Positions 1-52,244 of a DNA stretch of 52,244 bases are shown here, piece by piece. The position numbers and the translations under genes were made by a program. Below the pieces are notes generated by a model. That model was not told the DNA's origin and did no database searches. It was given only the letters and a program-made list of their open reading frames with translations. Every line of letters starts with the position of its first letter. Position 1 is the first letter of the stretch. This stretch comes from a virus, in the IMG/VR virus record IMGVR_UViG_3300033143_001356, positions 1 to 52,244 of that record; one strand, given 5' to 3'.

Positions 1-114
1 ATCCGCAATCAGGGCATTTCAAGCATTCAATCAACTTAGCCTTTCCGCTGGGCGATATAGTGCAGAGAGTATCATTACCTACAAAGTCAGGGTATCCGTC
101 AAGTTCATCCAGTA
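1..114. repeat. Left copy of 114-bp terminal direct repeat (circle joint)
   Basis: These 114 bases are identical to the last 114 bases of the window (52131-52244). One open reading frame runs through the joint without interruption, so the repeat is the overlap of a circular or circularly permuted genome with 52,130 unique bases. It could alternatively be a short physical terminal redundancy, but it lies inside a gene, which is more typical of assembly overlap of a permuted molecule. Confidence 0.95.
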
Positions 115-502
115 AGGCTTGGCCATCTCCCATTTCTATCCCACAGTGCGGACATATATTCCAATCGGGACACACAACTATCGACTTCAACGCTTCTAAT
201 GCGTCGGCGAGATCGTGTGCCATCTTTGATTTAGCTATTTCACCTTTTAGGTCTGGGTGAGATAACCCGTTCTCTCTGTGGAAAAGGATGAGGTTGAGTT
301 TGGCGAGGTCGGCTCGCAGGTCAATTATCGTCTTATCTATCACAGGTGTATGGGTCTGGTCATAAGCGAAGATAAGTTCGTCTTTGGCGGCGTTGTCGGT
401 GCGGAGGCGGGCAATTTCTTCCCTTGCACAACAGGCCAAATAAAAACAGCCTTCGTTGTAATGCACACACGTTTCTGCTATTGGACATTTCTCTTCACTC
501 AT
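1..502 (-). CDS. Zinc-ribbon/coiled-coil protein spanning the circle joint (5' part)
   Basis: This is the N-terminal part of a 181-residue protein whose stop lies at 52087-52089. Start ATG at 502 has a GAAAGGAAT ribosome site and overlaps the end of the gene at 495-692. Visible features are an N-terminal Cys cluster (CPIAETC, then GCFYLACC, residues 6-25), a charged helical middle that could form a coiled coil, CPHC near residues 117-120, and a CxxCxxC cluster at 160-166. The pattern suggests a small metal-binding phage protein, but I do not recognise the family. The downstream neighbour, overlapping by one base (TAATG), is RusA. Confidence 0.85.
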   Translation of the reverse strand, partial: MSEEKCPIAETCVHYNEGCFYLACCAREEIARLRTDNAAKDELIFAYDQTHTPVIDKTIIDLRADLAKLNLILFHRENGLSHPDLKGEIAKSKMAHDLADALEALKSIVVCPDWNICPHCGIEMGDGQALLDELDGYPDFVGNDTLCTISPSGKAKLIECLKCPDCG

Positions 503-692
503 CATCTATTCCTTTCGTGTAGGGGGCAATATATTCTTTATAAAACAACTCACGGATTTTATGTTTGCGTTCCCGCATTTTTTCCAGTGTCTTGCCATAT
601 ACATAACAGATAATCTCATTTGTCCGCAAGTCAATGATATGACCTCGGTATCTGGTTTTTTGTTTCTCGTCATTGAGACTGCCAAATATCAT
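495..692 (-). CDS. Small hypothetical protein, 65 aa
   Basis: Start ATG at 692 follows a GGAG site seven to eight bases upstream, and the stop overlaps the start of the joint-spanning gene (ATGATGAGTGA). The protein is basic and rich in Lys/Arg/Glu, with no recognised motif. It lies 62 bases downstream of the DnaC-like gene in the same leftward operon, so it is probably co-expressed with the replication genes. Function unknown. Confidence 0.75.
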   Translation of the reverse strand: MIFGSLNDEKQKTRYRGHIIDLRTNEIICYVYGKTLEKMRERKHKIRELFYKEYIAPYTKGIDDE

Positions 693-754
693 TCTTCTTT
701 CTCCTGCGGCGTTACCGCGTTAAAGTCCTTGCCTGTCGTCGGGCGGCTGTGAAA

Positions 755-1483
755 TTAACCTTTTCGCCTGTCTTTGCCGGTCATTTCAATTACAGTACCC
801 ATGCCTAACCTGCTGGCGATCCGTGAATCAAAAGACTGTTTTAACTGCTCAATCGTTTTGTTTGTGGATATATATGTCGGCAATCGACGTTCCTGTCTCT
901 TGTCAATAATCGAGTAGAACGTGACGTAAGCAAAGTCGGTTTCAGTTTTCGACCGCAAACCAATATCATCAATAAACAGCTTGTCGTATTCGATGAGACT
1001 CTTTACTAAATCATACTCTGTTGTTTGACTGCTGTTATTCATGGTAGCCCTGACACGACAACAGAAATCGTCGAAGTTCACTCTCTTGCAACTGTACCCC
1101 TCACAGAGAAAATGTTTCAGTAACGCAGCCATAGCCCATGTTTTCCCAACACCAACCGCACCATGAAGGAAAACATCACCTGACGCCGCCAACATCGACC
1201 CGAAAACCAAATCACTAATGCTCTCGCTATCAGCATCTATGTATGCCTCGCCGACATTCTCAAGAAACTCTTTACATATCCTGCTGGGGTTCAACTTGTT
1301 TTTTCGCTCGTATACCGCTATACACCGAGGGCACCACTTCTTTTCGTACTTCTTTGGCCTCAACCCACATCTCTCGCACTTATCGAATAAAATCGCCATT
1401 ACCGTTGAGGCTATTGACTCCACTTCCGCTGGCCGCTGACTCTTTAGATTCTCGCTGACCTGTTCCACTTGTTTGTTTTCCAT
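755..1483 (-). CDS. DnaC/IstB-like AAA+ helicase loader
   Basis: A 242-residue protein with the hallmarks of a DnaC-type ATPase that loads the replicative helicase at the origin. It has an N-terminal zinc ribbon (CERC at 36-39, CPRC at 51-54), Walker A GAVGVGKTW (108-116), Walker B LFIDDIG (169-175), a sensor-like STN (206-208), and a DSRIASRLG stretch (219-227) that carries the usual arginine finger. Start 1483 has GGGAG upstream; it overlaps the preceding replication gene by about 104 bases in another frame, which is long. An internal ATG at 1399 lacks a ribosome site. The phage has no helicase or polymerase of its own that I can see, so it likely recruits host DnaB. Confidence 0.85.
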   Translation of the reverse strand: MENKQVEQVSENLKSQRPAEVESIASTVMAILFDKCERCGLRPKKYEKKWCPRCIAVYERKNKLNPSRICKEFLENVGEAYIDADSESISDLVFGSMLAASGDVFLHGAVGVGKTWAMAALLKHFLCEGYSCKRVNFDDFCCRVRATMNNSSQTTEYDLVKSLIEYDKLFIDDIGLRSKTETDFAYVTFYSIIDKRQERRLPTYISTNKTIEQLKQSFDSRIASRLGMGTVIEMTGKDRRKG

Positions 1484-2102
1484 TTCTGGACTCCCATGAT
1501 ATAAATTTCTGTTTCCAACTTCGCACTTTTGTCCCTCTGGAATCTACCCAACCCGCAACATCAAAGTATTCAAAAAACTTTTTCGGTTCAAGAGATGAAT
1601 TTCTACTCTTAGCATAATCAACAACATCCTGTAAGGTAGGCGGTATAAAACTCTTTATAGGTGTACTCTTTACTTTACTTCCCTTTACTTCCCTTACCTT
1701 TACTTTACTTACCTTAGTTATATCGTTGTTAGGTTTCTGTTGTATCGTTGTTGTAACAGCGTTATAACGTCGTTGCATCCCTTTTTTGCCAGCTAAACTC
1801 TTTTGTTTAATATAGTTACGAGCCTTTTTCAGTTCGTCGTTGATACGCTTATGTTCAATGTGGCTATCTTTTTCGATAAATTTGTGGTCAAAACTTTTCC
1901 AAAAATTATCAAAAGTTTCTCCGTTTGTGTTACACAGGGAAGCAAGTTTCTCGGTGTCATTCGGCAACTTTCCGTCACTGCAAGCGAGGTAAATTATCAG
2001 TGAATGGTAACACCCCCGTTCGGCAGGAGTCATTGCTTGCCAGTCAATGTCCTTGGGGTATGCTCCCGGTTCAAGCTGAATATATAATGGTTTTTTAGCC
2101 AT
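1380..2102 (-). CDS. Replication initiation-type protein (DUF1376 N-terminus)
   Basis: A 240-residue protein whose first ~100 residues fit the DUF1376 family found beside phage DnaC genes (IQLEPGAYPKDIDW, then MTPAERGCYHSLI and a helix-turn-helix-like stretch). The middle is a low-complexity Lys/Val region encoded by short near-repeats of CTTTACTTCCC at about 1670-1715. The C-terminus (FFEYFDVAGWVDSRG ... WKQKFISWES) resembles the DnaC-interacting tail of phage O-type replication proteins. The pair with the downstream loader suggests it marks or opens the origin. The family match is from recall of the motif pattern, not a search. Confidence 0.7.
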   Translation of the reverse strand: MAKKPLYIQLEPGAYPKDIDWQAMTPAERGCYHSLIIYLACSDGKLPNDTEKLASLCNTNGETFDNFWKSFDHKFIEKDSHIEHKRINDELKKARNYIKQKSLAGKKGMQRRYNAVTTTIQQKPNNDITKVSKVKVREVKGSKVKSTPIKSFIPPTLQDVVDYAKSRNSSLEPKKFFEYFDVAGWVDSRGTKVRSWKQKFISWESRNGKQTSGTGQRESKESAASGSGVNSLNGNGDFIR

Positions 2103-2120
2103 GATGTTCCTGTTAGGGGG

Positions 2121-2513
2121 TTAAATGATTATGTGCTTACAGACAACACAGCCTTCGACATGATCTCTTCCCGCCGCCGTTATCCATGTTTTTTGCACTT
2201 TAACCGGCACAATAGTTTCATTGCCAGCGTCGCTATACCACCTTCTTGTAAATAGTTCTGCCGCCTTTTTGGTTGTGAAACAATGAAACCCTGCTCTGTA
2301 ATGGGTGTAATTATACATACACTCAATGCTTTTTTTCGTGTCGGCGGTGTTCTTTCCTTCGTAAAAGTCATAGTTTTGATGTGCGCCACTCAATTCGTCG
2401 TTTTTGTTGAACTGAAAGACTTTCCACAGCCGTACATAACCATCAGCCCTTGTTTTAAGCGATTTAATATATCTCTTCAACTTCTTTGGTGGCATTCTTG
2501 TACCCAAGCACAT
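2121..2513 (-). CDS. Hypothetical protein, 130 aa, first gene of the replication operon
   Basis: Start 2513 sits after AAAGGATGTGAGGT, downstream of a strong promoter (2643-2671) and a candidate attenuator. The protein is basic, mixed alpha/beta in composition, and ends with CVVC followed by KHIII. An alternative start at the internal methionine seven residues in cannot be excluded. I recognise no family. Being the first gene after the promoter and leader, its expression would be the first to respond to any attenuation there. Confidence 0.7.
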   Translation of the reverse strand: MCLGTRMPPKKLKRYIKSLKTRADGYVRLWKVFQFNKNDELSGAHQNYDFYEGKNTADTKKSIECMYNYTHYRAGFHCFTTKKAAELFTRRWYSDAGNETIVPVKVQKTWITAAGRDHVEGCVVCKHIII

Positions 2514-2530
2514 ACCTCACATCCTTTCAT

Positions 2531-2556
2531 TAAAAAATCCCCGCACCGACAGGGGG
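2531..2556 (-). terminator. Candidate leader attenuator / intrinsic terminator
   Basis: On the minus strand a CCCC/GGGG hairpin (arms 2552-2555 and 2539-2542, nine-base loop) is followed by ATTTTTT. It lies between the promoter at 2671-2643 and the first gene at 2513, so it would act as an attenuator. The leader holds two more G/C runs (near 2571 and 2594) that could pair alternatively. The stem is short, so the call is tentative. Confidence 0.4.
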
Positions 2557-2642
2557 CAAAGTCCATCGTAGAGGGGGACAACCTGCTGGATACGGGGGTC
2601 ATTACAACATGATTCTACGATTAACTTTGCCATTACTTATAT

Positions 2643-2671
2643 AGTATACACTCCTTTTGGGGTGAAGTCAA
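2643..2671 (-). promoter_or_regulatory. Sigma-70-type promoter for the replication operon
   Basis: Minus-strand TTGACT (2671-2666), 17-base spacer, TATACT (2648-2643), preceded by TG as an extended -10. Predicted transcription start is near 2636. It fires leftward toward 2513. The same TGTATACTAT core is shared with the promoters at 8697 and 43025. Confidence 0.75.
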
Positions 2672-2696
2672 ATAAAAACTTTCTATTTATTGACAC

Positions 2697-3071
2697 TTAA
2701 TTTTTTTGCCTTCTACCTTTCATCGTCACTTCAAAGTCGAATATAGCCCGACAGAAGCCCATTTCCTTACCATTTTTCTCAGCAAATACAGTGCGTTGGG
2801 TTTCTCTACTGCATTTGTGGGGCAGGGCTTCATCGTCCAGCCATATTTCACCTGTGGTTTTAACGGTAGCGATGAAGTAATCGTCTTTTGTGGGGTTCTT
2901 TTTGCGTCTTTTGGCTTTGCTCTCTGCTTGGGCGATATTCATACACCACCTACAGTATGAAGATAAACCGCATTTAGTACCTCCGGGTGAGAACTGATCG
3001 GGGAACTTCCACGTTTCACACTTCGCACAGCGGTACTTGCCGTCTGCATTAGGTTTTCTTGTTTTGCCCAT
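2697..3071 (-). CDS. Zinc-finger protein of the HNH/endonuclease VII-like N-terminal type
   Basis: A 124-residue protein with two CxxC pairs (CAKC near residues 15-18 and CRWC near 41-44), spaced like the zinc module at the N-terminus of many phage HNH or recombination endonuclease VII proteins. No His-Asn-His core follows, so nuclease activity is doubtful. Start 3071 has AAGGAG upstream and overlaps the YopX gene by 23 bases. It ends just before the promoter at 2671. Confidence 0.7.
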   Translation of the reverse strand: MGKTRKPNADGKYRCAKCETWKFPDQFSPGGTKCGLSSYCRWCMNIAQAESKAKRRKKNPTKDDYFIATVKTTGEIWLDDEALPHKCSRETQRTVFAEKNGKEMGFCRAIFDFEVTMKGRRQKN

Positions 3072-3423
3072 TATCTTTCTCCTTGTCGTGTATTGTGCCG
3101 ATTACTTCACGATGTCCCTTCCACTGATGGGCAAGGATTGTTCCGCCCACCCAAAAGGCACCCTTATCAAACTCTACTGTCGCCCTACCGCCTTCAATGA
3201 TACACCTATCCCCCTCATATATCTCCGTCCCGTTCTTGTCCTTGAGGCCGGTGTAGGATTCGGCTGTGTCAAAATCAATTACGGCGTTACCTGCCCCGCT
3301 CCAGCCATCCTCCCCATTCTCCGAATACTTCCAGATCAACCTCTTGCCCTTACAGCAAATAGGCATCAACTGCATGTATCCAACTATTACGTTGTCTTTG
3401 ATTAGCCTGAATTTATGTCTCAT
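3049..3423 (-). CDS. YopX family phage protein
   Basis: A 124-residue protein with the YopX signature SYTGLKDKNGTEIYEGD followed by a beta-rich segment (ATVEFDKGAFWVGG). YopX proteins are widespread in phages and prophages of Firmicutes and others; their role is unknown. Start 3423 has AGGAGA upstream. The gene overlaps its neighbours on both sides, as in a compact early operon. Confidence 0.85.
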   Translation of the reverse strand: MRHKFRLIKDNVIVGYMQLMPICCKGKRLIWKYSENGEDGWSGAGNAVIDFDTAESYTGLKDKNGTEIYEGDRCIIEGGRATVEFDKGAFWVGGTILAHQWKGHREVIGTIHDKEKDNGQNKKT

Positions 3424-3518
3424 TTCGTCTCTCCTGTCGCTTGGTTCATTACCAGTTGCGCCATACGAAGTACCATATCGTTGTCAGGGTCATGGTTACT
3501 CCTGTAATCATACCCCAT
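3420..3518 (-). CDS. Small ORF, 32 aa
   Basis: ATG at 3518 opens 32 codons ending in a TGA that overlaps the YopX start (AAATGAG). The product is acidic to neutral with a short amphipathic helix (DNDMVLRMAQLV). The ribosome site is weak. The same frame is open upstream as far as the TAG that ends the gene at 3567-3884, so it may be a detached C-terminal piece of that gene. Low certainty. Confidence 0.4.
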   Translation of the reverse strand: MGYDYRSNHDPDNDMVLRMAQLVMNQATGETK

Positions 3519-3566
3519 ATAAAGTGGCCGAGACTTGGGGGCAAGCCCCGACCTGCACAGTTCCGG

Positions 3567-3884
3567 CTACGTCGCCGAAGCATCACTATTTCCTTTCTTG
3601 AATACAACACTACCATTTGGGTATGGTCGTTTAATAGTTATGTCACCGGACTGAATTCTTTCAAGAATTGGGCGGAACACTTCTTTGCACCTCCCGTCGA
3701 CTATCTCAAAGTAGCGAACATCGTCCCCGCACACCTCCCCATCCTCATACAGATAGCCTGCGAAGTTGGGGCTGTTAACTGCTTCGGATATGGAAAACAT
3801 TCCTTTGCCATGCGGGTCATACAGCAACCCATTGACTATGCAACTCGTTATCTCACACAACTCATACTCATCTAAGTCTTTCAT
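3567..3884 (-). CDS. Hypothetical protein, 105 aa
   Basis: Start 3884 has TAGGAG upstream. The protein is acidic in its first third and contains a GYLYEDGEVCGDD segment; no family recognised. It ends in TAG, after which the same frame stays open for 48 codons to 3420, so amber suppression or a past nonsense mutation is conceivable. Confidence 0.7.
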   Translation of the reverse strand: MKDLDEYELCEITSCIVNGLLYDPHGKGMFSISEAVNSPNFAGYLYEDGEVCGDDVRYFEIVDGRCKEVFRPILERIQSGDITIKRPYPNGSVVFKKGNSDASAT

Positions 3885-3964
3885 TTCAATTCTCCTAAAT
3901 TATAGGCCCTGACAGGCGTTCGCCCTTTTTGGAAACGCTCAGGCCCGCCAGAGCCAGCATCCAT
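3881..3964 (-). CDS. Possible 27-aa leader peptide
   Basis: ATG at 3964 lies ten bases after AAGGAG. It encodes 27 residues (MDAGSGGPERFQK...) and its TGA overlaps the ATG of the next gene at 3884, giving a translational coupling arrangement. The coding region itself folds into an imperfect hairpin (GCGTT/AACGC inside a GGCCTGA-type stem). It could be a true leader peptide or chance. Confidence 0.35.
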   Translation of the reverse strand: MDAGSGGPERFQKGRTPVRAYNLGELK

Positions 3965-3993
3965 GCGGTATCGACTCCTTAATTATTATAAGA

Positions 3994-4024
3994 CCGGGCG
4001 GGAACCGCAAAAGTAAACGCCCGG
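3994..4024 (-). promoter_or_regulatory. Leader hairpin in the 4053-3885 intergenic gap
   Basis: A perfect 7-bp inverted repeat, CCGGGCG and CGCCCGG, encloses 17 bases in the only sizeable gap of this part of the operon. There is no clear T-run on the minus strand, so I read it as a structured leader or RNA processing site and not a terminator. It precedes the possible leader peptide at 3964. Confidence 0.4.
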
Positions 4025-4053
4025 CCAATAAACCATAGCTACACCGCTACGGG

Positions 4054-4482
4054 TCATTTTCGTAAATCCTCATCAGGTGGCGCAACAGCCCAATCGTGCA
4101 CCATTGACTGTGAGATTATTTCCTCGATAAAGGCTGTCATGTTTCGTTTGCCAACGCCTACGGTCGTTAATCTGCCGGTGGGTATCTTGTGGCCATCTGT
4201 CGTCTCGAAAAAGAACACTTCCTTTTTTAGCAGCGATAAACCCTTGCATTTGCGCTTAACCTCATCGTCCCACCATTCAGCCGTTTCGCCGTTCTCATCG
4301 TTCTTGGCCAGCCAGGGCAGGCACACGCCTTTGTACCATCGCCTCTGTCGGTCCGTGATACATTCGACGGGACTCAACAGTTTAATCCCACCGCCTACAG
4401 TGAGTTCGGCAAGTATCTCATCTAACGGTTTTTCAAACGTCGGCTGTCCGTCGATCATTGATTGTACTGGATATGTTTTCAA
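4054..4482 (-). CDS. NinB-like recombination protein
   Basis: A 142-residue protein whose middle and end (TDRQRRWYKG, LSLLKKEVFFFETTDG, LTTVGVGKRNMTAFIEEII, then APPDEDLRK) fit the NinB/Orf-type phage recombination mediator pattern. NinB-like proteins help load annealing proteins onto single-stranded DNA, which suits an operon with ERF and RusA. The apparent start is TTG at 4482, overlapping the TGA of the upstream gene, without a clear ribosome site. Translation is probably coupled, or starts at the ATG eight codons later. Family assignment is by recall. Confidence 0.6.
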   Translation of the reverse strand: MKTYPVQSMIDGQPTFEKPLDEILAELTVGGGIKLLSPVECITDRQRRWYKGVCLPWLAKNDENGETAEWWDDEVKRKCKGLSLLKKEVFFFETTDGHKIPTGRLTTVGVGKRNMTAFIEEIISQSMVHDWAVAPPDEDLRK

Positions 4483-4676
4483 AATGGCACACTTTCTATT
4501 ATCGGTCTATCTGCTTGAATTCCATAATCGTCGCTAACTACTCTCAATTTCAAGGCTTCCCGCAAGCCCCAAACCGCTATATCGTCCGGCGTTACTCCTA
4601 ATATATTTACCCATGCCTCGATACGGTCGAATTCGAGGCCGTCCACAAATAAATCTGTTACAGTTGGCTCATCCAT
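4479..4676 (-). CDS. Small acidic hypothetical protein, 65 aa
   Basis: ATG at 4676 follows GAGATTATAGC. The product is acidic and probably helical with no recognised motif. Its TGA overlaps the TTG start of the NinB-like gene, suggesting coupled expression. Confidence 0.65.
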   Translation of the reverse strand: MDEPTVTDLFVDGLEFDRIEAWVNILGVTPDDIAVWGLREALKLRVVSDDYGIQADRPIIESVPF

Positions 4677-4745
4677 GCTATAATCTCAAATACAGTAGCC
4701 GGATGTATTGTCACCGTATGGGCTATGGTTTCACCGGCTGCTGCG

Positions 4746-5360
4746 CTATGCTTTTTTAAATTCTTTGTCCAAAAGTGCTATCGCTTCTTCTTCTTCAGCC
4801 TGACTACTTGGCCAATGTTCCATTGCTCGATGAACCTTAACAGCCATCTCAGCCTTAAACTTAACCTCTAAAACGCCGTCTGGTTTGTGGTCTTTTGCCA
4901 TTAGCCATATATTCTTGAAATGCCCTGCTTCGTCGTCAGACATAGGGGTCTTGTTTTGTATAGTTGCCATTAAAGCTGTCCAGTTAGGTTCAGGCCTGTC
5001 ACCCTGCTGCTGTATAGAGGCGTTAAGCATTTCGTTTGCGCTACGAACCTCTACGTCAATACCTATACCGAGATTACCTAACGCTCTACCCCATGCCGAC
5101 GTTTCACAGTTTTCGATATAAGATGTCTTATTAATGAAATTAGATCCCTCTTTTTCGTAAGCGTGACCTGTGGCAATAGCAACGCCCTCGGCATTTTTGA
5201 TAGTGGCCTTGATTATCACAACGCCACCTGTAACGCTTTCTATTGCTGAAGTCAGCGAATATCCTGCGTAGGCCTCTGTTGACCTAAAATGCTTTAACCT
5301 CTCATTTACTTCAACATACGCCTTGCCCATAATATCAACTGTCTTTAGTTTTTTTCCCAT
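4746..5360 (-). CDS. erf: ERF family single-strand annealing protein
   Basis: A 204-residue protein with the ERF pattern. An N-terminal core (AYVEVNERLKHFRS, then a beta-rich VVIIKATIKNAEGVAIATGHAYE) leads to the conserved SYIENCETSAWGRALGNLGIGI segment. ERF proteins anneal complementary single strands during phage recombination and can circularise redundant ends. Start 5360 has AGGAGA and overlaps the upstream gene by 26 bases. It belongs functionally with the NinB-like gene and with RusA across the joint. Confidence 0.88.
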   Translation of the reverse strand: MGKKLKTVDIMGKAYVEVNERLKHFRSTEAYAGYSLTSAIESVTGGVVIIKATIKNAEGVAIATGHAYEKEGSNFINKTSYIENCETSAWGRALGNLGIGIDVEVRSANEMLNASIQQQGDRPEPNWTALMATIQNKTPMSDDEAGHFKNIWLMAKDHKPDGVLEVKFKAEMAVKVHRAMEHWPSSQAEEEEAIALLDKEFKKA

Positions 5361-5685
5361 TCCAGTCTCCTTTCGGGTATCCTGTTAATTTCTTTTCTCC
5401 GTTAATTTCAACCCATCTCAATCTCCATGTGTCCGTTACCCCTATTTCCGATTCGTGTATCAAGCTATCGGCGTCAGGCAACAAATTCGACGAGGTCAAG
5501 CGAACATAATCTTCTTCCGTTCCACAGCGTATCAAAGCATCTTGAGCATAATAAGTGCCGTCGACAGTTGCCGGATTCAAGCCCAGTAACTGCGCCCTGA
5601 TCTCGCCGTAGGTTCCACATTTGCCGCGTTTCGGCAATTCATAGATTCTTGACAACGTCATGTGTTCTTTGTCGGCTTCGGTCAT
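5335..5685 (-). CDS. Hypothetical protein, 116 aa
   Basis: ATG at 5685 overlaps the TGA of the preceding gene, with GAGAG upstream. It has an N-terminal segment with helix-turn-helix-like spacing (GTYGEIRAQLLGLNPATVDGT) and a C-terminal beta-rich half with several Trp. No family recognised. Position immediately before ERF suggests a role with recombination. Confidence 0.7.
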   Translation of the reverse strand: MTEADKEHMTLSRIYELPKRGKCGTYGEIRAQLLGLNPATVDGTYYAQDALIRCGTEEDYVRLTSSNLLPDADSLIHESEIGVTDTWRLRWVEINGEKKLTGYPKGDWNGKKTKDS

Positions 5686-6674
5686 TTGTGGCTCTCTTTC
5701 GCTTGGATGTGGTTGAGGACGTGGCCGAGTTTGGTGTGGAATTCTTCGAGGTTATCGTTGTCGATACAGATAGTACCCTGCAAATCAACCAAATGAACAA
5801 AGCCAGTGTTGCTTACAGAGACGGCAATGTCCTGCATCGTACCCTGTTTCATCTCAAATCCATCTATCTTCTTGTCACGGTTGGCGATGTCGTCGAAGAT
5901 GTTGCCGAGAACATCAAACCTTTCCGGTCTGACAGGCGAACCGTACCAAAGCCCCTTTTCGTTCTCTAAATCTTTAGAATACAGAGCAGTGTTGCTAAGT
6001 CTTGGGTTATCGCTGTAAAACGCATAAACTTTCTTTCCGCTCATAGTCTTAAACACCCCATAATCTCCATGCCTCAGCTTCGGCTCGCCCTTAGACTTCT
6101 TGGGTTCTACTTTCTTTTGCTTGGCGTTGTCAATCAAATCCCACACATTTAGCCCTTTGTCTTCGAGTTGCAAGAACCTTTTTTTGCCGCAGTTGCCTAT
6201 CAAGCCATTTGGTATTAACAGCATCCCATCTGAGCCAGAGTCGATGCCCTTGATAAAGATATGGCCATCCCTGATGTCGCCACACCTTACTTCCGGCTCT
6301 TTCTTCTTGTCTATGACGGCCTTGATGTAGTCACAGACAGCTTGCTCGGCCTCTTGGAATGCGCGGAAGTTGGCGGGGGAATTATCTTTCGCAAACGCAA
6401 TTAAGGCATTGTTTGCAGTCCTGAACGTTCCTCCGCAACACGCTCCATAAGTACCGTCCTTGCTCAATGGACACTCGTAGCTACAACATTCGTATTTCGC
6501 ACAGCACGCACACTTCGATTCTGCCAATGAAAAATCCTCGCTTTCCAACGCATCTATCAACTCCCCTCTCGTACACGTTGCGCCTTGGTGGTGGTGCTTC
6601 TCAGAGCAAATCATCGACGCCATTTCGCCTTTTGCGGCTTCCTGTTTAACGTACTCTTTGGTCATAAATTCCAT
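5682..6674 (-). CDS. Cys-rich hypothetical protein, 330 aa
   Basis: ATG at 6674 follows AGGAG. Residues about 54-81 hold a dense cysteine cluster (CACCAKYECCSYEC, then CCGG), probably metal binding. A Lys-rich linker (KKVEPKKSKGEPK) separates this from a C-terminal half with YGVFKTMSGKKVYAFYSDN. The arrangement suggests a two-domain protein. I do not recognise it. It overlaps the next downstream gene in ATGA fashion. Confidence 0.75.
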   Translation of the reverse strand: MEFMTKEYVKQEAAKGEMASMICSEKHHHQGATCTRGELIDALESEDFSLAESKCACCAKYECCSYECPLSKDGTYGACCGGTFRTANNALIAFAKDNSPANFRAFQEAEQAVCDYIKAVIDKKKEPEVRCGDIRDGHIFIKGIDSGSDGMLLIPNGLIGNCGKKRFLQLEDKGLNVWDLIDNAKQKKVEPKKSKGEPKLRHGDYGVFKTMSGKKVYAFYSDNPRLSNTALYSKDLENEKGLWYGSPVRPERFDVLGNIFDDIANRDKKIDGFEMKQGTMQDIAVSVSNTGFVHLVDLQGTICIDNDNLEEFHTKLGHVLNHIQAKESHK

Positions 6675-6684
6675 GATTATTCTC

Positions 6685-6903
6685 CTATTCGTGTTTGTCT
6701 GTTATGTGCTGTACTATACATCTCGCACTAATATATTTAAGGCAGGTAGGACATTCTACCAACCACTTTTTTGTTACTTGTTCTGGACAGTTTTTGTCAC
6801 ATTCGCAACTAAACTTCTCCATTTCTGCCGACAGGTCTATCTTATCGCCCGGAAAATGGGTGATGTGTTCGTCCACTCGCATTGCGAAGTCTCTATTGTG
6901 CAT
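6685..6903 (-). CDS. Small Cys-rich protein, 72 aa
   Basis: ATG at 6903, inside the end of the upstream gene, with GAGG nearby. It contains CECDKNC and CPTC plus a further Cys and His, typical of a small zinc-binding protein. Function unknown; one of several such proteins in this operon. Confidence 0.7.
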   Translation of the reverse strand: MHNRDFAMRVDEHITHFPGDKIDLSAEMEKFSCECDKNCPEQVTKKWLVECPTCLKYISARCIVQHITDKHE

Positions 6904-7177
6904 CTACGGCCTCATGTTCATCCAGTGCTTCGTCGCAACATTCATATTCAGTCTTGTTTTGGTGGTTATCACTTCCGCAGAATTCACATTCCCAATGGGT
7001 ATCACAGTCAATCGTCATACAAGATACGCCGTCAACGTGCCTTTTGATGTCCGGCATTATATTGGTAAGTTCTTTTCGTTGATACTCGATATTTTCTTCG
7101 TCGGTAACATTTCGCCAATTATAGTGCCGTTCGGCTTCAATTCGCAAATAGATTTCGTCAACTATCTCTTTTTGCAT
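6893..7177 (-). CDS. Acidic Cys-containing protein, 94 aa
   Basis: ATG at 7177 with AAGGAG upstream. It begins with a helical stretch, followed by CMTIDCDTHWECEFCGSDNH, a likely zinc site. The leader carries a CCCC/GGGG mini-hairpin and a 19-bp element shared with the neighbouring gene. Function unknown. Confidence 0.7.
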   Translation of the reverse strand: MQKEIVDEIYLRIEAERHYNWRNVTDEENIEYQRKELTNIMPDIKRHVDGVSCMTIDCDTHWECEFCGSDNHQNKTEYECCDEALDEHEAVDAQ

Positions 7178-7195
7178 TTCGGTCTCCTTTACAAG

Positions 7196-7230
7196 CCCCT
7201 GAGGGGTACTTTAAGCCTCTAAACTGTTTT
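7196..7230 (-). repeat. Leader module: mini-hairpin plus 19-bp direct repeat (copy A)
   Basis: CCCC (7196-7199) and GGGG (7203-7206) form a small hairpin next to TAAGCCTCTAAACTGTTTT (7212-7230). The same 19 bases recur at 7553-7571, also beside a CCCC/GGGG hairpin. On the minus strand the order is repeat, hairpin, AGGAG site, start codon. Confidence 0.7.
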
Positions 7231-7519
7231 AGGTGAATATTGCCAATCCGCCGTTTTCGGTATCAAGATGTATCCCGCATCGACACAAGTAAATTGCGTC
7301 ATCTTCGGTTAAATCGTCAATACCACAGCCCAGCCAAGCTATGTCATGGGCCGAACCAGACAGCATTCCGCAATGGCTACCCTTTTTGGCAGGGTGTTTC
7401 TGCTCAATATACAACATTCCACATAAGTCGGGATACCAACTCAGTTTCATTGCATCGGGTATGCGATCAAACATTAGGTATTCTTCGTCCTGTATTTTGT
7501 CGTATTCTTCGTTGCTCAT
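7229..7519 (-). CDS. Hypothetical protein, 96 aa
   Basis: ATG at 7519 follows GATAGGAGATAGAA. Acidic, with scattered Cys (LCGMLYIE, SHCGML, CGIDDL, CRCGIHLD) that could bind metal. No family recognised. Preceded by the second copy of the hairpin/repeat leader module. Confidence 0.7.
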   Translation of the reverse strand: MSNEEYDKIQDEEYLMFDRIPDAMKLSWYPDLCGMLYIEQKHPAKKGSHCGMLSGSAHDIAWLGCGIDDLTEDDAIYLCRCGIHLDTENGGLAIFT

Positions 7520-7533
7520 TTCTATCTCCTATC

Positions 7534-7571
7534 TACCCCTCTACGGGGTATCTAAGCCTCTAAACTGTTTT
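7534..7571 (-). repeat. Leader module: mini-hairpin plus 19-bp direct repeat (copy B)
   Basis: TACCCC (7534-7539) and GGGGTA (7545-7550) form a 6-bp hairpin, next to the second copy of TAAGCCTCTAAACTGTTTT (7553-7571). The spacing to the downstream start codon matches copy A. Suggests that gene plus leader moved or duplicated as a unit. Confidence 0.7.
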
Positions 7572-7656
7572 TGGTACATAATTAGCCATCACAGACGTTT
7601 GGCCACTGGCGCGGCTGTCAGGCCCTCTCACGGGGACTCTACGGGATTGTGTGGGG

Positions 7657-7980
7657 TTAAGTGTCATTGGGGGTGTCCTTTGGTGTTAGTTGCTTGACCA
7701 TTTCAACGGTTTTAGCATGACCTTTTTCGGCTTCTTCCCATGTTGGGTATCTCCACATTTCTTGGTCAAGTTCTCCGCCGAATATCATTGTCTCGAATAG
7801 CTGTGGTGTATTTGAATAACCTGAACTATGGTCAATTCCCAAAAAGACCGTAGATACCGCAATATCGCCTATCATAGTCTTGTCAACGTGCCTATTTGCT
7901 GTCTCAAACCATGCCGCCCATTCCATTAAGTCATCACATTCGACAACCTTATGTCCGTCTAATATGTATTTGTCGCTCAT
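7657..7980 (-). CDS. Conserved phage hypothetical protein, 107 aa
   Basis: ATG at 7980 with GAGGAGGAC upstream. The segment VSTVFLGIDHSSG ... LFETMIFGGELDQE is a pattern I recall from many small phage proteins of unknown role. An EAEKGH helix follows. The start overlaps the end of the XRE gene (ATGA). Confidence 0.75.
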   Translation of the reverse strand: MSDKYILDGHKVVECDDLMEWAAWFETANRHVDKTMIGDIAVSTVFLGIDHSSGYSNTPQLFETMIFGGELDQEMWRYPTWEEAEKGHAKTVEMVKQLTPKDTPNDT

Positions 7981-8183
7981 TTCTTGTCCTCCTCATGCAA
8001 CAGCAGGCTCATCGGTACGTCATAATACGTTTGGGCTTTCGTGAGCAACTTCATACTTGGGGTTCTATCTCCGGTTTCTATCAAAGAGAGGTAGTTTGCG
8101 CTTATGCCCAGTCCTTGTGCAGCAGGCCCCTGATTGATGTCCTTCATTGCTCTGGCTATTCTGAATCCTATTCCTATGTTCAT
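7977..8183 (-). CDS. XRE/Cro-type helix-turn-helix regulator
   Basis: A 68-residue single-domain HTH protein: IARAMKDINQ, then GLGISANYLSLIETGDRTPSMK with the ETG/R pattern of XRE proteins. Probably a DNA-binding repressor or Cro-like regulator. Start 8183 has AGGAG. It is the second gene after a promoter that carries two inverted repeats (8694-8743), so autoregulation is likely. No divergently transcribed partner repressor or integrase is present. Confidence 0.85.
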   Translation of the reverse strand: MNIGIGFRIARAMKDINQGPAAQGLGISANYLSLIETGDRTPSMKLLTKAQTYYDVPMSLLLHEEDKK

Positions 8184-8192
8184 GCTATTCTC

Positions 8193-8651
8193 CTAATATT
8201 CTCGTTTTCCCGTAACGACAACAACCTGAAACTCGTCGTCAACGACATCAATAACCGCCTCGTGGTTGCACTTGCCATAATTGTCAACCCATACCGGCGT
8301 ATCTTTTGTCATTAGGAAGTCGCCACCTTTGTACCCCGTAAGGGTTTTTCCGTCCGTAGCCACAAGCACAGCAAGGAAAGCTGAAACATCTATTCCGTCC
8401 CCCTCGCAGTTAAAGCCAATGGCAAGTTCTTCGTATGCGCCCCGCCAACTACCTATGTCTATGACGGGGAGGCCACAGAAATCGAGAACAACCTCGGCTT
8501 CGTGCCCCCACTTCTCTATGACATATTTCTGTTTGGCCGCGATAGTCTCAAATTTAGCAGTGAGTTGTCCGAGCGATAACTGGTCTGATTCATCAAAGGA
8601 CGCCGTTCTTATCGTTCTCACTGCATCTGCTATCTGCTCGTTAAAACCCAT
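8193..8651 (-). CDS. Conserved phage hypothetical protein, 152 aa
   Basis: First gene of the leftward early operon, ATG at 8651 with TAGGAG. The core (VVLDFCGLPVIDIGSWRGAYEELAIGF, followed by LTGYKGGDFLM and TPVWVDNYG) is a pattern I recall from small phage proteins of unknown function. As first gene after the regulated promoter it is likely expressed early. Confidence 0.75.
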   Translation of the reverse strand: MGFNEQIADAVRTIRTASFDESDQLSLGQLTAKFETIAAKQKYVIEKWGHEAEVVLDFCGLPVIDIGSWRGAYEELAIGFNCEGDGIDVSAFLAVLVATDGKTLTGYKGGDFLMTKDTPVWVDNYGKCNHEAVIDVVDDEFQVVVVTGKREY

Positions 8652-8693
8652 CTTACTTTCTCCTAAAATTCATTAACGATCAACTAACTATCA

Positions 8694-8743
8694 CATAGTA
8701 TACAGATTTTTTACTATGAGTCAAGATTTATTCTTGAGAATAA
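8694..8743 (-). promoter_or_regulatory. Early promoter with two inverted-repeat operators
   Basis: Minus-strand TTGACT (8724-8719), 16-base spacer, TATACT (8702-8697). A perfect inverted repeat CATAGTA (8694-8700) / TACTATG (8712-8718) covers the -10 and spacer. A second palindrome, TTATTCT-TG-AGAATAA (8728-8743), sits just upstream of the -35. Both are plausible binding sites for the XRE protein encoded by the second gene of the operon. Confidence 0.7.
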
Positions 8744-8850
8744 TAAAATTTATCTATGTCCAGAAAGTTTTCCCGCCTTACGGTGCAGAAATGGGGATTG
8801 TGGTATGAAAATAAATTCACCCCACCGCCCACGAATGAGCGATGAGGTTA

Positions 8851-8872
8851 GGAGAAAGCCTTCCGAGGAAGG
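8851..8872 (-). terminator. Candidate terminator of the late operon
   Basis: CCTTCC/GGAAGG (8859-8872) forms a tight hairpin, followed on the minus strand by CTTTCTCC. It lies just after the last tiny gene of the late block and before the early promoter. The T-run is interrupted, so efficiency is uncertain. Confidence 0.45.
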
Positions 8873-8879
8873 ATGAAAT

Positions 8880-8951
8880 CTATTTCTTCTTAACCTTGGT
8901 TTTAGGCTTACGTTTGACCTTGGTCTTGGGTTTCTTCTTTACTTTTGCCAT
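8880..8951 (-). CDS. Tiny Lys-rich peptide, 23 aa
   Basis: ATG at 8951 overlaps the TAA of the upstream gene (TAATG) and has GAGGG upstream. The 23 residues are almost only Lys, Pro, Thr, Val and Arg, with the motif KPKTKVKRKP. Such a strongly cationic peptide could bind nucleic acid or be packaged with DNA. It is the last gene of the late operon. Confidence 0.55.
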   Translation of the reverse strand: MAKVKKKPKTKVKRKPKTKVKKK

Positions 8952-9241
8952 TATTCAGCCCTCATTAGGTCGTCAACTTGCACCTGCATTTTATTCACAG
9001 TTCCTTGTATGCTATCCAGCTTGGTCACAACAACGCCTTTAAGGAAAGCCTGTTCGGTTTCCATATTTGTCTGTCGGGTTTCGATACCACTCAGTTTGCC
9101 ATGAACCTCAGTAGAGTCGGCTTTCAGGTGTACCACCTCGGTTTTCATGCCACCAATAAGGACTCCGCAGGTTAATAGCGTTACTACGCAACCTACTATT
9201 GAGCATGTAATTATTATAATACTTTTCTTTGCATCTGGCAT
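8951..9241 (-). CDS. Small membrane protein with coiled coil (lysis candidate)
   Basis: A 96-residue protein with one N-terminal transmembrane helix (about residues 8-31, SIIIITCSIVGCVVTLLTCG) followed by a polar coiled-coil-like region (VVHLKADSTEVHGKLSGIE...). This topology fits an inner-membrane spanin, a holin-like protein or another late membrane protein. Ribosome site AAGGGAAG. No endolysin lies beside it, so a lysis role is only inferred from topology and late position. Confidence 0.65.
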   Translation of the reverse strand: MPDAKKSIIIITCSIVGCVVTLLTCGVLIGGMKTEVVHLKADSTEVHGKLSGIETRQTNMETEQAFLKGVVVTKLDSIQGTVNKMQVQVDDLMRAE

Positions 9242-9242
9242 T

Positions 9243-9317
9243 TTACTTCCCTTTCTTCTTAGGTGCTGGTTTGAGATTCTGTAACTCTTTACTTGTCTGT
9301 TCTGGTAATCTTAACAT
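9243..9317 (-). CDS. Tiny basic protein, 24 aa
   Basis: ATG at 9317 with AGGAG upstream and a TAA two bases before the next ATG. Product begins MLRLPEQTSKELQ and ends Lys-rich. Too short to assign; kept because of the clean ribosome site and tight operon spacing. Confidence 0.5.
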   Translation of the reverse strand: MLRLPEQTSKELQNLKPAPKKKGK

Positions 9318-9326
9318 TCTTTTCTC

Positions 9327-9491
9327 CTATTCTAAACTCTCTATTTGCGCTAAGGTTTTGGGTTTAACCCACTTCAATTTTGCTCTGGGTATCAGCTTAT
9401 TAAGTTTCTTCTGAAGATATTTTTCTACGTTAGTACCTAATATCTCTACCGCCTTATCCTGTTCTTTGGTTGTTTCTATTGTGTATTTCAT
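9327..9491 (-). CDS. Small helical protein, 54 aa
   Basis: ATG at 9491 with AGGAG upstream; begins MKYTIETTKEQDKAVEIL and is basic and probably helical. Stop overlaps the ribosome site of the next gene. It immediately follows the fibre gene, so it could be a fibre-associated or late accessory protein. Function unknown. Confidence 0.6.
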   Translation of the reverse strand: MKYTIETTKEQDKAVEILGTNVEKYLQKKLNKLIPRAKLKWVKPKTLAQIESLE

Positions 9492-9503
9492 TTTAATCTC
9501 CTA

Positions 9504-12500
9504 TTAAGGGGTTCTGTCGAATGTTTCAACGTCCGTCCAAACACCTCCAACTTTCTGCTGTAACATTATTTTATCAACATCAGTTATATCAACGTCAAAC
9601 CGCCAGAAACCGTTCTCGGTAGTGTCTATGCCGTAATTAAGCCCAATGTTAGAATCCACAAGCGGCTGTCCTGCGGGGAACCATCCGTCACTGCTTATTA
9701 TTTCTTCAATATAATTCCCATGAATAGAAATATTGTCCCCACCCCTAAAAACTCTCTTGCATGTCTTTATGAAATTATTATATACCTGTGCCCCTTGAAC
9801 CATTACCGCACTATCTTGAAAGCGAAACGCATAACCAACACTACCAAGAGCCTCAAGATAGTTATTAGCAATAAATACATCAGTTATGGAGTTGGCGATT
9901 GACCCGGATACTGCAATAGCGTCGTAGCCTATGGCTGTATTATTCATAATACGAACTTTTGATATATTGCTACTGGCATCTTCTATTCTCATTCTTATCG
10001 GGCGGGCAGATGATGTGGTATTGAGTCCTGAGTCAAGGTAATTGTTTGTGATAATAACGTGTTCAATAGCTTGCCCACCTGTGGCTTTCAATAAAACAGA
10101 ACCAAGAGTCGTGTCTGAGGTAGGGTCATTGGTTTTTACAGTATTACCATCAATCAATACATTTGAAATTAAAGCATCGGATGAACCGGATGTCTCGACA
10201 GCAATTCCTGCTACTGTGCTGATAGTTGTGCATTCATTTTTTACTATCTTCAGACCGTCAAGAGTTCCTTCGCCGCCTGAACCCGAAAAGACACGAATCG
10301 GAGCGTTAGTACCAGTAGTGATATGACATCGGTTGTCTTTTATAAGTATATCTTTGAGGTCAATTATGGAAGTCATCTCTATACGCTCGACGGTGTTGTT
10401 AATAACAGACTGCCGCGACCCTACATTTATAATAGAAATGATACCTACGGTGCAATTCTCGATTGTGGTGTTGATAACCGGAGTGTTTTCGCTACCGTCG
10501 AAAAGTATATTGTCACCACCGTCGAGACCTGAAACACACCCTGAAATTAGAAGGTCAGAACCTGAACCAATCGGCGTTGGAGTCATCGTGCCGCCTTGGA
10601 AACTATGGGTTGCATTACCAAAACCTCTGCACTCAACTATCGAGCAATTCTGACTATATCCTCTGATTCCTGTGCCCTCATAACCAGACCCGTTGGTATT
10701 ACAGCGAAAGGCTTTAGTGTATGTCGAATCGCTCATCAAGATTCCCCACGACCTAATGTTGTCGTTCAGGGTAGTATCATAGACTACATTATCCGCTGTG
10801 CATCTGACAATCTCGCATCGGTCTACGAAGTCCAGCCAGATTCCTGCGTAGCTTTTGTCCTCGTCAAACTTCGCCGAACCTGACGGTGATTCCCAATCTG
10901 TGTTTGCCCCGATGATTCGGATGTTCTTATCTTTGCCAGCTTCGCCCAAAGTTTCAATCCAAACAATGTCATCTTCGGCAGGATCAAATACAAAAGCGGA
11001 TTCAAATGTAACTGTATCTGTTTCCAATACATAATTTGTTACAAGTCTTTTGTCACCATTCACCCCTGCCTGTGAGATGTCCCGGATAGTGATATAGTTT
11101 ACTGCGTCCCCATTGTAATCAGTCCAGTCACTTTTGAGTGTCACTGTTGTTGATGTTGGAAAAGTATTAACGACGCCGGTAAAGTCCCTTGTCGGATGAT
11201 TCTCGTTTGTGATAAGCGTTGCGATTTCGTTGCTATTCTTTTCGTACTCATCCTCATCGAGCGTATGGTCAGCTTGGATTGTGATGGTATTGCCAACCTC
11301 AAATTCCAATACTGTATCACTTGGTACAATCACTAAAGTCTTGAAAGAATACGCTCCGGCAGTACAATAAACCCTACCACCTTGAGCAGGTAAAGCGTCA
11401 AGGGCCGCTTGTATCTCAACATTATCATCCGTTCCATCACAAATATAGTCAGCTTGATTCTTAGCCAGAGCTGTCGAATCACTTGCAGCTACAACCAATG
11501 TTGCCGTTCTGCCGACAGGTGCGTCGATAGAGTCGGCCTCTAATGCACCGATACCAGATATTTCTTTGCTTGCACCTACCGCCAAAACCTTACTCGCGAC
11601 CGCTGTCCCTAACGTAGTACCGTCAAGATAATTAAGTTCTGTCGTTGTTACCGTAGCACCATCGAGTATTTCAAGTTCAGCTTCGGTAATTTCTGCGTCA
11701 CCCATTGTTAGGTTGCCATCAATCTCTAAATTGCCATCAATCTCTAAATCTTTCTCAGCACAAACATCAGAATTAAGTGTTATCTGTCCATCATCGCCCG
11801 CATCAATCTGAATCTCCGATTCGCTGGTAGGAGATGTAATTTGAAAATTATCACCTGCTGGTTCAAAAGTTGTGCCGCCGATAGTGAGTACACCTGTCAT
11901 GCCGAGGTTGCGCAGTGTACCAATATCAATATAAGAATCTACGATCAACGCCTTGCTTGCTTCGGCAGTACCGGGGGTAGCAACATCTAACAAGGCAAGG
12001 TCAATATCATCATCAGCCATTGTGATAGTACGAGCGTTGCCTGCGGTTATATTCCCTGCGTCGAAATCAATTATCCGAGTTATGTCATCTGCATCGAGTA
12101 TCGCAAAAGTGCTGTCAGGAAATTCAGTAATAGTTCCTGCCGCGCCACCTGATGCAATAGTAGGTGTAGACCCTCTTAAATCTACTGTAGCATGATGTGT
12201 CCATGTTCCACCGCTTTGCCTGATAGTTATTCTTGCAATTAAGAATCCGGTAGAACTTTCCAGCGAGAACTCTCTTGGCATTGCGAGAACGTCATAATGA
12301 CTGCTATCACCTCTCGCGCCTGACAGCGTAGTATACGAACCGGTTGGTAGGTTACACATTACCGGGGCGTACTCGCCTGTTTTGTTGGCGACGCCCCAGA
12401 AGACAAGATTGAAGTATCTATTGTTTAGAGTGTCGCCGTCAGCATCATCGACAATATCAGTTAAATCGTGTATGCTGTGGTACGAATCTCCATCCCAGTT

Positions 12501-13625
12501 GACTACATGAACGTCATCAACGGCTGAGTCCTTTGCGTTGATAGTATGCCGGTGCATCTGATACACAACACCTGCTGTAGATTTATAATTCAATACCCCG
12601 CCACCTGCGTCATACAAATATGTACTTGCGTCACCGTTCGGTCCTACACCACTAAACCAATACGCTCCATCCCTACGCTCTCTCTCGGCCATGTGGAGTA
12701 AATGCCCTTGGCTATATACGCCTGTGATGGGGTCGTTCCAGTTCTGATTTATATAAGCACCCTCGGTTGCACCCGCTATATACGCTGGACTTGCAAGCAA
12801 GAAGTATCCTACTTTAATATGTTCTGCGGCTGTCGGAAAAAATGTATCGCTAACCGTCATGACTTTCGTAGACTGTGGGATATATAGGTATATAGAAACA
12901 GGCGTATCGGTAGTGCCTGTTGCCAGTACCGCATCCGTAGTTGAAGTTATGGTAGCCGGAGTGCTAAGTGTGGTGTCGCCATCACTAAACTGCATCGTCA
13001 AATCGCCGCCCAGTGCATTAGTGACGGTAATAGTAACCACTGTGCCATTTGACGTAACGAGAGCGTTGATTGGTTCGTTAAATGAACCATTATATAAGTC
13101 TCTGAGTCCGAACTTTGCATCTGATTCCGTCTCGGTGTAATACCGTCCGTCGTGGTTGGCGTTGGAAGACGAAGGCATATCATCTAAGTCTGTATGATTA
13201 ACCGCAAAGGTGTCGCCAATCTCATCCCACAGACTCTCTGTAATATGTCTGGAAGGAATCTCGTAATCTGCGGGCATACCATATTTATAGTCGTATAGAT
13301 AGTAGACACGCATCGTACCATACGATGCGTGAGGTGCAACGGAAAGCACGATAGTAGTGGCAGTAGTATTTGTAGCGACTATTCGACTGCCGAAGACCTT
13401 GACTGCTGTGGTATATGCTTTTCTCGCAGGGTCAGCAGCAGTGACTATAACCGCAGTACCCGCAATAACATTGTCACCGTCAAACAGCCCATAGGTGCCG
13501 TTTTCGTTAGCTGTGAGCGTGAGCGGACCTGCGCCTACTGCGGCGGTAAAGTCCTGCCACCCCCAGCCCCTAAACGCACCGAGGAGGTGTCTCTTGTTGA
13601 AGTCATATCTCGACCGTTTCCACAT
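9504..13625 (-). CDS. Tail fibre / tailspike with right-handed beta-helix, 1373 aa
   Basis: The largest gene. The N-terminal ~180 residues are likely the virion attachment part. Repeated TxxELNYLDG-type linkers and two NLEIDG units lie near 626-680. From about residue 728 a pectate-lyase-3-like start (CDGTDDNVEIQAALDALP, then GGRVY) leads into a long stretch of parallel beta-helix turns (NNTV, NNYL, DGNTV, HGNYIEE). A small C-terminal domain ends it. Such proteins bind and often cleave surface polysaccharide. No catalytic residues can be assigned by eye. Position at the end of the late operon fits the host-recognition spike, adjacent to TerL. Confidence 0.8.
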   Translation of the reverse strand: MWKRSRYDFNKRHLLGAFRGWGWQDFTAAVGAGPLTLTANENGTYGLFDGDNVIAGTAVIVTAADPARKAYTTAVKVFGSRIVATNTTATTIVLSVAPHASYGTMRVYYLYDYKYGMPADYEIPSRHITESLWDEIGDTFAVNHTDLDDMPSSSNANHDGRYYTETESDAKFGLRDLYNGSFNEPINALVTSNGTVVTITVTNALGGDLTMQFSDGDTTLSTPATITSTTDAVLATGTTDTPVSIYLYIPQSTKVMTVSDTFFPTAAEHIKVGYFLLASPAYIAGATEGAYINQNWNDPITGVYSQGHLLHMAERERRDGAYWFSGVGPNGDASTYLYDAGGGVLNYKSTAGVVYQMHRHTINAKDSAVDDVHVVNWDGDSYHSIHDLTDIVDDADGDTLNNRYFNLVFWGVANKTGEYAPVMCNLPTGSYTTLSGARGDSSHYDVLAMPREFSLESSTGFLIARITIRQSGGTWTHHATVDLRGSTPTIASGGAAGTITEFPDSTFAILDADDITRIIDFDAGNITAGNARTITMADDDIDLALLDVATPGTAEASKALIVDSYIDIGTLRNLGMTGVLTIGGTTFEPAGDNFQITSPTSESEIQIDAGDDGQITLNSDVCAEKDLEIDGNLEIDGNLTMGDAEITEAELEILDGATVTTTELNYLDGTTLGTAVASKVLAVGASKEISGIGALEADSIDAPVGRTATLVVAASDSTALAKNQADYICDGTDDNVEIQAALDALPAQGGRVYCTAGAYSFKTLVIVPSDTVLEFEVGNTITIQADHTLDEDEYEKNSNEIATLITNENHPTRDFTGVVNTFPTSTTVTLKSDWTDYNGDAVNYITIRDISQAGVNGDKRLVTNYVLETDTVTFESAFVFDPAEDDIVWIETLGEAGKDKNIRIIGANTDWESPSGSAKFDEDKSYAGIWLDFVDRCEIVRCTADNVVYDTTLNDNIRSWGILMSDSTYTKAFRCNTNGSGYEGTGIRGYSQNCSIVECRGFGNATHSFQGGTMTPTPIGSGSDLLISGCVSGLDGGDNILFDGSENTPVINTTIENCTVGIISIINVGSRQSVINNTVERIEMTSIIDLKDILIKDNRCHITTGTNAPIRVFSGSGGEGTLDGLKIVKNECTTISTVAGIAVETSGSSDALISNVLIDGNTVKTNDPTSDTTLGSVLLKATGGQAIEHVIITNNYLDSGLNTTSSARPIRMRIEDASSNISKVRIMNNTAIGYDAIAVSGSIANSITDVFIANNYLEALGSVGYAFRFQDSAVMVQGAQVYNNFIKTCKRVFRGGDNISIHGNYIEEIISSDGWFPAGQPLVDSNIGLNYGIDTTENGFWRFDVDITDVDKIMLQQKVGGVWTDVETFDRTP
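11713..11748 (-). repeat. Tandem 18-bp duplication inside the fibre gene
   Basis: TTGCCATCAATCTCTAAA occurs twice in direct tandem and encodes the six-residue unit NLEIDG twice, followed by a third related NLTMGD. It is a slippage-type expansion in the fibre shaft. Confidence 0.85.
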
Positions 13626-13798
13626 TATTCAGTGAACTCCTGTGTAGTGCCTGTGCTGTTGTCGTCCAAAGGTATATCATCCTTAGAGTTTATGGTGAGT
13701 TTGTTACCTAACCCTATCCCATATCTCATAACAACTGCACCTGCTATAAAACCTATTAACATGCTAATCGGTACACATATCGTCAATATATTCATCAT
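13625..13798 (-). CDS. Small single-span membrane protein, 57 aa
   Basis: Not predicted by long-ORF criteria. ATG-ATG at 13798 inside the end of the terminase gene, stop TAA overlapping the fibre ATG (TAATG). One N-terminal hydrophobic helix (about residues 4-25, ILTICVPISMLIGFIAGAVV) is followed by a short polar tail. A holin-, pinholin- or spanin-like role is possible given the lack of other lysis genes. The ribosome site is weak (GGGATTAGAAG). Confidence 0.5.
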   Translation of the reverse strand: MMNILTICVPISMLIGFIAGAVVMRYGIGLGNKLTINSKDDIPLDDNSTGTTQEFTE

Positions 13799-15446
13799 CT
13801 TCTAATCCCATGTCAACTACTCCAACCTTAGCTAAAGATTGAATATCATCTACTGGTTCGTCCGGTCCGCCTGTAAAGGCATACGAATACGCTGTTATCC
13901 CCTTCGGGCACCTCAAGTGTACCTGGAAGGCTATCATGGCTGCAAACAATAAATCGTCATGCTTGCCCGCCATGTGTATCGGTTTACCGCTCTTATCGTA
14001 ACAAAACGACATCATCTCGTTTATTATTTCATCAAAACCTACTATGAAACTCTTTTCTCTGAGTGCGGCACGGAAGTCGTCTACCAACCATTTCCTTGTC
14101 ACCATGTCCGTGCGCCAGCCAAGGTTCTCCGAATCCTGAATCGTCAACTGCTGGTCGTGAACCTGTCTGTTATAAATATTAGCGTAACCCTTTTCTTTGA
14201 ATATATTGAGCAGGGTCATACTATTAGGTATTTCAGGTGCTATGAAGGCATCATTATAGAGTTTCGCTGCGTAATACGCTTGCCAAGCAAGGTCAACTTG
14301 GTCGCCCCTACCTTGATAGATAGCCACATACTCACCTGCGTTGCGGTCGAATATCGCTATCCCGTCAGCGTCGAGATTACTCTTGGGGTCGTTCACATCC
14401 GAAAGCCTTGCTTCCATAGTATCTATACCCATAGCGTATTCGTGGTTATCGCAGGGCATCTGACGTATCTTCCAGCAGTTGAATGTCCTCTGTACGTCCT
14501 CGATATTGTCTTGAGTTAAAATACATCTTCTCGGTTCGCGGACGAACTGTTTCTGGTGGTTTATCATCGACTGCAAGAATACCGGATTACCTGAAGTCTG
14601 GAATGCCTCCATCGCTGTAGCGGGATATTCCTGTCTGAACAATGCCTCATCGCCACCTAACTCCTGAATCTTTAGTCTTCGCCAGTACACCTGTGCGTTT
14701 GTAAGATCGCATTCTTTCTGGACTATTCTTTCGTCCTCATCAGCAACGAATCCTTCTGGTGGTTCTGTAGTATATTCAAGAAACTTGTGCCACGGAAAGA
14801 ATATCGGCAGGTACCCTTCAAGGCTATCACCGCTTTTCTGTCTGTCAACCGCTTGCCAGTACATATCATAGAAAGCACCACCGACACCGTTAGCAGTAGT
14901 TTCTAATATCACTATGGTATCGGGGTTCTTAGGTACCATCTGTAAGACAGCAGCAAGACCCTCTTTAGCTTTCGGCCAGAACGCTACTTCCGAACCGTGA
15001 AAGAAATGTATGGTACCACCACGGCCAAGTACGTCCTTGCCTGCTGTTTGCGTTAGGAACTTGGAACCGTGGGGTGCGCGGTACCGTATCTCTTTTCTAT
15101 TACTTGCCTTTGTAGGTCGTCTACATTCTACAGGAAGATGAGACTGGAACGTGCGGGTCATATTAAATACCATATCCGTACTCTCGGTATCAGCCGATAC
15201 ACAGAGCGCAGTCCAGTTAGAACGGGAGTTTATTTCATAGAACGCTTCCGCTTCTGACCACGTTGACCACCCGACCTGACGAGGTTTCAAGAGTAGTATA
15301 CGGACAGGGAACCCAGCGGCTCGTTGTTTCTGAATGATACCCGCCAACATCAACTGCCCATCGTTAGGGCATAACGATACCAACTCACCGTTCTTATTGA
15401 TGATTTTAAGATTCTCGTCTATCCAGTTTATACTGGAGGTATTCAT
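13764..15446 (-). CDS. terL: Terminase large subunit
   Basis: A 560-residue packaging motor. Walker A-like KPRQVGWST lies at 54-62. Walker B with catalytic Glu is seen in VILETTANG (179-187). The RNase H-like nuclease shows Asp in MGIDTME (342), Glu in APEIPNS (405) and a late KHDDLLFA Asp pair. It cuts concatemers and pumps DNA into the prohead. The gene lies near the end of the late operon, 27 kb from the small subunit at 42508-42999, an unusual separation. Start overlaps the upstream stop (ATGA). Confidence 0.92.
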   Translation of the reverse strand: MNTSSINWIDENLKIINKNGELVSLCPNDGQLMLAGIIQKQRAAGFPVRILLLKPRQVGWSTWSEAEAFYEINSRSNWTALCVSADTESTDMVFNMTRTFQSHLPVECRRPTKASNRKEIRYRAPHGSKFLTQTAGKDVLGRGGTIHFFHGSEVAFWPKAKEGLAAVLQMVPKNPDTIVILETTANGVGGAFYDMYWQAVDRQKSGDSLEGYLPIFFPWHKFLEYTTEPPEGFVADEDERIVQKECDLTNAQVYWRRLKIQELGGDEALFRQEYPATAMEAFQTSGNPVFLQSMINHQKQFVREPRRCILTQDNIEDVQRTFNCWKIRQMPCDNHEYAMGIDTMEARLSDVNDPKSNLDADGIAIFDRNAGEYVAIYQGRGDQVDLAWQAYYAAKLYNDAFIAPEIPNSMTLLNIFKEKGYANIYNRQVHDQQLTIQDSENLGWRTDMVTRKWLVDDFRAALREKSFIVGFDEIINEMMSFCYDKSGKPIHMAGKHDDLLFAAMIAFQVHLRCPKGITAYSYAFTGGPDEPVDDIQSLAKVGVVDMGLEDDEYIDDMCTD

Positions 15447-18400
15447 TTCAGTGCCTTGTATTTTTTCTTCTTTTCTTCTTCTCTGGTCGAACCTGTCATT
15501 AAGCCAAGGCTCTTAGATATTGCATCGAAACCATCAATCTCGCCTGCAAGAAACGCAAGGGCGTTCTGCACTTGTATCGGCTGGGCACTTCGTAGTTCAT
15601 ACAAGAGATACGAGGGAACTTGTCCGTACTCAACAGGACCACCACCGCCAATAGAAAACTTCGTTAAACTGCCTTTTAATTTGCCGCCTTTGGGGTCGCC
15701 TTTCTTGTACTTGCCTTTTCGAGTAGTTTTATACTCGCCTTTATCGTCCATTCCAATTAGTTCACTGAACGAAGTAAACTCTCGCCCTCGCCAATCTTCT
15801 CCGGTTGGCAGGTCAGAAAGAATCATCCGTGCAAATACACTTGATTTGTGTTTGGCCGACCTGATTGGATGGACGATAAATTTAATAGGGTCTTTGAAAT
15901 GGCCAAGGATAGAGAAGTATTTCCTCTTGCCTGTACCACCCATAGCCTTATAGAGCGGGGTTATGTCAACGTCCAACCATCTTAACCATCCGGCGTCCCA
16001 CGCCTTTTTATATCTCTCCACGAAATCGTCGTCGTCAAATGCGGCCATCAGGTAATTGAATACAACAGTTGCTCCGCCTAACTTCAGTGCTATCCTGCCC
16101 CAGAACGCACGGTACATAGCACCCTCGTTGCCGCCCTTAAAAGCTCGCACCATTGTTTGTATATTGGATTCTGTCCAGTCAGGGGCAAGGGCGATCAACC
16201 TGAATATGTGCTGTGCTGTCTGGTTGCGTTCCATCCTCATTAAGTTCATTCCACCGAAGTCGGCGTTTATAAACCCAGCCACATCCTTGGCAATGTCGTG
16301 TTGGGTTTTTTCACCACTTTCTAATTTGGCATTATTCTTTTTGAGTTGGTGCCTGTACTCCAGCAGAGCAGCTTGCACTTTAAGCTGAGGCCCTAACTTC
16401 TTGAACAGGAAGTCTGTCTGTTGCTCACGAAGTTTCTGTATTGCTTTTGCACCTTTCTCTCCCGCCTTAAACTTTCTTGCCACCCTGCTCCATACTGTAT
16501 TCTCTCTTTGGAGCATGGATTCGTCCCAGTCCTGCACTTTACCAATCGTTAGTCCACCCCTGACAAGCTGTTGCACTTCAGGTAGATAGTTCCTTATAGC
16601 TTCGCCACCGGCTTTGTATGCTTTGGTTGGTCCGATATTCTTTATCCCTGTCTTTGCCCCGCCAACGTAAGACCGTAAATATGCTTGATGATGGAAGAAT
16701 GATGTCATTAAGATATTCTGTTTGATTATCGAGTTCCATTTAGTGAGCCACGCCACGCCGGGCACATTGTATAGCGACGAACTGGACAGGACCGTATTCA
16801 GCTTCTTTGCTAACGTCGGTTCGGCGTACATACCCACTCTTTCCATAAGAGTGCCATTGTCGGCCACAAAGAAATTCTGGCCGTAGGCTTCGCCCTTTGT
16901 TGCCTTACCTGCGTACTTCCAAGACGTGAAGTTAGGATGTTCTACTCTGCGCCAGTCTTTGTGTTGTTTCGGACTGATTAAACCCCAATCTTTACCAAGT
17001 TTCATTACCTGTTTGTCAACTATCGCCTGAGTTACTTGCTTATGTGCTACGTTCTGGGCGTTAGTTGCACCTGTAACTTGTAGGGTTTTGCCTATCGACC
17101 AACCGTGGAGTATACCCTCTAAAGTTCTTGCCTTGGCGCGTGGGGTAGTAGTGCCGAACTTCTTAAAGAGTCCCCGTTTCTGTGGTTCTTTCATCCATAA
17201 CCGTGCAGAGTAATTGTCCTTGGCGTTATGTATAACTTCTTGGTCAACCGCCATCTGGCCGAATGTTTTGTTTTCCGCTATTATCTGGTCGGCAAGAGCT
17301 TTAACGTCAGCAGGTAGATTTTGGGCTTGGTCAACTATTTTCTTCTGTGTCGCACTAAGTTTATCATAATACTGCATCTGGTCGGGGTTGTTCTGGAGGT
17401 CAATGTAAACCTGCATTGCCGCGTCCCATCCTTTAGCGACGACACCGTATTTCTTTGTACCTGAAAGTTGTTTGAGATTGGCTTGGTGGTTTCGGGTAGA
17501 TATGTCCGTAGCCGTTTCTTTGTCATTACGCTCCGCATAGAACGTGTCTAATAAAGCAGAGGTATCCTTAGAATCTGACACCAGCCTTATCGGTGCCATC
17601 TTAGCTTTCAGGGGCATATTCTTTTGTACTGACGGCTCTACGGTAGGCGTTACTTCTTCGCCAACAGGCGTAGTCTGTGCTACCTTATGCGATTGCTGTG
17701 CCGCTATTGGTTCTGGTACGAGCTGCGGTGGCTCTGCTGTAGGGGTGGGTTGGGCTAAATCACGAGCTATTCTGTGGTCAATCACCCCCAATACCGAACT
17801 GAATTCTTCTGCTTCCGCCGGAGTAAGGCTTGCCTTAAATTCCCTATATCCACGAAGTAAAGTAGGGGTCGAGGCCAATCCAGCATCTAAATCTTCTTTA
17901 TGTAGTTGCTCCAGCATAAGTTCTTTGTCAGACAAGTCTATTCCCTGAAATGCTTCAACCGCTTCCGGCCTTATCTCAAGTTCCTCTACGGCCTCTGTGG
18001 GCTTCTGTGGGGCGACTTCTTTTATGGGAGGTGTAACAGCCTCTACCTCTTTTGTGGGCTGTACGGCGGCCTCAGTGCCTCTGATGGCACCTGCACCACC
18101 AAGGATACCACCTACTACCGCACCGCCTAATGCCGCCTGTCCGGTTCTGGCCAATGCCTCCTCTCCAGTCGGTACATCTCTGCCGTGAATAGCAGGTACG
18201 AACATACTTACGTTCTCCTGCATAGCCTCTTCAAGCCCCTCTTGTGCGGCGTGCTTCAGAGTTTCTATCGTCAGTTTGCCGCCAGCTTTAGCAATTCTTT
18301 TCAAGGCTTTGTCTTTTGCTGCTTTGATAAGTACTTTCGCCGGTTCCTTGATTTTCTTGCCGAACTTGAGAATACCACCGACCTGCAACTGTTCTATCGC

Positions 18401-18949
18401 GCCATTGATACTACCGACAATGATACGCTCTGTATTGGCCTCGTCCTCAGTAGCTCCGTTTCTTATAGCTTCCCTATAGGCATTGTCGCCCTCAACTGCA
18501 AAGGCTACACCAAATGCCGCCGCAGGAGTTCCTGTTGCAAGGGTGGCCCCTACCGAGGCAGTCATGTACGGGACAGCTTGGCCTATCGCTCTGCCGACAA
18601 AATCACCCACTCCTGCACCCTTTGTCGGTGCGTACTGTTCGCCTGCTTGGTATAACTCATTAGCAAACGCATTTACTTTACCGCTTAGTTGTTTTAGGTC
18701 ATCCGACTTCATTAGGACTTGACTTGATGCAACACTGTAAGGACTTGACAAATCCAGTTTTTTGGGCGGTTTTAGCGTTTCGCCAAGTGTTCCGGTAAGT
18801 CCCGATGCGACATTCAAGCTACCGCCAGTAAAGCCCTCGACCAGACCTTTAAAGAAGTTCGACTTTACCTTGCCTGCTTTGGGTTCGTCAGGTACGAAAG
18901 ATTCTGTATCCGGCACGAAACTGGATGTCTTATCTTCTACAAATGGCAT
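15443..18949 (-). CDS. Large internal virion / DNA-ejection protein, 1168 aa
   Basis: A very long late protein upstream of TerL. The N-terminal part has Ala/Gly-rich hydrophobic helices (AVPYMTASVGATLATG, GAIEQLQVGG, TGQAALGGAVVGGILGG) that could insert into membranes. The middle is charged and Pro/Glu-rich. The C-terminal half is helical and resembles large polyvalent-type phage proteins. Podoviruses carry such proteins in the capsid and inject them to form a conduit or to protect DNA. It precedes two smaller candidate ejection proteins in the map. Enzymatic domains were not seen. Confidence 0.65.
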   Translation of the reverse strand: MPFVEDKTSSFVPDTESFVPDEPKAGKVKSNFFKGLVEGFTGGSLNVASGLTGTLGETLKPPKKLDLSSPYSVASSQVLMKSDDLKQLSGKVNAFANELYQAGEQYAPTKGAGVGDFVGRAIGQAVPYMTASVGATLATGTPAAAFGVAFAVEGDNAYREAIRNGATEDEANTERIIVGSINGAIEQLQVGGILKFGKKIKEPAKVLIKAAKDKALKRIAKAGGKLTIETLKHAAQEGLEEAMQENVSMFVPAIHGRDVPTGEEALARTGQAALGGAVVGGILGGAGAIRGTEAAVQPTKEVEAVTPPIKEVAPQKPTEAVEELEIRPEAVEAFQGIDLSDKELMLEQLHKEDLDAGLASTPTLLRGYREFKASLTPAEAEEFSSVLGVIDHRIARDLAQPTPTAEPPQLVPEPIAAQQSHKVAQTTPVGEEVTPTVEPSVQKNMPLKAKMAPIRLVSDSKDTSALLDTFYAERNDKETATDISTRNHQANLKQLSGTKKYGVVAKGWDAAMQVYIDLQNNPDQMQYYDKLSATQKKIVDQAQNLPADVKALADQIIAENKTFGQMAVDQEVIHNAKDNYSARLWMKEPQKRGLFKKFGTTTPRAKARTLEGILHGWSIGKTLQVTGATNAQNVAHKQVTQAIVDKQVMKLGKDWGLISPKQHKDWRRVEHPNFTSWKYAGKATKGEAYGQNFFVADNGTLMERVGMYAEPTLAKKLNTVLSSSSLYNVPGVAWLTKWNSIIKQNILMTSFFHHQAYLRSYVGGAKTGIKNIGPTKAYKAGGEAIRNYLPEVQQLVRGGLTIGKVQDWDESMLQRENTVWSRVARKFKAGEKGAKAIQKLREQQTDFLFKKLGPQLKVQAALLEYRHQLKKNNAKLESGEKTQHDIAKDVAGFINADFGGMNLMRMERNQTAQHIFRLIALAPDWTESNIQTMVRAFKGGNEGAMYRAFWGRIALKLGGATVVFNYLMAAFDDDDFVERYKKAWDAGWLRWLDVDITPLYKAMGGTGKRKYFSILGHFKDPIKFIVHPIRSAKHKSSVFARMILSDLPTGEDWRGREFTSFSELIGMDDKGEYKTTRKGKYKKGDPKGGKLKGSLTKFSIGGGGPVEYGQVPSYLLYELRSAQPIQVQNALAFLAGEIDGFDAISKSLGLMTGSTREEEKKKKYKALK

Positions 18950-19842
18950 TATATTTTCTTGTATCCTTGTGCTTTATACGATTCCCATTCAGATACAGGG
19001 ATTGTACCCTTGACACCCTCTGGGGTAATTACCCGCATTGTACCTACGTTATCAACCGTCGCTTTACCCTTAGCCTCTGCTTCAGGTTTGGTGTCAAGGC
19101 GAGGACCGTACTTGCGCCATTTGCCTGATTCTTTGCCAGCCTCTACATCCCAATGCTTATTAAGTGCCGCAGTAAGAACATCTTTGGGGATGAACGAATA
19201 CTCTGATTCAAGATAGTTCTTGGCCTCATCATAATCATAGACATCATCGAAAGTGCCGAGCTTGCCCTTTTTTCTACGCTTGGTCTGCTTGGCTTTCTTG
19301 AAGTAATCGCTGATGTTCTGGGGCAATCTCGATGTTTGCATTTTCTGGTACAACGGATTCTGTTTACGTTTCTCGATGAACGCCTGTTTCATTTCAGGGT
19401 CGTCTTCGGCAGCGGTAATATTCTCGTCAAGTATTTGGAGGTTAGTTATGTCCCTGTTCGGGTCAATAGGCTTAGTTCGTACCGAAGTTGTTTTGCCCTC
19501 TGCGTTGATGTTGCGACCTACCTCCTCGTGTCCAGCCGGTATCCCGCCAAAGGCACCACCACTCAGAAAAGTTTGGCTGGCCGCAGACAGGTTTTCTTGA
19601 GAAAGCCCCCTGCCTGTCCAGAATCGGTCCAACTCTTTCTTCATTCCTTCCTGTTGCTCTGGTGGTAATTGCTCAAGTCGCTGATAACTCTGTGATGCTT
19701 GTTCCATCTCTGCCAATTCATCTTTCTTTTTATTTCTTTCATTGGCCGCGATACGCGACCCAACCCTTGTGCCACCAAGAACCTTGCCACCAAGATCAAT
19801 CGCTCCACCAGCCAAGTCAGCAATACCTTCTAAAAGACCCAT
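18949..19842 (-). CDS. Putative ejection/internal virion protein, 297 aa
   Basis: Starts with a Gly-rich amphipathic helix (MGLLEGIADLAGGAIDLGGK) followed by a long charged helical region (ANERNKKKDELAEMEQ) and Lys-rich C-terminal half (KKAKQTKRRKKGK). Stop overlaps the start of the 1168-aa gene (TAATG). The location between two other presumed ejection proteins suggests a related role; no family recognised. Confidence 0.5.
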   Translation of the reverse strand: MGLLEGIADLAGGAIDLGGKVLGGTRVGSRIAANERNKKKDELAEMEQASQSYQRLEQLPPEQQEGMKKELDRFWTGRGLSQENLSAASQTFLSGGAFGGIPAGHEEVGRNINAEGKTTSVRTKPIDPNRDITNLQILDENITAAEDDPEMKQAFIEKRKQNPLYQKMQTSRLPQNISDYFKKAKQTKRRKKGKLGTFDDVYDYDEAKNYLESEYSFIPKDVLTAALNKHWDVEAGKESGKWRKYGPRLDTKPEAEAKGKATVDNVGTMRVITPEGVKGTIPVSEWESYKAQGYKKI

Positions 19843-19865
19843 CTTTATACCTTTCTTTTAACTTA

Positions 19866-20690
19866 TTACCCGGTCGCCAAAGCATAACCCAACCCCGGCC
19901 CTGCCGAACTGCTCTGTGACACATTTACGCTCTGTCCCAATAACATTGCAAGTGCGTTTAATACCTGCGGGTCTGTTATTGCATGTTTCTCTGCAAATAC
20001 TTGCATGTCGGCGGCTATCTCTCTCTGGTACTGGTCTTGTTCTGCACCAGCCAAGCCTAACGTACCGGCCATACCAGCAAGAGCGTCTCTTGTTCGGCCT
20101 AATGGCGCATCCTGAACAGCCATTGACGGGCCTATTGCACCCAACGCTCTTCCTGCTTTAGCCTCTTCAAGTGCTTGGTTCCTGCCTTGTACGTCCCAAG
20201 CTAATCCTGCCCGCTCTGTACCCAGCCAGTCACCTACGTCACCGTAAGCCTCAGCAACTTCACCCGCTCTTGCACTGCCCCAATAACCCGGACCTGCGAA
20301 CTCTTCTCGTATGCCCGGAAGTTCCTCTTGCTGGAACTCTTTCATGCGGGGGTCACGAACTGCACGACCGAAATAAGCCTGTTCGTCTTCAGGAGTAATC
20401 GGCTGTGCGCCCATCTCGCCTCTTAACAGTTTGCCAGACGTTGTTTCAAGGTCTTTCTGCAACGGTCCACCGCCGGCATAGTCACCGAAGTAATTAGCAA
20501 ACTCTGGCAACTGGCCGAAGACATTCTGTTGTGCACCCGTAAGTGGAGCAACCCTTTGTCCGCCATAAACATCCATACCTTTGCCTAAATACGGGCTATA
20601 TGTCTCTACCCCCTTGTCTATTGCACCTGTTTGGGTACGAGTCTTACTTGTGCCCGACGATTTTTGTGATGAGCCGCTAAAGCATCCCAT
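19866..20690 (-). CDS. Putative virion/ejection protein, 274 aa
   Basis: Begins MGCFSGSSQKSSGTSKTRTQ, a Ser/Thr/Gly-rich N-terminus like that of podoviral ejection proteins, followed by helical segments rich in Ala, Gly and Gln. The middle has PQ- and GY-containing turns (FAGPGYWGSARAGEVAEAYG). Start overlaps the stop of the acetyltransferase gene (TAATG). Assignment rests on composition and position. Confidence 0.55.
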   Translation of the reverse strand: MGCFSGSSQKSSGTSKTRTQTGAIDKGVETYSPYLGKGMDVYGGQRVAPLTGAQQNVFGQLPEFANYFGDYAGGGPLQKDLETTSGKLLRGEMGAQPITPEDEQAYFGRAVRDPRMKEFQQEELPGIREEFAGPGYWGSARAGEVAEAYGDVGDWLGTERAGLAWDVQGRNQALEEAKAGRALGAIGPSMAVQDAPLGRTRDALAGMAGTLGLAGAEQDQYQREIAADMQVFAEKHAITDPQVLNALAMLLGQSVNVSQSSSAGPGLGYALATG

Positions 20691-21136
20691 TATTCTATCC
20701 TTTTAATATATGTTGTTTCAAAGTGTTCAAAGCCAGTTTTCTCATATAGTCTGCACACGCTATCGTGCATGTCGCTGGCCAATTTACTTGCTGTCATTAA
20801 AAGACACTTACATCCTTTACTAACAGCCCAATACTGAGCCGCCCTTAGCAATCTAAGGGCACCAATGCCACTTCTCTTTTCAGGAACGATATACCAATAA
20901 TGCTCGTTGGCAAACAGTTCTGTGCCAAGTGGGTTAATGAAAGTCGTTAAACCCATGTACCCCGCTGGCGGATTTCCTAAAACCAACAAATCTTTTCCGT
21001 CTGAATCTATCATGTCTTGTAAGTCTTCCAAGTGTTTGTCTATTAACATCTCAAATCCATATTCATTATGTTCGTTCTGCCACGCTTCGGCAATGTGCCG
21101 TAAATCTTCTGCTTCCCCTGTATATATTTTAACCAT
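20690..21136 (-). CDS. GNAT family N-acetyltransferase
   Basis: 148 residues from ATG at 21136, preceded by GGAG. The GNAT fold is indicated by the central LLVLGNPPAGYMGL strand, the acetyl-CoA loop-like EKRSGIGALRLLRAA and the C-terminal RLYEKTGFEHFETTYIKR. GNAT enzymes acetylate amines on sugars, proteins or small molecules. A longer in-frame start at 21178 would run into the previous gene and lacks support. An acetyltransferase among tail and ejection genes may modify a virion protein or cooperate with the sugar block upstream. Confidence 0.75.
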   Translation of the reverse strand: MVKIYTGEAEDLRHIAEAWQNEHNEYGFEMLIDKHLEDLQDMIDSDGKDLLVLGNPPAGYMGLTTFINPLGTELFANEHYWYIVPEKRSGIGALRLLRAAQYWAVSKGCKCLLMTASKLASDMHDSVCRLYEKTGFEHFETTYIKRIE

Positions 21137-21137
21137 T

Positions 21138-21335
21138 TTACTCCAATGGATTAAACTCCTGATTAGGTGTATTGTCATTATTTTTCACAGCCGGCTCAAG
21201 AAACTGCCTCAATGCAAATATCTCTTTCTGCATACGAGTAATCTCCGTCTCGGTGAATACAGCTATTGTCCTTATAGCATCTTCGCCTTGCAGTCCTTCT
21301 GTCTGAAGCGGAGGTACGTCTTGGTGTATTTCCAT
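21138..21335 (-). CDS. Small helical protein, 65 aa
   Basis: Start overlaps the stop of the 720-aa tail gene (TAATG). A central helix (TEITRMQKEIFALRQFLEPA) could form a coiled coil. Probably a small tail component or chaperone; no family recognised. Confidence 0.6.
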   Translation of the reverse strand: MEIHQDVPPLQTEGLQGEDAIRTIAVFTETEITRMQKEIFALRQFLEPAVKNNDNTPNQEFNPLE

Positions 21336-23497
21336 TACCTGTTACCCTCCGGGTCATAATGAAGTTCCGCCTCTCTTATTTCAAAGTCCGAACCCGCCAC
21401 GCTATCCCAACATATCTGAACCCGTTTAGAACTACGGTTCATATATGTATCATATTTTTCCCAGTCACTCGTCAGGGTTTGGGTTAGGTCAACCCATCCT
21501 GTTTCCGATGTATCGAAACTTGCTGTTCTAAATCTTGTCTTTACGCCACCGTTACCTGAAGTTTTCTCTTTAGCGGTGTACGATATTTTATTCCATCTTG
21601 CATAATTGCCGGGTTCACCCATATCTATCACCGGAGATAAGTGCCTACATGCTATATTGTTCCCATCCTCTGTAGTGTACGTTTCATCTAATTGATACAC
21701 AAATCCTGTGGCGTCACCTAAAAGGATTCGCTCTGCCACCTGCACTTCATTTAATTCGTCGTTATAGGTAGAACCCGATGGGCAGAATAAATTTCCTGTC
21801 GTGTCACCTGCGAATACGGGAGTGTCCGAGGATAGGTCGGCTATTCCTGTTCCGGTAGAGTCGGGACTTCGAGTAGAGTCTCTTGGCGCAACGTAAACAG
21901 TAACAGAATAATCGGTAGTTGCTCCATCTTTCAAAGAACAAACGTCAGTCAACTGATAATAATGAGTTCCATGAGGCATATCACCTGTATCAGAGCCATC
22001 ATCTATTTTAAGAATAAGTCCTGACCATGTAGTTCCGTCCATGTGTCTTGTGCAGTCTATCAACTTAGTGGGGTCATTGGAATAACTAAAACAGAGCAGT
22101 AACCCACCTTCACTTAAATCAACTTCGCCTGCTTTCCAGCTAAAGTCATAATCTGCCGTTGCCGACATAGTTGACCAGTCTATAGCATTAGCGGTATTCT
22201 CACATAAAACGTCACCATACCTTATAGTTACATCGCCAGCAGTTGATGTGTCCACAAAACCAGCGTCGTAAGGACTTAGTGTGTTAAGAGCGTCCTGATA
22301 TGTGTCGCCGGTGGTATATGTCTGCGAACCCGCCAGAGATACAGCGGTTATCCCATCAGCAGAACCAAAAGTATTAGAGAAGTCACGAACCGACCATGCA
22401 CCCGTAGCCATATTCATTATGTATGCTTTAGTGATAAATTCAGAAGCGTTAGGTACGATGAAAATATAAAGATACCTGTTCTCTTCGCCAAATGCCATCC
22501 AGCATCTCGCTTCGTATATAGGGTCAAGGTCGTCCTGTAAGAACTTATGTATCTTATCGCCTATCATCTGTATTGACGTACCACCGTAATAAGCATATAC
22601 ATTATAGTCACTGCCTACAAAGTAATGGGTGTTACCCTTGACAGTAAGTAGATGAGGGGCAAGCAGGCCAAGGTCGGGTATTACGGGGCGTGGCGAAAAG
22701 ACTGTGGTGCCACCAACATAACCTAAGTCCCAGATAGAGTTGTTCTGATATATGATATATAACCCGCCCATTGGTGCAGACCAGATATTCTCTCCTCCAG
22801 TATCTACAAGGTCAACAAAACCTGAACCTGTGCCTGTCCATGTCTGGAGTTTGGAAATTACCGGCCATTGAACTCTCTGTTTATTAGTGGACCATGCCTT
22901 AGACGAAGACGAGTAAGTGAGTGGGCTTATCTCAATAAGTCTGTTCTTGTACGCACCCACCTGTAATGCTCTATGAGTAGAACCGTCGTGATACCCACCG
23001 CCACCTACAACATCATGGAATGTGGTTTCGTATTTACCCGCCCATCTCTGGATATTACTCATGCCACCATCACACACAATCAGATGGTAATACTCAACGC
23101 TCTGGGCGGCATTATCATTCAGGTATATATCGGTGTCATTATGTGCTATCGGAACATAACTGACAGGATGGAATATATCCGAGTTTGCCACTGTGCCGGT
23201 CTTGTCGTCCCACGTCTCTGCTACACGATTATGGAGATATATCTTTTCCGTAGTTACCGCAAGGGTGTGAGCGGTTCTGTCGGACTCTGTGTATGGGATT
23301 ACCGATAGAACAGTATCGCCGGAATTCAAGCCTGTAGTAGTAAGGTCTACCTTAGCAAAACCATAAGGCGTAGTCATTATACCGTGTTCGTATAGGATAT
23401 TCTGTGTGCCGTAAGACGCACCTCGTGGGTCTATCATATTATTAGACACCATAGCGTCAAGACCAAGATCAAGTTTTTGTACTAAAATTGAAGGCAT
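21335..23497 (-). CDS. Tail hub / stabilisation structural protein, 720 aa
   Basis: A beta-rich protein with repeated short strands joined by Gly/Asp/Thr turns, as in beta-propeller hub or stabilisation proteins of podoviral tails. It starts MPSILVQKLDLGLDAMVSNN and contains blade-like repeats such as YLYIFIVPNASEFITKAYIM and GFVYQLDETYTTEDG. Coupled to the gene before it by TAATG. It lies between the sugar block and the ejection proteins, where the tail proteins would be expected. Precise family not recognised. Confidence 0.6.
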   Translation of the reverse strand: MPSILVQKLDLGLDAMVSNNMIDPRGASYGTQNILYEHGIMTTPYGFAKVDLTTTGLNSGDTVLSVIPYTESDRTAHTLAVTTEKIYLHNRVAETWDDKTGTVANSDIFHPVSYVPIAHNDTDIYLNDNAAQSVEYYHLIVCDGGMSNIQRWAGKYETTFHDVVGGGGYHDGSTHRALQVGAYKNRLIEISPLTYSSSSKAWSTNKQRVQWPVISKLQTWTGTGSGFVDLVDTGGENIWSAPMGGLYIIYQNNSIWDLGYVGGTTVFSPRPVIPDLGLLAPHLLTVKGNTHYFVGSDYNVYAYYGGTSIQMIGDKIHKFLQDDLDPIYEARCWMAFGEENRYLYIFIVPNASEFITKAYIMNMATGAWSVRDFSNTFGSADGITAVSLAGSQTYTTGDTYQDALNTLSPYDAGFVDTSTAGDVTIRYGDVLCENTANAIDWSTMSATADYDFSWKAGEVDLSEGGLLLCFSYSNDPTKLIDCTRHMDGTTWSGLILKIDDGSDTGDMPHGTHYYQLTDVCSLKDGATTDYSVTVYVAPRDSTRSPDSTGTGIADLSSDTPVFAGDTTGNLFCPSGSTYNDELNEVQVAERILLGDATGFVYQLDETYTTEDGNNIACRHLSPVIDMGEPGNYARWNKISYTAKEKTSGNGGVKTRFRTASFDTSETGWVDLTQTLTSDWEKYDTYMNRSSKRVQICWDSVAGSDFEIREAELHYDPEGNR

Positions 23498-24495
23498 TAC
23501 TGGGTATTATCTCCGAAAGGAAGCCAATAAACTTTACCAGAAGTCCAAGCCGTATTATCACTACTGACACACCATGTATCTCCGGCCTTAACAGGAAAAG
23601 AAAGGCCAGTCCTTTTGCCGCTTCCGCCCTCTATGCTCACCCTTGCCGTAGCTACTGGGGTCTTGCCAACCAATTTGAGGGCAGTAGCCGTCTTTAATGC
23701 GTAAGTTGTTACCATTCCATCTGTCACAGCAGTCCAAGTTACGTCGTGCCCTAAAGTGCCATCTGATGTTCTCTCTGACCAGTCGCCGAACATATTAACT
23801 GATACAATAGATGTACTGTCGCCCACTACACCATCAAAGGTAAGTGTAGCTTCGCCTGTAATTACCGTATCACCAACAACTGTAGTGCCGTCTATAGATA
23901 TATCAGCATGGAAAGCGGCGTCGCCGCCCACAGTAAAGGTACTGTCAACAGAACAGTCACCAACAATCTTTGCATTGCCTCCAAGAGCAAACGCACCGTC
24001 AACGGTAAGGTCACCACCGATGGCCATATTTGCGTCAAAACTAACATCGCCAACCACACTTAATGTGGCATCAAACTGATGGCCGCCCTGCCAAGTAACA
24101 TCTCGCCCGCCCCACTGTAAGTCAGGGTGCATTTTAAGAACTGTAAAGTCGCCACAAGTGCTTGTCCCTGCGGCTGAAGTATTACAGAACAGGACACCCC
24201 AATTACTTGTGTCGCTATATGCCCATATCAACCCTCTGGCACGATAAGTACCATCCGCAACAACAGTAACAGTACAGTCGTCGGTATAGTCCACGCCCAG
24301 AACAGCAGAACCACCCGGAGTATGTATGCCCCCAACAGTAGCGTCAGCGAAGGTGGAATGTTCTTGGTCAAGTCTTTTTCGCACAGCCTTGGCCACATGT
24401 TGTTGCTCTCTATAATCTAATCCGTGTGGCTGGTCAACGTCAAGGGCTTCTAATGAATCCCAAGCTGCTCCATCGCCACTTGCGTGTACGCCCAT
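23497..24495 (-). CDS. Beta-solenoid tail/fibre-like protein, 332 aa
   Basis: ATG at 24495 with AAGGAG one codon after the cytidylyltransferase stop. Residues about 140-235 are a run of short repeats of the type GGDLTVDGAFALGGNAKIVG, each about 12 residues, typical of trimeric beta-solenoid shafts. The N-terminus (MGVHASGDGAAWDSLEALD) and the compact C-terminal domain (SGKVYWLPFGDNTQ) fit a short fibre or tail knob. Directly joined to the sugar genes. Confidence 0.6.
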   Translation of the reverse strand: MGVHASGDGAAWDSLEALDVDQPHGLDYREQQHVAKAVRKRLDQEHSTFADATVGGIHTPGGSAVLGVDYTDDCTVTVVADGTYRARGLIWAYSDTSNWGVLFCNTSAAGTSTCGDFTVLKMHPDLQWGGRDVTWQGGHQFDATLSVVGDVSFDANMAIGGDLTVDGAFALGGNAKIVGDCSVDSTFTVGGDAAFHADISIDGTTVVGDTVITGEATLTFDGVVGDSTSIVSVNMFGDWSERTSDGTLGHDVTWTAVTDGMVTTYALKTATALKLVGKTPVATARVSIEGGSGKRTGLSFPVKAGDTWCVSSDNTAWTSGKVYWLPFGDNTQ

Positions 24496-24496
24496 A

Positions 24497-25054
24497 TTAT
24501 AACTCCTTAAATGCTTTCAAATATTCTTCTAAAGTATTAACACTAAACACCTCTCTTTCTTCTTCCATATCAACTCGATGAATCCTTAAATCTTCACCGT
24601 TATACAAATGTTCTTTTCCTCTCATCTTTTCTAACGCCTGAACAGTAACTACTTCTACGTCTATTCCTTCCTTTGTCGAAGAAGGCAGGGAATCGTGATG
24701 GTTATATGTGTACTCGGCACCGGACTCCAGATGTTCCTTTATTACATGGTTTATAATCGTCGATGTAACAAACGGACAATCTGCTGTAACCCTCACGATA
24801 TGGTCAGCATCACATATCTTAGCTGCGTTCCTTAGTTCGCCGGTCAAGTCTCTTTCGCCCGGCCATACAATAGCGGTTCCACACACAAACCTTGTCAAAT
24901 CATCGTCCGGCGTACAGACTATCGCTTGGTCAACGTCACTTTCTTCCATAGTACAAAGGACATATCCGACCATTGTAGTGCTGCCCATTGGAAGAACAGA
25001 CTTAGCCGGTAATCGCCTACTGCCCAATCTTGCATTTACTACTCCAAGTATCAC
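24497..25054 (-). CDS. SpsF/NeuA-type cytidylyltransferase (CMP-nonulosonate synthetase candidate)
   Basis: Belongs by motif to the acylneuraminate/KDO cytidylyltransferase family. The nucleotide loop ARLGSRRLPAKS follows the N-terminal strand, the metal site appears in VRVTADCPF, and EGIDVEVVT and a C-terminal VNTLEEYL match SpsF-type proteins. Expected reaction: CTP plus a nonulosonic acid gives the CMP-sugar. At 185 residues from the GTG at 25054 it is shorter than the usual 230-240 and lacks the REHVT-type segment. I chose the GTG because it overlaps the upstream stop (GTGA) and follows AAAGGGG; a longer ATG start at 25087 is possible. Confidence 0.8.
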   Translation of the reverse strand: MILGVVNARLGSRRLPAKSVLPMGSTTMVGYVLCTMEESDVDQAIVCTPDDDLTRFVCGTAIVWPGERDLTGELRNAAKICDADHIVRVTADCPFVTSTIINHVIKEHLESGAEYTYNHHDSLPSSTKEGIDVEVVTVQALEKMRGKEHLYNGEDLRIHRVDMEEEREVFSVNTLEEYLKAFKEL

Positions 25055-26370
25055 ATTGACCCCTTTGGAAAGAACCTTGCCGCACAATGCGGGCAGTATG
25101 TTTGTTTGCTCATAGCTTCCAATATCTGGACATTTCCTTTTGCTGCAATACAGATATTTTTCAGATATTCCTGGTTGACCATTGAGAACTTTCTCTTGCA
25201 GATACCACAGAAACCTTCAGTCAAGATTTTGGTTTGGTCTTTAACTACATTCAATGTGTCGTAATCCAAATGCGCCCTCGGCCAGCAATACTTGAACTTG
25301 CCCTTGACTCCGTTTATTTCCTTAGCAGCACGTTTGAAAGCATTGCCGTCCATTTTACCGTATCGGCCCGTCTCTAATTCCTTGATGGCTTTCTTGTCGG
25401 CGTTGGACTTATCTGCTTTTGTTATCGCAGTGGCCAGTTCGTTCAAGTCTTCAAACATAGGAGATACACGACTCAATGCACTGCCCGATTTAATCCACCA
25501 TCCACAAGAATACTTCTCATTAACATCGCAATACTGAAACGCCGGTTTATTCATGCAGTGCATTTCCATGCCCATCGTAGAACCGGAATGAACCAGAATA
25601 TCTGTGTTCACTAAGATGTCCGTTGCAGTCGATTCCGTATCAAGCGGTATTTTCATCTGGGCAAGAGCTTGTTTGTAAGGTTCAACCAAAACGCCTGGAT
25701 GAAGCGTAACTAAGATATTACATCCCAACCTTTGTTTGAGTCCGCCGATCATAGCTAAATACTTATTCCTGCCCTCAACTTCTTTTTGGACATTCACCAT
25801 TTCGTCAATACTCAGATCAGGGGCGGAATCACAGAACCCCCACGGCGAGGATATTGTCAGGATTTTCTTTTTCGGGTCAAAGCCCCATTTCTTACAGAAG
25901 TCTTTCTTAGACGTGAACTTGCTCCTGAATCCTTTCTGTTTGTAGATGTCTAACCCAAAAGCGCCAACGGCTATTGCCGGGAAACCTGATTTTCGTCTTT
26001 CAAGTATTTGAGCCTCGTCATCGCCCCAGACAAGTTCCTTGTCAATGTCATATCGCCACCGACCGAGAATATTCTGTTTGGTAGCTTCGTCGCCTTCCTT
26101 GAAATCCTTCCAGTCGCAGCTCGCTTCGGTGTGACGAGAAACGATACCTATACCAAAGTCTCTACATGTTTCCGCTAAATCCCTTGAGTAAGGGTTCCTT
26201 ATAGGTGGGAATACCACTACGTTCGGCTTGTAACTAAGAATAGCGTCACGACCTTGCCTTAGGCACGGCACAACTTTGACCTTGTTACCTAACAGTTCCA
26301 ATTCTTCTTTGATTAGGTTGTCAACCACTTCGTCCCTGTGGGGACTTGCTGATAAAATCAGTACCTTCAT
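25051..26370 (-). CDS. Surface-carbohydrate biosynthesis protein, GT-B-like, with zinc ribbon
   Basis: A 439-residue protein with a Rossmann-like N-terminus (MKVLILSASPHRDEVVDNL, then PNVVVFPPIRNP). A second half (ILTISSPWGFCD, ILVTLHPG, DILVHSGSTMGMEMHCMNKP) matches GT-B-type surface carbohydrate proteins. The SGSTMGMEM loop is the usual nucleotide-sugar region. The C-terminus adds a zinc ribbon (CGIC near 388-391, CPHC near 426-429). It could be the glycosyltransferase of the block or fill the UDP-sugar hydrolase (PseG) step. The start follows the previous stop directly (TAA-ATG). Confidence 0.65.
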   Translation of the reverse strand: MKVLILSASPHRDEVVDNLIKEELELLGNKVKVVPCLRQGRDAILSYKPNVVVFPPIRNPYSRDLAETCRDFGIGIVSRHTEASCDWKDFKEGDEATKQNILGRWRYDIDKELVWGDDEAQILERRKSGFPAIAVGAFGLDIYKQKGFRSKFTSKKDFCKKWGFDPKKKILTISSPWGFCDSAPDLSIDEMVNVQKEVEGRNKYLAMIGGLKQRLGCNILVTLHPGVLVEPYKQALAQMKIPLDTESTATDILVNTDILVHSGSTMGMEMHCMNKPAFQYCDVNEKYSCGWWIKSGSALSRVSPMFEDLNELATAITKADKSNADKKAIKELETGRYGKMDGNAFKRAAKEINGVKGKFKYCWPRAHLDYDTLNVVKDQTKILTEGFCGICKRKFSMVNQEYLKNICIAAKGNVQILEAMSKQTYCPHCAARFFPKGSM

Positions 26371-27168
26371 TTATTCTTCCTTTCTTAAAATTAGTCTCAC
26401 TTCAGTTCTTCCGCCAAAACCACGTTTGAATTTACTTATGTTAGCCAGCTTATCATCTCCGTATACCTGCTCGCCCATCTCGAATCGCTTACAGCCTATT
26501 CTCTTAGCTTTGAGTATCGCTTCCCACATAAGAGCATGACTGTCTACCGTAGAACAACCTGAAGCATAATAGGCGGCGTCTTTATTGTAGTACACTATCA
26601 ATCCTGCGTCAGTTACGACATTAGACGGTAACGGGTTATGAGGATGTAGAAAATGAGTCTGTGTCAAACAGAATGCCTGTCTCTGCCATATCATACGGTT
26701 TTGAATATCCCACGTCTCTTGTGGTCGGGTAACACCTCTAATCGACTCATGTAAACTCTGGTAAGCACCTGTATCGAACATTGTATTTACCATGATGTCT
26801 TTATTCACAAGCGACTTGTAACTCTTACGAAGTCCTCTGCGTAGCTTTTCAGTCGGTAAGGTCAAGTCGATAACCTGCGTATAGTACGGCGTAGCCTTAT
26901 GGCCTCTGGCCGATAGGAACCTGCTGATAGGCGAAAGACCGTCCATAAGAAAGTCCATGTAATATATGTCCTGAGACATACTCCATAGTCGCATTACATA
27001 CGCCATCGGATCAGGGCCGTGGTAAACCATAGGTCGCCAGTAGCCTGTTATCTTGCCGTCTTTTAGTGCCGCATGGCCATGAGGTTCATACGGTCCGCTC
27101 ATCGCTTGGTTGTACTCCCTGTCCAGCGGCGAATAAAGCGGCGTCAATTGAGAAATAGAGACTGTCAT
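26371..27168 (-). CDS. FemAB-like GNAT acyltransferase
   Basis: A 265-residue protein whose C-terminal half (AAYYASGCSTVDSHALMWEA, then ILKAKRIGCKRFEMGE and ISKFKRGFGG) is the FemAB/BioF2-like GNAT pattern. Such enzymes transfer amino-acyl or acyl groups to peptidoglycan, glycans or sugars. Start 27168 has AAGGAAAATTTT upstream and overlaps the previous gene by 83 bases in another frame. In this block it may N-acylate the sugar or attach an amino acid to it (inference). Confidence 0.7.
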   Translation of the reverse strand: MTVSISQLTPLYSPLDREYNQAMSGPYEPHGHAALKDGKITGYWRPMVYHGPDPMAYVMRLWSMSQDIYYMDFLMDGLSPISRFLSARGHKATPYYTQVIDLTLPTEKLRRGLRKSYKSLVNKDIMVNTMFDTGAYQSLHESIRGVTRPQETWDIQNRMIWQRQAFCLTQTHFLHPHNPLPSNVVTDAGLIVYYNKDAAYYASGCSTVDSHALMWEAILKAKRIGCKRFEMGEQVYGDDKLANISKFKRGFGGRTEVRLILRKEE

Positions 27169-27640
27169 AAAATTTTCCTTGCCATAACTTCCTGTTCGGT
27201 AATACGGCTGTTGAACCCTTATACTTATCTGCTATCTTTAACCAAAACTCTACTGCTTCGTTACAGTAATAGCATTCGCCGAAAACTGTCTTGAGGCCGA
27301 GATTGTCAAATGCTTCGTGCAACAGCATGTCAACAGCCTCTATACCATAACCCTTTCCCTGTAATGTTGGGTTGATTATAAGGCTAATCTCTCCCAACTT
27401 GTTCTCCCACTGGATATTAGTGATACCGCCCATACCCATAAGAATATCAATGTTATTCGTACAACAATAGTCATACTCTTTAATCAACCAATACCTGTGC
27501 TTATTCGTATCAAGATTTTTTAGGAACCTTGATTGGTCTACTTCCGTCAGGGGGTGTGGCGTTCTTAACGCTTGCAGGTTTTGGTTTCTCCACAGTCTTA
27601 TCGTCTGTAGGTCTGTCAGGTTCAGTGCTTCCAGCTTCAT
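27086..27640 (-). CDS. PseH/RimJ-like N-acetyltransferase
   Basis: 184 residues from ATG at 27640 (GGAG eight bases upstream). The pattern LTDLQTIRLWRNQNLQALR at the start, a GMGGITNIQWENKLGEISL core and the acetyl-CoA loop QGKGYG with a following helix (EAVDMLLHEAF) match GNAT enzymes of the PseH group, which acetylate the C4 amine of UDP-4-amino sugars in pseudaminic acid synthesis. The 5' end overlaps the aminotransferase by 131 bases. Which amine it acetylates cannot be read from sequence. Confidence 0.75.
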   Translation of the reverse strand: MKLEALNLTDLQTIRLWRNQNLQALRTPHPLTEVDQSRFLKNLDTNKHRYWLIKEYDYCCTNNIDILMGMGGITNIQWENKLGEISLIINPTLQGKGYGIEAVDMLLHEAFDNLGLKTVFGECYYCNEAVEFWLKIADKYKGSTAVLPNRKLWQGKFYDSLYFSIDAALFAAGQGVQPSDERTV

Positions 27641-28889
27641 TTTTATTCTCCGGCAATCTAAAGGTTTCTTCGGGTACATCGCCTTTCAAGGCGTCCATCG
27701 GATTATCCCAATACTTTCGTACTATTTTCATAGCCGCTCTCATTGCGCCGATAGTTTCATCTATCACTCCCAACGTGTGAGAATATGATATAAACTGTGC
27801 ATAACCGAGAAGTACGCCACGATACAGACATTCCTGCCAGAACAAGGCTTTATGCTCCGGTGTGGGGAATATGAAGTAAGTTCTGGGTGCAAGGCCCTTC
27901 AGGTACACTTCGTCGCTCAATCCCATGCCATCAGTAATCGTCTTAAACAAACCCTTGAGACGGTCGCCCATCTTCCATATCTGGTCAATTACATTATGGG
28001 TTTGCATATACTCAATGGTTGCTATAGCAGCTGTGATTGAAGCTAACTCAGCACCAAAGGTAGACGATACAAAGCAGTCGCCCTGTAATACGTCCATCAT
28101 ATCCTTTTTGCCGCAGACACAACTGATAGGCATACCGTTTGCCATCGCCTTGCCTAAACACGTCAAGTCAGGTGTTACGCCGTAGTAGGCTTGTGCGCTA
28201 AACTTCTTAGTGCGGAAACCCGTTACAACTTCATCAAAGATAAGTACCGTTCCATTCTCTGAACATATCCGGCGAATGTCCTCAAGGAAGTTCTTGTCAG
28301 GTTCATCAAGGATATACGGTTCCATGATAACAGCAGCGATCTTGCACTCGTTTTTTGTACCCATCTTGGCTGTGAAGTCGTTAATGTCGTTGTAAGTAAA
28401 CTTCTCTATCGACTTTGTAAGGGCATCGGGTATACCGTCTTTCTTGTCGTTGACTATTGCGAACCAGTCATGCCAGCCGTGATAACCGCAACACAGAACT
28501 TTTGTTCTCTTGGTGTACGCCCTTGCGATCTTAACCGCTGCACTTGTCGCTTCGGAACCAGTCTTTACGAACCTCACCTTTTCGGCACTTGGGATAATAT
28601 CGCATATCTTTATCGCAAGTTCCGTTTCAAGTGGTGACGGTAGCGAGAAACACAAGCCCTTTGGCAGTTGGTTGCTTATCGCTCTGTTCACATATTCATG
28701 GGCATGACCTAAGATTATCGGGCCTAAACCTAATGGATAGTCTATGTACTTCTTATCACCTGACCATACATAAGCACCTTCGGCTCTGTCGATATACTTA
28801 GGGTAAACCCTGTTGACATGCTTACTCGGCATTTTACTTAACGTCTGCACTCCGTCGGGAATGTACTTTAATGTTTTGTTCCAATCCAT
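27510..28889 (-). CDS. Class III PLP aminotransferase (GSA-aminomutase-like)
   Basis: 459 residues. PLP-fold landmarks: GSEAT (111-115), GYHGWHDW (135-142), FDEVVTGFR (218-226) and the presumed Schiff-base Lys in CLGKAMANGMP (247), then STFGAE. Length to about residue 412 matches the family. A hydrophilic C-terminal tail (ENKNEAGSTEPDRPTDD and KPKPASVKN) is extra and is encoded in the region overlapping the acetyltransferase. Class III enzymes of this type occur in nonulosonate clusters together with AKR and SpsF genes. Here it most likely aminates a keto-sugar, replacing a DegT-type PseC. Confidence 0.85.
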   Translation of the reverse strand: MDWNKTLKYIPDGVQTLSKMPSKHVNRVYPKYIDRAEGAYVWSGDKKYIDYPLGLGPIILGHAHEYVNRAISNQLPKGLCFSLPSPLETELAIKICDIIPSAEKVRFVKTGSEATSAAVKIARAYTKRTKVLCCGYHGWHDWFAIVNDKKDGIPDALTKSIEKFTYNDINDFTAKMGTKNECKIAAVIMEPYILDEPDKNFLEDIRRICSENGTVLIFDEVVTGFRTKKFSAQAYYGVTPDLTCLGKAMANGMPISCVCGKKDMMDVLQGDCFVSSTFGAELASITAAIATIEYMQTHNVIDQIWKMGDRLKGLFKTITDGMGLSDEVYLKGLAPRTYFIFPTPEHKALFWQECLYRGVLLGYAQFISYSHTLGVIDETIGAMRAAMKIVRKYWDNPMDALKGDVPEETFRLPENKNEAGSTEPDRPTDDKTVEKPKPASVKNATPPDGSRPIKVPKKS

Positions 28890-28900
28890 GTTCTTCCTTT

Positions 28901-29500
28901 CTAAAATTTCCTTGTATCAACTTCTTCGTTATGTTCAAACTTTTCCATCTTTACGAGATGGGCTACGTTATCTCTTAACTGGTCAACTGAATCAACGCCG
29001 ATTATTACCTTATCTATCCGTGGGTTCATCAGGACGAAATCTATACATTCTCTTGGACTGAAGTATTTCAGGGCTTTACCTTTACAGAAGATGGAACGGG
29101 CGATGATTCTTGGTGGTTCTGGCTCGATGTTAAAATGCAACAATTTTTTGTTCATAATAGAGTAGGGCAATTCCACATAGCGTGCCGACGTTGGGATTAT
29201 TTCTCCAGCCTCTTTTTGTATCGACAACCCTTCGTGGGTGACTTTTCGGTAATCTCCAAATTTATGAGCAAGTAATATGTCTTGGCCGTGGACAAAGAAA
29301 CCCGGCTTACTGCTTTTGTATATTCTATTGAATTGCCTTAATCCAATATGCCCTGTCCCATAAGCCGTGGCAACATCCAGCCATTCGATACCAACATCTT
29401 TCATGTATTCCATGATGAGTTGCTGTTGGGTTTCGTCTACACAATGGCCGTTATATTCACGGCCCCAGTTCGCTGTTCCTACTACTAATCGTTCAAGCAT
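28901..29500 (-). CDS. Compact aldo/keto reductase, 199 aa
   Basis: N-terminus LVVGTANWGREYNG followed by WLDVATAYGTG gives the catalytic Asp (42) and Tyr (47) of the aldo/keto reductase family. His 71 in FFVHGQD fits the HS/HN strand, and IIARSIFCKGKAL plus IIGVDSVDQLRDN match the C-terminal strands. At 199 residues it is much shorter than the usual 270-320, with loops trimmed and not one clean truncation. AKRs of this type sit beside SpsF and aminotransferases in sugar clusters. Probably reduces a keto-sugar with NADPH. Ribosome site GGAG at 29500. Confidence 0.75.
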   Translation of the reverse strand: MLERLVVGTANWGREYNGHCVDETQQQLIMEYMKDVGIEWLDVATAYGTGHIGLRQFNRIYKSSKPGFFVHGQDILLAHKFGDYRKVTHEGLSIQKEAGEIIPTSARYVELPYSIMNKKLLHFNIEPEPPRIIARSIFCKGKALKYFSPRECIDFVLMNPRIDKVIIGVDSVDQLRDNVAHLVKMEKFEHNEEVDTRKF

Positions 29501-30405
29501 TGCTCCACCTTTCCAATAAATACTTCTTCATCCATTCGTTTAGCCTTATCCGAAGAGTAAGGTTTATCCCACGGATAATGGGCAGTACAATCCAAAGTAA
29601 CCATAGACACTTTCTCGCCGTCTTCCGAAACTAATGATTCGTGTATCTTCTCGCCCGGCCTTACACCGATAACCTCAAACTCACAGTCGGGAATAATGGC
29701 CCTCGCTACATCGGTTATCTTCATAGCCGGTGCGCGAGGGACCAATATCCAGCCACCCTTAGCCGTATTCAAACCCAACATTACAAGGTTTACCGCCTCT
29801 TCAAGCGTTATCCAGAACCTTGTCATGTCAGGGGAAGTAATTGGAACCTTTTTAATTCCCTGCTTTCTTAACTTGTAAAAGAGCGGTATTACAGAGCCAC
29901 GCGAACCTATAACATTTCCATACCGAGTAACTACAAATTCGGTTTTGTTATAAGCGTTTGCAGCGAGAAACAATTTCTCTGCGCACAGCTTCGTAGCCCC
30001 ATAAAGATTGACAGGATTAACCGCCTTGTCAGTCGAAACAAACACGCATTTTTCGACCCCATTGGCGTTACACGCACTAATAACATTCATGCTTCCCTGT
30101 ACATTAGTCTTTATTGCTTCTTCGGGGTTATACTCTAAAGCAGGAACTTGCTTTAACGCGGCGGCGTGAACAACATAATCCACACCAGACATAACCTGCA
30201 TTAACCTTTGTTCGTCCCTAACGTCGCCTAAAAAGTATCTCGGTTCGGGAAAGTCCTTTGCCATTTCTGACTGTTTGAACTCGTCCCTACTGAAAACGAT
30301 AACCTTTTCAGGCTTACTTTCGAGTATTCTCTTTATTAACTTTTTACCAAGTGACCCGGTACCGCCAGTCACTAACACTGTTTTTCCTAACAGGCTCGCA
30401 TCCAT
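29485..30405 (-). CDS. pseB: PseB-type UDP-GlcNAc 4,6-dehydratase (inverting)
   Basis: 306-residue extended SDR. NAD-binding TGGTGSLG (13-20), HAAALKQVP (80-88) and the catalytic block STDKAVNPVNLYGATK (124-139), with Asp, Lys, Tyr and Lys in the arrangement known from PseB/FlaA1. RYGNVIGSRGSVIP follows, as in inverting dehydratases. The reaction is UDP-GlcNAc to a UDP-4-keto-6-deoxy-AltNAc, the first step to pseudaminic acid. Ribosome site AAGGGAA. It overlaps NeuB by 19 and the reductase by 16 bases. Full length for the family. Confidence 0.88.
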   Translation of the reverse strand: MDASLLGKTVLVTGGTGSLGKKLIKRILESKPEKVIVFSRDEFKQSEMAKDFPEPRYFLGDVRDEQRLMQVMSGVDYVVHAAALKQVPALEYNPEEAIKTNVQGSMNVISACNANGVEKCVFVSTDKAVNPVNLYGATKLCAEKLFLAANAYNKTEFVVTRYGNVIGSRGSVIPLFYKLRKQGIKKVPITSPDMTRFWITLEEAVNLVMLGLNTAKGGWILVPRAPAMKITDVARAIIPDCEFEVIGVRPGEKIHESLVSEDGEKVSMVTLDCTAHYPWDKPYSSDKAKRMDEEVFIGKVEQCLND

Positions 30406-31205
30406 TTCCCTTCAATTTCCTTTCTTCTAAACCTTTTCTTACCGCCGTATTGGACCTTACCAATACTCTTCTCGGCGGCTCTTACTATCTCTGTCATCGC
30501 TGCAAACTGGACCGGCGTAAGAGCGAAACTCTCGTCCAGTCCACCGTTCACTTTGATGTGCTTCTCTAATACTGTTGCGCCTAACGTCATAGCGACGACC
30601 GGAACTACATAACCGGATGAATGGTCGCTCATGCCGACCTTACAGTTGAACTTTCTCAACTTCGCCATAGTTCTTAAATTCATCTTGGCAGGGTCAGCGG
30701 GATACTCACTGACACACCACAACAGAGTTATGTCCTTTGTGTACTTCTTGGCTGTCGTTATAGCCGTTTCGATCTCTTTGTATTCTGCCATACCTACCGA
30801 CATCAGTATCGGTTTCTTGGTCTTGGCTACAGTTTCAATTAACTCCAGCCACGGTAATTCAAAGGACGAAATCTTATATCGCTCTATTCCCATCTCTTCT
30901 GCGGTCTTTACCATGTCAGGATGGTACACCGTAGCGATGAATCCCATCTCTAACTGTTGACACAGTTTCTTTAGTTTAGGCACAAACTCTAAGGGCATTG
31001 CGGCTTTTTCATACAGTTCATACAATGTGTGTCCTGCCCACGGACCATCCTTGATTATCTTACCGCTTTCCAACGCCATCTGGTCAGGAGTGAACATCTG
31101 GACCTTGATAGTGTCTGCGCCTGCTTCCTGAGCGGCAAATACCAAATCCAGAGCCGTCTGGTAATCCTGATTATGACTCGCACCTATTTCAGCTATTATT
31201 TCCAT
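30387..31205 (-). CDS. NeuB/PseI-type nonulosonate synthase lacking the SAF domain
   Basis: 272 residues forming the NeuB TIM barrel: AEIGASHNQ (5-13), IKVQMFTPDQM (33-43), GPWAGHTLYELYEKA (54-68), CVSEYP (164-169), SDHSSGY (193-199), EKHI (214-217), SFALTP (226-231). Expected reaction: phosphoenolpyruvate plus a six-carbon amino sugar gives a nine-carbon nonulosonic acid. The W-x-G-TLYELYE loop is more PseI-like. NeuB proteins usually have about 340-350 residues because of a C-terminal antifreeze-like SAF domain; this one ends right after the barrel. Ribosome site AGGAG at 31205. Confidence 0.88.
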   Translation of the reverse strand: MEIIAEIGASHNQDYQTALDLVFAAQEAGADTIKVQMFTPDQMALESGKIIKDGPWAGHTLYELYEKAAMPLEFVPKLKKLCQQLEMGFIATVYHPDMVKTAEEMGIERYKISSFELPWLELIETVAKTKKPILMSVGMAEYKEIETAITTAKKYTKDITLLWCVSEYPADPAKMNLRTMAKLRKFNCKVGMSDHSSGYVVPVVAMTLGATVLEKHIKVNGGLDESFALTPVQFAAMTEIVRAAEKSIGKVQYGGKKRFRRKEIEGKWMRAC

Positions 31206-31518
31206 CTGCTCCTATCCTTACTGTTCCCGCAACCGTACACCCTCGCGGTATTTCTTTAAGGTCAACATTTTTCCAGTCATTATCAATCCATTTTTTTATA
31301 ACCGCCCATTCGTGGTCATGGCAATTATATACTTTGCATTCTCGCGGCCTCTGTTCACCCAAGGCGCATCCGCCATGCACCCAAAATCCATCCTTGTCTG
31401 ACCACAGATGTTTATTGTCTTCGGTTATGTACGAACCAAACTTTCTTGCGCAAGGCGAGCAACACCCCTTCAATGTCTGTATCGGACAATAACCGCTACA
31501 TTGGAATTCTTTATTCAT
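31189..31518 (-). CDS. Cys-rich protein, 109 aa, heading the sugar block
   Basis: From ATG at 31518, which overlaps the adaptor stop (ATGAATAA), with AGGGAAC upstream. It has a cysteine pattern CSGYCPIQTLKGCCSPCARK, then GGCALGEQRPREC and CHDHEW, resembling iron/zinc cluster proteins (YkgJ-like) or a partial radical-SAM-type cluster. It overlaps NeuB by 17 bases. Function in the sugar block is unknown; metal binding is inferred. Confidence 0.6.
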   Translation of the reverse strand: MNKEFQCSGYCPIQTLKGCCSPCARKFGSYITEDNKHLWSDKDGFWVHGGCALGEQRPRECKVYNCHDHEWAVIKKWIDNDWKNVDLKEIPRGCTVAGTVRIGADGNNS

Positions 31519-32191
31519 ACCAGTTCCCTGACCATTCGTGCATAGTATCATTTTGGCTTTTGTACTCTTCAAACCATTCAAAGAACTTTGCTCGCCATAT
31601 CGCTGCGTCAGTAGCTTTTTCTGCACCTATCGCAACGAAAGCCTGCCACACACCGTAGTCTATAAGTCCTTCGTCAGCGTCGTTCAGGCTTGAACTAAGG
31701 GCATCCGTTATATCAATCGGGTAAACACCTATATCGAATCTAAAGTCCTTGTCGCAATATTCCGTCAGACACAGCGGCATGACCTCAGCGTAATTCCCCC
31801 GACGAGTCCACGCGTTAGGTTGAATATGCGGTATATCGGTATGGGTCGGGTCGGGATACTGATTATCAAATTCGTCAATCGGAAGATAAGTCAACTTCCG
31901 CGTCAAATTACCGTCAAGATAAAATATATCGAATACATGAGCAGTCCTGTTGGATGTAGTTACATCGGATAATCCTGACGTGATCTCGGCCAAAGGCCAC
32001 CTTAACTGAACTGTCGTATCCAGAGACGTTGTGTTCTTGAACGTAAGTTCATGTAAGCCGGGAACTTTTTCGGCTATTATCCTCTGGGCTTCGTTTTGCC
32101 ATCGCGCACAACGCGCATCCGTAATAAGAACCGCATCATTAGTGCGTCCACACAACGCTTGTATTTCATCTGTTATTGCTGAACTTATCAT
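31511..32191 (-). CDS. Head-tail adaptor (connector) protein
   Basis: 226 residues from ATG at 32191 (GGGG upstream); an in-frame TTG start at 32203 is possible. The pattern IQALCGRTNDAVLITDARCAR, WQNEAQRIIAEKV and a later PIDEFDNQYPD beta-segment fits phage connector proteins of the adaptor type, which sit under the portal. It is the last head gene before the sugar block. Confidence 0.7.
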   Translation of the reverse strand: MISSAITDEIQALCGRTNDAVLITDARCARWQNEAQRIIAEKVPGLHELTFKNTTSLDTTVQLRWPLAEITSGLSDVTTSNRTAHVFDIFYLDGNLTRKLTYLPIDEFDNQYPDPTHTDIPHIQPNAWTRRGNYAEVMPLCLTEYCDKDFRFDIGVYPIDITDALSSSLNDADEGLIDYGVWQAFVAIGAEKATDAAIWRAKFFEWFEEYKSQNDTMHEWSGNWYE

Positions 32192-32240
32192 ATTTTGCCC
32201 CAATCACTGACAGCCCCCCGCGAAGGAGACTGCCAGCTTG

Positions 32241-32263
32241 AAAAGGAAGAAGAAGCCTTCTTC
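32241..32263 (-). terminator. Candidate partial terminator within the late operon
   Basis: GAAGAAG (32249-32255) and CTTCTTC (32257-32263) form a hairpin immediately after the stop of the upstream small head gene. It is followed on the minus strand by TTCCTTTTC. It may lower transcription into the adaptor, sugar and tail genes relative to the capsid genes. Tail tract is imperfect. Confidence 0.45.
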
Positions 32264-32265
32264 GC

Positions 32266-32562
32266 TTAGAACCCTGTTAAAAGGTAATAGACTCTTGTAT
32301 CTGCTTTCTGTAAACCCTGTCGCCTGAACGTAATATTACCATTAGTAATATCGCCATCAGTTGTCGCTATAAGGTTATCCATCAAGTCTGTACTTGAACC
32401 TAAATCGTTTCTGGTTATACCAAAACCACAATAGGCATTCGACATTCTCGTAGGAACATCTACCGTAAGACTTCCAGCAGAAAAATCAAAGAAACCACCT
32501 TCAATCATACCGAAACCTGTTATCTGCCCGCTATGCTGGGCCGCTAAATCATAACCTGCCAT
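32266..32562 (-). CDS. Small head protein, 98 aa
   Basis: ATG at 32562 with AAAGGAG. Gly-rich, beta-type composition (GMIEGGFFDFSAGSLTVDV). Its place between capsid-type genes and the adaptor suggests a minor head or decoration protein. No family recognised. Confidence 0.55.
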   Translation of the reverse strand: MAGYDLAAQHSGQITGFGMIEGGFFDFSAGSLTVDVPTRMSNAYCGFGITRNDLGSSTDLMDNLIATTDGDITNGNITFRRQGLQKADTRVYYLLTGF

Positions 32563-32577
32563 AATTTACTCCTTTCT

Positions 32578-33228
32578 TTAGGCCGAAACCGTAGTTGCTA
32601 TTCCACAAATACCTTCAAACGATGCGTCGCCAACACCGAGAACAAGATGGCTTGTATCTACCACAGGTTGTATATGGTTCCATGCCGTCGCAGTATTAGT
32701 CAGATCGAAGTCCAATGTAGTGATGTCTACATGGGGACAAACGCCGCCACACCAGAACCAACTCCATTGATACGCAAGGGTAGTTCCATCAACATCTACG
32801 CCGGGATTACACCCTATGGCAATCATGCCCGTAGATGTCGCATCCATACAAGCACTTGTATTAGACACGATATACGGACAATCAGAAGCCTCGGAGTAAT
32901 GGCCAATGTCAATCCATGCTGAAGAATCAAAGTGACCACAAATCGGCCTTGCATCTGAACTTTGGTCTGCGGCACTGGATAACGGGAACGAACCGGACAT
33001 TTCATTAAAGGCCAGATAAATCATTGTGTATGGCCCTTGAACAGATGACGCATCCGCCCCAGTCTGGAACGCCTGAATCTTTGTCATTGGTGGATACTTC
33101 GGTGCGGTTACGCACGAATGTCCCGCAGAAGTAGAATCAAAGCCACCCGAAGGTATGCCAAGATTGGGGTTAGGATAACCCGGCCATCTGTCTGCTAAAA
33201 TAATTTTTCTTAGGCTTAAATTTGCCAT
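32578..33228 (-). CDS. Putative head decoration protein, paralogue 1 (216 aa)
   Basis: ATG at 33228 with AAAGGAG. Shares with the next gene the N-terminal pattern WPGxPNxNLGIPxGGFD, then TKIQ, YTMIY and GVCP at matching positions, so the two are tandem paralogues. Cysteine-rich for a phage protein (for example WCGGVCP). Location right after the major capsid gene fits a decoration or fibrous head protein. Confidence 0.6.
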   Translation of the reverse strand: MANLSLRKIILADRWPGYPNPNLGIPSGGFDSTSAGHSCVTAPKYPPMTKIQAFQTGADASSVQGPYTMIYLAFNEMSGSFPLSSAADQSSDARPICGHFDSSAWIDIGHYSEASDCPYIVSNTSACMDATSTGMIAIGCNPGVDVDGTTLAYQWSWFWCGGVCPHVDITTLDFDLTNTATAWNHIQPVVDTSHLVLGVGDASFEGICGIATTVSA

Positions 33229-33243
33229 AACAATACTCCTTTC

Positions 33244-33918
33244 TTACGCGTCAGTTGCAAATGAGTAACCGCAAACGTTATTGGAAAGATCGGCTGCGCC
33301 ATCAAGCTCTAAAACACTTGTGTCTGCTTGTGGATAAATAGGTTCGCCAGCAGCAACATTTCCGCCAGTTGACATATCAACGCCTGCATGAGCAACACCA
33401 CTAAGCATAGTACAGTCCATAGGACACACACCGTCTATCCAGAAGAAACCGTACCCGCCATGATTGTCGCCATCAGTAGTCACATCTCTGTAAGAGAGTG
33501 TACCGCAGGCAATACCCATTTGGCCGGTAACAGTAGCGTCGTGAATACCCGCACCTAATGTCGCTAAATTAGACACAGTGAAGGCATTGCTTGTACCATC
33601 CGCCGAAAGACATGTTGAACTACACATGTGTCCAAAGACAGCCATTCCCAGCAAAGACAAATCTGCTTTTTCCACACCAATAGGTGTGCCATTGTTTACA
33701 GACTGACAATAGTACCTGCTATACATCATTGTGTAATAACCTGTTACGCCGGAGAAATCCTGATAGACTTGGATTTTAGTCCCGACCGGAAACTGCTCCG
33801 TAGAGGAGTCAGTCCACTTTGTTGCGTCAAAGCCGCCCTTGGGAATTCCGAGGTTATGATTCGGAGTGCCGGGCCACTTATCTTGTAATACTAAGTCTCT
33901 GGTACTTACTGCTACCAT
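33244..33918 (-). CDS. Putative head decoration protein, paralogue 2 (224 aa)
   Basis: ATG at 33918 with AAAGGA. N-terminus DKWPGTPNHNLGIPKGGFD matches its neighbour. Several Cys pairs (CSSTC, GVCPMDC). Beta-rich and Gly-rich. Duplication after the capsid gene suggests two forms of one surface protein. Specific family not recognised. Confidence 0.6.
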   Translation of the reverse strand: MVAVSTRDLVLQDKWPGTPNHNLGIPKGGFDATKWTDSSTEQFPVGTKIQVYQDFSGVTGYYTMMYSRYYCQSVNNGTPIGVEKADLSLLGMAVFGHMCSSTCLSADGTSNAFTVSNLATLGAGIHDATVTGQMGIACGTLSYRDVTTDGDNHGGYGFFWIDGVCPMDCTMLSGVAHAGVDMSTGGNVAAGEPIYPQADTSVLELDGAADLSNNVCGYSFATDA

Positions 33919-33953
33919 AATTTAATCCTTAAAAAATAAACCTTCCTTTTCAA

Positions 33954-34985
33954 TTACGAAACATTATTTAACCACAAACTCCCGTTGGGTTTCCAGCACA
34001 TGAAGTTACCGGAGATCAGGATTCTTGACAGCCACATATCGTAGCCGTTAGAGTTCTTGCCCTGCCATTCAAAGTCTGTCATCTTGAAGTTTCTGGCAGT
34101 ATGGAACCTGAGTTCCCAATGTTCGAGGTTGAGGATAAATACCCAGTTTCTCATCGTTGAAGTAGTCTGGAGATAAGGAACGCTCACGATTGTATGTTTG
34201 TCGAGTTCCATCTTGTTAAAGCCTTGTTTCTGCTTGTCGCCAGTTGGATGATACTGAACCTTACCTTCCATCTCTGCTCTTAGTTTATTGAACAGAGTAG
34301 GACACATACAAATATAAAGGTCTCTCGGAGTCTTCATGTGATGAGATACGTCGGTTTCCGTAATCCATTTACGAAGGTTTGATATTGTAATATTATATGC
34401 GGTCGCCTGTGCGCTTGAGGTCGTATTGACGTTCAAGCCAGCCGGGTCCGCACCCTGCCACCAGTCATTTGTTCCGCCCGACCAACTTCTTGTCAGTGTA
34501 CCATAGGTAACATCATGGTCAAGTGCAGATACTAACGACTGGAACTGTGTTGCGCCGTCTGCTACGCCTGTCTCAGAGCCTACGTTGAATATTTTCTTGT
34601 TCAGCCACAAGCGAGTAGCATTATGGCCCTTAGAGACCAACTGGTCTGCAAGGTCAAGCAACTGCTCTTCTGTACCTGCAAGGATATTCTGTGTATACTC
34701 TTCAAGGCCATACCTGAGAGGCAACTGGGCATACTTCCAGAGGAACCTTGGTTTCTCAAGCGTGTCCTTTGCTTCGTCAGTCAGCGCGGTGTTAGGCGTG
34801 TATTCCTGCATCAAATCGTCGATTTCATCGGTATCTACCAGACGCTCTACATACTTACCACCTGAGTAGGTAATCTGGTTCCGACTCTGTAACGCTTCGA
34901 CTACAGGCGTCGCCATATATACTTCGTCCACCTTAGAACGTAGAAACAGTTCTCTGGTGGCGTTTGATAAATCGTTCAAAGCCAT
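33954..34985 (-). CDS. Major capsid protein
   Basis: 343 residues, located directly after scaffold and portal in transcription order, as in P22-like and related phages. Visible pattern: SKVDEVYMATPVVEALQSRN N-terminal helix region, PLRYGLEEYTQNIL, LWLNKKIFNVGSETGVADG, then KMELDKHTIVSVPYL and DMWLSRILISGNFMCWKP, typical of an HK97-fold coat protein. Ribosome site AAGGAC. Assignment rests on position and fold-type pattern. Confidence 0.8.
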   Translation of the reverse strand: MALNDLSNATRELFLRSKVDEVYMATPVVEALQSRNQITYSGGKYVERLVDTDEIDDLMQEYTPNTALTDEAKDTLEKPRFLWKYAQLPLRYGLEEYTQNILAGTEEQLLDLADQLVSKGHNATRLWLNKKIFNVGSETGVADGATQFQSLVSALDHDVTYGTLTRSWSGGTNDWWQGADPAGLNVNTTSSAQATAYNITISNLRKWITETDVSHHMKTPRDLYICMCPTLFNKLRAEMEGKVQYHPTGDKQKQGFNKMELDKHTIVSVPYLQTTSTMRNWVFILNLEHWELRFHTARNFKMTDFEWQGKNSNGYDMWLSRILISGNFMCWKPNGSLWLNNVS

Positions 34986-35006
34986 TTTTTTAGTCCTTAA
35001 TTAAAT

Positions 35007-35705
35007 TTAGGACTTCCCAAATAAGTTCAGTCCTGTTTTTCTCATACTCGCCAGGATGTCCCTTCGGCTGCCAGTTTTAGGAACCGAAGCATCCAAAGAG
35101 AATGACGAGGTACCATTATCTGTCTGAACTTTTTTTTCTTCTTTTTTTTCCGCTTTGGCTTTAACTTCGACATAACACTTACGCATCAACTTCAACGCAC
35201 TTACTATCGTCTTCGGTTGTGATTCTGTGCCGTCATCTACAAGTTTATCTGCCATTTTCTTTGCTGGCTTGCGGTACTTTGCACCAAATTCTTCGTCACA
35301 CATTCCAAGAATTTCGTCTATGGTCTTATCTTTTTCGGTCTTTGCCCGTTTCTTTTCCTCTTTTTCCTGATAGCCGTCAGCAGTTTTCTGTAACTTCTCG
35401 TTACTCTGCTCCAGCTTCTTGATCCGCCCCATCATCTTACTGACGGTTTTAATCGTCTTGGCATCTACAAGGTCAGGGTCAAGGAGGTCTTCAACGGGAA
35501 CGTCTTTAGACTCAGCAAGGTCAGCAAGTTTCTGTTCCAAGGCCACGTACTTTTCGCCACTCTCAGTAAGTTGAGCGGTAAGCTGCTCATTCTCTGTATT
35601 CTTCTTGCGAAAATTAGATTCGGCTTGGTCAGCCCTTTGCTTTTCCTTTGACCATTTTTCATCTTCTTGTTTTGGTTCCTCTTTTGGTTTTTCTTCGTCA
35701 GACAT
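35007..35705 (-). CDS. Capsid scaffolding protein
   Basis: 232 residues, extremely charged and helical (EKPKEEPKQEDEKWSKEKQ, then KKTENEQLTAQL), with coiled-coil periodicity and a Lys-rich C-terminal end, the usual look of a phage scaffold. It lies immediately upstream of the capsid gene. Ribosome site GGAGAG. It guides coat assembly and leaves the prohead. Confidence 0.8.
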   Translation of the reverse strand: MSDEEKPKEEPKQEDEKWSKEKQRADQAESNFRKKNTENEQLTAQLTESGEKYVALEQKLADLAESKDVPVEDLLDPDLVDAKTIKTVSKMMGRIKKLEQSNEKLQKTADGYQEKEEKKRAKTEKDKTIDEILGMCDEEFGAKYRKPAKKMADKLVDDGTESQPKTIVSALKLMRKCYVEVKAKAEKKEEKKVQTDNGTSSFSLDASVPKTGSRRDILASMRKTGLNLFGKS

Positions 35706-35787
35706 TTTTAACTCTCCAAATTCATTTTCAGCACATGGCTGTTTCGTTATAGAGAAGCACGTTAAATCTATGCTGGCCGATTGGCAT

Positions 35788-36036
35788 TTAGCCCTTTGGC
35801 TGCTTCGATTGCACTTCTTCCAGTTTTATTTTAAGCGCATGTATATTACGCTTTACTCTCGCACTTGCAGGTCCGCCCTGAGTATTGTGGAACGCTGCCT
35901 CTAATTTTACTATTTCATCCCGAATAGCTTTCGTCGGGTCAATTTTTTTCGGTAATGGTTTGTTTGAAACCGTCTTTGCTTGTTTCTGTACTTTTTTCTT
36001 TGGTGATTTCCGTTTTAATTTCTGTACCTTTTTCAT
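35788..36036 (-). CDS. Lys-rich small protein overlapping the portal gene end, 82 aa
   Basis: ATG at 36036 with AAAGGA. The first 30 residues are nearly all Lys, Pro, Ser, Val and Gln; the second half is a charged helix (DEIVKLEAAFHNTQGG). It overlaps the portal 3' end by 98 bases in another frame. It could be a DNA-binding head protein or scaffold accessory. The frame overlap is long, so reality is likely but not certain. Confidence 0.6.
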   Translation of the reverse strand: MKKVQKLKRKSPKKKVQKQAKTVSNKPLPKKIDPTKAIRDEIVKLEAAFHNTQGGPASARVKRNIHALKIKLEEVQSKQPKG

Positions 36037-38014
36037 TGTTATCCTTTGCTTGTAAAGCGATACTATTCTCTACTTTCTGCCGAACACCCTCAACGAGAAT
36101 CCTCACACCCTCATCGGGCGTAATCTTTCCTTCGGCAACCATTGTGTAAAGTTCCTGGAACTGCATCCAGTCCTGCCATATCGAACTTTCACTCAACAAC
36201 TTCTTCCAGTTCGGTACCTCCAGCGCTTTAAGTATCTCCGGCAACATTGGATTGGGAGGCGCACTCATTAACTCATATGCCTTCATTAGTTTCACTAATC
36301 TCTTTTCAGAGTCCATCGGTATCGCAGGTGCCGGCTGAATATCAACGTCAAATTTTACCAGAGACATCTCTTGAGTGATCTGCATAACACCAGCAGATTT
36401 ATCTTCTCCGACTATTCGCACCCATCTTTCGGGTTCGTAGTTCGCCTGACATATTTCAGCTACCAATTCACAGCACTTTCGCACCCATTCCGTTTCATAA
36501 ACATTCTGTAAAGCTATCCTGTCGTGAGACGATATAGCGAGATAACTCGACTCTGTGGCGGTAATATTGTTTCCAGCCTTGCCCTGAGCGACATCCTGAA
36601 GACCTAAGAGGTTCTTGAATTCCTGTGTAAAGAGTCCGTAAAGCTGAAGTGCCGCCGCTGATGGAGTAACAGGATTTACAATTTGAACCCTCTTGCCGCT
36701 AATAGCTCCCTTTACCACCCTAATTATCGACCCTGCCGCCTTACCTATACGGAAATGTTCCTTACTTCTGCCTGGAGGTGTATCAATCGCACCTTTTTCG
36801 ACTATTATCTTCGGGTCGCCGAACATCTTCATGTTATTGGTCAAATGAGACACAGTGACATTTATCATGTCCTGTACATTCTTGTATAACGTAACACCGT
36901 TGATTCCTTGCCACATGAACGGTAAGAGGTAATGAGGGGTTACAACAAAAGGCCAACGTGAATACGGGTACTTCTGGTCGTCAGGATTAAGAATAAGGTC
37001 GTCAACGTGGATGACATACCGCCCCGTTGGATAATCAGGCTCTTTCCATTCTTTTAGAGTTCGCGTAGGCCATTCATCGAGCGGGACGGTTGTGCCATTT
37101 TTATCATAAAATACCTCATCTTGTTCGTATACCTCGCCTGCGTCCATCAACTCTTGCGGAGGAATGTCCTCTTCTGTCTTCTGGTCGGTTTCTGAATAGT
37201 CTTTGAAGTAAGTCTCGTTCAGTTTGACGAACTCAGTGTCGTCGTTCACCTCAACGTCAGACATTTTATCGGCGTCAAGGACTCTGTCAAGGATATAGTT
37301 AGTTGAATCTGCGCCTAACCCTTTGTCTATCCCGCCTTTGCCTTCGTTTGGATAAGTACCGGCAGAGGCAAGCTGGCCCCTGATGGTAGTATCACCACCT
37401 GCGACCAAATCCTTGTATTTGCTGGCTTTGTCGGCGAGTTGTTTCTTGTATTTCGACCATCGGGACTGTGCCCACTCCAGCGGAACATATCTTTCGGTAC
37501 CGCAATCGCCGTTTTCTATCTTTTCGTCGTCAGAAGCCCAGAATTCGGCGGGATGCCACAACTTATGCTGGGTGTCGCCCATCCAAACCTTTTGTTTGTC
37601 ATCCCAAGTACATCTACCGTCCCAGAAAATCTTACTCACACGGTACCCGAATATCTTCCCGCACAGGATAGCCTGAATCTGTTCAAGGCGCATACCTGTT
37701 TTGTTCAATCCCTTTTCCCATTGCCACTGGAGATTGCTCTGCCATGCCTCGGCAGCGACGGAATCATTGTCCTCCCACGGCAAGCAGTGAATCTCGCTGA
37801 AATTCTTGCTCAATTTGGCGATCTCCTGCATTGCAGACGGCCAGATATAGTTTATAACTATCCAGTCCCATTCTTTATGCTCTTTCTTATGTGCAAGCTG
37901 GTCGCCGAAGAAGTACCGCAATGATTCCTGCCACATAGTGACCCATTTTTTTGTTTTAGCCATGCCAGCATCCTCTTTTCTTTTAAGGAGCTGTATGAAT
38001 TCGTCATGTTTCAT
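35939..38014 (-). CDS. Portal protein
   Basis: 691 residues in the position before scaffold and coat. The size and pattern (MWQESLRYFFGDQLAHKKE, WDWIVINYIWPSAMQEIAKL, a long wing region, then HVDDLILNPDDQKYPYSRWP and VTPHYLLPFMWQGING) fit P22-like podoviral portals. The dodecamer forms the DNA gate and binds terminase. Starts in ATGA overlap with the HNH gene. C-terminal tail is charged and Lys/Glu/Thr-rich. Confidence 0.82.
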   Translation of the reverse strand: MKHDEFIQLLKRKEDAGMAKTKKWVTMWQESLRYFFGDQLAHKKEHKEWDWIVINYIWPSAMQEIAKLSKNFSEIHCLPWEDNDSVAAEAWQSNLQWQWEKGLNKTGMRLEQIQAILCGKIFGYRVSKIFWDGRCTWDDKQKVWMGDTQHKLWHPAEFWASDDEKIENGDCGTERYVPLEWAQSRWSKYKKQLADKASKYKDLVAGGDTTIRGQLASAGTYPNEGKGGIDKGLGADSTNYILDRVLDADKMSDVEVNDDTEFVKLNETYFKDYSETDQKTEEDIPPQELMDAGEVYEQDEVFYDKNGTTVPLDEWPTRTLKEWKEPDYPTGRYVIHVDDLILNPDDQKYPYSRWPFVVTPHYLLPFMWQGINGVTLYKNVQDMINVTVSHLTNNMKMFGDPKIIVEKGAIDTPPGRSKEHFRIGKAAGSIIRVVKGAISGKRVQIVNPVTPSAAALQLYGLFTQEFKNLLGLQDVAQGKAGNNITATESSYLAISSHDRIALQNVYETEWVRKCCELVAEICQANYEPERWVRIVGEDKSAGVMQITQEMSLVKFDVDIQPAPAIPMDSEKRLVKLMKAYELMSAPPNPMLPEILKALEVPNWKKLLSESSIWQDWMQFQELYTMVAEGKITPDEGVRILVEGVRQKVENSIALQAKDNNEKGTEIKTEITKEKSTETSKDGFKQTITEKN

Positions 38015-38601
38015 ATAAATAAATTCTCGTAAACCATTTTAATTAGTTCAAAAAACTCCGACTGCGACAAATCAGATTTGGCTCGGTTGCAGTATTTACA
38101 ACAAGATACAACATTTTCAGCAATATATCCTTTTTTGCTATCTACTCTATCAACTCCGTTGTAAACATACTCTCCTTTGCGTCGGGGATGTCTCAGGATA
38201 GCAAACGGAGGCCGACCGCAATAATAACAATCACCTTTTGTTAATTTACGAAACTCAATTTTGTTTATCGCAAAAATCAACCCACGGTCTTTTGCTGTAT
38301 GCTGGTATTGGCTATATAAATGGTTAAACACAGATTCGCCAACTGCCAATTCTTTATTGTTCGGCCTGCCCCGCAAACAACCGCAAGACCTTTTGTGTCC
38401 GTTTCGTAGTTGGCTTGTTTTTGCCGTTGTTATTTGCCCACATTCACATCGGCACAACCATAACCGCTGGTTATCCTTGCCTTCTGTTCGCTCAATAACA
38501 ACCAATTTGCCAAACTTTCTGGCAAACATTGTTTCGGGTGTGCCATAAACCCCCGCATCCTCTGTATGTTTGAGCAGTGTCATAGATTTTTCGTTTGTCA
38601 T
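38011..38601 (-). CDS. HNH endonuclease
   Basis: 196 residues with an N-terminal zinc segment (CRCECGQITTAKTS, then CGCLRG) and a C-terminal HNH-type core (CYYCGRPPF, NGVDRVDSKKGYIAENVVSC, CKYCNRAKSDLS). Free-standing HNH genes in phages act as homing endonucleases or assist packaging. It is inserted between a small unknown gene and the portal, with 4-base ATGA overlaps on both sides, so it is expressed as part of the late operon. Confidence 0.8.
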   Translation of the reverse strand: MTNEKSMTLLKHTEDAGVYGTPETMFARKFGKLVVIERTEGKDNQRLWLCRCECGQITTAKTSQLRNGHKRSCGCLRGRPNNKELAVGESVFNHLYSQYQHTAKDRGLIFAINKIEFRKLTKGDCYYCGRPPFAILRHPRRKGEYVYNGVDRVDSKKGYIAENVVSCCKYCNRAKSDLSQSEFFELIKMVYENLFI

Positions 38602-39005
38602 TTTTTTTCTTCTTCTCTCGGTAATTTAATCGCCTCATCTCTTCTTTCGATTACCTTGGTTGGAATAGCCAACTTGCAAAAATCCTCAAAGCTCTGAACT
38701 TGTTTACCCGTTTTAACTCTTGCATTTACTTGGCCAATATACATTTTCTGTATTTTGTCATCATAGAATGCTCGTACTAAATCAATAGCTACCGCGGACG
38801 AGTATTCGGCATATTGCAAACAACTCACGAGCAAATTACGAAACGCTCCCGGTTCAAGCCATTCACCAATAGCAACCTGACCGTCCCCCGTATGAACAAA
38901 AATGTCTATCTCTGGAGGCAATCCATGTTCTTTTAGATATTCTTTGTTATCCTTGCACCCACAATACTCTTTTGTTTTACATGTCGTCGTAGTTACAGCC
39001 ATCAT
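38598..39005 (-). CDS. Hypothetical late protein, 135 aa
   Basis: ATG at 39005 with AGGAG; a longer reading to 39044 would overlap the upstream gene and has no site. N-terminal CKTKEYCGCKDNKEYL could bind metal; the rest looks alpha/beta (EIDIFVHTGDGQVAIGEWLE). Late position, function unknown. Confidence 0.65.
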   Translation of the reverse strand: MMAVTTTTCKTKEYCGCKDNKEYLKEHGLPPEIDIFVHTGDGQVAIGEWLEPGAFRNLLVSCLQYAEYSSAVAIDLVRAFYDDKIQKMYIGQVNARVKTGKQVQSFEDFCKLAIPTKVIERRDEAIKLPREEEKK

Positions 39006-39166
39006 ATTTCTCCTAAAATAAAAACTTTCTTGCACTGAGGACAAGTAATATCATCACCTATGTCAGCATAACCAACTTCATCGTCAATATCGTGCGAGCA
39101 ATACGGGCAGGCCGCAACCAATACCTCTCGTACATCCCAATCCCTGCAAACTTTCTTTTTGACCAT
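39002..39166 (-). CDS. Small zinc-ribbon protein, 54 aa
   Basis: ATG at 39166 with AGGAGA gives MVKKKVCRDWDVREVL. Two CxxC pairs, CPYC and CPQC, frame an acidic loop, a classical small zinc ribbon. Stop overlaps the next start. Function unknown. Confidence 0.7.
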   Translation of the reverse strand: MVKKKVCRDWDVREVLVAACPYCSHDIDDEVGYADIGDDITCPQCKKVFILGEI

Positions 39167-39213
39167 ATTCTTTCTCCTAAACACAAATTACATTGTTATG
39201 AATTCTTCGTTTT

Positions 39214-39654
39214 TCATAGCGAAACTGGTCCCCAATACCCTTTAATGAACCCGCCACAGAATCCTTTTACGGTAGAACTCATACACAGCGAATATGTAGC
39301 ATCTGCCGTTAAACACGCAATAGGGTCGTCCTTGAAGTCCCATACCTGAGATAATCCGCCACTGTACGAAGAGTCTCCTGCCGGAAGGGTGACTATTTTT
39401 AGCCCTGTTGACCCGTCCATCACCGATAGGGCACCGCCGGAAGAATCACCAGCGGTAAGCTGAATATATTCCAGCCAGAACGCAGACTTCGTTATATCCG
39501 CATTGGTCGGGTCCTTGCCGAATATCCGCTCGTCGGTACCGCCGGTACTGTCGAACTCAATACCGTATTTACCACTGTTGAAATGAAGAAAATTTCCGTA
39601 TCCTACAGTAAACTCACAGCACCCCGACATATCTGAACTTGTTACTAATGCCAT
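39214..39654 (-). CDS. Head-type protein, 146 aa
   Basis: ATG at 39654 with TAGGAG. Beta-rich, Gly/Ser/Asp-rich (SGKYGIEFDSTGGTDER, SGGALSVMDGSTG), with several Cys (GCCEF, CLTADATYSLC, GFCGG). Similar in style to the putative head proteins at 32578-33918, so possibly another decoration protein, here placed at the start of the late operon. Confidence 0.5.
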   Translation of the reverse strand: MALVTSSDMSGCCEFTVGYGNFLHFNSGKYGIEFDSTGGTDERIFGKDPTNADITKSAFWLEYIQLTAGDSSGGALSVMDGSTGLKIVTLPAGDSSYSGGLSQVWDFKDDPIACLTADATYSLCMSSTVKGFCGGFIKGYWGPVSL

Positions 39655-39663
39655 TATAAACTC

Positions 39664-40155
39664 CTAAAAATAAGCTACATACGAATTCATCCCTGTGGCC
39701 TGACCGCCTGCCCCAATAGCAGTAAACTGCGATATAACATATTTAAATCCACATAAATCAAAACAAACTTTACATATTCTGTTATTACCGCTGTCTATTG
39801 CTACCGGAACGTCATACCACGAACCGGGATTAGTTATATTTATCGTGTCGGCATACCGAGTCCCTATCTCGGAAAGAGCCGCACCCAAAATACCTGTGCC
39901 GGAAGCTATGATCTCGCCTGGGCCTACCTGGTCTTGCCCTACGGCACGATAACCATGCAGTGACCATGAAAACGTCGCGTCGTCTGCTCCAGTACCTATG
40001 AAGATGACTGTGACGCCACCAGCGGCAGGACCGGCCTCCCACACGTCAGAAGGCATATCTGTACTCTTGTATGACGTAAGCGTGGCGTCTGCGGTGGTTA
40101 TAATAGAACTCCGCATAGCCTCATAACTCGATTGTATTGTGTGCTGCATACCCAT
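39664..40155 (-). CDS. First gene of late operon, head-type protein, 163 aa
   Basis: Nearest gene downstream of the presumed late promoter (about 40202 start). Beta-rich with a GPAAGGVTVIFIGTGADD strand region. The ribosome site is poor; ATG at 40155 or an ATG 13 codons in, close to GAGG, are both possible. Probably a minor structural protein. Confidence 0.55.
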   Translation of the reverse strand: MGMQHTIQSSYEAMRSSIITTADATLTSYKSTDMPSDVWEAGPAAGGVTVIFIGTGADDATFSWSLHGYRAVGQDQVGPGEIIASGTGILGAALSEIGTRYADTINITNPGSWYDVPVAIDSGNNRICKVCFDLCGFKYVISQFTAIGAGGQATGMNSYVAYF

Positions 40156-40161
40156 AATATC

Positions 40162-40245
40162 GGTTAGTAACCGGTTACCAAAAGGGTTACTAAATCCTTG
40201 TTTTTGCTATCATAAACGCAGTAACCTCGGAATTACATGGTTACT
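40162..40245 (-). promoter_or_regulatory. Presumed late promoter with five AGTAACC-type heptamers
   Basis: Heptamers AGTAACC or its complement GGTTACT lie at 40166-40172, 40185-40191, 40220-40226 and 40239-40245, with the variant GGTTACC at 40173-40179. A -10-like TATGAT (minus strand, 40214-40209) has no good -35, as expected for an activated promoter. Two heptamers sit upstream of the -10 and three downstream. The region lies between a strong terminator and the first late gene, so it is the likely control point of the whole late block. Confidence 0.55.
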
Positions 40246-40260
40246 GTCGTCAAGGGCAAC

Positions 40261-40304
40261 AAAAAAAGCGACCGCTAAGGAGTTAGGTCCCTAACGACCG
40301 CTTT
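40261..40304 (-). terminator. Strong intrinsic terminator before the late operon
   Basis: Minus-strand stem AAAGCGGTC / GGTCGCTTT (9 pairs with two wobbles; 40296-40304 and 40265-40273) followed by seven T. An inner hairpin GTTAGG-TC-CCTAAC is nested inside. It ends transcription coming from the TerS-led small gene block. It may work partly in the other direction too. Confidence 0.8.
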
Positions 40305-40348
40305 GATTGTTCTTTAGCTAACCTCTGCCTGCCGGTTTCGGTTAGACC

Positions 40349-40405
40349 CTATTTAGTTTCTACATCAATTTGTATCCATTCGTTATTTATTAAGTACCAA
40401 GTCAT
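40349..40405 (-). CDS. Possible 18-aa peptide
   Basis: ATG at 40405 has a perfect TTAGGAG leader that is part of a 22-bp repeat shared with the neighbouring genes. Encodes MTWYLINNEWIQID and four more residues. Either a real micro-gene or a remnant left after leader-mediated deletion. Confidence 0.35.
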   Translation of the reverse strand: MTWYLINNEWIQIDVETK

Positions 40406-40643
40406 ACTACTCTCCTAAGCTACTGCCTTTGTAAATCTCACGAAAGCCATGTCTTGTCTCCCACATCGTTTACAAGTACCCTGTGTCGATGGTTTCTCTC
40501 CTGAACCAGACTGACTCATAAACTTATTCACAGATAAACTTTTCGGGGCCTCGAGGTCTTCTCCGCAAACTGGGCAATCAGCCGTGAATAACGCGCCGCC
40601 GTATTGAATCAATTTTCTGCTCATACTACTCTCCTAAGCTACT
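40403..40643. repeat. 22-bp leader direct repeats
   Basis: CATACTACTCTCCTAAGCTA plus CT occurs at 40403-40424 and 40622-40643, and a shorter form (14 bp) at 40792-40805. Each copy is the ribosome site and start region of a minus-strand small gene. Repeated leaders are suited to recombination between gene units. Confidence 0.8.
40415..40624 (-). CDS. Small zinc-ribbon protein, 69 aa
   Basis: ATG at 40624 with TTAGGAG. CPVC and CKRC pairs enclose a Ser/Lys-rich loop; a common phage zinc ribbon layout. Function unknown. Confidence 0.7.
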   Translation of the reverse strand: MSRKLIQYGGALFTADCPVCGEDLEAPKSLSVNKFMSQSGSGEKPSTQGTCKRCGRQDMAFVRFTKAVA

Positions 40644-40794
40644 TCCACAAATTAAAGTCTTGGCTCTGGGGGTTTCCCAGTTCATCAGAAGCCCTGCCTA
40701 AACATATAATCAACATTACCACTGACCAGCCAGCCACAACCAATATCACATAAGCCGCTATTTCAGCAATCAAATGTATTTCCGCGTCGCTCAT
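40639..40794 (-). CDS. Small single-span membrane protein, 51 aa
   Basis: ATG at 40794 with AAGGAG. One hydrophobic helix (about 8-32, IAEIAAYVILVVAGWSVVML) and a polar C-terminal tail. Could be a holin-like or membrane-exclusion protein, but nothing specific can be shown. Stop lies in the leader of the next gene. Confidence 0.6.
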   Translation of the reverse strand: MSDAEIHLIAEIAAYVILVVAGWSVVMLIICLGRASDELGNPQSQDFNLWK

Positions 40795-41051
40795 ACTACT
40801 CTCCTTGAGGGGTTAGGCTGTCCTCGGAATCCACAATCAGGACACACCAACACAACCTCGTTTATGTCTGTATCTGGGTGTATCTCTTCATAAGTAGCAT
40901 TGAACTCCTTACACTCTGGGCATACGAAAACCGGTAAAGGTGCTTGTTCCTCGTCGGGGAGCGAATTACAGAAATCCTCGAATTTTTCAACTTCTGCTTC
41001 TGTCGGGTTTACACTCGGCATTGCCACTTTTTCCATTCCTGTTCTATCCAT
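40791..41051 (-). CDS. Zinc-ribbon protein, 86 aa
   Basis: ATG at 41051 with AGGAGA. A helical N-terminus (TEAEVEKFEDFCNSLPDEE) precedes a ribbon with CPEC and CPDC. Function unknown. Confidence 0.7.
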   Translation of the reverse strand: MDRTGMEKVAMPSVNPTEAEVEKFEDFCNSLPDEEQAPLPVFVCPECKEFNATYEEIHPDTDINEVVLVCPDCGFRGQPNPSRRVV

Positions 41052-41064
41052 TTTTCTCTTTCTC

Positions 41065-41340
41065 CTATACTGAATTAACTGGGTCCATTGTTCCTATTGC
41101 CTCTTCTGGGTAACGGTCACTCGTCCGCATATATTTCTCGATTAAGAGGAGTAGGCAGTTTTGGCATAAGTCACATTCTACATTTGTGCCGTCACCAAAC
41201 CTTGACTCGTAACCACCAGTAAATCTTATATGATGAAACTCCTGCATCTCCATCGGGTTATTGTATTCTTTCTTGCAACGGTCGCATTGCTTGGCAATCG
41301 TTTGCTCATAAGCTTTGTCGTAAGTCATTGTCTTTATCAT
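41065..41340 (-). CDS. Cys/His-rich protein, 91 aa
   Basis: ATG at 41340 with GGAG at a distance. CDRC and CDLCQNC with intervening His residues (EFHHIRFTGGYESRFGDG); a pattern I recall from zinc-binding phage or plasmid proteins. Function unknown. Confidence 0.7.
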   Translation of the reverse strand: MIKTMTYDKAYEQTIAKQCDRCKKEYNNPMEMQEFHHIRFTGGYESRFGDGTNVECDLCQNCLLLLIEKYMRTSDRYPEEAIGTMDPVNSV

Positions 41341-41355
41341 ATCGCAAATACTCCG

Positions 41356-41580
41356 TTAACTTACTTCACCTAAACAATTACATCCGGGTTTCCAATTACC
41401 ACACCGGGTACATCTTGTTGGTTCTGATAAAGCCTGGATTTTGTCCACAAACATCTTGGCCTCTTTGATGTCAGTATTATATAATTTCATAATCAACGCT
41501 ATAGCCTTTATTTTCTCGCCACACGGCAACAGAGTATTTGTAATCTCTATAGCAAATATCGCTTTGTCTATCTCGCTCAT
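41356..41580 (-). CDS. Small protein with C-terminal Cys motif, 74 aa
   Basis: ATG at 41580 with GGAG. Two helices (IDKAIFAIEITNTLL, KAIALIMKLYNTDIKEA) and a C-terminal CTRC and CNC. The helical part resembles ribosomal-L7/L12-like or small regulatory folds only loosely. Function unknown. Confidence 0.65.
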   Translation of the reverse strand: MSEIDKAIFAIEITNTLLPCGEKIKAIALIMKLYNTDIKEAKMFVDKIQALSEPTRCTRCGNWKPGCNCLGEVS

Positions 41581-41610
41581 ACTGCCATTACTCCGTTAAC
41601 TTCTTTAAAA

Positions 41611-41676
41611 CTACGCCGGGGCCGGGATTCGACCAACGACCCTGACGTAAGACCCACGATACTATCATGGGCGTAG
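41611..41676 (-). ncRNA. tRNA-like remnant
   Basis: Minus-strand 66 bases open with CTACGCC and close with GGCGTAG, a perfect 7-bp acceptor-type stem. Between them lie GGTCTTACGTCAGGGTCG and a T-arm-like TTGGTCGAATCCC. The T-loop lacks one T compared with GGTTCGAATCC and the D-arm lacks the GG, so a full cloverleaf does not form. Probably a degenerate or atypical tRNA. No amino-acid identity can be assigned. Confidence 0.35.
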
Positions 41677-41728
41677 CTAAACTGGAAACAACTGTCTTGC
41701 CGAAACTCCTGATTGATACCCTTATTTC

Positions 41729-42001
41729 TCATCCCATCTCCAATCGCCAATTAGGAACATCAGCATATTTAGCCTTGCACTCTTCCAGGGTAAGACTGGC
41801 CATGTCTTCACGGATAAGTCGGTTGCGTTCACCGGCATCCATCGGAACCTCAATCACCGGCGAAGTCTTACTGAACACCGGAACCATCTGGGTCTTAACA
41901 CAGGTCTTAACAGAATCATGGGTCTTAACAGCACGACGCTCACGCATATATTCTTTCATGTACGTCTTCTGGTAATCCTTCTTAGCTTGGCCGGTTAGCA
42001 T
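41729..42001 (-). CDS. Basic small protein, 90 aa
   Basis: ATG at 42001 with GGAG. The Lys/Arg/Tyr-rich N-terminus (KKDYQKTYMKEYMRERR) is a common feature of small phage DNA-binding proteins. The C-terminal MASLTLEECKAKYADVPNWR could be a helix-turn-helix-like part. Unknown function. Confidence 0.65.
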   Translation of the reverse strand: MLTGQAKKDYQKTYMKEYMRERRAVKTHDSVKTCVKTQMVPVFSKTSPVIEVPMDAGERNRLIREDMASLTLEECKAKYADVPNWRLEMG

Positions 42002-42081
42002 TTAGGCTCCAAACATAAAAAAATCAGGTTAACAACACAACCAATCGCTATGCCTATCATAATCTGCATTTTCAGGTCCAT
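41995..42081 (-). CDS. Possible 28-aa membrane peptide
   Basis: ATG at 42081 opens 28 residues, mostly one hydrophobic helix (IMIGIAIGCVVNLIFLCLE). The stop overlaps the next start region. It overlaps in another frame with a second small ORF (42029-42112); only one may be real. Confidence 0.35.
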   Translation of the reverse strand: MDLKMQIMIGIAIGCVVNLIFLCLEPKC

Positions 42082-42112
42082 ATAAATAGGGGTCCCATCC
42101 TAAGGGGTCCAT
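42029..42112 (-). CDS. Possible 27-aa acidic peptide
   Basis: ATG at 42112 with GGAG nine bases upstream; product begins MDPLGWDPYLYGPENADYD. Overlaps the membrane peptide ORF in a different frame. Alternative reading of the same stretch; low certainty. Confidence 0.3.
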   Translation of the reverse strand: MDPLGWDPYLYGPENADYDRHSDWLCC

Positions 42113-42127
42113 AAAAGGGACTCCGGT

Positions 42128-42280
42128 TTATTTGACTCGTAACAACGAAACATCGTCCTTATCATGCTCTATGGGACGCCTACGCCGTTTAGGAGGCTGT
42201 AACTGGCCCTTAACTATGCGGATGATGCTGCCGGGACCGCAAACCCTGCCTAATGCGTCTCTTGGTACTAAATAAGCCAT
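42128..42280 (-). CDS. Small basic protein, 50 aa
   Basis: ATG at 42280 with GGAAAGG upstream. An N-terminal MAYLVPRDALGRVCGPGS part and a strongly basic PKRRRRP segment suggest nucleic-acid binding. Belongs to the TerS-led leftward block. Confidence 0.55.
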   Translation of the reverse strand: MAYLVPRDALGRVCGPGSIIRIVKGQLQPPKRRRRPIEHDKDDVSLLRVK

Positions 42281-42316
42281 AATACTAACCTTTCCAATGT
42301 AAAGGGCCTTGAATAT

Positions 42317-42508
42317 TTACACACTATACTTCACCCCCCTATGTTTCGGGGTAGGGCCTTCCCTGTGCCGTCCTGGTTGCTTAGGGGTACTTATGCCCCC
42401 TTGGTCACGTTCGGGCAGTGGCGCGGCTGCTGTGGCCTGTGAGAGCATAGTATAGAGCGCAGGTGTATCCATTAGGTGAGCGAATTGCATGTTCCACTGC
42501 TTACTCAT
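42317..42508 (-). CDS. Small protein, 63 aa
   Basis: ATG at 42508 overlaps the TerS stop, with GAGAGGAAC upstream. N-terminal helix then a Pro/Gly/Arg-rich tail (GGISTPKQPGRHREGP). Co-translated with TerS; possibly a packaging accessory. Unknown. Confidence 0.6.
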   Translation of the reverse strand: MSKQWNMQFAHLMDTPALYTMLSQATAAAPLPERDQGGISTPKQPGRHREGPTPKHRGVKYSV

Positions 42509-42999
42509 CAGTTCCTCTCTATACCGCTGGGCTGGGCGTGCATACGATCTATAAGGTCTAACCGCTTGCGCAGCCGCTGTTCTTCTGTTAGAGCTGTACT
42601 ATGATCTATATTCACCTGTATAGGCGTATCCTTGGTGTCCTCCAAGCCGCAAACGTTGTCTAGTTGTTTGAGTACAGTGTGCATTATCCGTATAGCCTCT
42701 TTATCAGGAGCAGCACAGACAGTACCGTCTTTATTATAGACTAATGACGCGCAAACAGCAAGTAAAGCCTCTTTGCGCTTCTTACTTTCGTGTAAATTGT
42801 AGTCGAAATCCGCTTTGGTTGCATCGTCTATACGCTTTATTGCTTGGACTACGTGAACATTAGTAAACAATCTTAATCCTAACCTTTTGCTGTACAGTTC
42901 ACTGTATCCCCCTGCTTGTAATGCTCTTGACTTACACCTATGCTTGCAAAAGTCCCTTGCTATTGCATCTACCGTGCTTTTGTCTTTTATGCTTGGCAT
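42508..42999 (-). CDS. terS: Terminase small subunit
   Basis: 163 residues with the DNA-recognition N-terminus of the Terminase_2 group: AIARDFCKHRCKSRALQAGG followed by YSELYSKRLGLRLFTNVHVV and a coiled-coil oligomerisation region. It recognises the pac site and activates TerL. It is the first gene after a strong leftward promoter and lies 27 kb away from terL on the same strand. No clear ribosome site except GAGGTGAAC; start ATG at 42999. Confidence 0.78.
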   Translation of the reverse strand: MPSIKDKSTVDAIARDFCKHRCKSRALQAGGYSELYSKRLGLRLFTNVHVVQAIKRIDDATKADFDYNLHESKKRKEALLAVCASLVYNKDGTVCAAPDKEAIRIMHTVLKQLDNVCGLEDTKDTPIQVNIDHSTALTEEQRLRKRLDLIDRMHAQPSGIERN

Positions 43000-43024
43000 A
43001 GTTCACCTCTTAACTGTCATAAAT

Positions 43025-43053
43025 AGTATACACCAAAACTATACACTTGTCAA
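43025..43053 (-). promoter_or_regulatory. Leftward sigma-70-type promoter for the TerS block
   Basis: Minus-strand TTGACA (43053-43048), 17-base spacer, TATACT (43030-43025) preceded by TG. GTATA/TATAC arms (43026-43030, 43040-43044) form a short inverted repeat across the spacer. Start point predicted near 43018, about 20 bases before the TerS ATG. Confidence 0.75.
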
Positions 43054-43187
43054 ATGATTATATGTTTTATTTGCATTATTTTTTTATTTATACGCTGTAA
43101 AGATAAAAATATATTTATTTAAAGATTTTATGTCCTTACCCTATAAGCACTTACATCACCATTTTATACTTTCTTGTATTTTCTTGC

Positions 43188-43215
43188 TTGACATTGTATA
43201 TTCTTGTGTTATACT
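43188..43215 (+). promoter_or_regulatory. Rightward sigma-70-type promoter
   Basis: TTGACA (43188-43193), 16-base spacer, TATACT (43210-43215). It drives the plus-strand block from 43260. Upstream 43054-43187 is strongly AT-rich with T/A tracts that can serve as UP elements. Back-to-back with the leftward promoter at 43025-43053, so 43000-43259 is a divergent control region with no gene in it. Confidence 0.75.
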
Positions 43216-43259
43216 CTATATGTAAGGATAACAAGTTTATTACTTTTAAGGAGTTAGTT

Positions 43260-43601
43260 ATGAATACCGCACAAGCAAGAGCAAACGCAGTATCCCGCAA
43301 ACGCTCTTTACTTATGACTATTCGCATGAATAAGGGTTATAAGGGTTATTCCAGCTTTGCAGGAGGACATTCAGCATCGGATAGACTTCGTATAATAGCA
43401 GAATGTGAAGTTGAACTCAAATCCCTCGTTATACCTGAAATCAAAACAGAGATTACTGGCTATGCGTTCGAAGAGCCAAATGGTGATTATATCGGAGCTA
43501 TCTATAATCCTGATCTTGCAGAAGCTATCGAAAATGTGATGGAATACGCCGAATGTACTGAGTCTGAGCTTAAATATGAAACGATAACTAAAACATTCTA
43601 A
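43260..43601 (+). CDS. First gene of the rightward block, 113 aa
   Basis: ATG at 43260 with AAGGAG six bases upstream; an upstream TTG reading would start inside the promoter and is rejected. Basic N-terminus (ARANAVSRKRSLLMTIRMNK), acidic C-terminus. No family recognised. As the first gene of an early-type operon it may act on the host. Confidence 0.7.
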   Translation: MNTAQARANAVSRKRSLLMTIRMNKGYKGYSSFAGGHSASDRLRIIAECEVELKSLVIPEIKTEITGYAFEEPNGDYIGAIYNPDLAEAIENVMEYAECTESELKYETITKTF

Positions 43602-43644
43602 CCACTAACCGCCTTAACGGGCACTAAATCAAAGGAGTATTGAA

Positions 43645-43782
43645 ATGGCAAAGAAAATAGAATTTCCAGAAAACCATGAAGTTTGCGAAAAGATGTCGTG
43701 TATTGACAAAGAAAACGAAGGGAAAATCATTTTGTCTTGCGAAAAATGCCAAGACCGCGAAATTTGCATGATGACCGACTAA
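43645..43782 (+). CDS. Small Cys-containing protein, 45 aa
   Basis: ATG at 43645 with AAAGGAG. Contains CEKMSC and CEKC with a further Cys, a likely tiny zinc-binding protein. Too short for long-ORF prediction but with a clean start. Function unknown. Confidence 0.6.
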   Translation: MAKKIEFPENHEVCEKMSCIDKENEGKIILSCEKCQDREICMMTD

Positions 43783-43869
43783 ACCCTCTCACCCGCACCC
43801 CGATCACGGCTCTTTTCGATGCAGGGCAGCGGGCTTAACTATAATGTGTTTTTGTAAGGAGTAAGAATT

Positions 43870-44481
43870 ATGACAAGATTAAACACAAAGAAACAAAGAG
43901 AGGCTTACCAAGATTCTCAAGTTGAGGTTCTGATGGATAAGCCAAATGCAGAAAAGCGTATTATCTATGATTTGATTATCGTCGCTTACGATTCATCTTT
44001 TAGCGGCACGATTCGCCCTTGTTTGAAGATATTCAGGGGTACTGCGTCAAGACCTATCGCCAATTTCTATTATCACACAAAAGAACAGCGGGAAACAGCC
44101 ATAGATTCTTATGTAAACTCTGCCGAAAGCCGTATAGCACGAAAAGCCGAGAAACAAAGAGAAAAAAAATCATTCACACCTACCTTAAAGATCGACGATA
44201 TTTTATATACTTCGTGGGGTTACGATCAAACGAACGTTGATTTTTTCCAAATAGTCGGAACAAAAGGGTGTTTTGTTAAAGTACGGCAGATAATGAGCCA
44301 ACAAGTTGAGGGAACCGGCGGGTTCATGTGCTGTAATGTAATGCCCCAAAAAGGGTGTTTCTTTATGGGCAAGCCCGCTTTAAGACGTAAGGTCTGCCAA
44401 GGTAATACACTGCGGATTAGTGAATGTGAAACCGCCTGGCTCTGGGATGGCTCGGCAAAGTATTGTTCTTGGTATGCTTAA
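43870..44481 (+). CDS. Conserved hypothetical protein, 203 aa
   Basis: ATG at 43870 with AAGGAG. Second half has the phrase DDILYTSWGYDQTNVDFFQI followed by FVKVRQI, which I recall from phage and mobile-element proteins of unknown role, then a Cys-containing C-terminus. N-terminal half is beta-rich and basic. The largest unknown of the rightward block. Confidence 0.7.
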   Translation: MTRLNTKKQREAYQDSQVEVLMDKPNAEKRIIYDLIIVAYDSSFSGTIRPCLKIFRGTASRPIANFYYHTKEQRETAIDSYVNSAESRIARKAEKQREKKSFTPTLKIDDILYTSWGYDQTNVDFFQIVGTKGCFVKVRQIMSQQVEGTGGFMCCNVMPQKGCFFMGKPALRRKVCQGNTLRISECETAWLWDGSAKYCSWYA

Positions 44482-44527
44482 ACTTACTCCGCCCGTCATT
44501 CCTGGGCTGCGTTGGTCTGGGAGTGAT

Positions 44528-44546
44528 GGGCTTAACTTAGGAGAAT
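44528..44546 (+). repeat. 19-bp leader repeat (copy A)
   Basis: GGGCTTAACTTAGGAGAAT, containing the ribosome site, occurs here and at 45349-45367. A shorter GGGCTTAACT also occurs near 43832. Each lies just before a small gene, again suggesting a repeated leader cassette. Confidence 0.75.
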
Positions 44547-44550
44547 TATT

Positions 44551-44796
44551 ATGGAACAAGAAATACCAAAGAGTAGCACTTTTGTATATTGCCGGTATTG
44601 TGCCGGTCGGGTCTGGAATAATACAAAGTGTGACCGATGCGGAAAAAAAGATGCCCAGCCTGACTTGCTGGCAGCGTGTGAGAAGATACAAAAGCTGGCT
44701 GTCCATGCGTCTAATGACGATAAAATCGTGTTATCTGGACAGCTTTCAGGTATATGGGCTATGGCCGACGATGCCATTCGTGAAGCCACAAAATAA
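44551..44796 (+). CDS. Zinc-ribbon protein, 81 aa
   Basis: ATG at 44551 with TAGGAG. CRYC and CDRC pairs near the N-terminus followed by a helical C-terminal half (DLLAACEKIQKLAVHA). Function unknown. Confidence 0.7.
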   Translation: MEQEIPKSSTFVYCRYCAGRVWNNTKCDRCGKKDAQPDLLAACEKIQKLAVHASNDDKIVLSGQLSGIWAMADDAIREATK

Positions 44797-44810
44797 ATTT
44801 TATTTTTATC

Positions 44811-44839
44811 TTGACTTGTTGGCTCTGTTGCTGTATATT
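44811..44839 (+). promoter_or_regulatory. Internal sigma-70-type promoter
   Basis: TTGACT (44811-44816), 17-base spacer, TATATT (44834-44839). Transcription would start near 44846 and read the HNH gene at 44882 and the genes after it. Gives the downstream half of the rightward block independent expression. Confidence 0.7.
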
Positions 44840-44881
44840 AGTACACAGCAACTAATTATCCTATAAATAGAAAGGCGAGCC

Positions 44882-45337
44882 ATGGAAACCAAACCTTGCA
44901 GTAAATGCAAGAAAACAAAGGCTATCAGCGAGTTTTATGTATCGACTTGCGGTGTAGACAGCCAATGTAAAGAATGCAGGCGAGAGAAAGGGAGAATCTA
45001 CAATCGGACTCCTAAAAGAATAAAATACAACAATATGCACCGTGAACGACTTAGAGCCGCAGGCCATTACAAAGAATATTACCAGCGGCCAGAAGTTAAG
45101 AAAAGGAAAGCAGAACAAATGCAAAAATATAGCAATGACCCTGCTTTGGCGATTAAACACATGGCGAGAAGAATAGTTCGGAACAATAAGCGTAATGGAG
45201 CCATCAATCAACAGCCCTGCGTGATGTGCGGCAAAGAGCAAACAGAAGCCCATCACCTTGACTATGACAGGCCGCTACTGATTGTTTGGATGTGTCCCGA
45301 TTGTCATAGAAAAGAACACGCCGCTGCTACTAACTAA
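44882..45337 (+). CDS. HNH-type zinc protein
   Basis: 151 residues. N-terminal CSKCKKTKAISEFYVS and CKECRRE form the zinc module of phage HNH proteins. The C-terminus has CVMCGKEQTEAHHLDYDRP and MCPDCHRKEH, the HNH-like part with His pairs. Ribosome site GAAAGGCGAG. Probably a free-standing nuclease or a packaging-associated HNH protein. Confidence 0.75.
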   Translation: METKPCSKCKKTKAISEFYVSTCGVDSQCKECRREKGRIYNRTPKRIKYNNMHRERLRAAGHYKEYYQRPEVKKRKAEQMQKYSNDPALAIKHMARRIVRNNKRNGAINQQPCVMCGKEQTEAHHLDYDRPLLIVWMCPDCHRKEHAAATN

Positions 45338-45340
45338 CCG

Positions 45341-45367
45341 CCCCGCTGGGGCTTAACTTAGGAGAAT
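45341..45367 (+). repeat. CCCC/GGGG mini-hairpin plus 19-bp leader repeat (copy B)
   Basis: CCCC-GCT-GGGG (45341-45351) runs into GGGCTTAACTTAGGAGAAT (45349-45367), the second copy of the leader at 44528. The hairpin directly precedes the ribosome site, as in the leaders at 7196 and 7534 on the other strand. Confidence 0.7.
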
Positions 45368-45374
45368 ATGTATT

Positions 45375-45551
45375 ATGGACTTGGACAAAGAAATAAAAGA
45401 AAAGGTTTACAAGTATCTGGATGATTTGCGTGAATCTGGCATAACTAATATGTTCGGTTCAAGGCCCTATTTGATAGAAGAATTTGGCTTTGAAGACAAA
45501 GAAGCCGCTGACTGGCTCACGAACTGGATGAAGGATTTCGGTAAGGCTTAA
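45375..45551 (+). CDS. Small acidic helical protein, 58 aa
   Basis: ATG at 45375 with TAGGAG. Mostly helical and acidic (IKEKVYKYLDDLRESG, EAADWLTNWMKDFG). A CCCG/CGGG hairpin follows the stop. Possible DNA-mimic-like charge but no recognised family. Confidence 0.6.
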   Translation: MDLDKEIKEKVYKYLDDLRESGITNMFGSRPYLIEEFGFEDKEAADWLTNWMKDFGKA

Positions 45552-45581
45552 CCCCGTCTATCGGGTAGAAAGGAATGTATT

Positions 45582-45761
45582 ATGAGATGTAACGATTGCA
45601 AGAGCAAGAGGCCCTGTTTCCACTATGCGGGTGAATTTGGTGTTGGGTTTGGTATAGACTATGGATTTAATTCCAATTTATGCCCTAACTTCAAACCCCG
45701 CTTCTCCCTCATCCGTCTGTTAAAATCTGCGTGGGCTGGTATATGGGCTACTTTTAAGTGA
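45582..45761 (+). CDS. Small Cys-containing protein, 59 aa
   Basis: ATG at 45582 with AAAGGAATG. N-terminal CNDCKSKRPC, a later Cys, and a hydrophobic/basic C-terminus that might be membrane-associated. Function unknown. Confidence 0.55.
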   Translation: MRCNDCKSKRPCFHYAGEFGVGFGIDYGFNSNLCPNFKPRFSLIRLLKSAWAGIWATFK

Positions 45762-45774
45762 AAGGAGAATGAAT

Positions 45775-45984
45775 ATGGATAGAACAGCAAACTTAATCGA
45801 CCACAAAACCGAGCGTAACGGCTCGTGTGTCGCTTACGCACTTGACCCTACCAAAGACAACGGCGAGGCAATGGTGGCCGCGCAGGACGTACTCAGGGGC
45901 GTTAAACACGAGTGTAGAGTGTTGGCTGACCAATGGGTTATGACAGATAGAATGAAAGAATTATATTTTGATTGGAGTTTGTAA
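45775..45984 (+). CDS. Small protein upstream of the methylase, 69 aa
   Basis: ATG at 45775 has AAGGAG seven bases away; the ATG two codons earlier is too close to it. Mixed composition (ERNGSCVAYALDPTKDNG, EAMVAAQDVLRGVKHEC). Stop overlaps the methylase start (TAATG), so the two are coupled. Confidence 0.6.
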   Translation: MDRTANLIDHKTERNGSCVAYALDPTKDNGEAMVAAQDVLRGVKHECRVLADQWVMTDRMKELYFDWSL

Positions 45985-46730
45985 TGAAATACATGGGCAG
46001 TAAAAGACGACTTGCGAAACATATAGCCCCGATTATCCAAGGGTTTATTGATTCAGCACAAGCCAAAACATATATCGAACCGTTTGTCGGCGGTGCAAAC
46101 ATGATAGAACACATCGAATGCGAACACCGTATTGGTACTGATTCACACCGCTATCTAATCGCATTACTAAAAGCCGTGCAGGGTGGCTACTGCCCGCCTA
46201 AGTTTGTAACGGAAACATTGTACCACCTTATTAAGAATCACCCTGACGGCTATCCTGACGAACTGGTGGGCTTTGTAGGGTTTGGCTGTTCGTATTCCGG
46301 CAAGTGGTGGGGTGGTTATGCCCGTAACGTAAGAAAAGACGCGCCAAACGCAGATGTTTTAAACCGAACAACACGAAACTACTGCGATGACAGCCGACGA
46401 AATATCTTAAAGCAGTTTAATGCGATACAAGGGGTTGACTTTCATTGCCAATCGTATCTCGATACTTTTCGACACAAAAACGCTGTTATCTATTGTGACC
46501 CACCATATCAGGGCGCAACCGCATACAAAGCAAAGTTCAGTCATACCGAATTCTGGAGCTGGTGTCGTTTGCAAGCTGTTGACAATACTGTTCTGGTGTC
46601 TGAATACGTTGCGCCAAGTTTCTGTACTCAGCTATTATGGCAAAAGGAAATAACGTCAAGCCTCACAAAGAATACAGGTGCTAAAAAAGGCATCGAAAAA
46701 CTATTTTTAGTAAAAGGAGACAGATTATGA
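45984..46730 (+). CDS. Dam-like DNA adenine-N6 methyltransferase
   Basis: 248 residues from ATG at 45984 (GGAG upstream; the TTG at 45972 is rejected). Begins KYMGSKRRLAKHIAP, the MGSK motif of Dam-type enzymes; EPFVGGANMIEHI is motif I (SAM binding) and CDPPYQG is the catalytic DPPY. It methylates adenine in a short target, perhaps GATC. Phages use such orphan enzymes to escape restriction. No cognate endonuclease lies beside it. Coupled to the small genes on each side. Confidence 0.88.
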   Translation: MKYMGSKRRLAKHIAPIIQGFIDSAQAKTYIEPFVGGANMIEHIECEHRIGTDSHRYLIALLKAVQGGYCPPKFVTETLYHLIKNHPDGYPDELVGFVGFGCSYSGKWWGGYARNVRKDAPNADVLNRTTRNYCDDSRRNILKQFNAIQGVDFHCQSYLDTFRHKNAVIYCDPPYQGATAYKAKFSHTEFWSWCRLQAVDNTVLVSEYVAPSFCTQLLWQKEITSSLTKNTGAKKGIEKLFLVKGDRL

Positions 46731-46891
46731 GATGGTACACAAAAAAAGAGATCGCCGTCCTTGCTGGCGTATCAGAGAATACAGTAGCATCAATGGTAGA
46801 AAGAGGTGATTTACCGAAGAACTTCGGCCCTTGGACTAACCCTAAACGGTATCCAGCCGATGAAGTTGATGAGTTACTTGGAATTCTATAG
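46727..46891 (+). CDS. Small helix-turn-helix protein, 54 aa
   Basis: ATG at 46727 overlaps the methylase stop (ATGA). YTKKEIAVLAGVSENTVASM and a later PKRYPADEVDELLG form the layout of excisionase/MerR-type winged helix proteins (AlpA-like). Likely a small DNA-binding regulator; excision is unlikely since no integrase is present. Last gene of the rightward block. Confidence 0.7.
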   Translation: MRWYTKKEIAVLAGVSENTVASMVERGDLPKNFGPWTNPKRYPADEVDELLGIL

Positions 46892-46936
46892 GAGAAAAAG
46901 TCTGAAAGGCAAGAAATAATACCCCTCCTCCACTCT

Positions 46937-46965
46937 GGGCGCTGGCTTTCCCACGGTCAGCGCCC
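46937..46965. terminator. Hairpin between convergent transcription units
   Basis: GGGCGCTG (46937-46944) and CAGCGCCC (46958-46965), a perfect 8-bp stem with a 13-base loop, followed on the plus strand by TACTTCTT. It lies between the rightward block ending at 46891 and the leftward gene ending at 47024, so it may stop both. Confidence 0.6.
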
Positions 46966-47023
46966 TACTTCTTGGCCTCTTTCAGCCGTCACATTGTAAA
47001 GAACACCCGTCGCTTGCCCTGCT

Positions 47024-47242
47024 TTATGTATTGCTTTCGCAAGAGTTATGGTTTTCGGGGCTTGTGGGCGGGTCATCCATTTTCATAAGTGCTAATATTC
47101 CATCAACGCAATGTACATTCACTGCCATATTTATCTTTGGGAGTATCTCCATTACCTGCTCGTCAGGGACATCTTGTAAGCCAGCTTCGATGATCTGCTT
47201 GACCTCTTCTATTATTCGGGCTGCTATTAGTGTTGAAGTCAT
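47024..47242 (-). CDS. Small acidic protein, 72 aa
   Basis: ATG at 47242, GGGGGT upstream. Helical and acidic (ARIIEEVKQIIEAGLQDVPD). No motif recognised. Distal gene of the leftward unit that starts at the promoter 48131. Confidence 0.6.
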   Translation of the reverse strand: MTSTLIAARIIEEVKQIIEAGLQDVPDEQVMEILPKINMAVNVHCVDGILALMKMDDPPTSPENHNSCESNT

Positions 47243-47266
47243 TTGTTACCCCCATCTTATAGCCTT

Positions 47267-47434
47267 TTAGTTATTGGTTGTCCAGTCTGTAATTGCCTCT
47301 TGCCGTGTCTTCTTTATGCCGGATATTCGCCTGCATTTCTGACAGCGAACATAAAACTCTTCAGGCGCACGACCGCGAATCATAACTGCCCTGCCCTCGC
47401 AAGTGTCAAATCGACAATCAAGCGTCCTGCTCAT
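47267..47434 (-). CDS. Small zinc-binding protein, 55 aa
   Basis: ATG at 47434 with GAGGAATAAA. Two Cys near the N-terminus (LDCRFDTCEGR) and CQKC later, with a basic C-terminus. Typical tiny phage zinc ribbon. Function unknown. Confidence 0.6.
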   Translation of the reverse strand: MSRTLDCRFDTCEGRAVMIRGRAPEEFYVRCQKCRRISGIKKTRQEAITDWTTNN

Positions 47435-48041
47435 TTTATTCCTCGAATAAATAACCGTCTCTCCCTGTAGTCAAGCTTTTTTACATCGGAAACATTACCA
47501 CTTATGGCTGGCTAAACCCGCGTGTCCCGCCACGCCGCAACCAGATATTCACTTGTAAGGCAACTGTCTTGCTACTAATATTCTGGCGCCTTCTGTGTTG
47601 ATCATGCTTGTTTTTGGCCTAATAACGCAATGGACCGGCGTTTTCAACCTAAAAACAAAGGCGCCTCTTGTTCTTGATCCTGTTCAAAACACCAGCAAGC
47701 AGCCTCCGAAGAGGCCGTTTGCCACGAATCACGCGAGTAACAGCCTATGCTCATTGAACACGTTTACCGGCGCGTCGTCGTTGCTGGTTAGCTGACAATG
47801 TACACGAATGAAAAAATCGCTTTTAACGACATGCACATCGGCCAGCTTATAGCCTTCGGAGGAAGGACTATACCATCGGTGGGAATGAGTTGAGGCCGCC
47901 TCTTAACGGTCGCCGATGGTTCATATTATGAGGCAGGCAGGACTTACACCTGCGATAGTTACACTGTGTGTAGAGGTCAGGAGAGACCTTTCATGGCTTC
48001 GCTCGCTTCTCCATGCCGCTGCCTCTATAATTTCAAAGAGC
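47435..48041 (-). other. About 600 bp without genes, rich in RNA hairpins
   Basis: No convincing coding region on either strand; the longest frame (plus 47595-47795) lacks a ribosome site. Hairpins visible: GGCGCCTT (47585-47592) with AAGGCGCC (47658-47665) closing an 81-base structure with an inner AACGC/GCGTT. GCCTC-CGAA-GAGGC (47702-47715) and CCTTC-GGAG-GAAGG (47853-47866). ACCATCGG (47872-47879) with CCGATGGT (47913-47920) closing a smaller GAGG/CCTC stem. A tRNA-like fold follows at 47930-48025. It lies downstream of the promoter at 48131 and could be transcribed as a long structured leader or processed RNA. Confidence 0.5.
47930..48025 (-). ncRNA. Class II tRNA-like fold, 96 nt
   Basis: Minus strand: GAGGCAG (48025-48019) pairs with CTGCCTC (47936-47930) as a perfect acceptor-type stem. 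Next to it a 5-bp stem GCAGG/CCTGC with a seven-base loop TGTAAGT matches a T-arm in place. A CATGG/CCATG arm, an AGGTC/GACCT arm and an ACAC/GTGT variable-type arm lie between. The T-loop and six-base anticodon-type loop are non-canonical and there is no encoded CCA, so this is an atypical or decayed class II tRNA, or another cloverleaf RNA. Confidence 0.4.
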
Positions 48042-48097
48042 AAAAAACCCGCAATTCCGAAGACTTACGGGGCTTAACGGTTAGACCGCTAAGGATG
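48042..48097 (-). ncRNA. Candidate 56-nt small RNA or attenuated leader
   Basis: Downstream of the promoter at 48131-48104 the predicted transcript folds as a hairpin TTAGCGGT-CTA-ACCGTTAA (48092-48074). It is followed at once by an intrinsic terminator CCCGTAA / TTGCGGG (48071-48065, 48054-48048) with six T (48047-48042). No open reading frame fits. It is either a free small RNA or a leader that attenuates the structured region and genes downstream. Confidence 0.6.
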
Positions 48098-48103
48098 TAC
48101 TAA

Positions 48104-48131
48104 AGTATAACACAAAATCAGGCAAAGTCAA
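48104..48131 (-). promoter_or_regulatory. Sigma-70-type promoter of the small RNA
   Basis: Minus-strand TTGACT (48131-48126), 16-base spacer, TATACT (48109-48104). Start near 48097. Same -10 as other promoters of this genome. Confidence 0.7.
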
Positions 48132-48153
48132 GCCAAATGCAAATCTTTTTTAT

Positions 48154-48516
48154 TTATTTTTCCGGCAGCGGGGGTATTGGCATGTAGAACTTAGGCTTGT
48201 AGCTATCTGGAGCACGGGCAACAAACCACCTTTTACCTACAAAGTCGTAAGCACCCAATGGATAGCCGTTTGTTGTCATAGGCCACATCAAAAAATCCTT
48301 CGAGAATCTTTCGGTTTCTTTCTCCGGCATCGTCGCTGCTGTGATGGGTATCCAGAGAGAGGGGCGGGTGTTCCATGCGATAGCTGCGTTTTCAACGGAA
48401 TCATAAAGACCTGTTGACACTTCACATCTAACACACTCAACAAGATGGGCATGTAGCTGGATAGATTTAGACTTAGCTGCGCCTTTGCACAGCGGACACG
48501 GTTTCAATTCATTCAT
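48154..48516 (-). CDS. Lar-like zinc finger fused to a DUF551-like domain
   Basis: 120 residues from ATG at 48516 with AAAGGAAAAC. N-terminal LKPCPLCKGAAKSK ... CVRCEVSTGLYDSVENAAIA then WNTR is the Lar-type restriction alleviation pattern. The C-terminal WIPITAATMPEKE segment and GAYDFVGKRWFVAR resemble DUF551. Lar proteins modulate type I restriction-modification; here it may protect the phage together with the methylase. Stop is 20 bases before the small-RNA promoter. Confidence 0.65.
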   Translation of the reverse strand: MNELKPCPLCKGAAKSKSIQLHAHLVECVRCEVSTGLYDSVENAAIAWNTRPSLWIPITAATMPEKETERFSKDFLMWPMTTNGYPLGAYDFVGKRWFVARAPDSYKPKFYMPIPPLPEK

Positions 48517-48529
48517 CTTGTTTTCCTTT

Positions 48530-49000
48530 CTAAAAATTAGTCCTTGCAAACTCGCCGTAATTCTCTTTTGCTACCTCATCGTAAGCTTTGGCTGCTTTGA
48601 TTAAGCAGAAATACTCACCCAAGTACCTCCCTTTTCCGTTTATTTTTATCTGTGCGCGCCATTTTTTTGCTTGTTTACTCCAACACACGCCTTTGTATCC
48701 ACTTTTATTATTTCTCTGGATTTTACGGTTTGCCATATTCTGAGCATGGGTCGCGGTTCTCAAATTGAATCTCTGGTTATTTAGCCCGTTCCGGTCTCTA
48801 TGATCTGTTTTTTTTGACGAATTGCCTACAATAAGCCGGTGCATAAGCAAACCTTTGCCATTTGCTGTTCGTCTCACATATAACAACTGCCCTGTCGAAT
48901 GAGGGTGCCACTTCCACTGGTTCAGCCATTCAAAGTCTGCGTCATCTACTAAGGCAAATGTGTTTGAGTAAGTCGGGGTGCTAATGTCTATCTTCTTCAT
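48530..49000 (-). CDS. HNH endonuclease with AP2 DNA-binding domain
   Basis: 156 residues. Middle: LLMHRLIVG ... TDHRDRNGLNNQRFNLRTAT, the HNH_3 core with its His, Asp and Asn residues. C-terminus: SGYKGVCWSKQAKKWRAQIK and AKAYDEVAKENYGEFARTNF, the AP2 domain used for site recognition by homing endonucleases. ATG at 49000 with AGGAG, driven by its own promoter at 49119. Most likely a selfish mobile gene. Confidence 0.88.
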   Translation of the reverse strand: MKKIDISTPTYSNTFALVDDADFEWLNQWKWHPHSTGQLLYVRRTANGKGLLMHRLIVGNSSKKTDHRDRNGLNNQRFNLRTATHAQNMANRKIQRNNKSGYKGVCWSKQAKKWRAQIKINGKGRYLGEYFCLIKAAKAYDEVAKENYGEFARTNF

Positions 49001-49090
49001 AATACTACTCCTGTAATAGTTCCTGAAATAAAGTACGGAAGAGCGATTCAGGATGTATCGCCTTTTCGGGGGCTACCCTATCCGCACTGT

Positions 49091-49119
49091 AATATATACT
49101 ACTCCGGCTCATTTGTCAA
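49091..49119 (-). promoter_or_regulatory. Consensus sigma-70 promoter before the homing gene
   Basis: Minus-strand TTGACA (49119-49114), 17-base spacer, TATATT (49096-49091). Start near 49084. A ~80-base leader precedes the HNH/AP2 gene. Confidence 0.75.
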
Positions 49120-49210
49120 GTCTTTTTTATTTTGATTGAGGGCTTGGTGTGCCTTACATTCAGTACAATCACTTTCTATACCAATAGCGTTATTAAGTCC
49201 ACGACAAGCC

Positions 49211-49477
49211 TTACATTGTTCTCGCTAACGCCTCTCTCAACTGCTTGTTTTCAGCTTGGAGGTTATCCCCGCGTTCTTTTTCCTCACTATACAGCATACC
49301 AAGAGATTCTACGTCATGTTGTGCAACGTCCAGTGCTATGTCAAGAGGCTCTATGGGTTGCATTTCTTGGCCACAGTCGCCGCAATAGCGAGTTACGCAC
49401 TTGTCGTCACTGTCAAGCTCCCACGAAGAACCTCCGCAGGCCGGGCACTCTGTTGGGTATTTTACTTCTCTTTCCAT
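49211..49477 (-). CDS. Zinc-ribbon/coiled-coil protein, 88 aa
   Basis: ATG at 49477 with AAAGGAG. CPACGG and CGDCG around residues 11-36, then an acidic stretch and a terminal coiled coil (EKERGDNLQAENKQLREAL). Right after its TGTAA stop region a second CxxC...CxxC sequence continues in the +1 frame (see findings). Function unknown. Confidence 0.7.
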   Translation of the reverse strand: MEREVKYPTECPACGGSSWELDSDDKCVTRYCGDCGQEMQPIEPLDIALDVAQHDVESLGMLYSEEKERGDNLQAENKQLREALARTM

Positions 49478-49887
49478 TATTCGTTCTCCTTTTCTCTCGC
49501 CTTACAAGCGGCGAGTATGTAATCAGCAGGGGTGGCGTGAAATACTATCCACCGCAATAGGTTGTGTTTTCTATGGTAATGAGAATTTGTCCAGATAATC
49601 CATAATTGTCTTACGACAGGGATTCCTGCTGTCCGTACCAGCTTCATCGCATTATCCCAGTTGATGTCGATAGGGTCGGGGATGGTGCAGCCATCCATTG
49701 GCACAGCATGAAGCGGGTCTAAGTCAGGAAAATCTCCTCGTTTAGGTAAGTCGTCTGCTGACATATAGCATTTCTTGCACCAAAAAACCCCTAATGCTCC
49801 TCCCGAAAGGCACTTATCATGCTTCCACGCATCAGGAAACAGTTTGGGAAACAGTTTTACTGCTCGTATTGCCAGTTCTTCTTTCAT
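49477..49887 (-). CDS. Hypothetical protein, 136 aa
   Basis: ATG at 49887 with AAGGAG. N-terminal helix (IRAVKLFPKLFPDAWKHDKC), a CKKC pair, then DPIDINWDNAMKLVRT and a C-terminal LRWIVFHATPADYILAACKA, a pattern I recall from phage proteins of unknown role. One-base overlap with the next start. Confidence 0.7.
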   Translation of the reverse strand: MKEELAIRAVKLFPKLFPDAWKHDKCLSGGALGVFWCKKCYMSADDLPKRGDFPDLDPLHAVPMDGCTIPDPIDINWDNAMKLVRTAGIPVVRQLWIIWTNSHYHRKHNLLRWIVFHATPADYILAACKAREKENE

Positions 49888-49898
49888 GGTTTACTCCT
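49879..49898. repeat. 20-bp leader direct repeat (copy A)
   Basis: TTCTTTCATGGTTTACTCCT occurs here and at 50069-50088. Here it contains the ATG and ribosome site of the 136-aa gene (minus strand). At the second place it precedes only a nine-codon stub beginning MKEE like the real gene. Confidence 0.8.
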
Positions 49899-50055
49899 TA
49901 GACATAGTTGTTATTTCGTATAGTGATGAATGTTGGGCTGCGGTATCACCACAATGGGCATCGTAGGCGTATTTGTTTATATCAGCCAGTCTTTGTCTTA
50001 AAACCTTATTCTCTTTGGCCAAACTCTCTTTTGTGATAACTTTCAGTCTACTCAT
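49891..50055 (-). CDS. Small coiled-coil protein, 54 aa
   Basis: ATG at 50055 with AAAGGACGAG, a leader shared with the gene at 50386. Leucine-heptad helix (ITKESLAKENKVLRQRLADI), then a short tail. Possibly dimeric. Function unknown. Confidence 0.6.
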   Translation of the reverse strand: MSRLKVITKESLAKENKVLRQRLADINKYAYDAHCGDTAAQHSSLYEITTMSKE

Positions 50056-50068
50056 ATCTCGTCCTTTC

Positions 50069-50088
50069 TTCTTTCATGGTTTACTCCT
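50069..50088. repeat. 20-bp leader direct repeat (copy B) with gene stub
   Basis: Second copy of the 49879 element. On the minus strand ATG at 50077 opens nine codons (MKEERTRYE) and stops inside the next leader, which looks like a leftover of recombination between leaders. Confidence 0.75.
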
Positions 50089-50386
50089 GTAATCTTTCAA
50101 GCCAATCTTCTATTTCATGCCACGCGCCACAAGCACAAGGGCCTACAACAAAATCGCAAGCATCTGACGATGCGTTAAAAAACTTGCCTTGAAACTGTTC
50201 CGGCATAGGTATCATTCCGCTGTCTTTTTCTGCTTGAATCTCCCGCTTGCCTTTGAGTGCAGATTTTGCCGCCCTATACGCATACTTCAATAAAGTTAAT
50301 TTATCCTCATCTTCTGTTGCCTGATAAGCCTCGACAGTCATTATTGCCGCACCTTTGAGTTTTCTGATTTCGTAATTCTTACTCAT
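50081..50386 (-). CDS. Hypothetical protein, 101 aa
   Basis: ATG at 50386 with AAAGGACGAG. Helical and charged (EDKLTLLKYAYRAAKSALKG), with a C-terminal VGPCACGAWHEIEDW part. An internal ATG at residue 16 is an alternative start. Function unknown. Confidence 0.65.
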   Translation of the reverse strand: MSKNYEIRKLKGAAIMTVEAYQATEDEDKLTLLKYAYRAAKSALKGKREIQAEKDSGMIPMPEQFQGKFFNASSDACDFVVGPCACGAWHEIEDWLERLQE

Positions 50387-50397
50387 ATCTCGTCCTT

Positions 50398-50877
50398 TCA
50401 GTGGTTTAATTTTATATCCTCGATTAGTTTCCCCACTTCATACAGCCGTTGCGGGTGCATTTTATGATTCAAACACGTTATTTTGTATTCATCGGGGTAT
50501 ATCTCGTATCCACCTTCAGAGCAGTAGGGATTCCAAGGATTCTCGTTGCCCGTAATAAAGCACCCAGCGGCTCCCTTGGTATCGTAGTCACTAAAGCCTG
50601 CCTCTCGTAGCTTACACCAGAGTTCAGCCTTGTATCGCATTACAGCCTCTTGTTCGGGTGTTATCCAAGGGTGTTCAATAGTCTTCCATCTGTCAGGATG
50701 AGAATAGCTTATCTTCTTGAACCGTGGGCCGATGCCGAATTCAGACGACCAACTCCATCCATCCGAAAACACTGTTTCTTGATGGTAAAGAGGTTTAGAT
50801 ACTATAAGTATCACTGGAACTACAAGCCCTGTTTTAGCCCCTACCGCTCTTGAATCTGCAAATTTCCATACTATCAT
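50398..50877 (-). CDS. Hypothetical protein, 159 aa
   Basis: ATG at 50877 with TAGGAGC. Trp- and Tyr-rich middle (WKTIEHPWITPEQEAVMRYK, AELWCKLREAGFSDY). The first 30 residues are moderately hydrophobic but not a clear signal peptide. Function unknown. Confidence 0.65.
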   Translation of the reverse strand: MIVWKFADSRAVGAKTGLVVPVILIVSKPLYHQETVFSDGWSWSSEFGIGPRFKKISYSHPDRWKTIEHPWITPEQEAVMRYKAELWCKLREAGFSDYDTKGAAGCFITGNENPWNPYCSEGGYEIYPDEYKITCLNHKMHPQRLYEVGKLIEDIKLNH

Positions 50878-50887
50878 GTTCTTGCTC

Positions 50888-51118
50888 CTAAAGTCCTGTT
50901 ATTATCTCTACCGGCACAACCGGCACACGCTCGCCGATCTCGACGTACACCTCGTTAGGGTCTATTATCAGTACGGCATCGTCGATCTTATTGAAGACAC
51001 TGCCGTAGTACCAGCCGTGGCCCACGATAACCGTACAGCCTATACACCCCCACAGCGCAAGGCTTAGGGTTATAGCAAGTGTCCATGTTCGTAAGGGTAG
51101 GGTTAGTTTTGGTTTCAT
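50888..51118 (-). CDS. Small lipoprotein, 76 aa
   Basis: N-terminal LRTWTLAITLSLALWGCIGC: basic start, hydrophobic helix and LWGC lipobox, then a mature part of about 50 residues rich in Val, Ile, Asp and Glu. ATG at 51118 with AGGAGA. Candidate outer-membrane spanin (Rz1-type) or a superinfection-exclusion lipoprotein. The gene is far from any endolysin, none of which is recognised. Confidence 0.7.
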   Translation of the reverse strand: MKPKLTLPLRTWTLAITLSLALWGCIGCTVIVGHGWYYGSVFNKIDDAVLIIDPNEVYVEIGERVPVVPVEIITGL

Positions 51119-51122
51119 TTGT

Positions 51123-51356
51123 CTATTCTCCTACGCTTGTTACGTCAAAATCTTTGAACCATCCACATTCAGGACAAGCATGGCATGTTGCAGAGAAACC
51201 GTTGGCTTCTATTTCGTCCACAGGATGATTGTTTACGATAACAGGTTCTACTTTTCCGTTTTCATAAGGTTCTTCATCTGGCTCAACACGCATACCAAAT
51301 ACACTTGTACTTGCCAAGACCAAGATGGTTCCGCATTTTTCGCATTTGTCATTCAT
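51123..51356 (-). CDS. Zinc-ribbon protein, 77 aa
   Basis: ATG at 51356 with AGGAGA. CEKC at the start and CHACPEC near the end enclose an acidic loop. Function unknown. Confidence 0.7.
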   Translation of the reverse strand: MNDKCEKCGTILVLASTSVFGMRVEPDEEPYENGKVEPVIVNNHPVDEIEANGFSATCHACPECGWFKDFDVTSVGE

Positions 51357-51365
51357 TCTATTCTC

Positions 51366-51674
51366 CTAAGGGATAATTATTTTATTTTCTTTCAATAGTA
51401 TATTCATTGTTCTCAGGCAGCCTTCGTAATGCAACTTTTGAGCTTCAATAACATTTTCACGACACAGCGGGCTTGATGTTCTCCCGTCACACCAATTATG
51501 GCAAGCACTACATCCCCACGCTCCGAATATATCAGGTACTTTCTGGCCTGTACCTACACCGAAAAGACGTTTATTGTTCAAATGGCATAGCACCACTGTT
51601 TCGTTATTGCCGTTACATACGCCCGGAATTCTGATCTGGCATTGACGGCCTTTGGCTTGTTTGCGTAGGTTCAT
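51366..51674 (-). CDS. DUF1364 family nuclease-like protein
   Basis: 102 residues from ATG at 51674 (GGAGG upstream; a longer start at 51716 is rejected). MNLRKQAKGRQCQIRIPGVC, then HLNNKRLFGVGTGQKVPD and GAWGCSACHNWCDGR are the DUF1364 pattern of phage lambda ren/ninX-region proteins, thought to be HNH-like nucleases. Overlaps RusA by 4 bases and fits the recombination module. Confidence 0.78.
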   Translation of the reverse strand: MNLRKQAKGRQCQIRIPGVCNGNNETVVLCHLNNKRLFGVGTGQKVPDIFGAWGCSACHNWCDGRTSSPLCRENVIEAQKLHYEGCLRTMNILLKENKIIIP

Positions 51675-52087
51675 AATTCTTCTACCTCCACTTTTACCGA
51701 TCCAAATGTTCCCCATCTTTTCTTTATCCGTTCGTCCGCTATTTGTCTGTCATCTTTCCAAAATATCCCATTCAGAGCATCTTCGACGAACTTAGCAAGG
51801 TTTGTAGCGTCTGGGTTATTAGCGTGATACTTGTTTGGTGCGGATTCTTTAAGCAAAGCACAATTCTTGCCTGTACGATAATGACTCTTAGGCCGAATAA
51901 ACGTAAACGTCAAACATACTTCCAATGGCCCCTTGAATAGCACGTCTGGGCGGTGCTGGTGGGCTAACGCAAGGAAATCGGCCTTGTCCCCTGCCGATGG
52001 GTCATAGTGCCCCTTAGAGCCTCCACGCCGCCTGTGCCGCTTCAAGGTCTTTGGGTTCCCGAATAGTTCAAATGTTATCTTTGCCAT
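51671..52087 (-). CDS. rusA: RusA-like Holliday junction resolvase
   Basis: 138 residues from ATG at 52087 (GAGGAGTA upstream). Pattern: FTFIRPKSHYRTGKN, HANNPDATNLAKFVEDALNG and WKDDRQIADERIKKRW, the RusA signature with the DxxN..K and DDxxI parts carrying the catalytic Asp residues. It resolves Holliday junctions, so together with ERF and NinB-like proteins it completes a small recombination system. A longer start at 52138 is unlikely. It overlaps the joint-spanning gene by one base. Confidence 0.9.
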   Translation of the reverse strand: MAKITFELFGNPKTLKRHRRRGGSKGHYDPSAGDKADFLALAHQHRPDVLFKGPLEVCLTFTFIRPKSHYRTGKNCALLKESAPNKYHANNPDATNLAKFVEDALNGIFWKDDRQIADERIKKRWGTFGSVKVEVEEL

Positions 52088-52244
52088 TACTCCTCCTCTG
52101 CTTTCAACGCTTCTTTCTTGGTTCTTGAATATCCGCAATCAGGGCATTTCAAGCATTCAATCAACTTAGCCTTTCCGCTGGGCGATATAGTGCAGAGAGT
52201 ATCATTACCTACAAAGTCAGGGTATCCGTCAAGTTCATCCAGTA
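52087..52244 (-). CDS. Zinc-ribbon/coiled-coil protein spanning the circle joint (3' part)
   Basis: C-terminal 3' part of the gene that begins at 502. It contains CLKCPDCG (residues 160-167) and ends at TAA 52089-52087. Bases 52131-52244 repeat 1-114; the true gene uses them once. Stop overlaps the RusA start. Confidence 0.85.
   Translation of the reverse strand, partial: LDELDGYPDFVGNDTLCTISPSGKAKLIECLKCPDCGYSRTKKEALKAEEE
52131..52244. repeat. Right copy of 114-bp terminal direct repeat
   Basis: Identical to 1-114, see the left copy. It should be trimmed once when the genome is made circular. Confidence 0.95.

Follow-up and report, generated by a model that had tools for sequence, protein, structure and literature searches.

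A predicted CMP-nonulosonate-type gene cassette in the virion gene block of a phage lineage

Introduction

Nonulosonic acids are sugars found on the surface of bacterial and animal cells. The CMP-pseudaminic acid pathway, which serves flagellin glycosylation, proceeds through PseB, PseC, PseH, PseG, PseI and PseF. As for phages, glycosylation of virions has reportedly been described in mycobacteriophages by Freeman et al. in 2023, and we know of no nonulosonate synthesis module there. The cluster of Legionella pneumophila Sg6 encodes CapD, a DegT protein, PseG, a homologue of glutamate-1-semialdehyde aminomutase, a cytidylyltransferase and NeuB (PMC3694923), and Vibrio nonulosonate clusters contain a fused SpsF-AKR (aldo/keto reductase) enzyme (PMC7371886). 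In Acinetobacter prophages, epaA and epaB convert the pseudaminic acid of the host capsule to 8-epipseudaminic acid (PMC12053666). No description of a cassette such as the one analyzed here was found among open-licence papers.

The cassette studied in this work lies in the virus record IMGVR_UViG_3300033143_001356, whose whole length of 52,244 bases is called the window below. Like the CMP-pseudaminic pathway, it contains a PseB and a PseI-like NeuB, with a GNAT and a cytidylyltransferase in the places of PseH and PseF; unlike it, it contains neither PseC nor PseG, has a class III aminotransferase, an SpsF-type activator and a NeuB devoid of the SAF domain, and is carried by a phage, inside the virion block. 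With the Legionella Sg6 O-antigen cluster it shares a class III aminotransferase accompanied by NeuB, CapD/PseB and a cytidylyltransferase, and as in Vibrio, where the two are fused, SpsF is paired with an AKR. However, those clusters are chromosomal and also contain PseC (and in Legionella PseG), and both are partial cellular parallels. The epaA/epaB pair resembles the cassette in that phage genes act on a nonulosonate, but it consists of two genes that epimerise the pseudaminic acid of the host, without synthesis from UDP-GlcNAc. The likeness to the mycobacteriophages lies in phage glycosyltransferases acting on virion proteins, an activity that is here predicted from genes.

Eight overlapping genes fill a slot between adaptor and tail genes

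The window ends in a direct repeat of 114 nt (1-114 = 52131-52244), indicating that the record is probably a complete genome. It encodes a terminase-like protein (13764-15446), a major head protein (33954-34985) and a P22/SU10-type portal (35939-38014). Neither portal nor head protein was matched in a search of 50,697 phage records; as regards clues to the host, these two proteins are unmatched in isolated phages, and neither a tRNA nor an Rfam match was found. The cassette itself consists of eight minus-strand genes with overlapping ends (24497-31205). Its slot extends from the SU10-type adaptor (31511-32203, minus strand, PF24175 1.4e-6), which forms the left border upstream, to the tail (fibre-like) gene that immediately follows (23497-24495, minus strand). 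Thus, the initial annotation was right to describe overlapping genes in one leftward block, located between head-tail adaptor and tail genes. Its right end at 31518 has to be corrected, since it runs into the adaptor and into an ORF for a small Cys-rich protein (31189-31626, minus strand) that lies between the adaptor and NeuB, and the cassette proper ends at 31205. Profile searches returned no family for this Cys-rich ORF. Most relatives have it too, L106 in duplicate and L104 at a displaced position. The numbers of promoters (30 found versus 27 expected) and terminators (16 versus 12.5) in the block are close to chance.

The encoded enzymes keep their catalytic residues

All eight gene families proposed in the initial annotation were recovered by searches with Pfam, TIGR and NF profiles. 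The first gene (30387-31205) encodes a NeuB/PseI-like PEP-condensing synthase of 272 aa, which scores 219 bits with the Pfam NeuB model PF03102 (cut-off 22) and 257 bits with the PseI model TIGR03586, below its cut-off of 340, the match stopping at position 267 of 327 of the profile. By profile searches the protein ends after the barrel and the SAF domain is absent; a solved relative, 6ncs, has a similar length (290 residues). Among solved structures the closest is the pseudaminic acid synthase 8h2c (216 bits), followed by SpsE (163) and SiaC (128-130). The residues assigned by family precedent as metal and PEP ligands do not vary across 11 phages, apart from Glu6, which is replaced by Asp in three of them. 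The NeuB of L127 and L128 (328 aa) ends in a tail that looks SAF-like by eye, but Pfam did not detect the domain and this reading was not retained. The next gene (29485-30405) encodes a UDP-GlcNAc 4,6-dehydratase of the inverting, PseB-like type (TIGR03589 392 bits, cut-off 408; 312 bits to the solved relative 2gn4), of which the catalytic residues Thr125-Asp126-Lys127, Tyr135 and Lys139 are invariant in the phage alignment. It is followed by a short AKR-like protein (28901-29500, PF00248 2e-7) in an exchangeable slot; Tyr47 and Lys62 are kept in nine of nine sequences and Asp42 in eight of nine, and its structure model (pLDDT 52) was left unused.

The class III, glutamate-1-semialdehyde aminomutase-like aminotransferase, hereafter AT3 (27510-28889), matches PF00202 with 167 bits (cut-off 30.5) and NF004856 with 327 bits, and both its PLP lysine, K247, and D219 are invariant in 12 phages. 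Downstream, a GNAT acetyltransferase (27086-27679, PF13302 1.4e-13) is weakly PseH-like, with 30 bits and 3e-7 against the PseH model (cut-off 93); alignment with relatives places its true start probably at 27640. A FemAB-like GNAT with predicted amino-acyl or acyl transfer activity (26371-27168, TIGR04421 1.2e-13) is conserved in 12 phages. The GT-B-like protein (25051-26370) is of the BFO_1060, surface-carbohydrate kind (NF046086 1.5e-23, TIGR04396 1e-16) and bears a C-terminal CxxC...CxxC pair, the four Cys together with His224 and His261 being invariant in 11 phages. A fold search with its model, which is of low confidence (pLDDT 58), returned GT-B proteins, and the protein is a probable glycosyltransferase. 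We considered that it could be a disguised PseG and found no support for this: PseG came 50th in the search with this weak model, after 2-epimerases, TagF and MurG, and in the N-terminal SPHRD motif the His is not conserved, being V in L003. The last gene (24497-25087) encodes an SpsF-type cytidylyltransferase predicted to carry out CMP activation (PF02348 1.7e-13; solved relative 6oew, 'Cytidylyltransferase', 1e-14), with the motifs RL..K, D103 and D143/E145 invariant in the phage alignment. The catalytic residues of the cassette enzymes are nearly invariant across phages. Membrane-like segments are absent from all cassette proteins, the top hydropathy over 19 residues being 1.81.

The gene set differs from the pseudaminic and legionaminic sets

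The initial annotation had proposed a pseudaminic-like pathway, and this can be kept in part: an intact set for nonulosonate-type synthesis, activation and transfer is present, while PseC and PseG are missing, PseF is replaced by SpsF and the resemblance to PseH is weak. PseC (DegT, PF01041) gave no match in seven records of the lineage, the window being one of them, while the control L096 was positive; PseG (TIGR03590) gave none in the same set. The PseF model scored 17.7 bits against a cut-off of 205.7, an SpsF-type enzyme being present instead. The legionaminic set (LegB, LegC, LegG/LegI) was not found either, as LegB gave 63.6 bits on the PseB-like protein for a cut-off of 475 and no DegT protein was detected. 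Judged by its gene content, the cassette is not the canonical CMP-pseudaminic pathway, and because PseC and PseG are absent its product is not predictable from known pathways.

We then considered AT3 in cellular genomes. Among 68 loci with cellular relatives of AT3, a NeuB gene was near in 63 and an SpsF gene in 63, a transketolase was found in 60 and a KdsC-like phosphatase in 45. Relatives of both PseB and PseC occurred in only three (PseC undetected in 65/68), and PseC stands beside the AT3 relative in the clusters L007, L072 and L010. These neighborhoods place AT3 in a class III family associated with nonulosonates. Class III aminotransferases can act on sugars, a C-6' aminotransferase being among the solved relatives of AT3, and AT3 may replace PseC or perform another step.

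The cassette is conserved across a phage lineage

Relatives were gathered by searching with NeuB, AT3, the GT-B-like and FemAB-like proteins and the head protein. Nine viral genomes of this group of uncultured tailed phages, the window among them, have the cassette complete with unchanged order and slot, and three others have it cut by contig ends; 'complete' means here from NeuB to SpsF, AKR missing in two of the nine. Besides the window, the complete ones are the IMG/VR contigs 3300005663_001973, 3300035698_001676, 3300022539_000112, 3300009788_000154, 3300027901_000011, 3300025698_000545, 3300035698_003457 and 3300037245_000544, and the cut ones are 3300031227_002467, 3300009034_000194 and 3300009034_000216; 3300033141_001169 is essentially identical to the window. 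A 'Euryarchaeota' contig, L006, was discarded as an archaeal cluster, as it is probably a phage contig. Recurrence of this order in 12 or more distinct viral contigs indicates that the arrangement is not due to chance. Among contigs whose head protein shares 58% identity or more, all that could be traced past the adaptor contain the cassette; several others matched by head protein stop before its position and are uninformative there.

Gene order is unchanged even though members share with the window as little as 32% identity in the adaptor, 37% in NeuB and 32% in SpsF. Synonymous sites are saturated, with dN of 0.11-0.57 for seven genes, AKR left out. Pairwise identities of NeuB and adaptor (r 0.95), AT3 and head protein (0.89) and AT3 and portal (0.92) vary together, those of AKR and adaptor much less (0.14), r being descriptive since pairs are mutually non-independent. 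The phage AT3s form a single clade with an SH-aLRT of 99, in a quick tree that gave a long-branch warning. These data support strong purifying selection on a gene set that is integrated into the virion gene block and, judged by its distribution, the cassette is a phage-owned module and not a stray host acquisition.

The contig L133, a distant relative recovered from metagenome 3300033141, shares 24% identity with the window in its head protein. Its tail gene begins one base after the SU10 adaptor (3e-21), and cassette genes are absent from the 15.9 kb examined. The N-terminal part of its tail gene matches that of the cassette phages (36% over 58 aa, 5e-6), and the gene that follows is PHROG 3287 in both. 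Adaptor and tail gene being adjacent in L133, with the same next gene, the cassette fills a defined gap.

AKR is the one cassette gene that is exchanged or lost. It is absent in two members. The window copy shares only 31-34% identity with its counterparts in phages that reach 55-75% in NeuB, yet 70% with that of 3300035698_003457, despite 43% for NeuB and 39% for the adaptor. This match in a distant member indicates exchange and rules out that the window AKR, shorter and diverged from close relatives, is a decayed gene. Genes are also added in relatives: an N-acetyl-sugar amidotransferase of the WbuX/PseA kind (275 bits, cut-off 203), a formyltransferase (two matches, one just below cut-off) and a PIG-L deacetylase. 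By amidination, formylation and deacetylation, their products would vary the N-substituents of a diamino-nonulosonate.

Discussion

We favor, with modest confidence, the view that this phage module makes a CMP-activated sugar of the nonulosonate type (PEP-derived, probably nine-carbon) and transfers it to an acceptor, most likely a virion (tail) protein. PseB would convert UDP-GlcNAc to a 4-keto-6-deoxy UDP-sugar, AT3, with AKR in most members, would install an amine, and the GNAT would acylate it. After hydrolysis of the UDP-sugar, a PseG-type step that would have to be supplied by the host, the GT-B protein or some other phage protein, NeuB would join the freed sugar to PEP and SpsF would attach CMP. 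The GT-B protein would then transfer the activated sugar to the acceptor, the FemAB-like enzyme contributing an amino-acid or acyl group. We infer the order of these steps, the product, the acceptor and the timing. The position of the genes and the absence of membrane segments suggest that the enzymes act late and that the sugar is used on the particle. A virion (tail) protein is the likeliest acceptor because the cassette proteins have no membrane segments, no flippase or ligase lies alongside their genes, and the adjacent tail gene evolves fast (29-57% identity). This gene is the candidate acceptor; its product contains 19% Ser+Thr, and its homologue in L106 matches the tail-fibre PHROG 1396 (2.6e-11). 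The acceptor would be newly made tail protein in the cytoplasm, as in flagellin glycosylation.

As to the target, the main rival is modification of the host surface: the sugar would remodel the surface glycan of the infected cell, for superinfection exclusion or receptor change, and the acceptor of the GT-B protein would be a lipid-linked or lipopolysaccharide precursor of the host, modified on the cytoplasmic side. Phage enzymes that alter capsule nonulosonates of the host are known from epaA/epaB of Acinetobacter prophages (PMC12053666), and the families of the GT-B protein are named for surface carbohydrate. This is nevertheless rather unlikely, given that the cassette lacks any membrane protein, flippase, polymerase or ligase, is placed within the virion block and not in an early or lysogenic region, and is universal in the lineage whereas conversion genes are usually sporadic. 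As to the route, the main rival is that PseC and PseG are borrowed: the phage would divert a pseudaminic pathway of its host, these two enzymes feeding tailoring by AT3, AKR and SpsF that leads to a modified variant. Phages without PseC and PseG would fit, as would the AT3 relatives that occur with PseC in L007, L072 and L010 and the aminomutase homologue that shares a cluster with DegT in Legionella Sg6 (PMC3694923), which imply that AT3 need not replace PseC. On the other hand, AT3 without detected PseC in 65 of 68 cellular clusters indicates that it can be the sole such aminotransferase, and a PseB and NeuB of its own would bring the phage little if hosts already make pseudaminic acid; we consider such diversion unlikely.

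It is more improbable still that the cassette makes some other CMP-activated keto-sugar acid, different in size or kind from a nonulosonate. Bacteroidota-type clusters do combine SAF-less synthases of the NeuB family with the AT3/SpsF pair, but they have a transketolase and a KdsC-like phosphatase in place of PseB, and the PseB (392 bits) and PseI-like NeuB (257 bits) of the cassette imply a six-carbon amino-sugar plus PEP, that is nine carbons. Finally, enzymes of cellular descent in a metagenomic record could be imagined to stem from contamination or from a host operon captured recently; this is hardly credible for genes that occupy one slot in no fewer than 12 distinct viral contigs, co-diverge with virion genes, have their own phage AT3 clade (SH-aLRT 99) and show saturated synonymous divergence with conserved protein, in a genome bounded by a 114-nt terminal repeat. 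Within the preferred reading of a sugar made for the virion, a more specific version can be put forward tentatively, as a possibility that we hold with less than even confidence: a novel nonulosonate route would be common to the lineage (PseB and AT3, a SAF-less synthase and SpsF, without PseC/PseG), decoration of the tail would be obligate, and swappable tailoring genes would lead to phage-specific sugar variants.

Nonulosonate genes also occur in other phages. The virus contig L096 (59 kb record) encodes LegB (455 bits), NeuB, a PtmE-like protein, DegT, a PseF-like protein and WbuX next to the terminase. This legionaminic-like set resembles the cassette in that nonulosonate synthesis genes stand beside a packaging gene, but it has LegB/DegT/PseF-like enzymes, a NeuB of SAF length and an unrelated gene order, in a different phage. 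In the marine virus L097 (Kyanoviridae), SpsF-like, DegT-like and NeuB genes lie together, the first two recognized by reading the sequence. Phage nonulosonate genes are thus not unique to this lineage; what is new is the fixed slot throughout the lineage and the AT3 route. If our interpretation is true, some phages would chemically dress their particles with sialic-acid-like sugars. The orthologous series of 12 phages also offers a direct handle on the AT3 family, which is unexplained in many bacterial nonulosonate clusters.

Genes beside the cassette and elsewhere in the window

The nonulosonate-type cassette is adjoined by a small Cys-rich protein (window 31189-31626) for which no family match was found. 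Its gene is present in two copies in L106 (3578-4193), a contig of a relative, and in L104, another such contig, it is relocated and now lies between FemAB and GT-B (9570-9989). The head region encodes a small protein as tandem paralogues (window 32578-33918; relatives L090, 3242-5351, and L103, 769-3469), and its copy number differs among relatives; the window paralogues g32578 and g33244 share 34% identity. An additional weak GNAT-like protein (PF00583, below cut-off) is encoded in the tail block at 20690-21178, and the 1373-aa protein encoded at 9504-13625 gave no match in Pfam. Early-type genes are found outside the virion block, among the ORFs of 1-9000 and 38598-52244, and encode a DnaC-like helicase loader, RusA, YbcO, a D12 methyltransferase, a Lar-like restriction alleviation protein, and HNH endonucleases.

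Nonulosonate genes in other contigs

Contig L006 (LSSJ01000028.1), titled Euryarchaeota archaeon SM23-78 and assigned to an archaeal bin, carries GT, Gfo/Idh, SpsF, PseB, AT3 (class III aminotransferase), and RmlB-like genes; after these come an adaptor-like gene and others that look structural. Its AT3 shares 50% identity with the phage AT3 and is placed in the phage clade. L006 is probably a mis-binned phage contig, although its adaptor-like protein had no family match.

In the marine virus AG-345-L05 (Kyanoviridae; L097, MH319754.1), SDR, SpsF-like, DegT-like, and NeuB genes (5361-8819), the NeuB being short (272 aa), sit inside a large glycan gene cluster. Finally, in L096 (IMGVR_UViG_3300038608_000027), a second virus contig and an unrelated one, the large terminase gene is directly adjoined by a legionaminic-like gene set (9219-20573) that is nearly complete and includes an amidotransferase.
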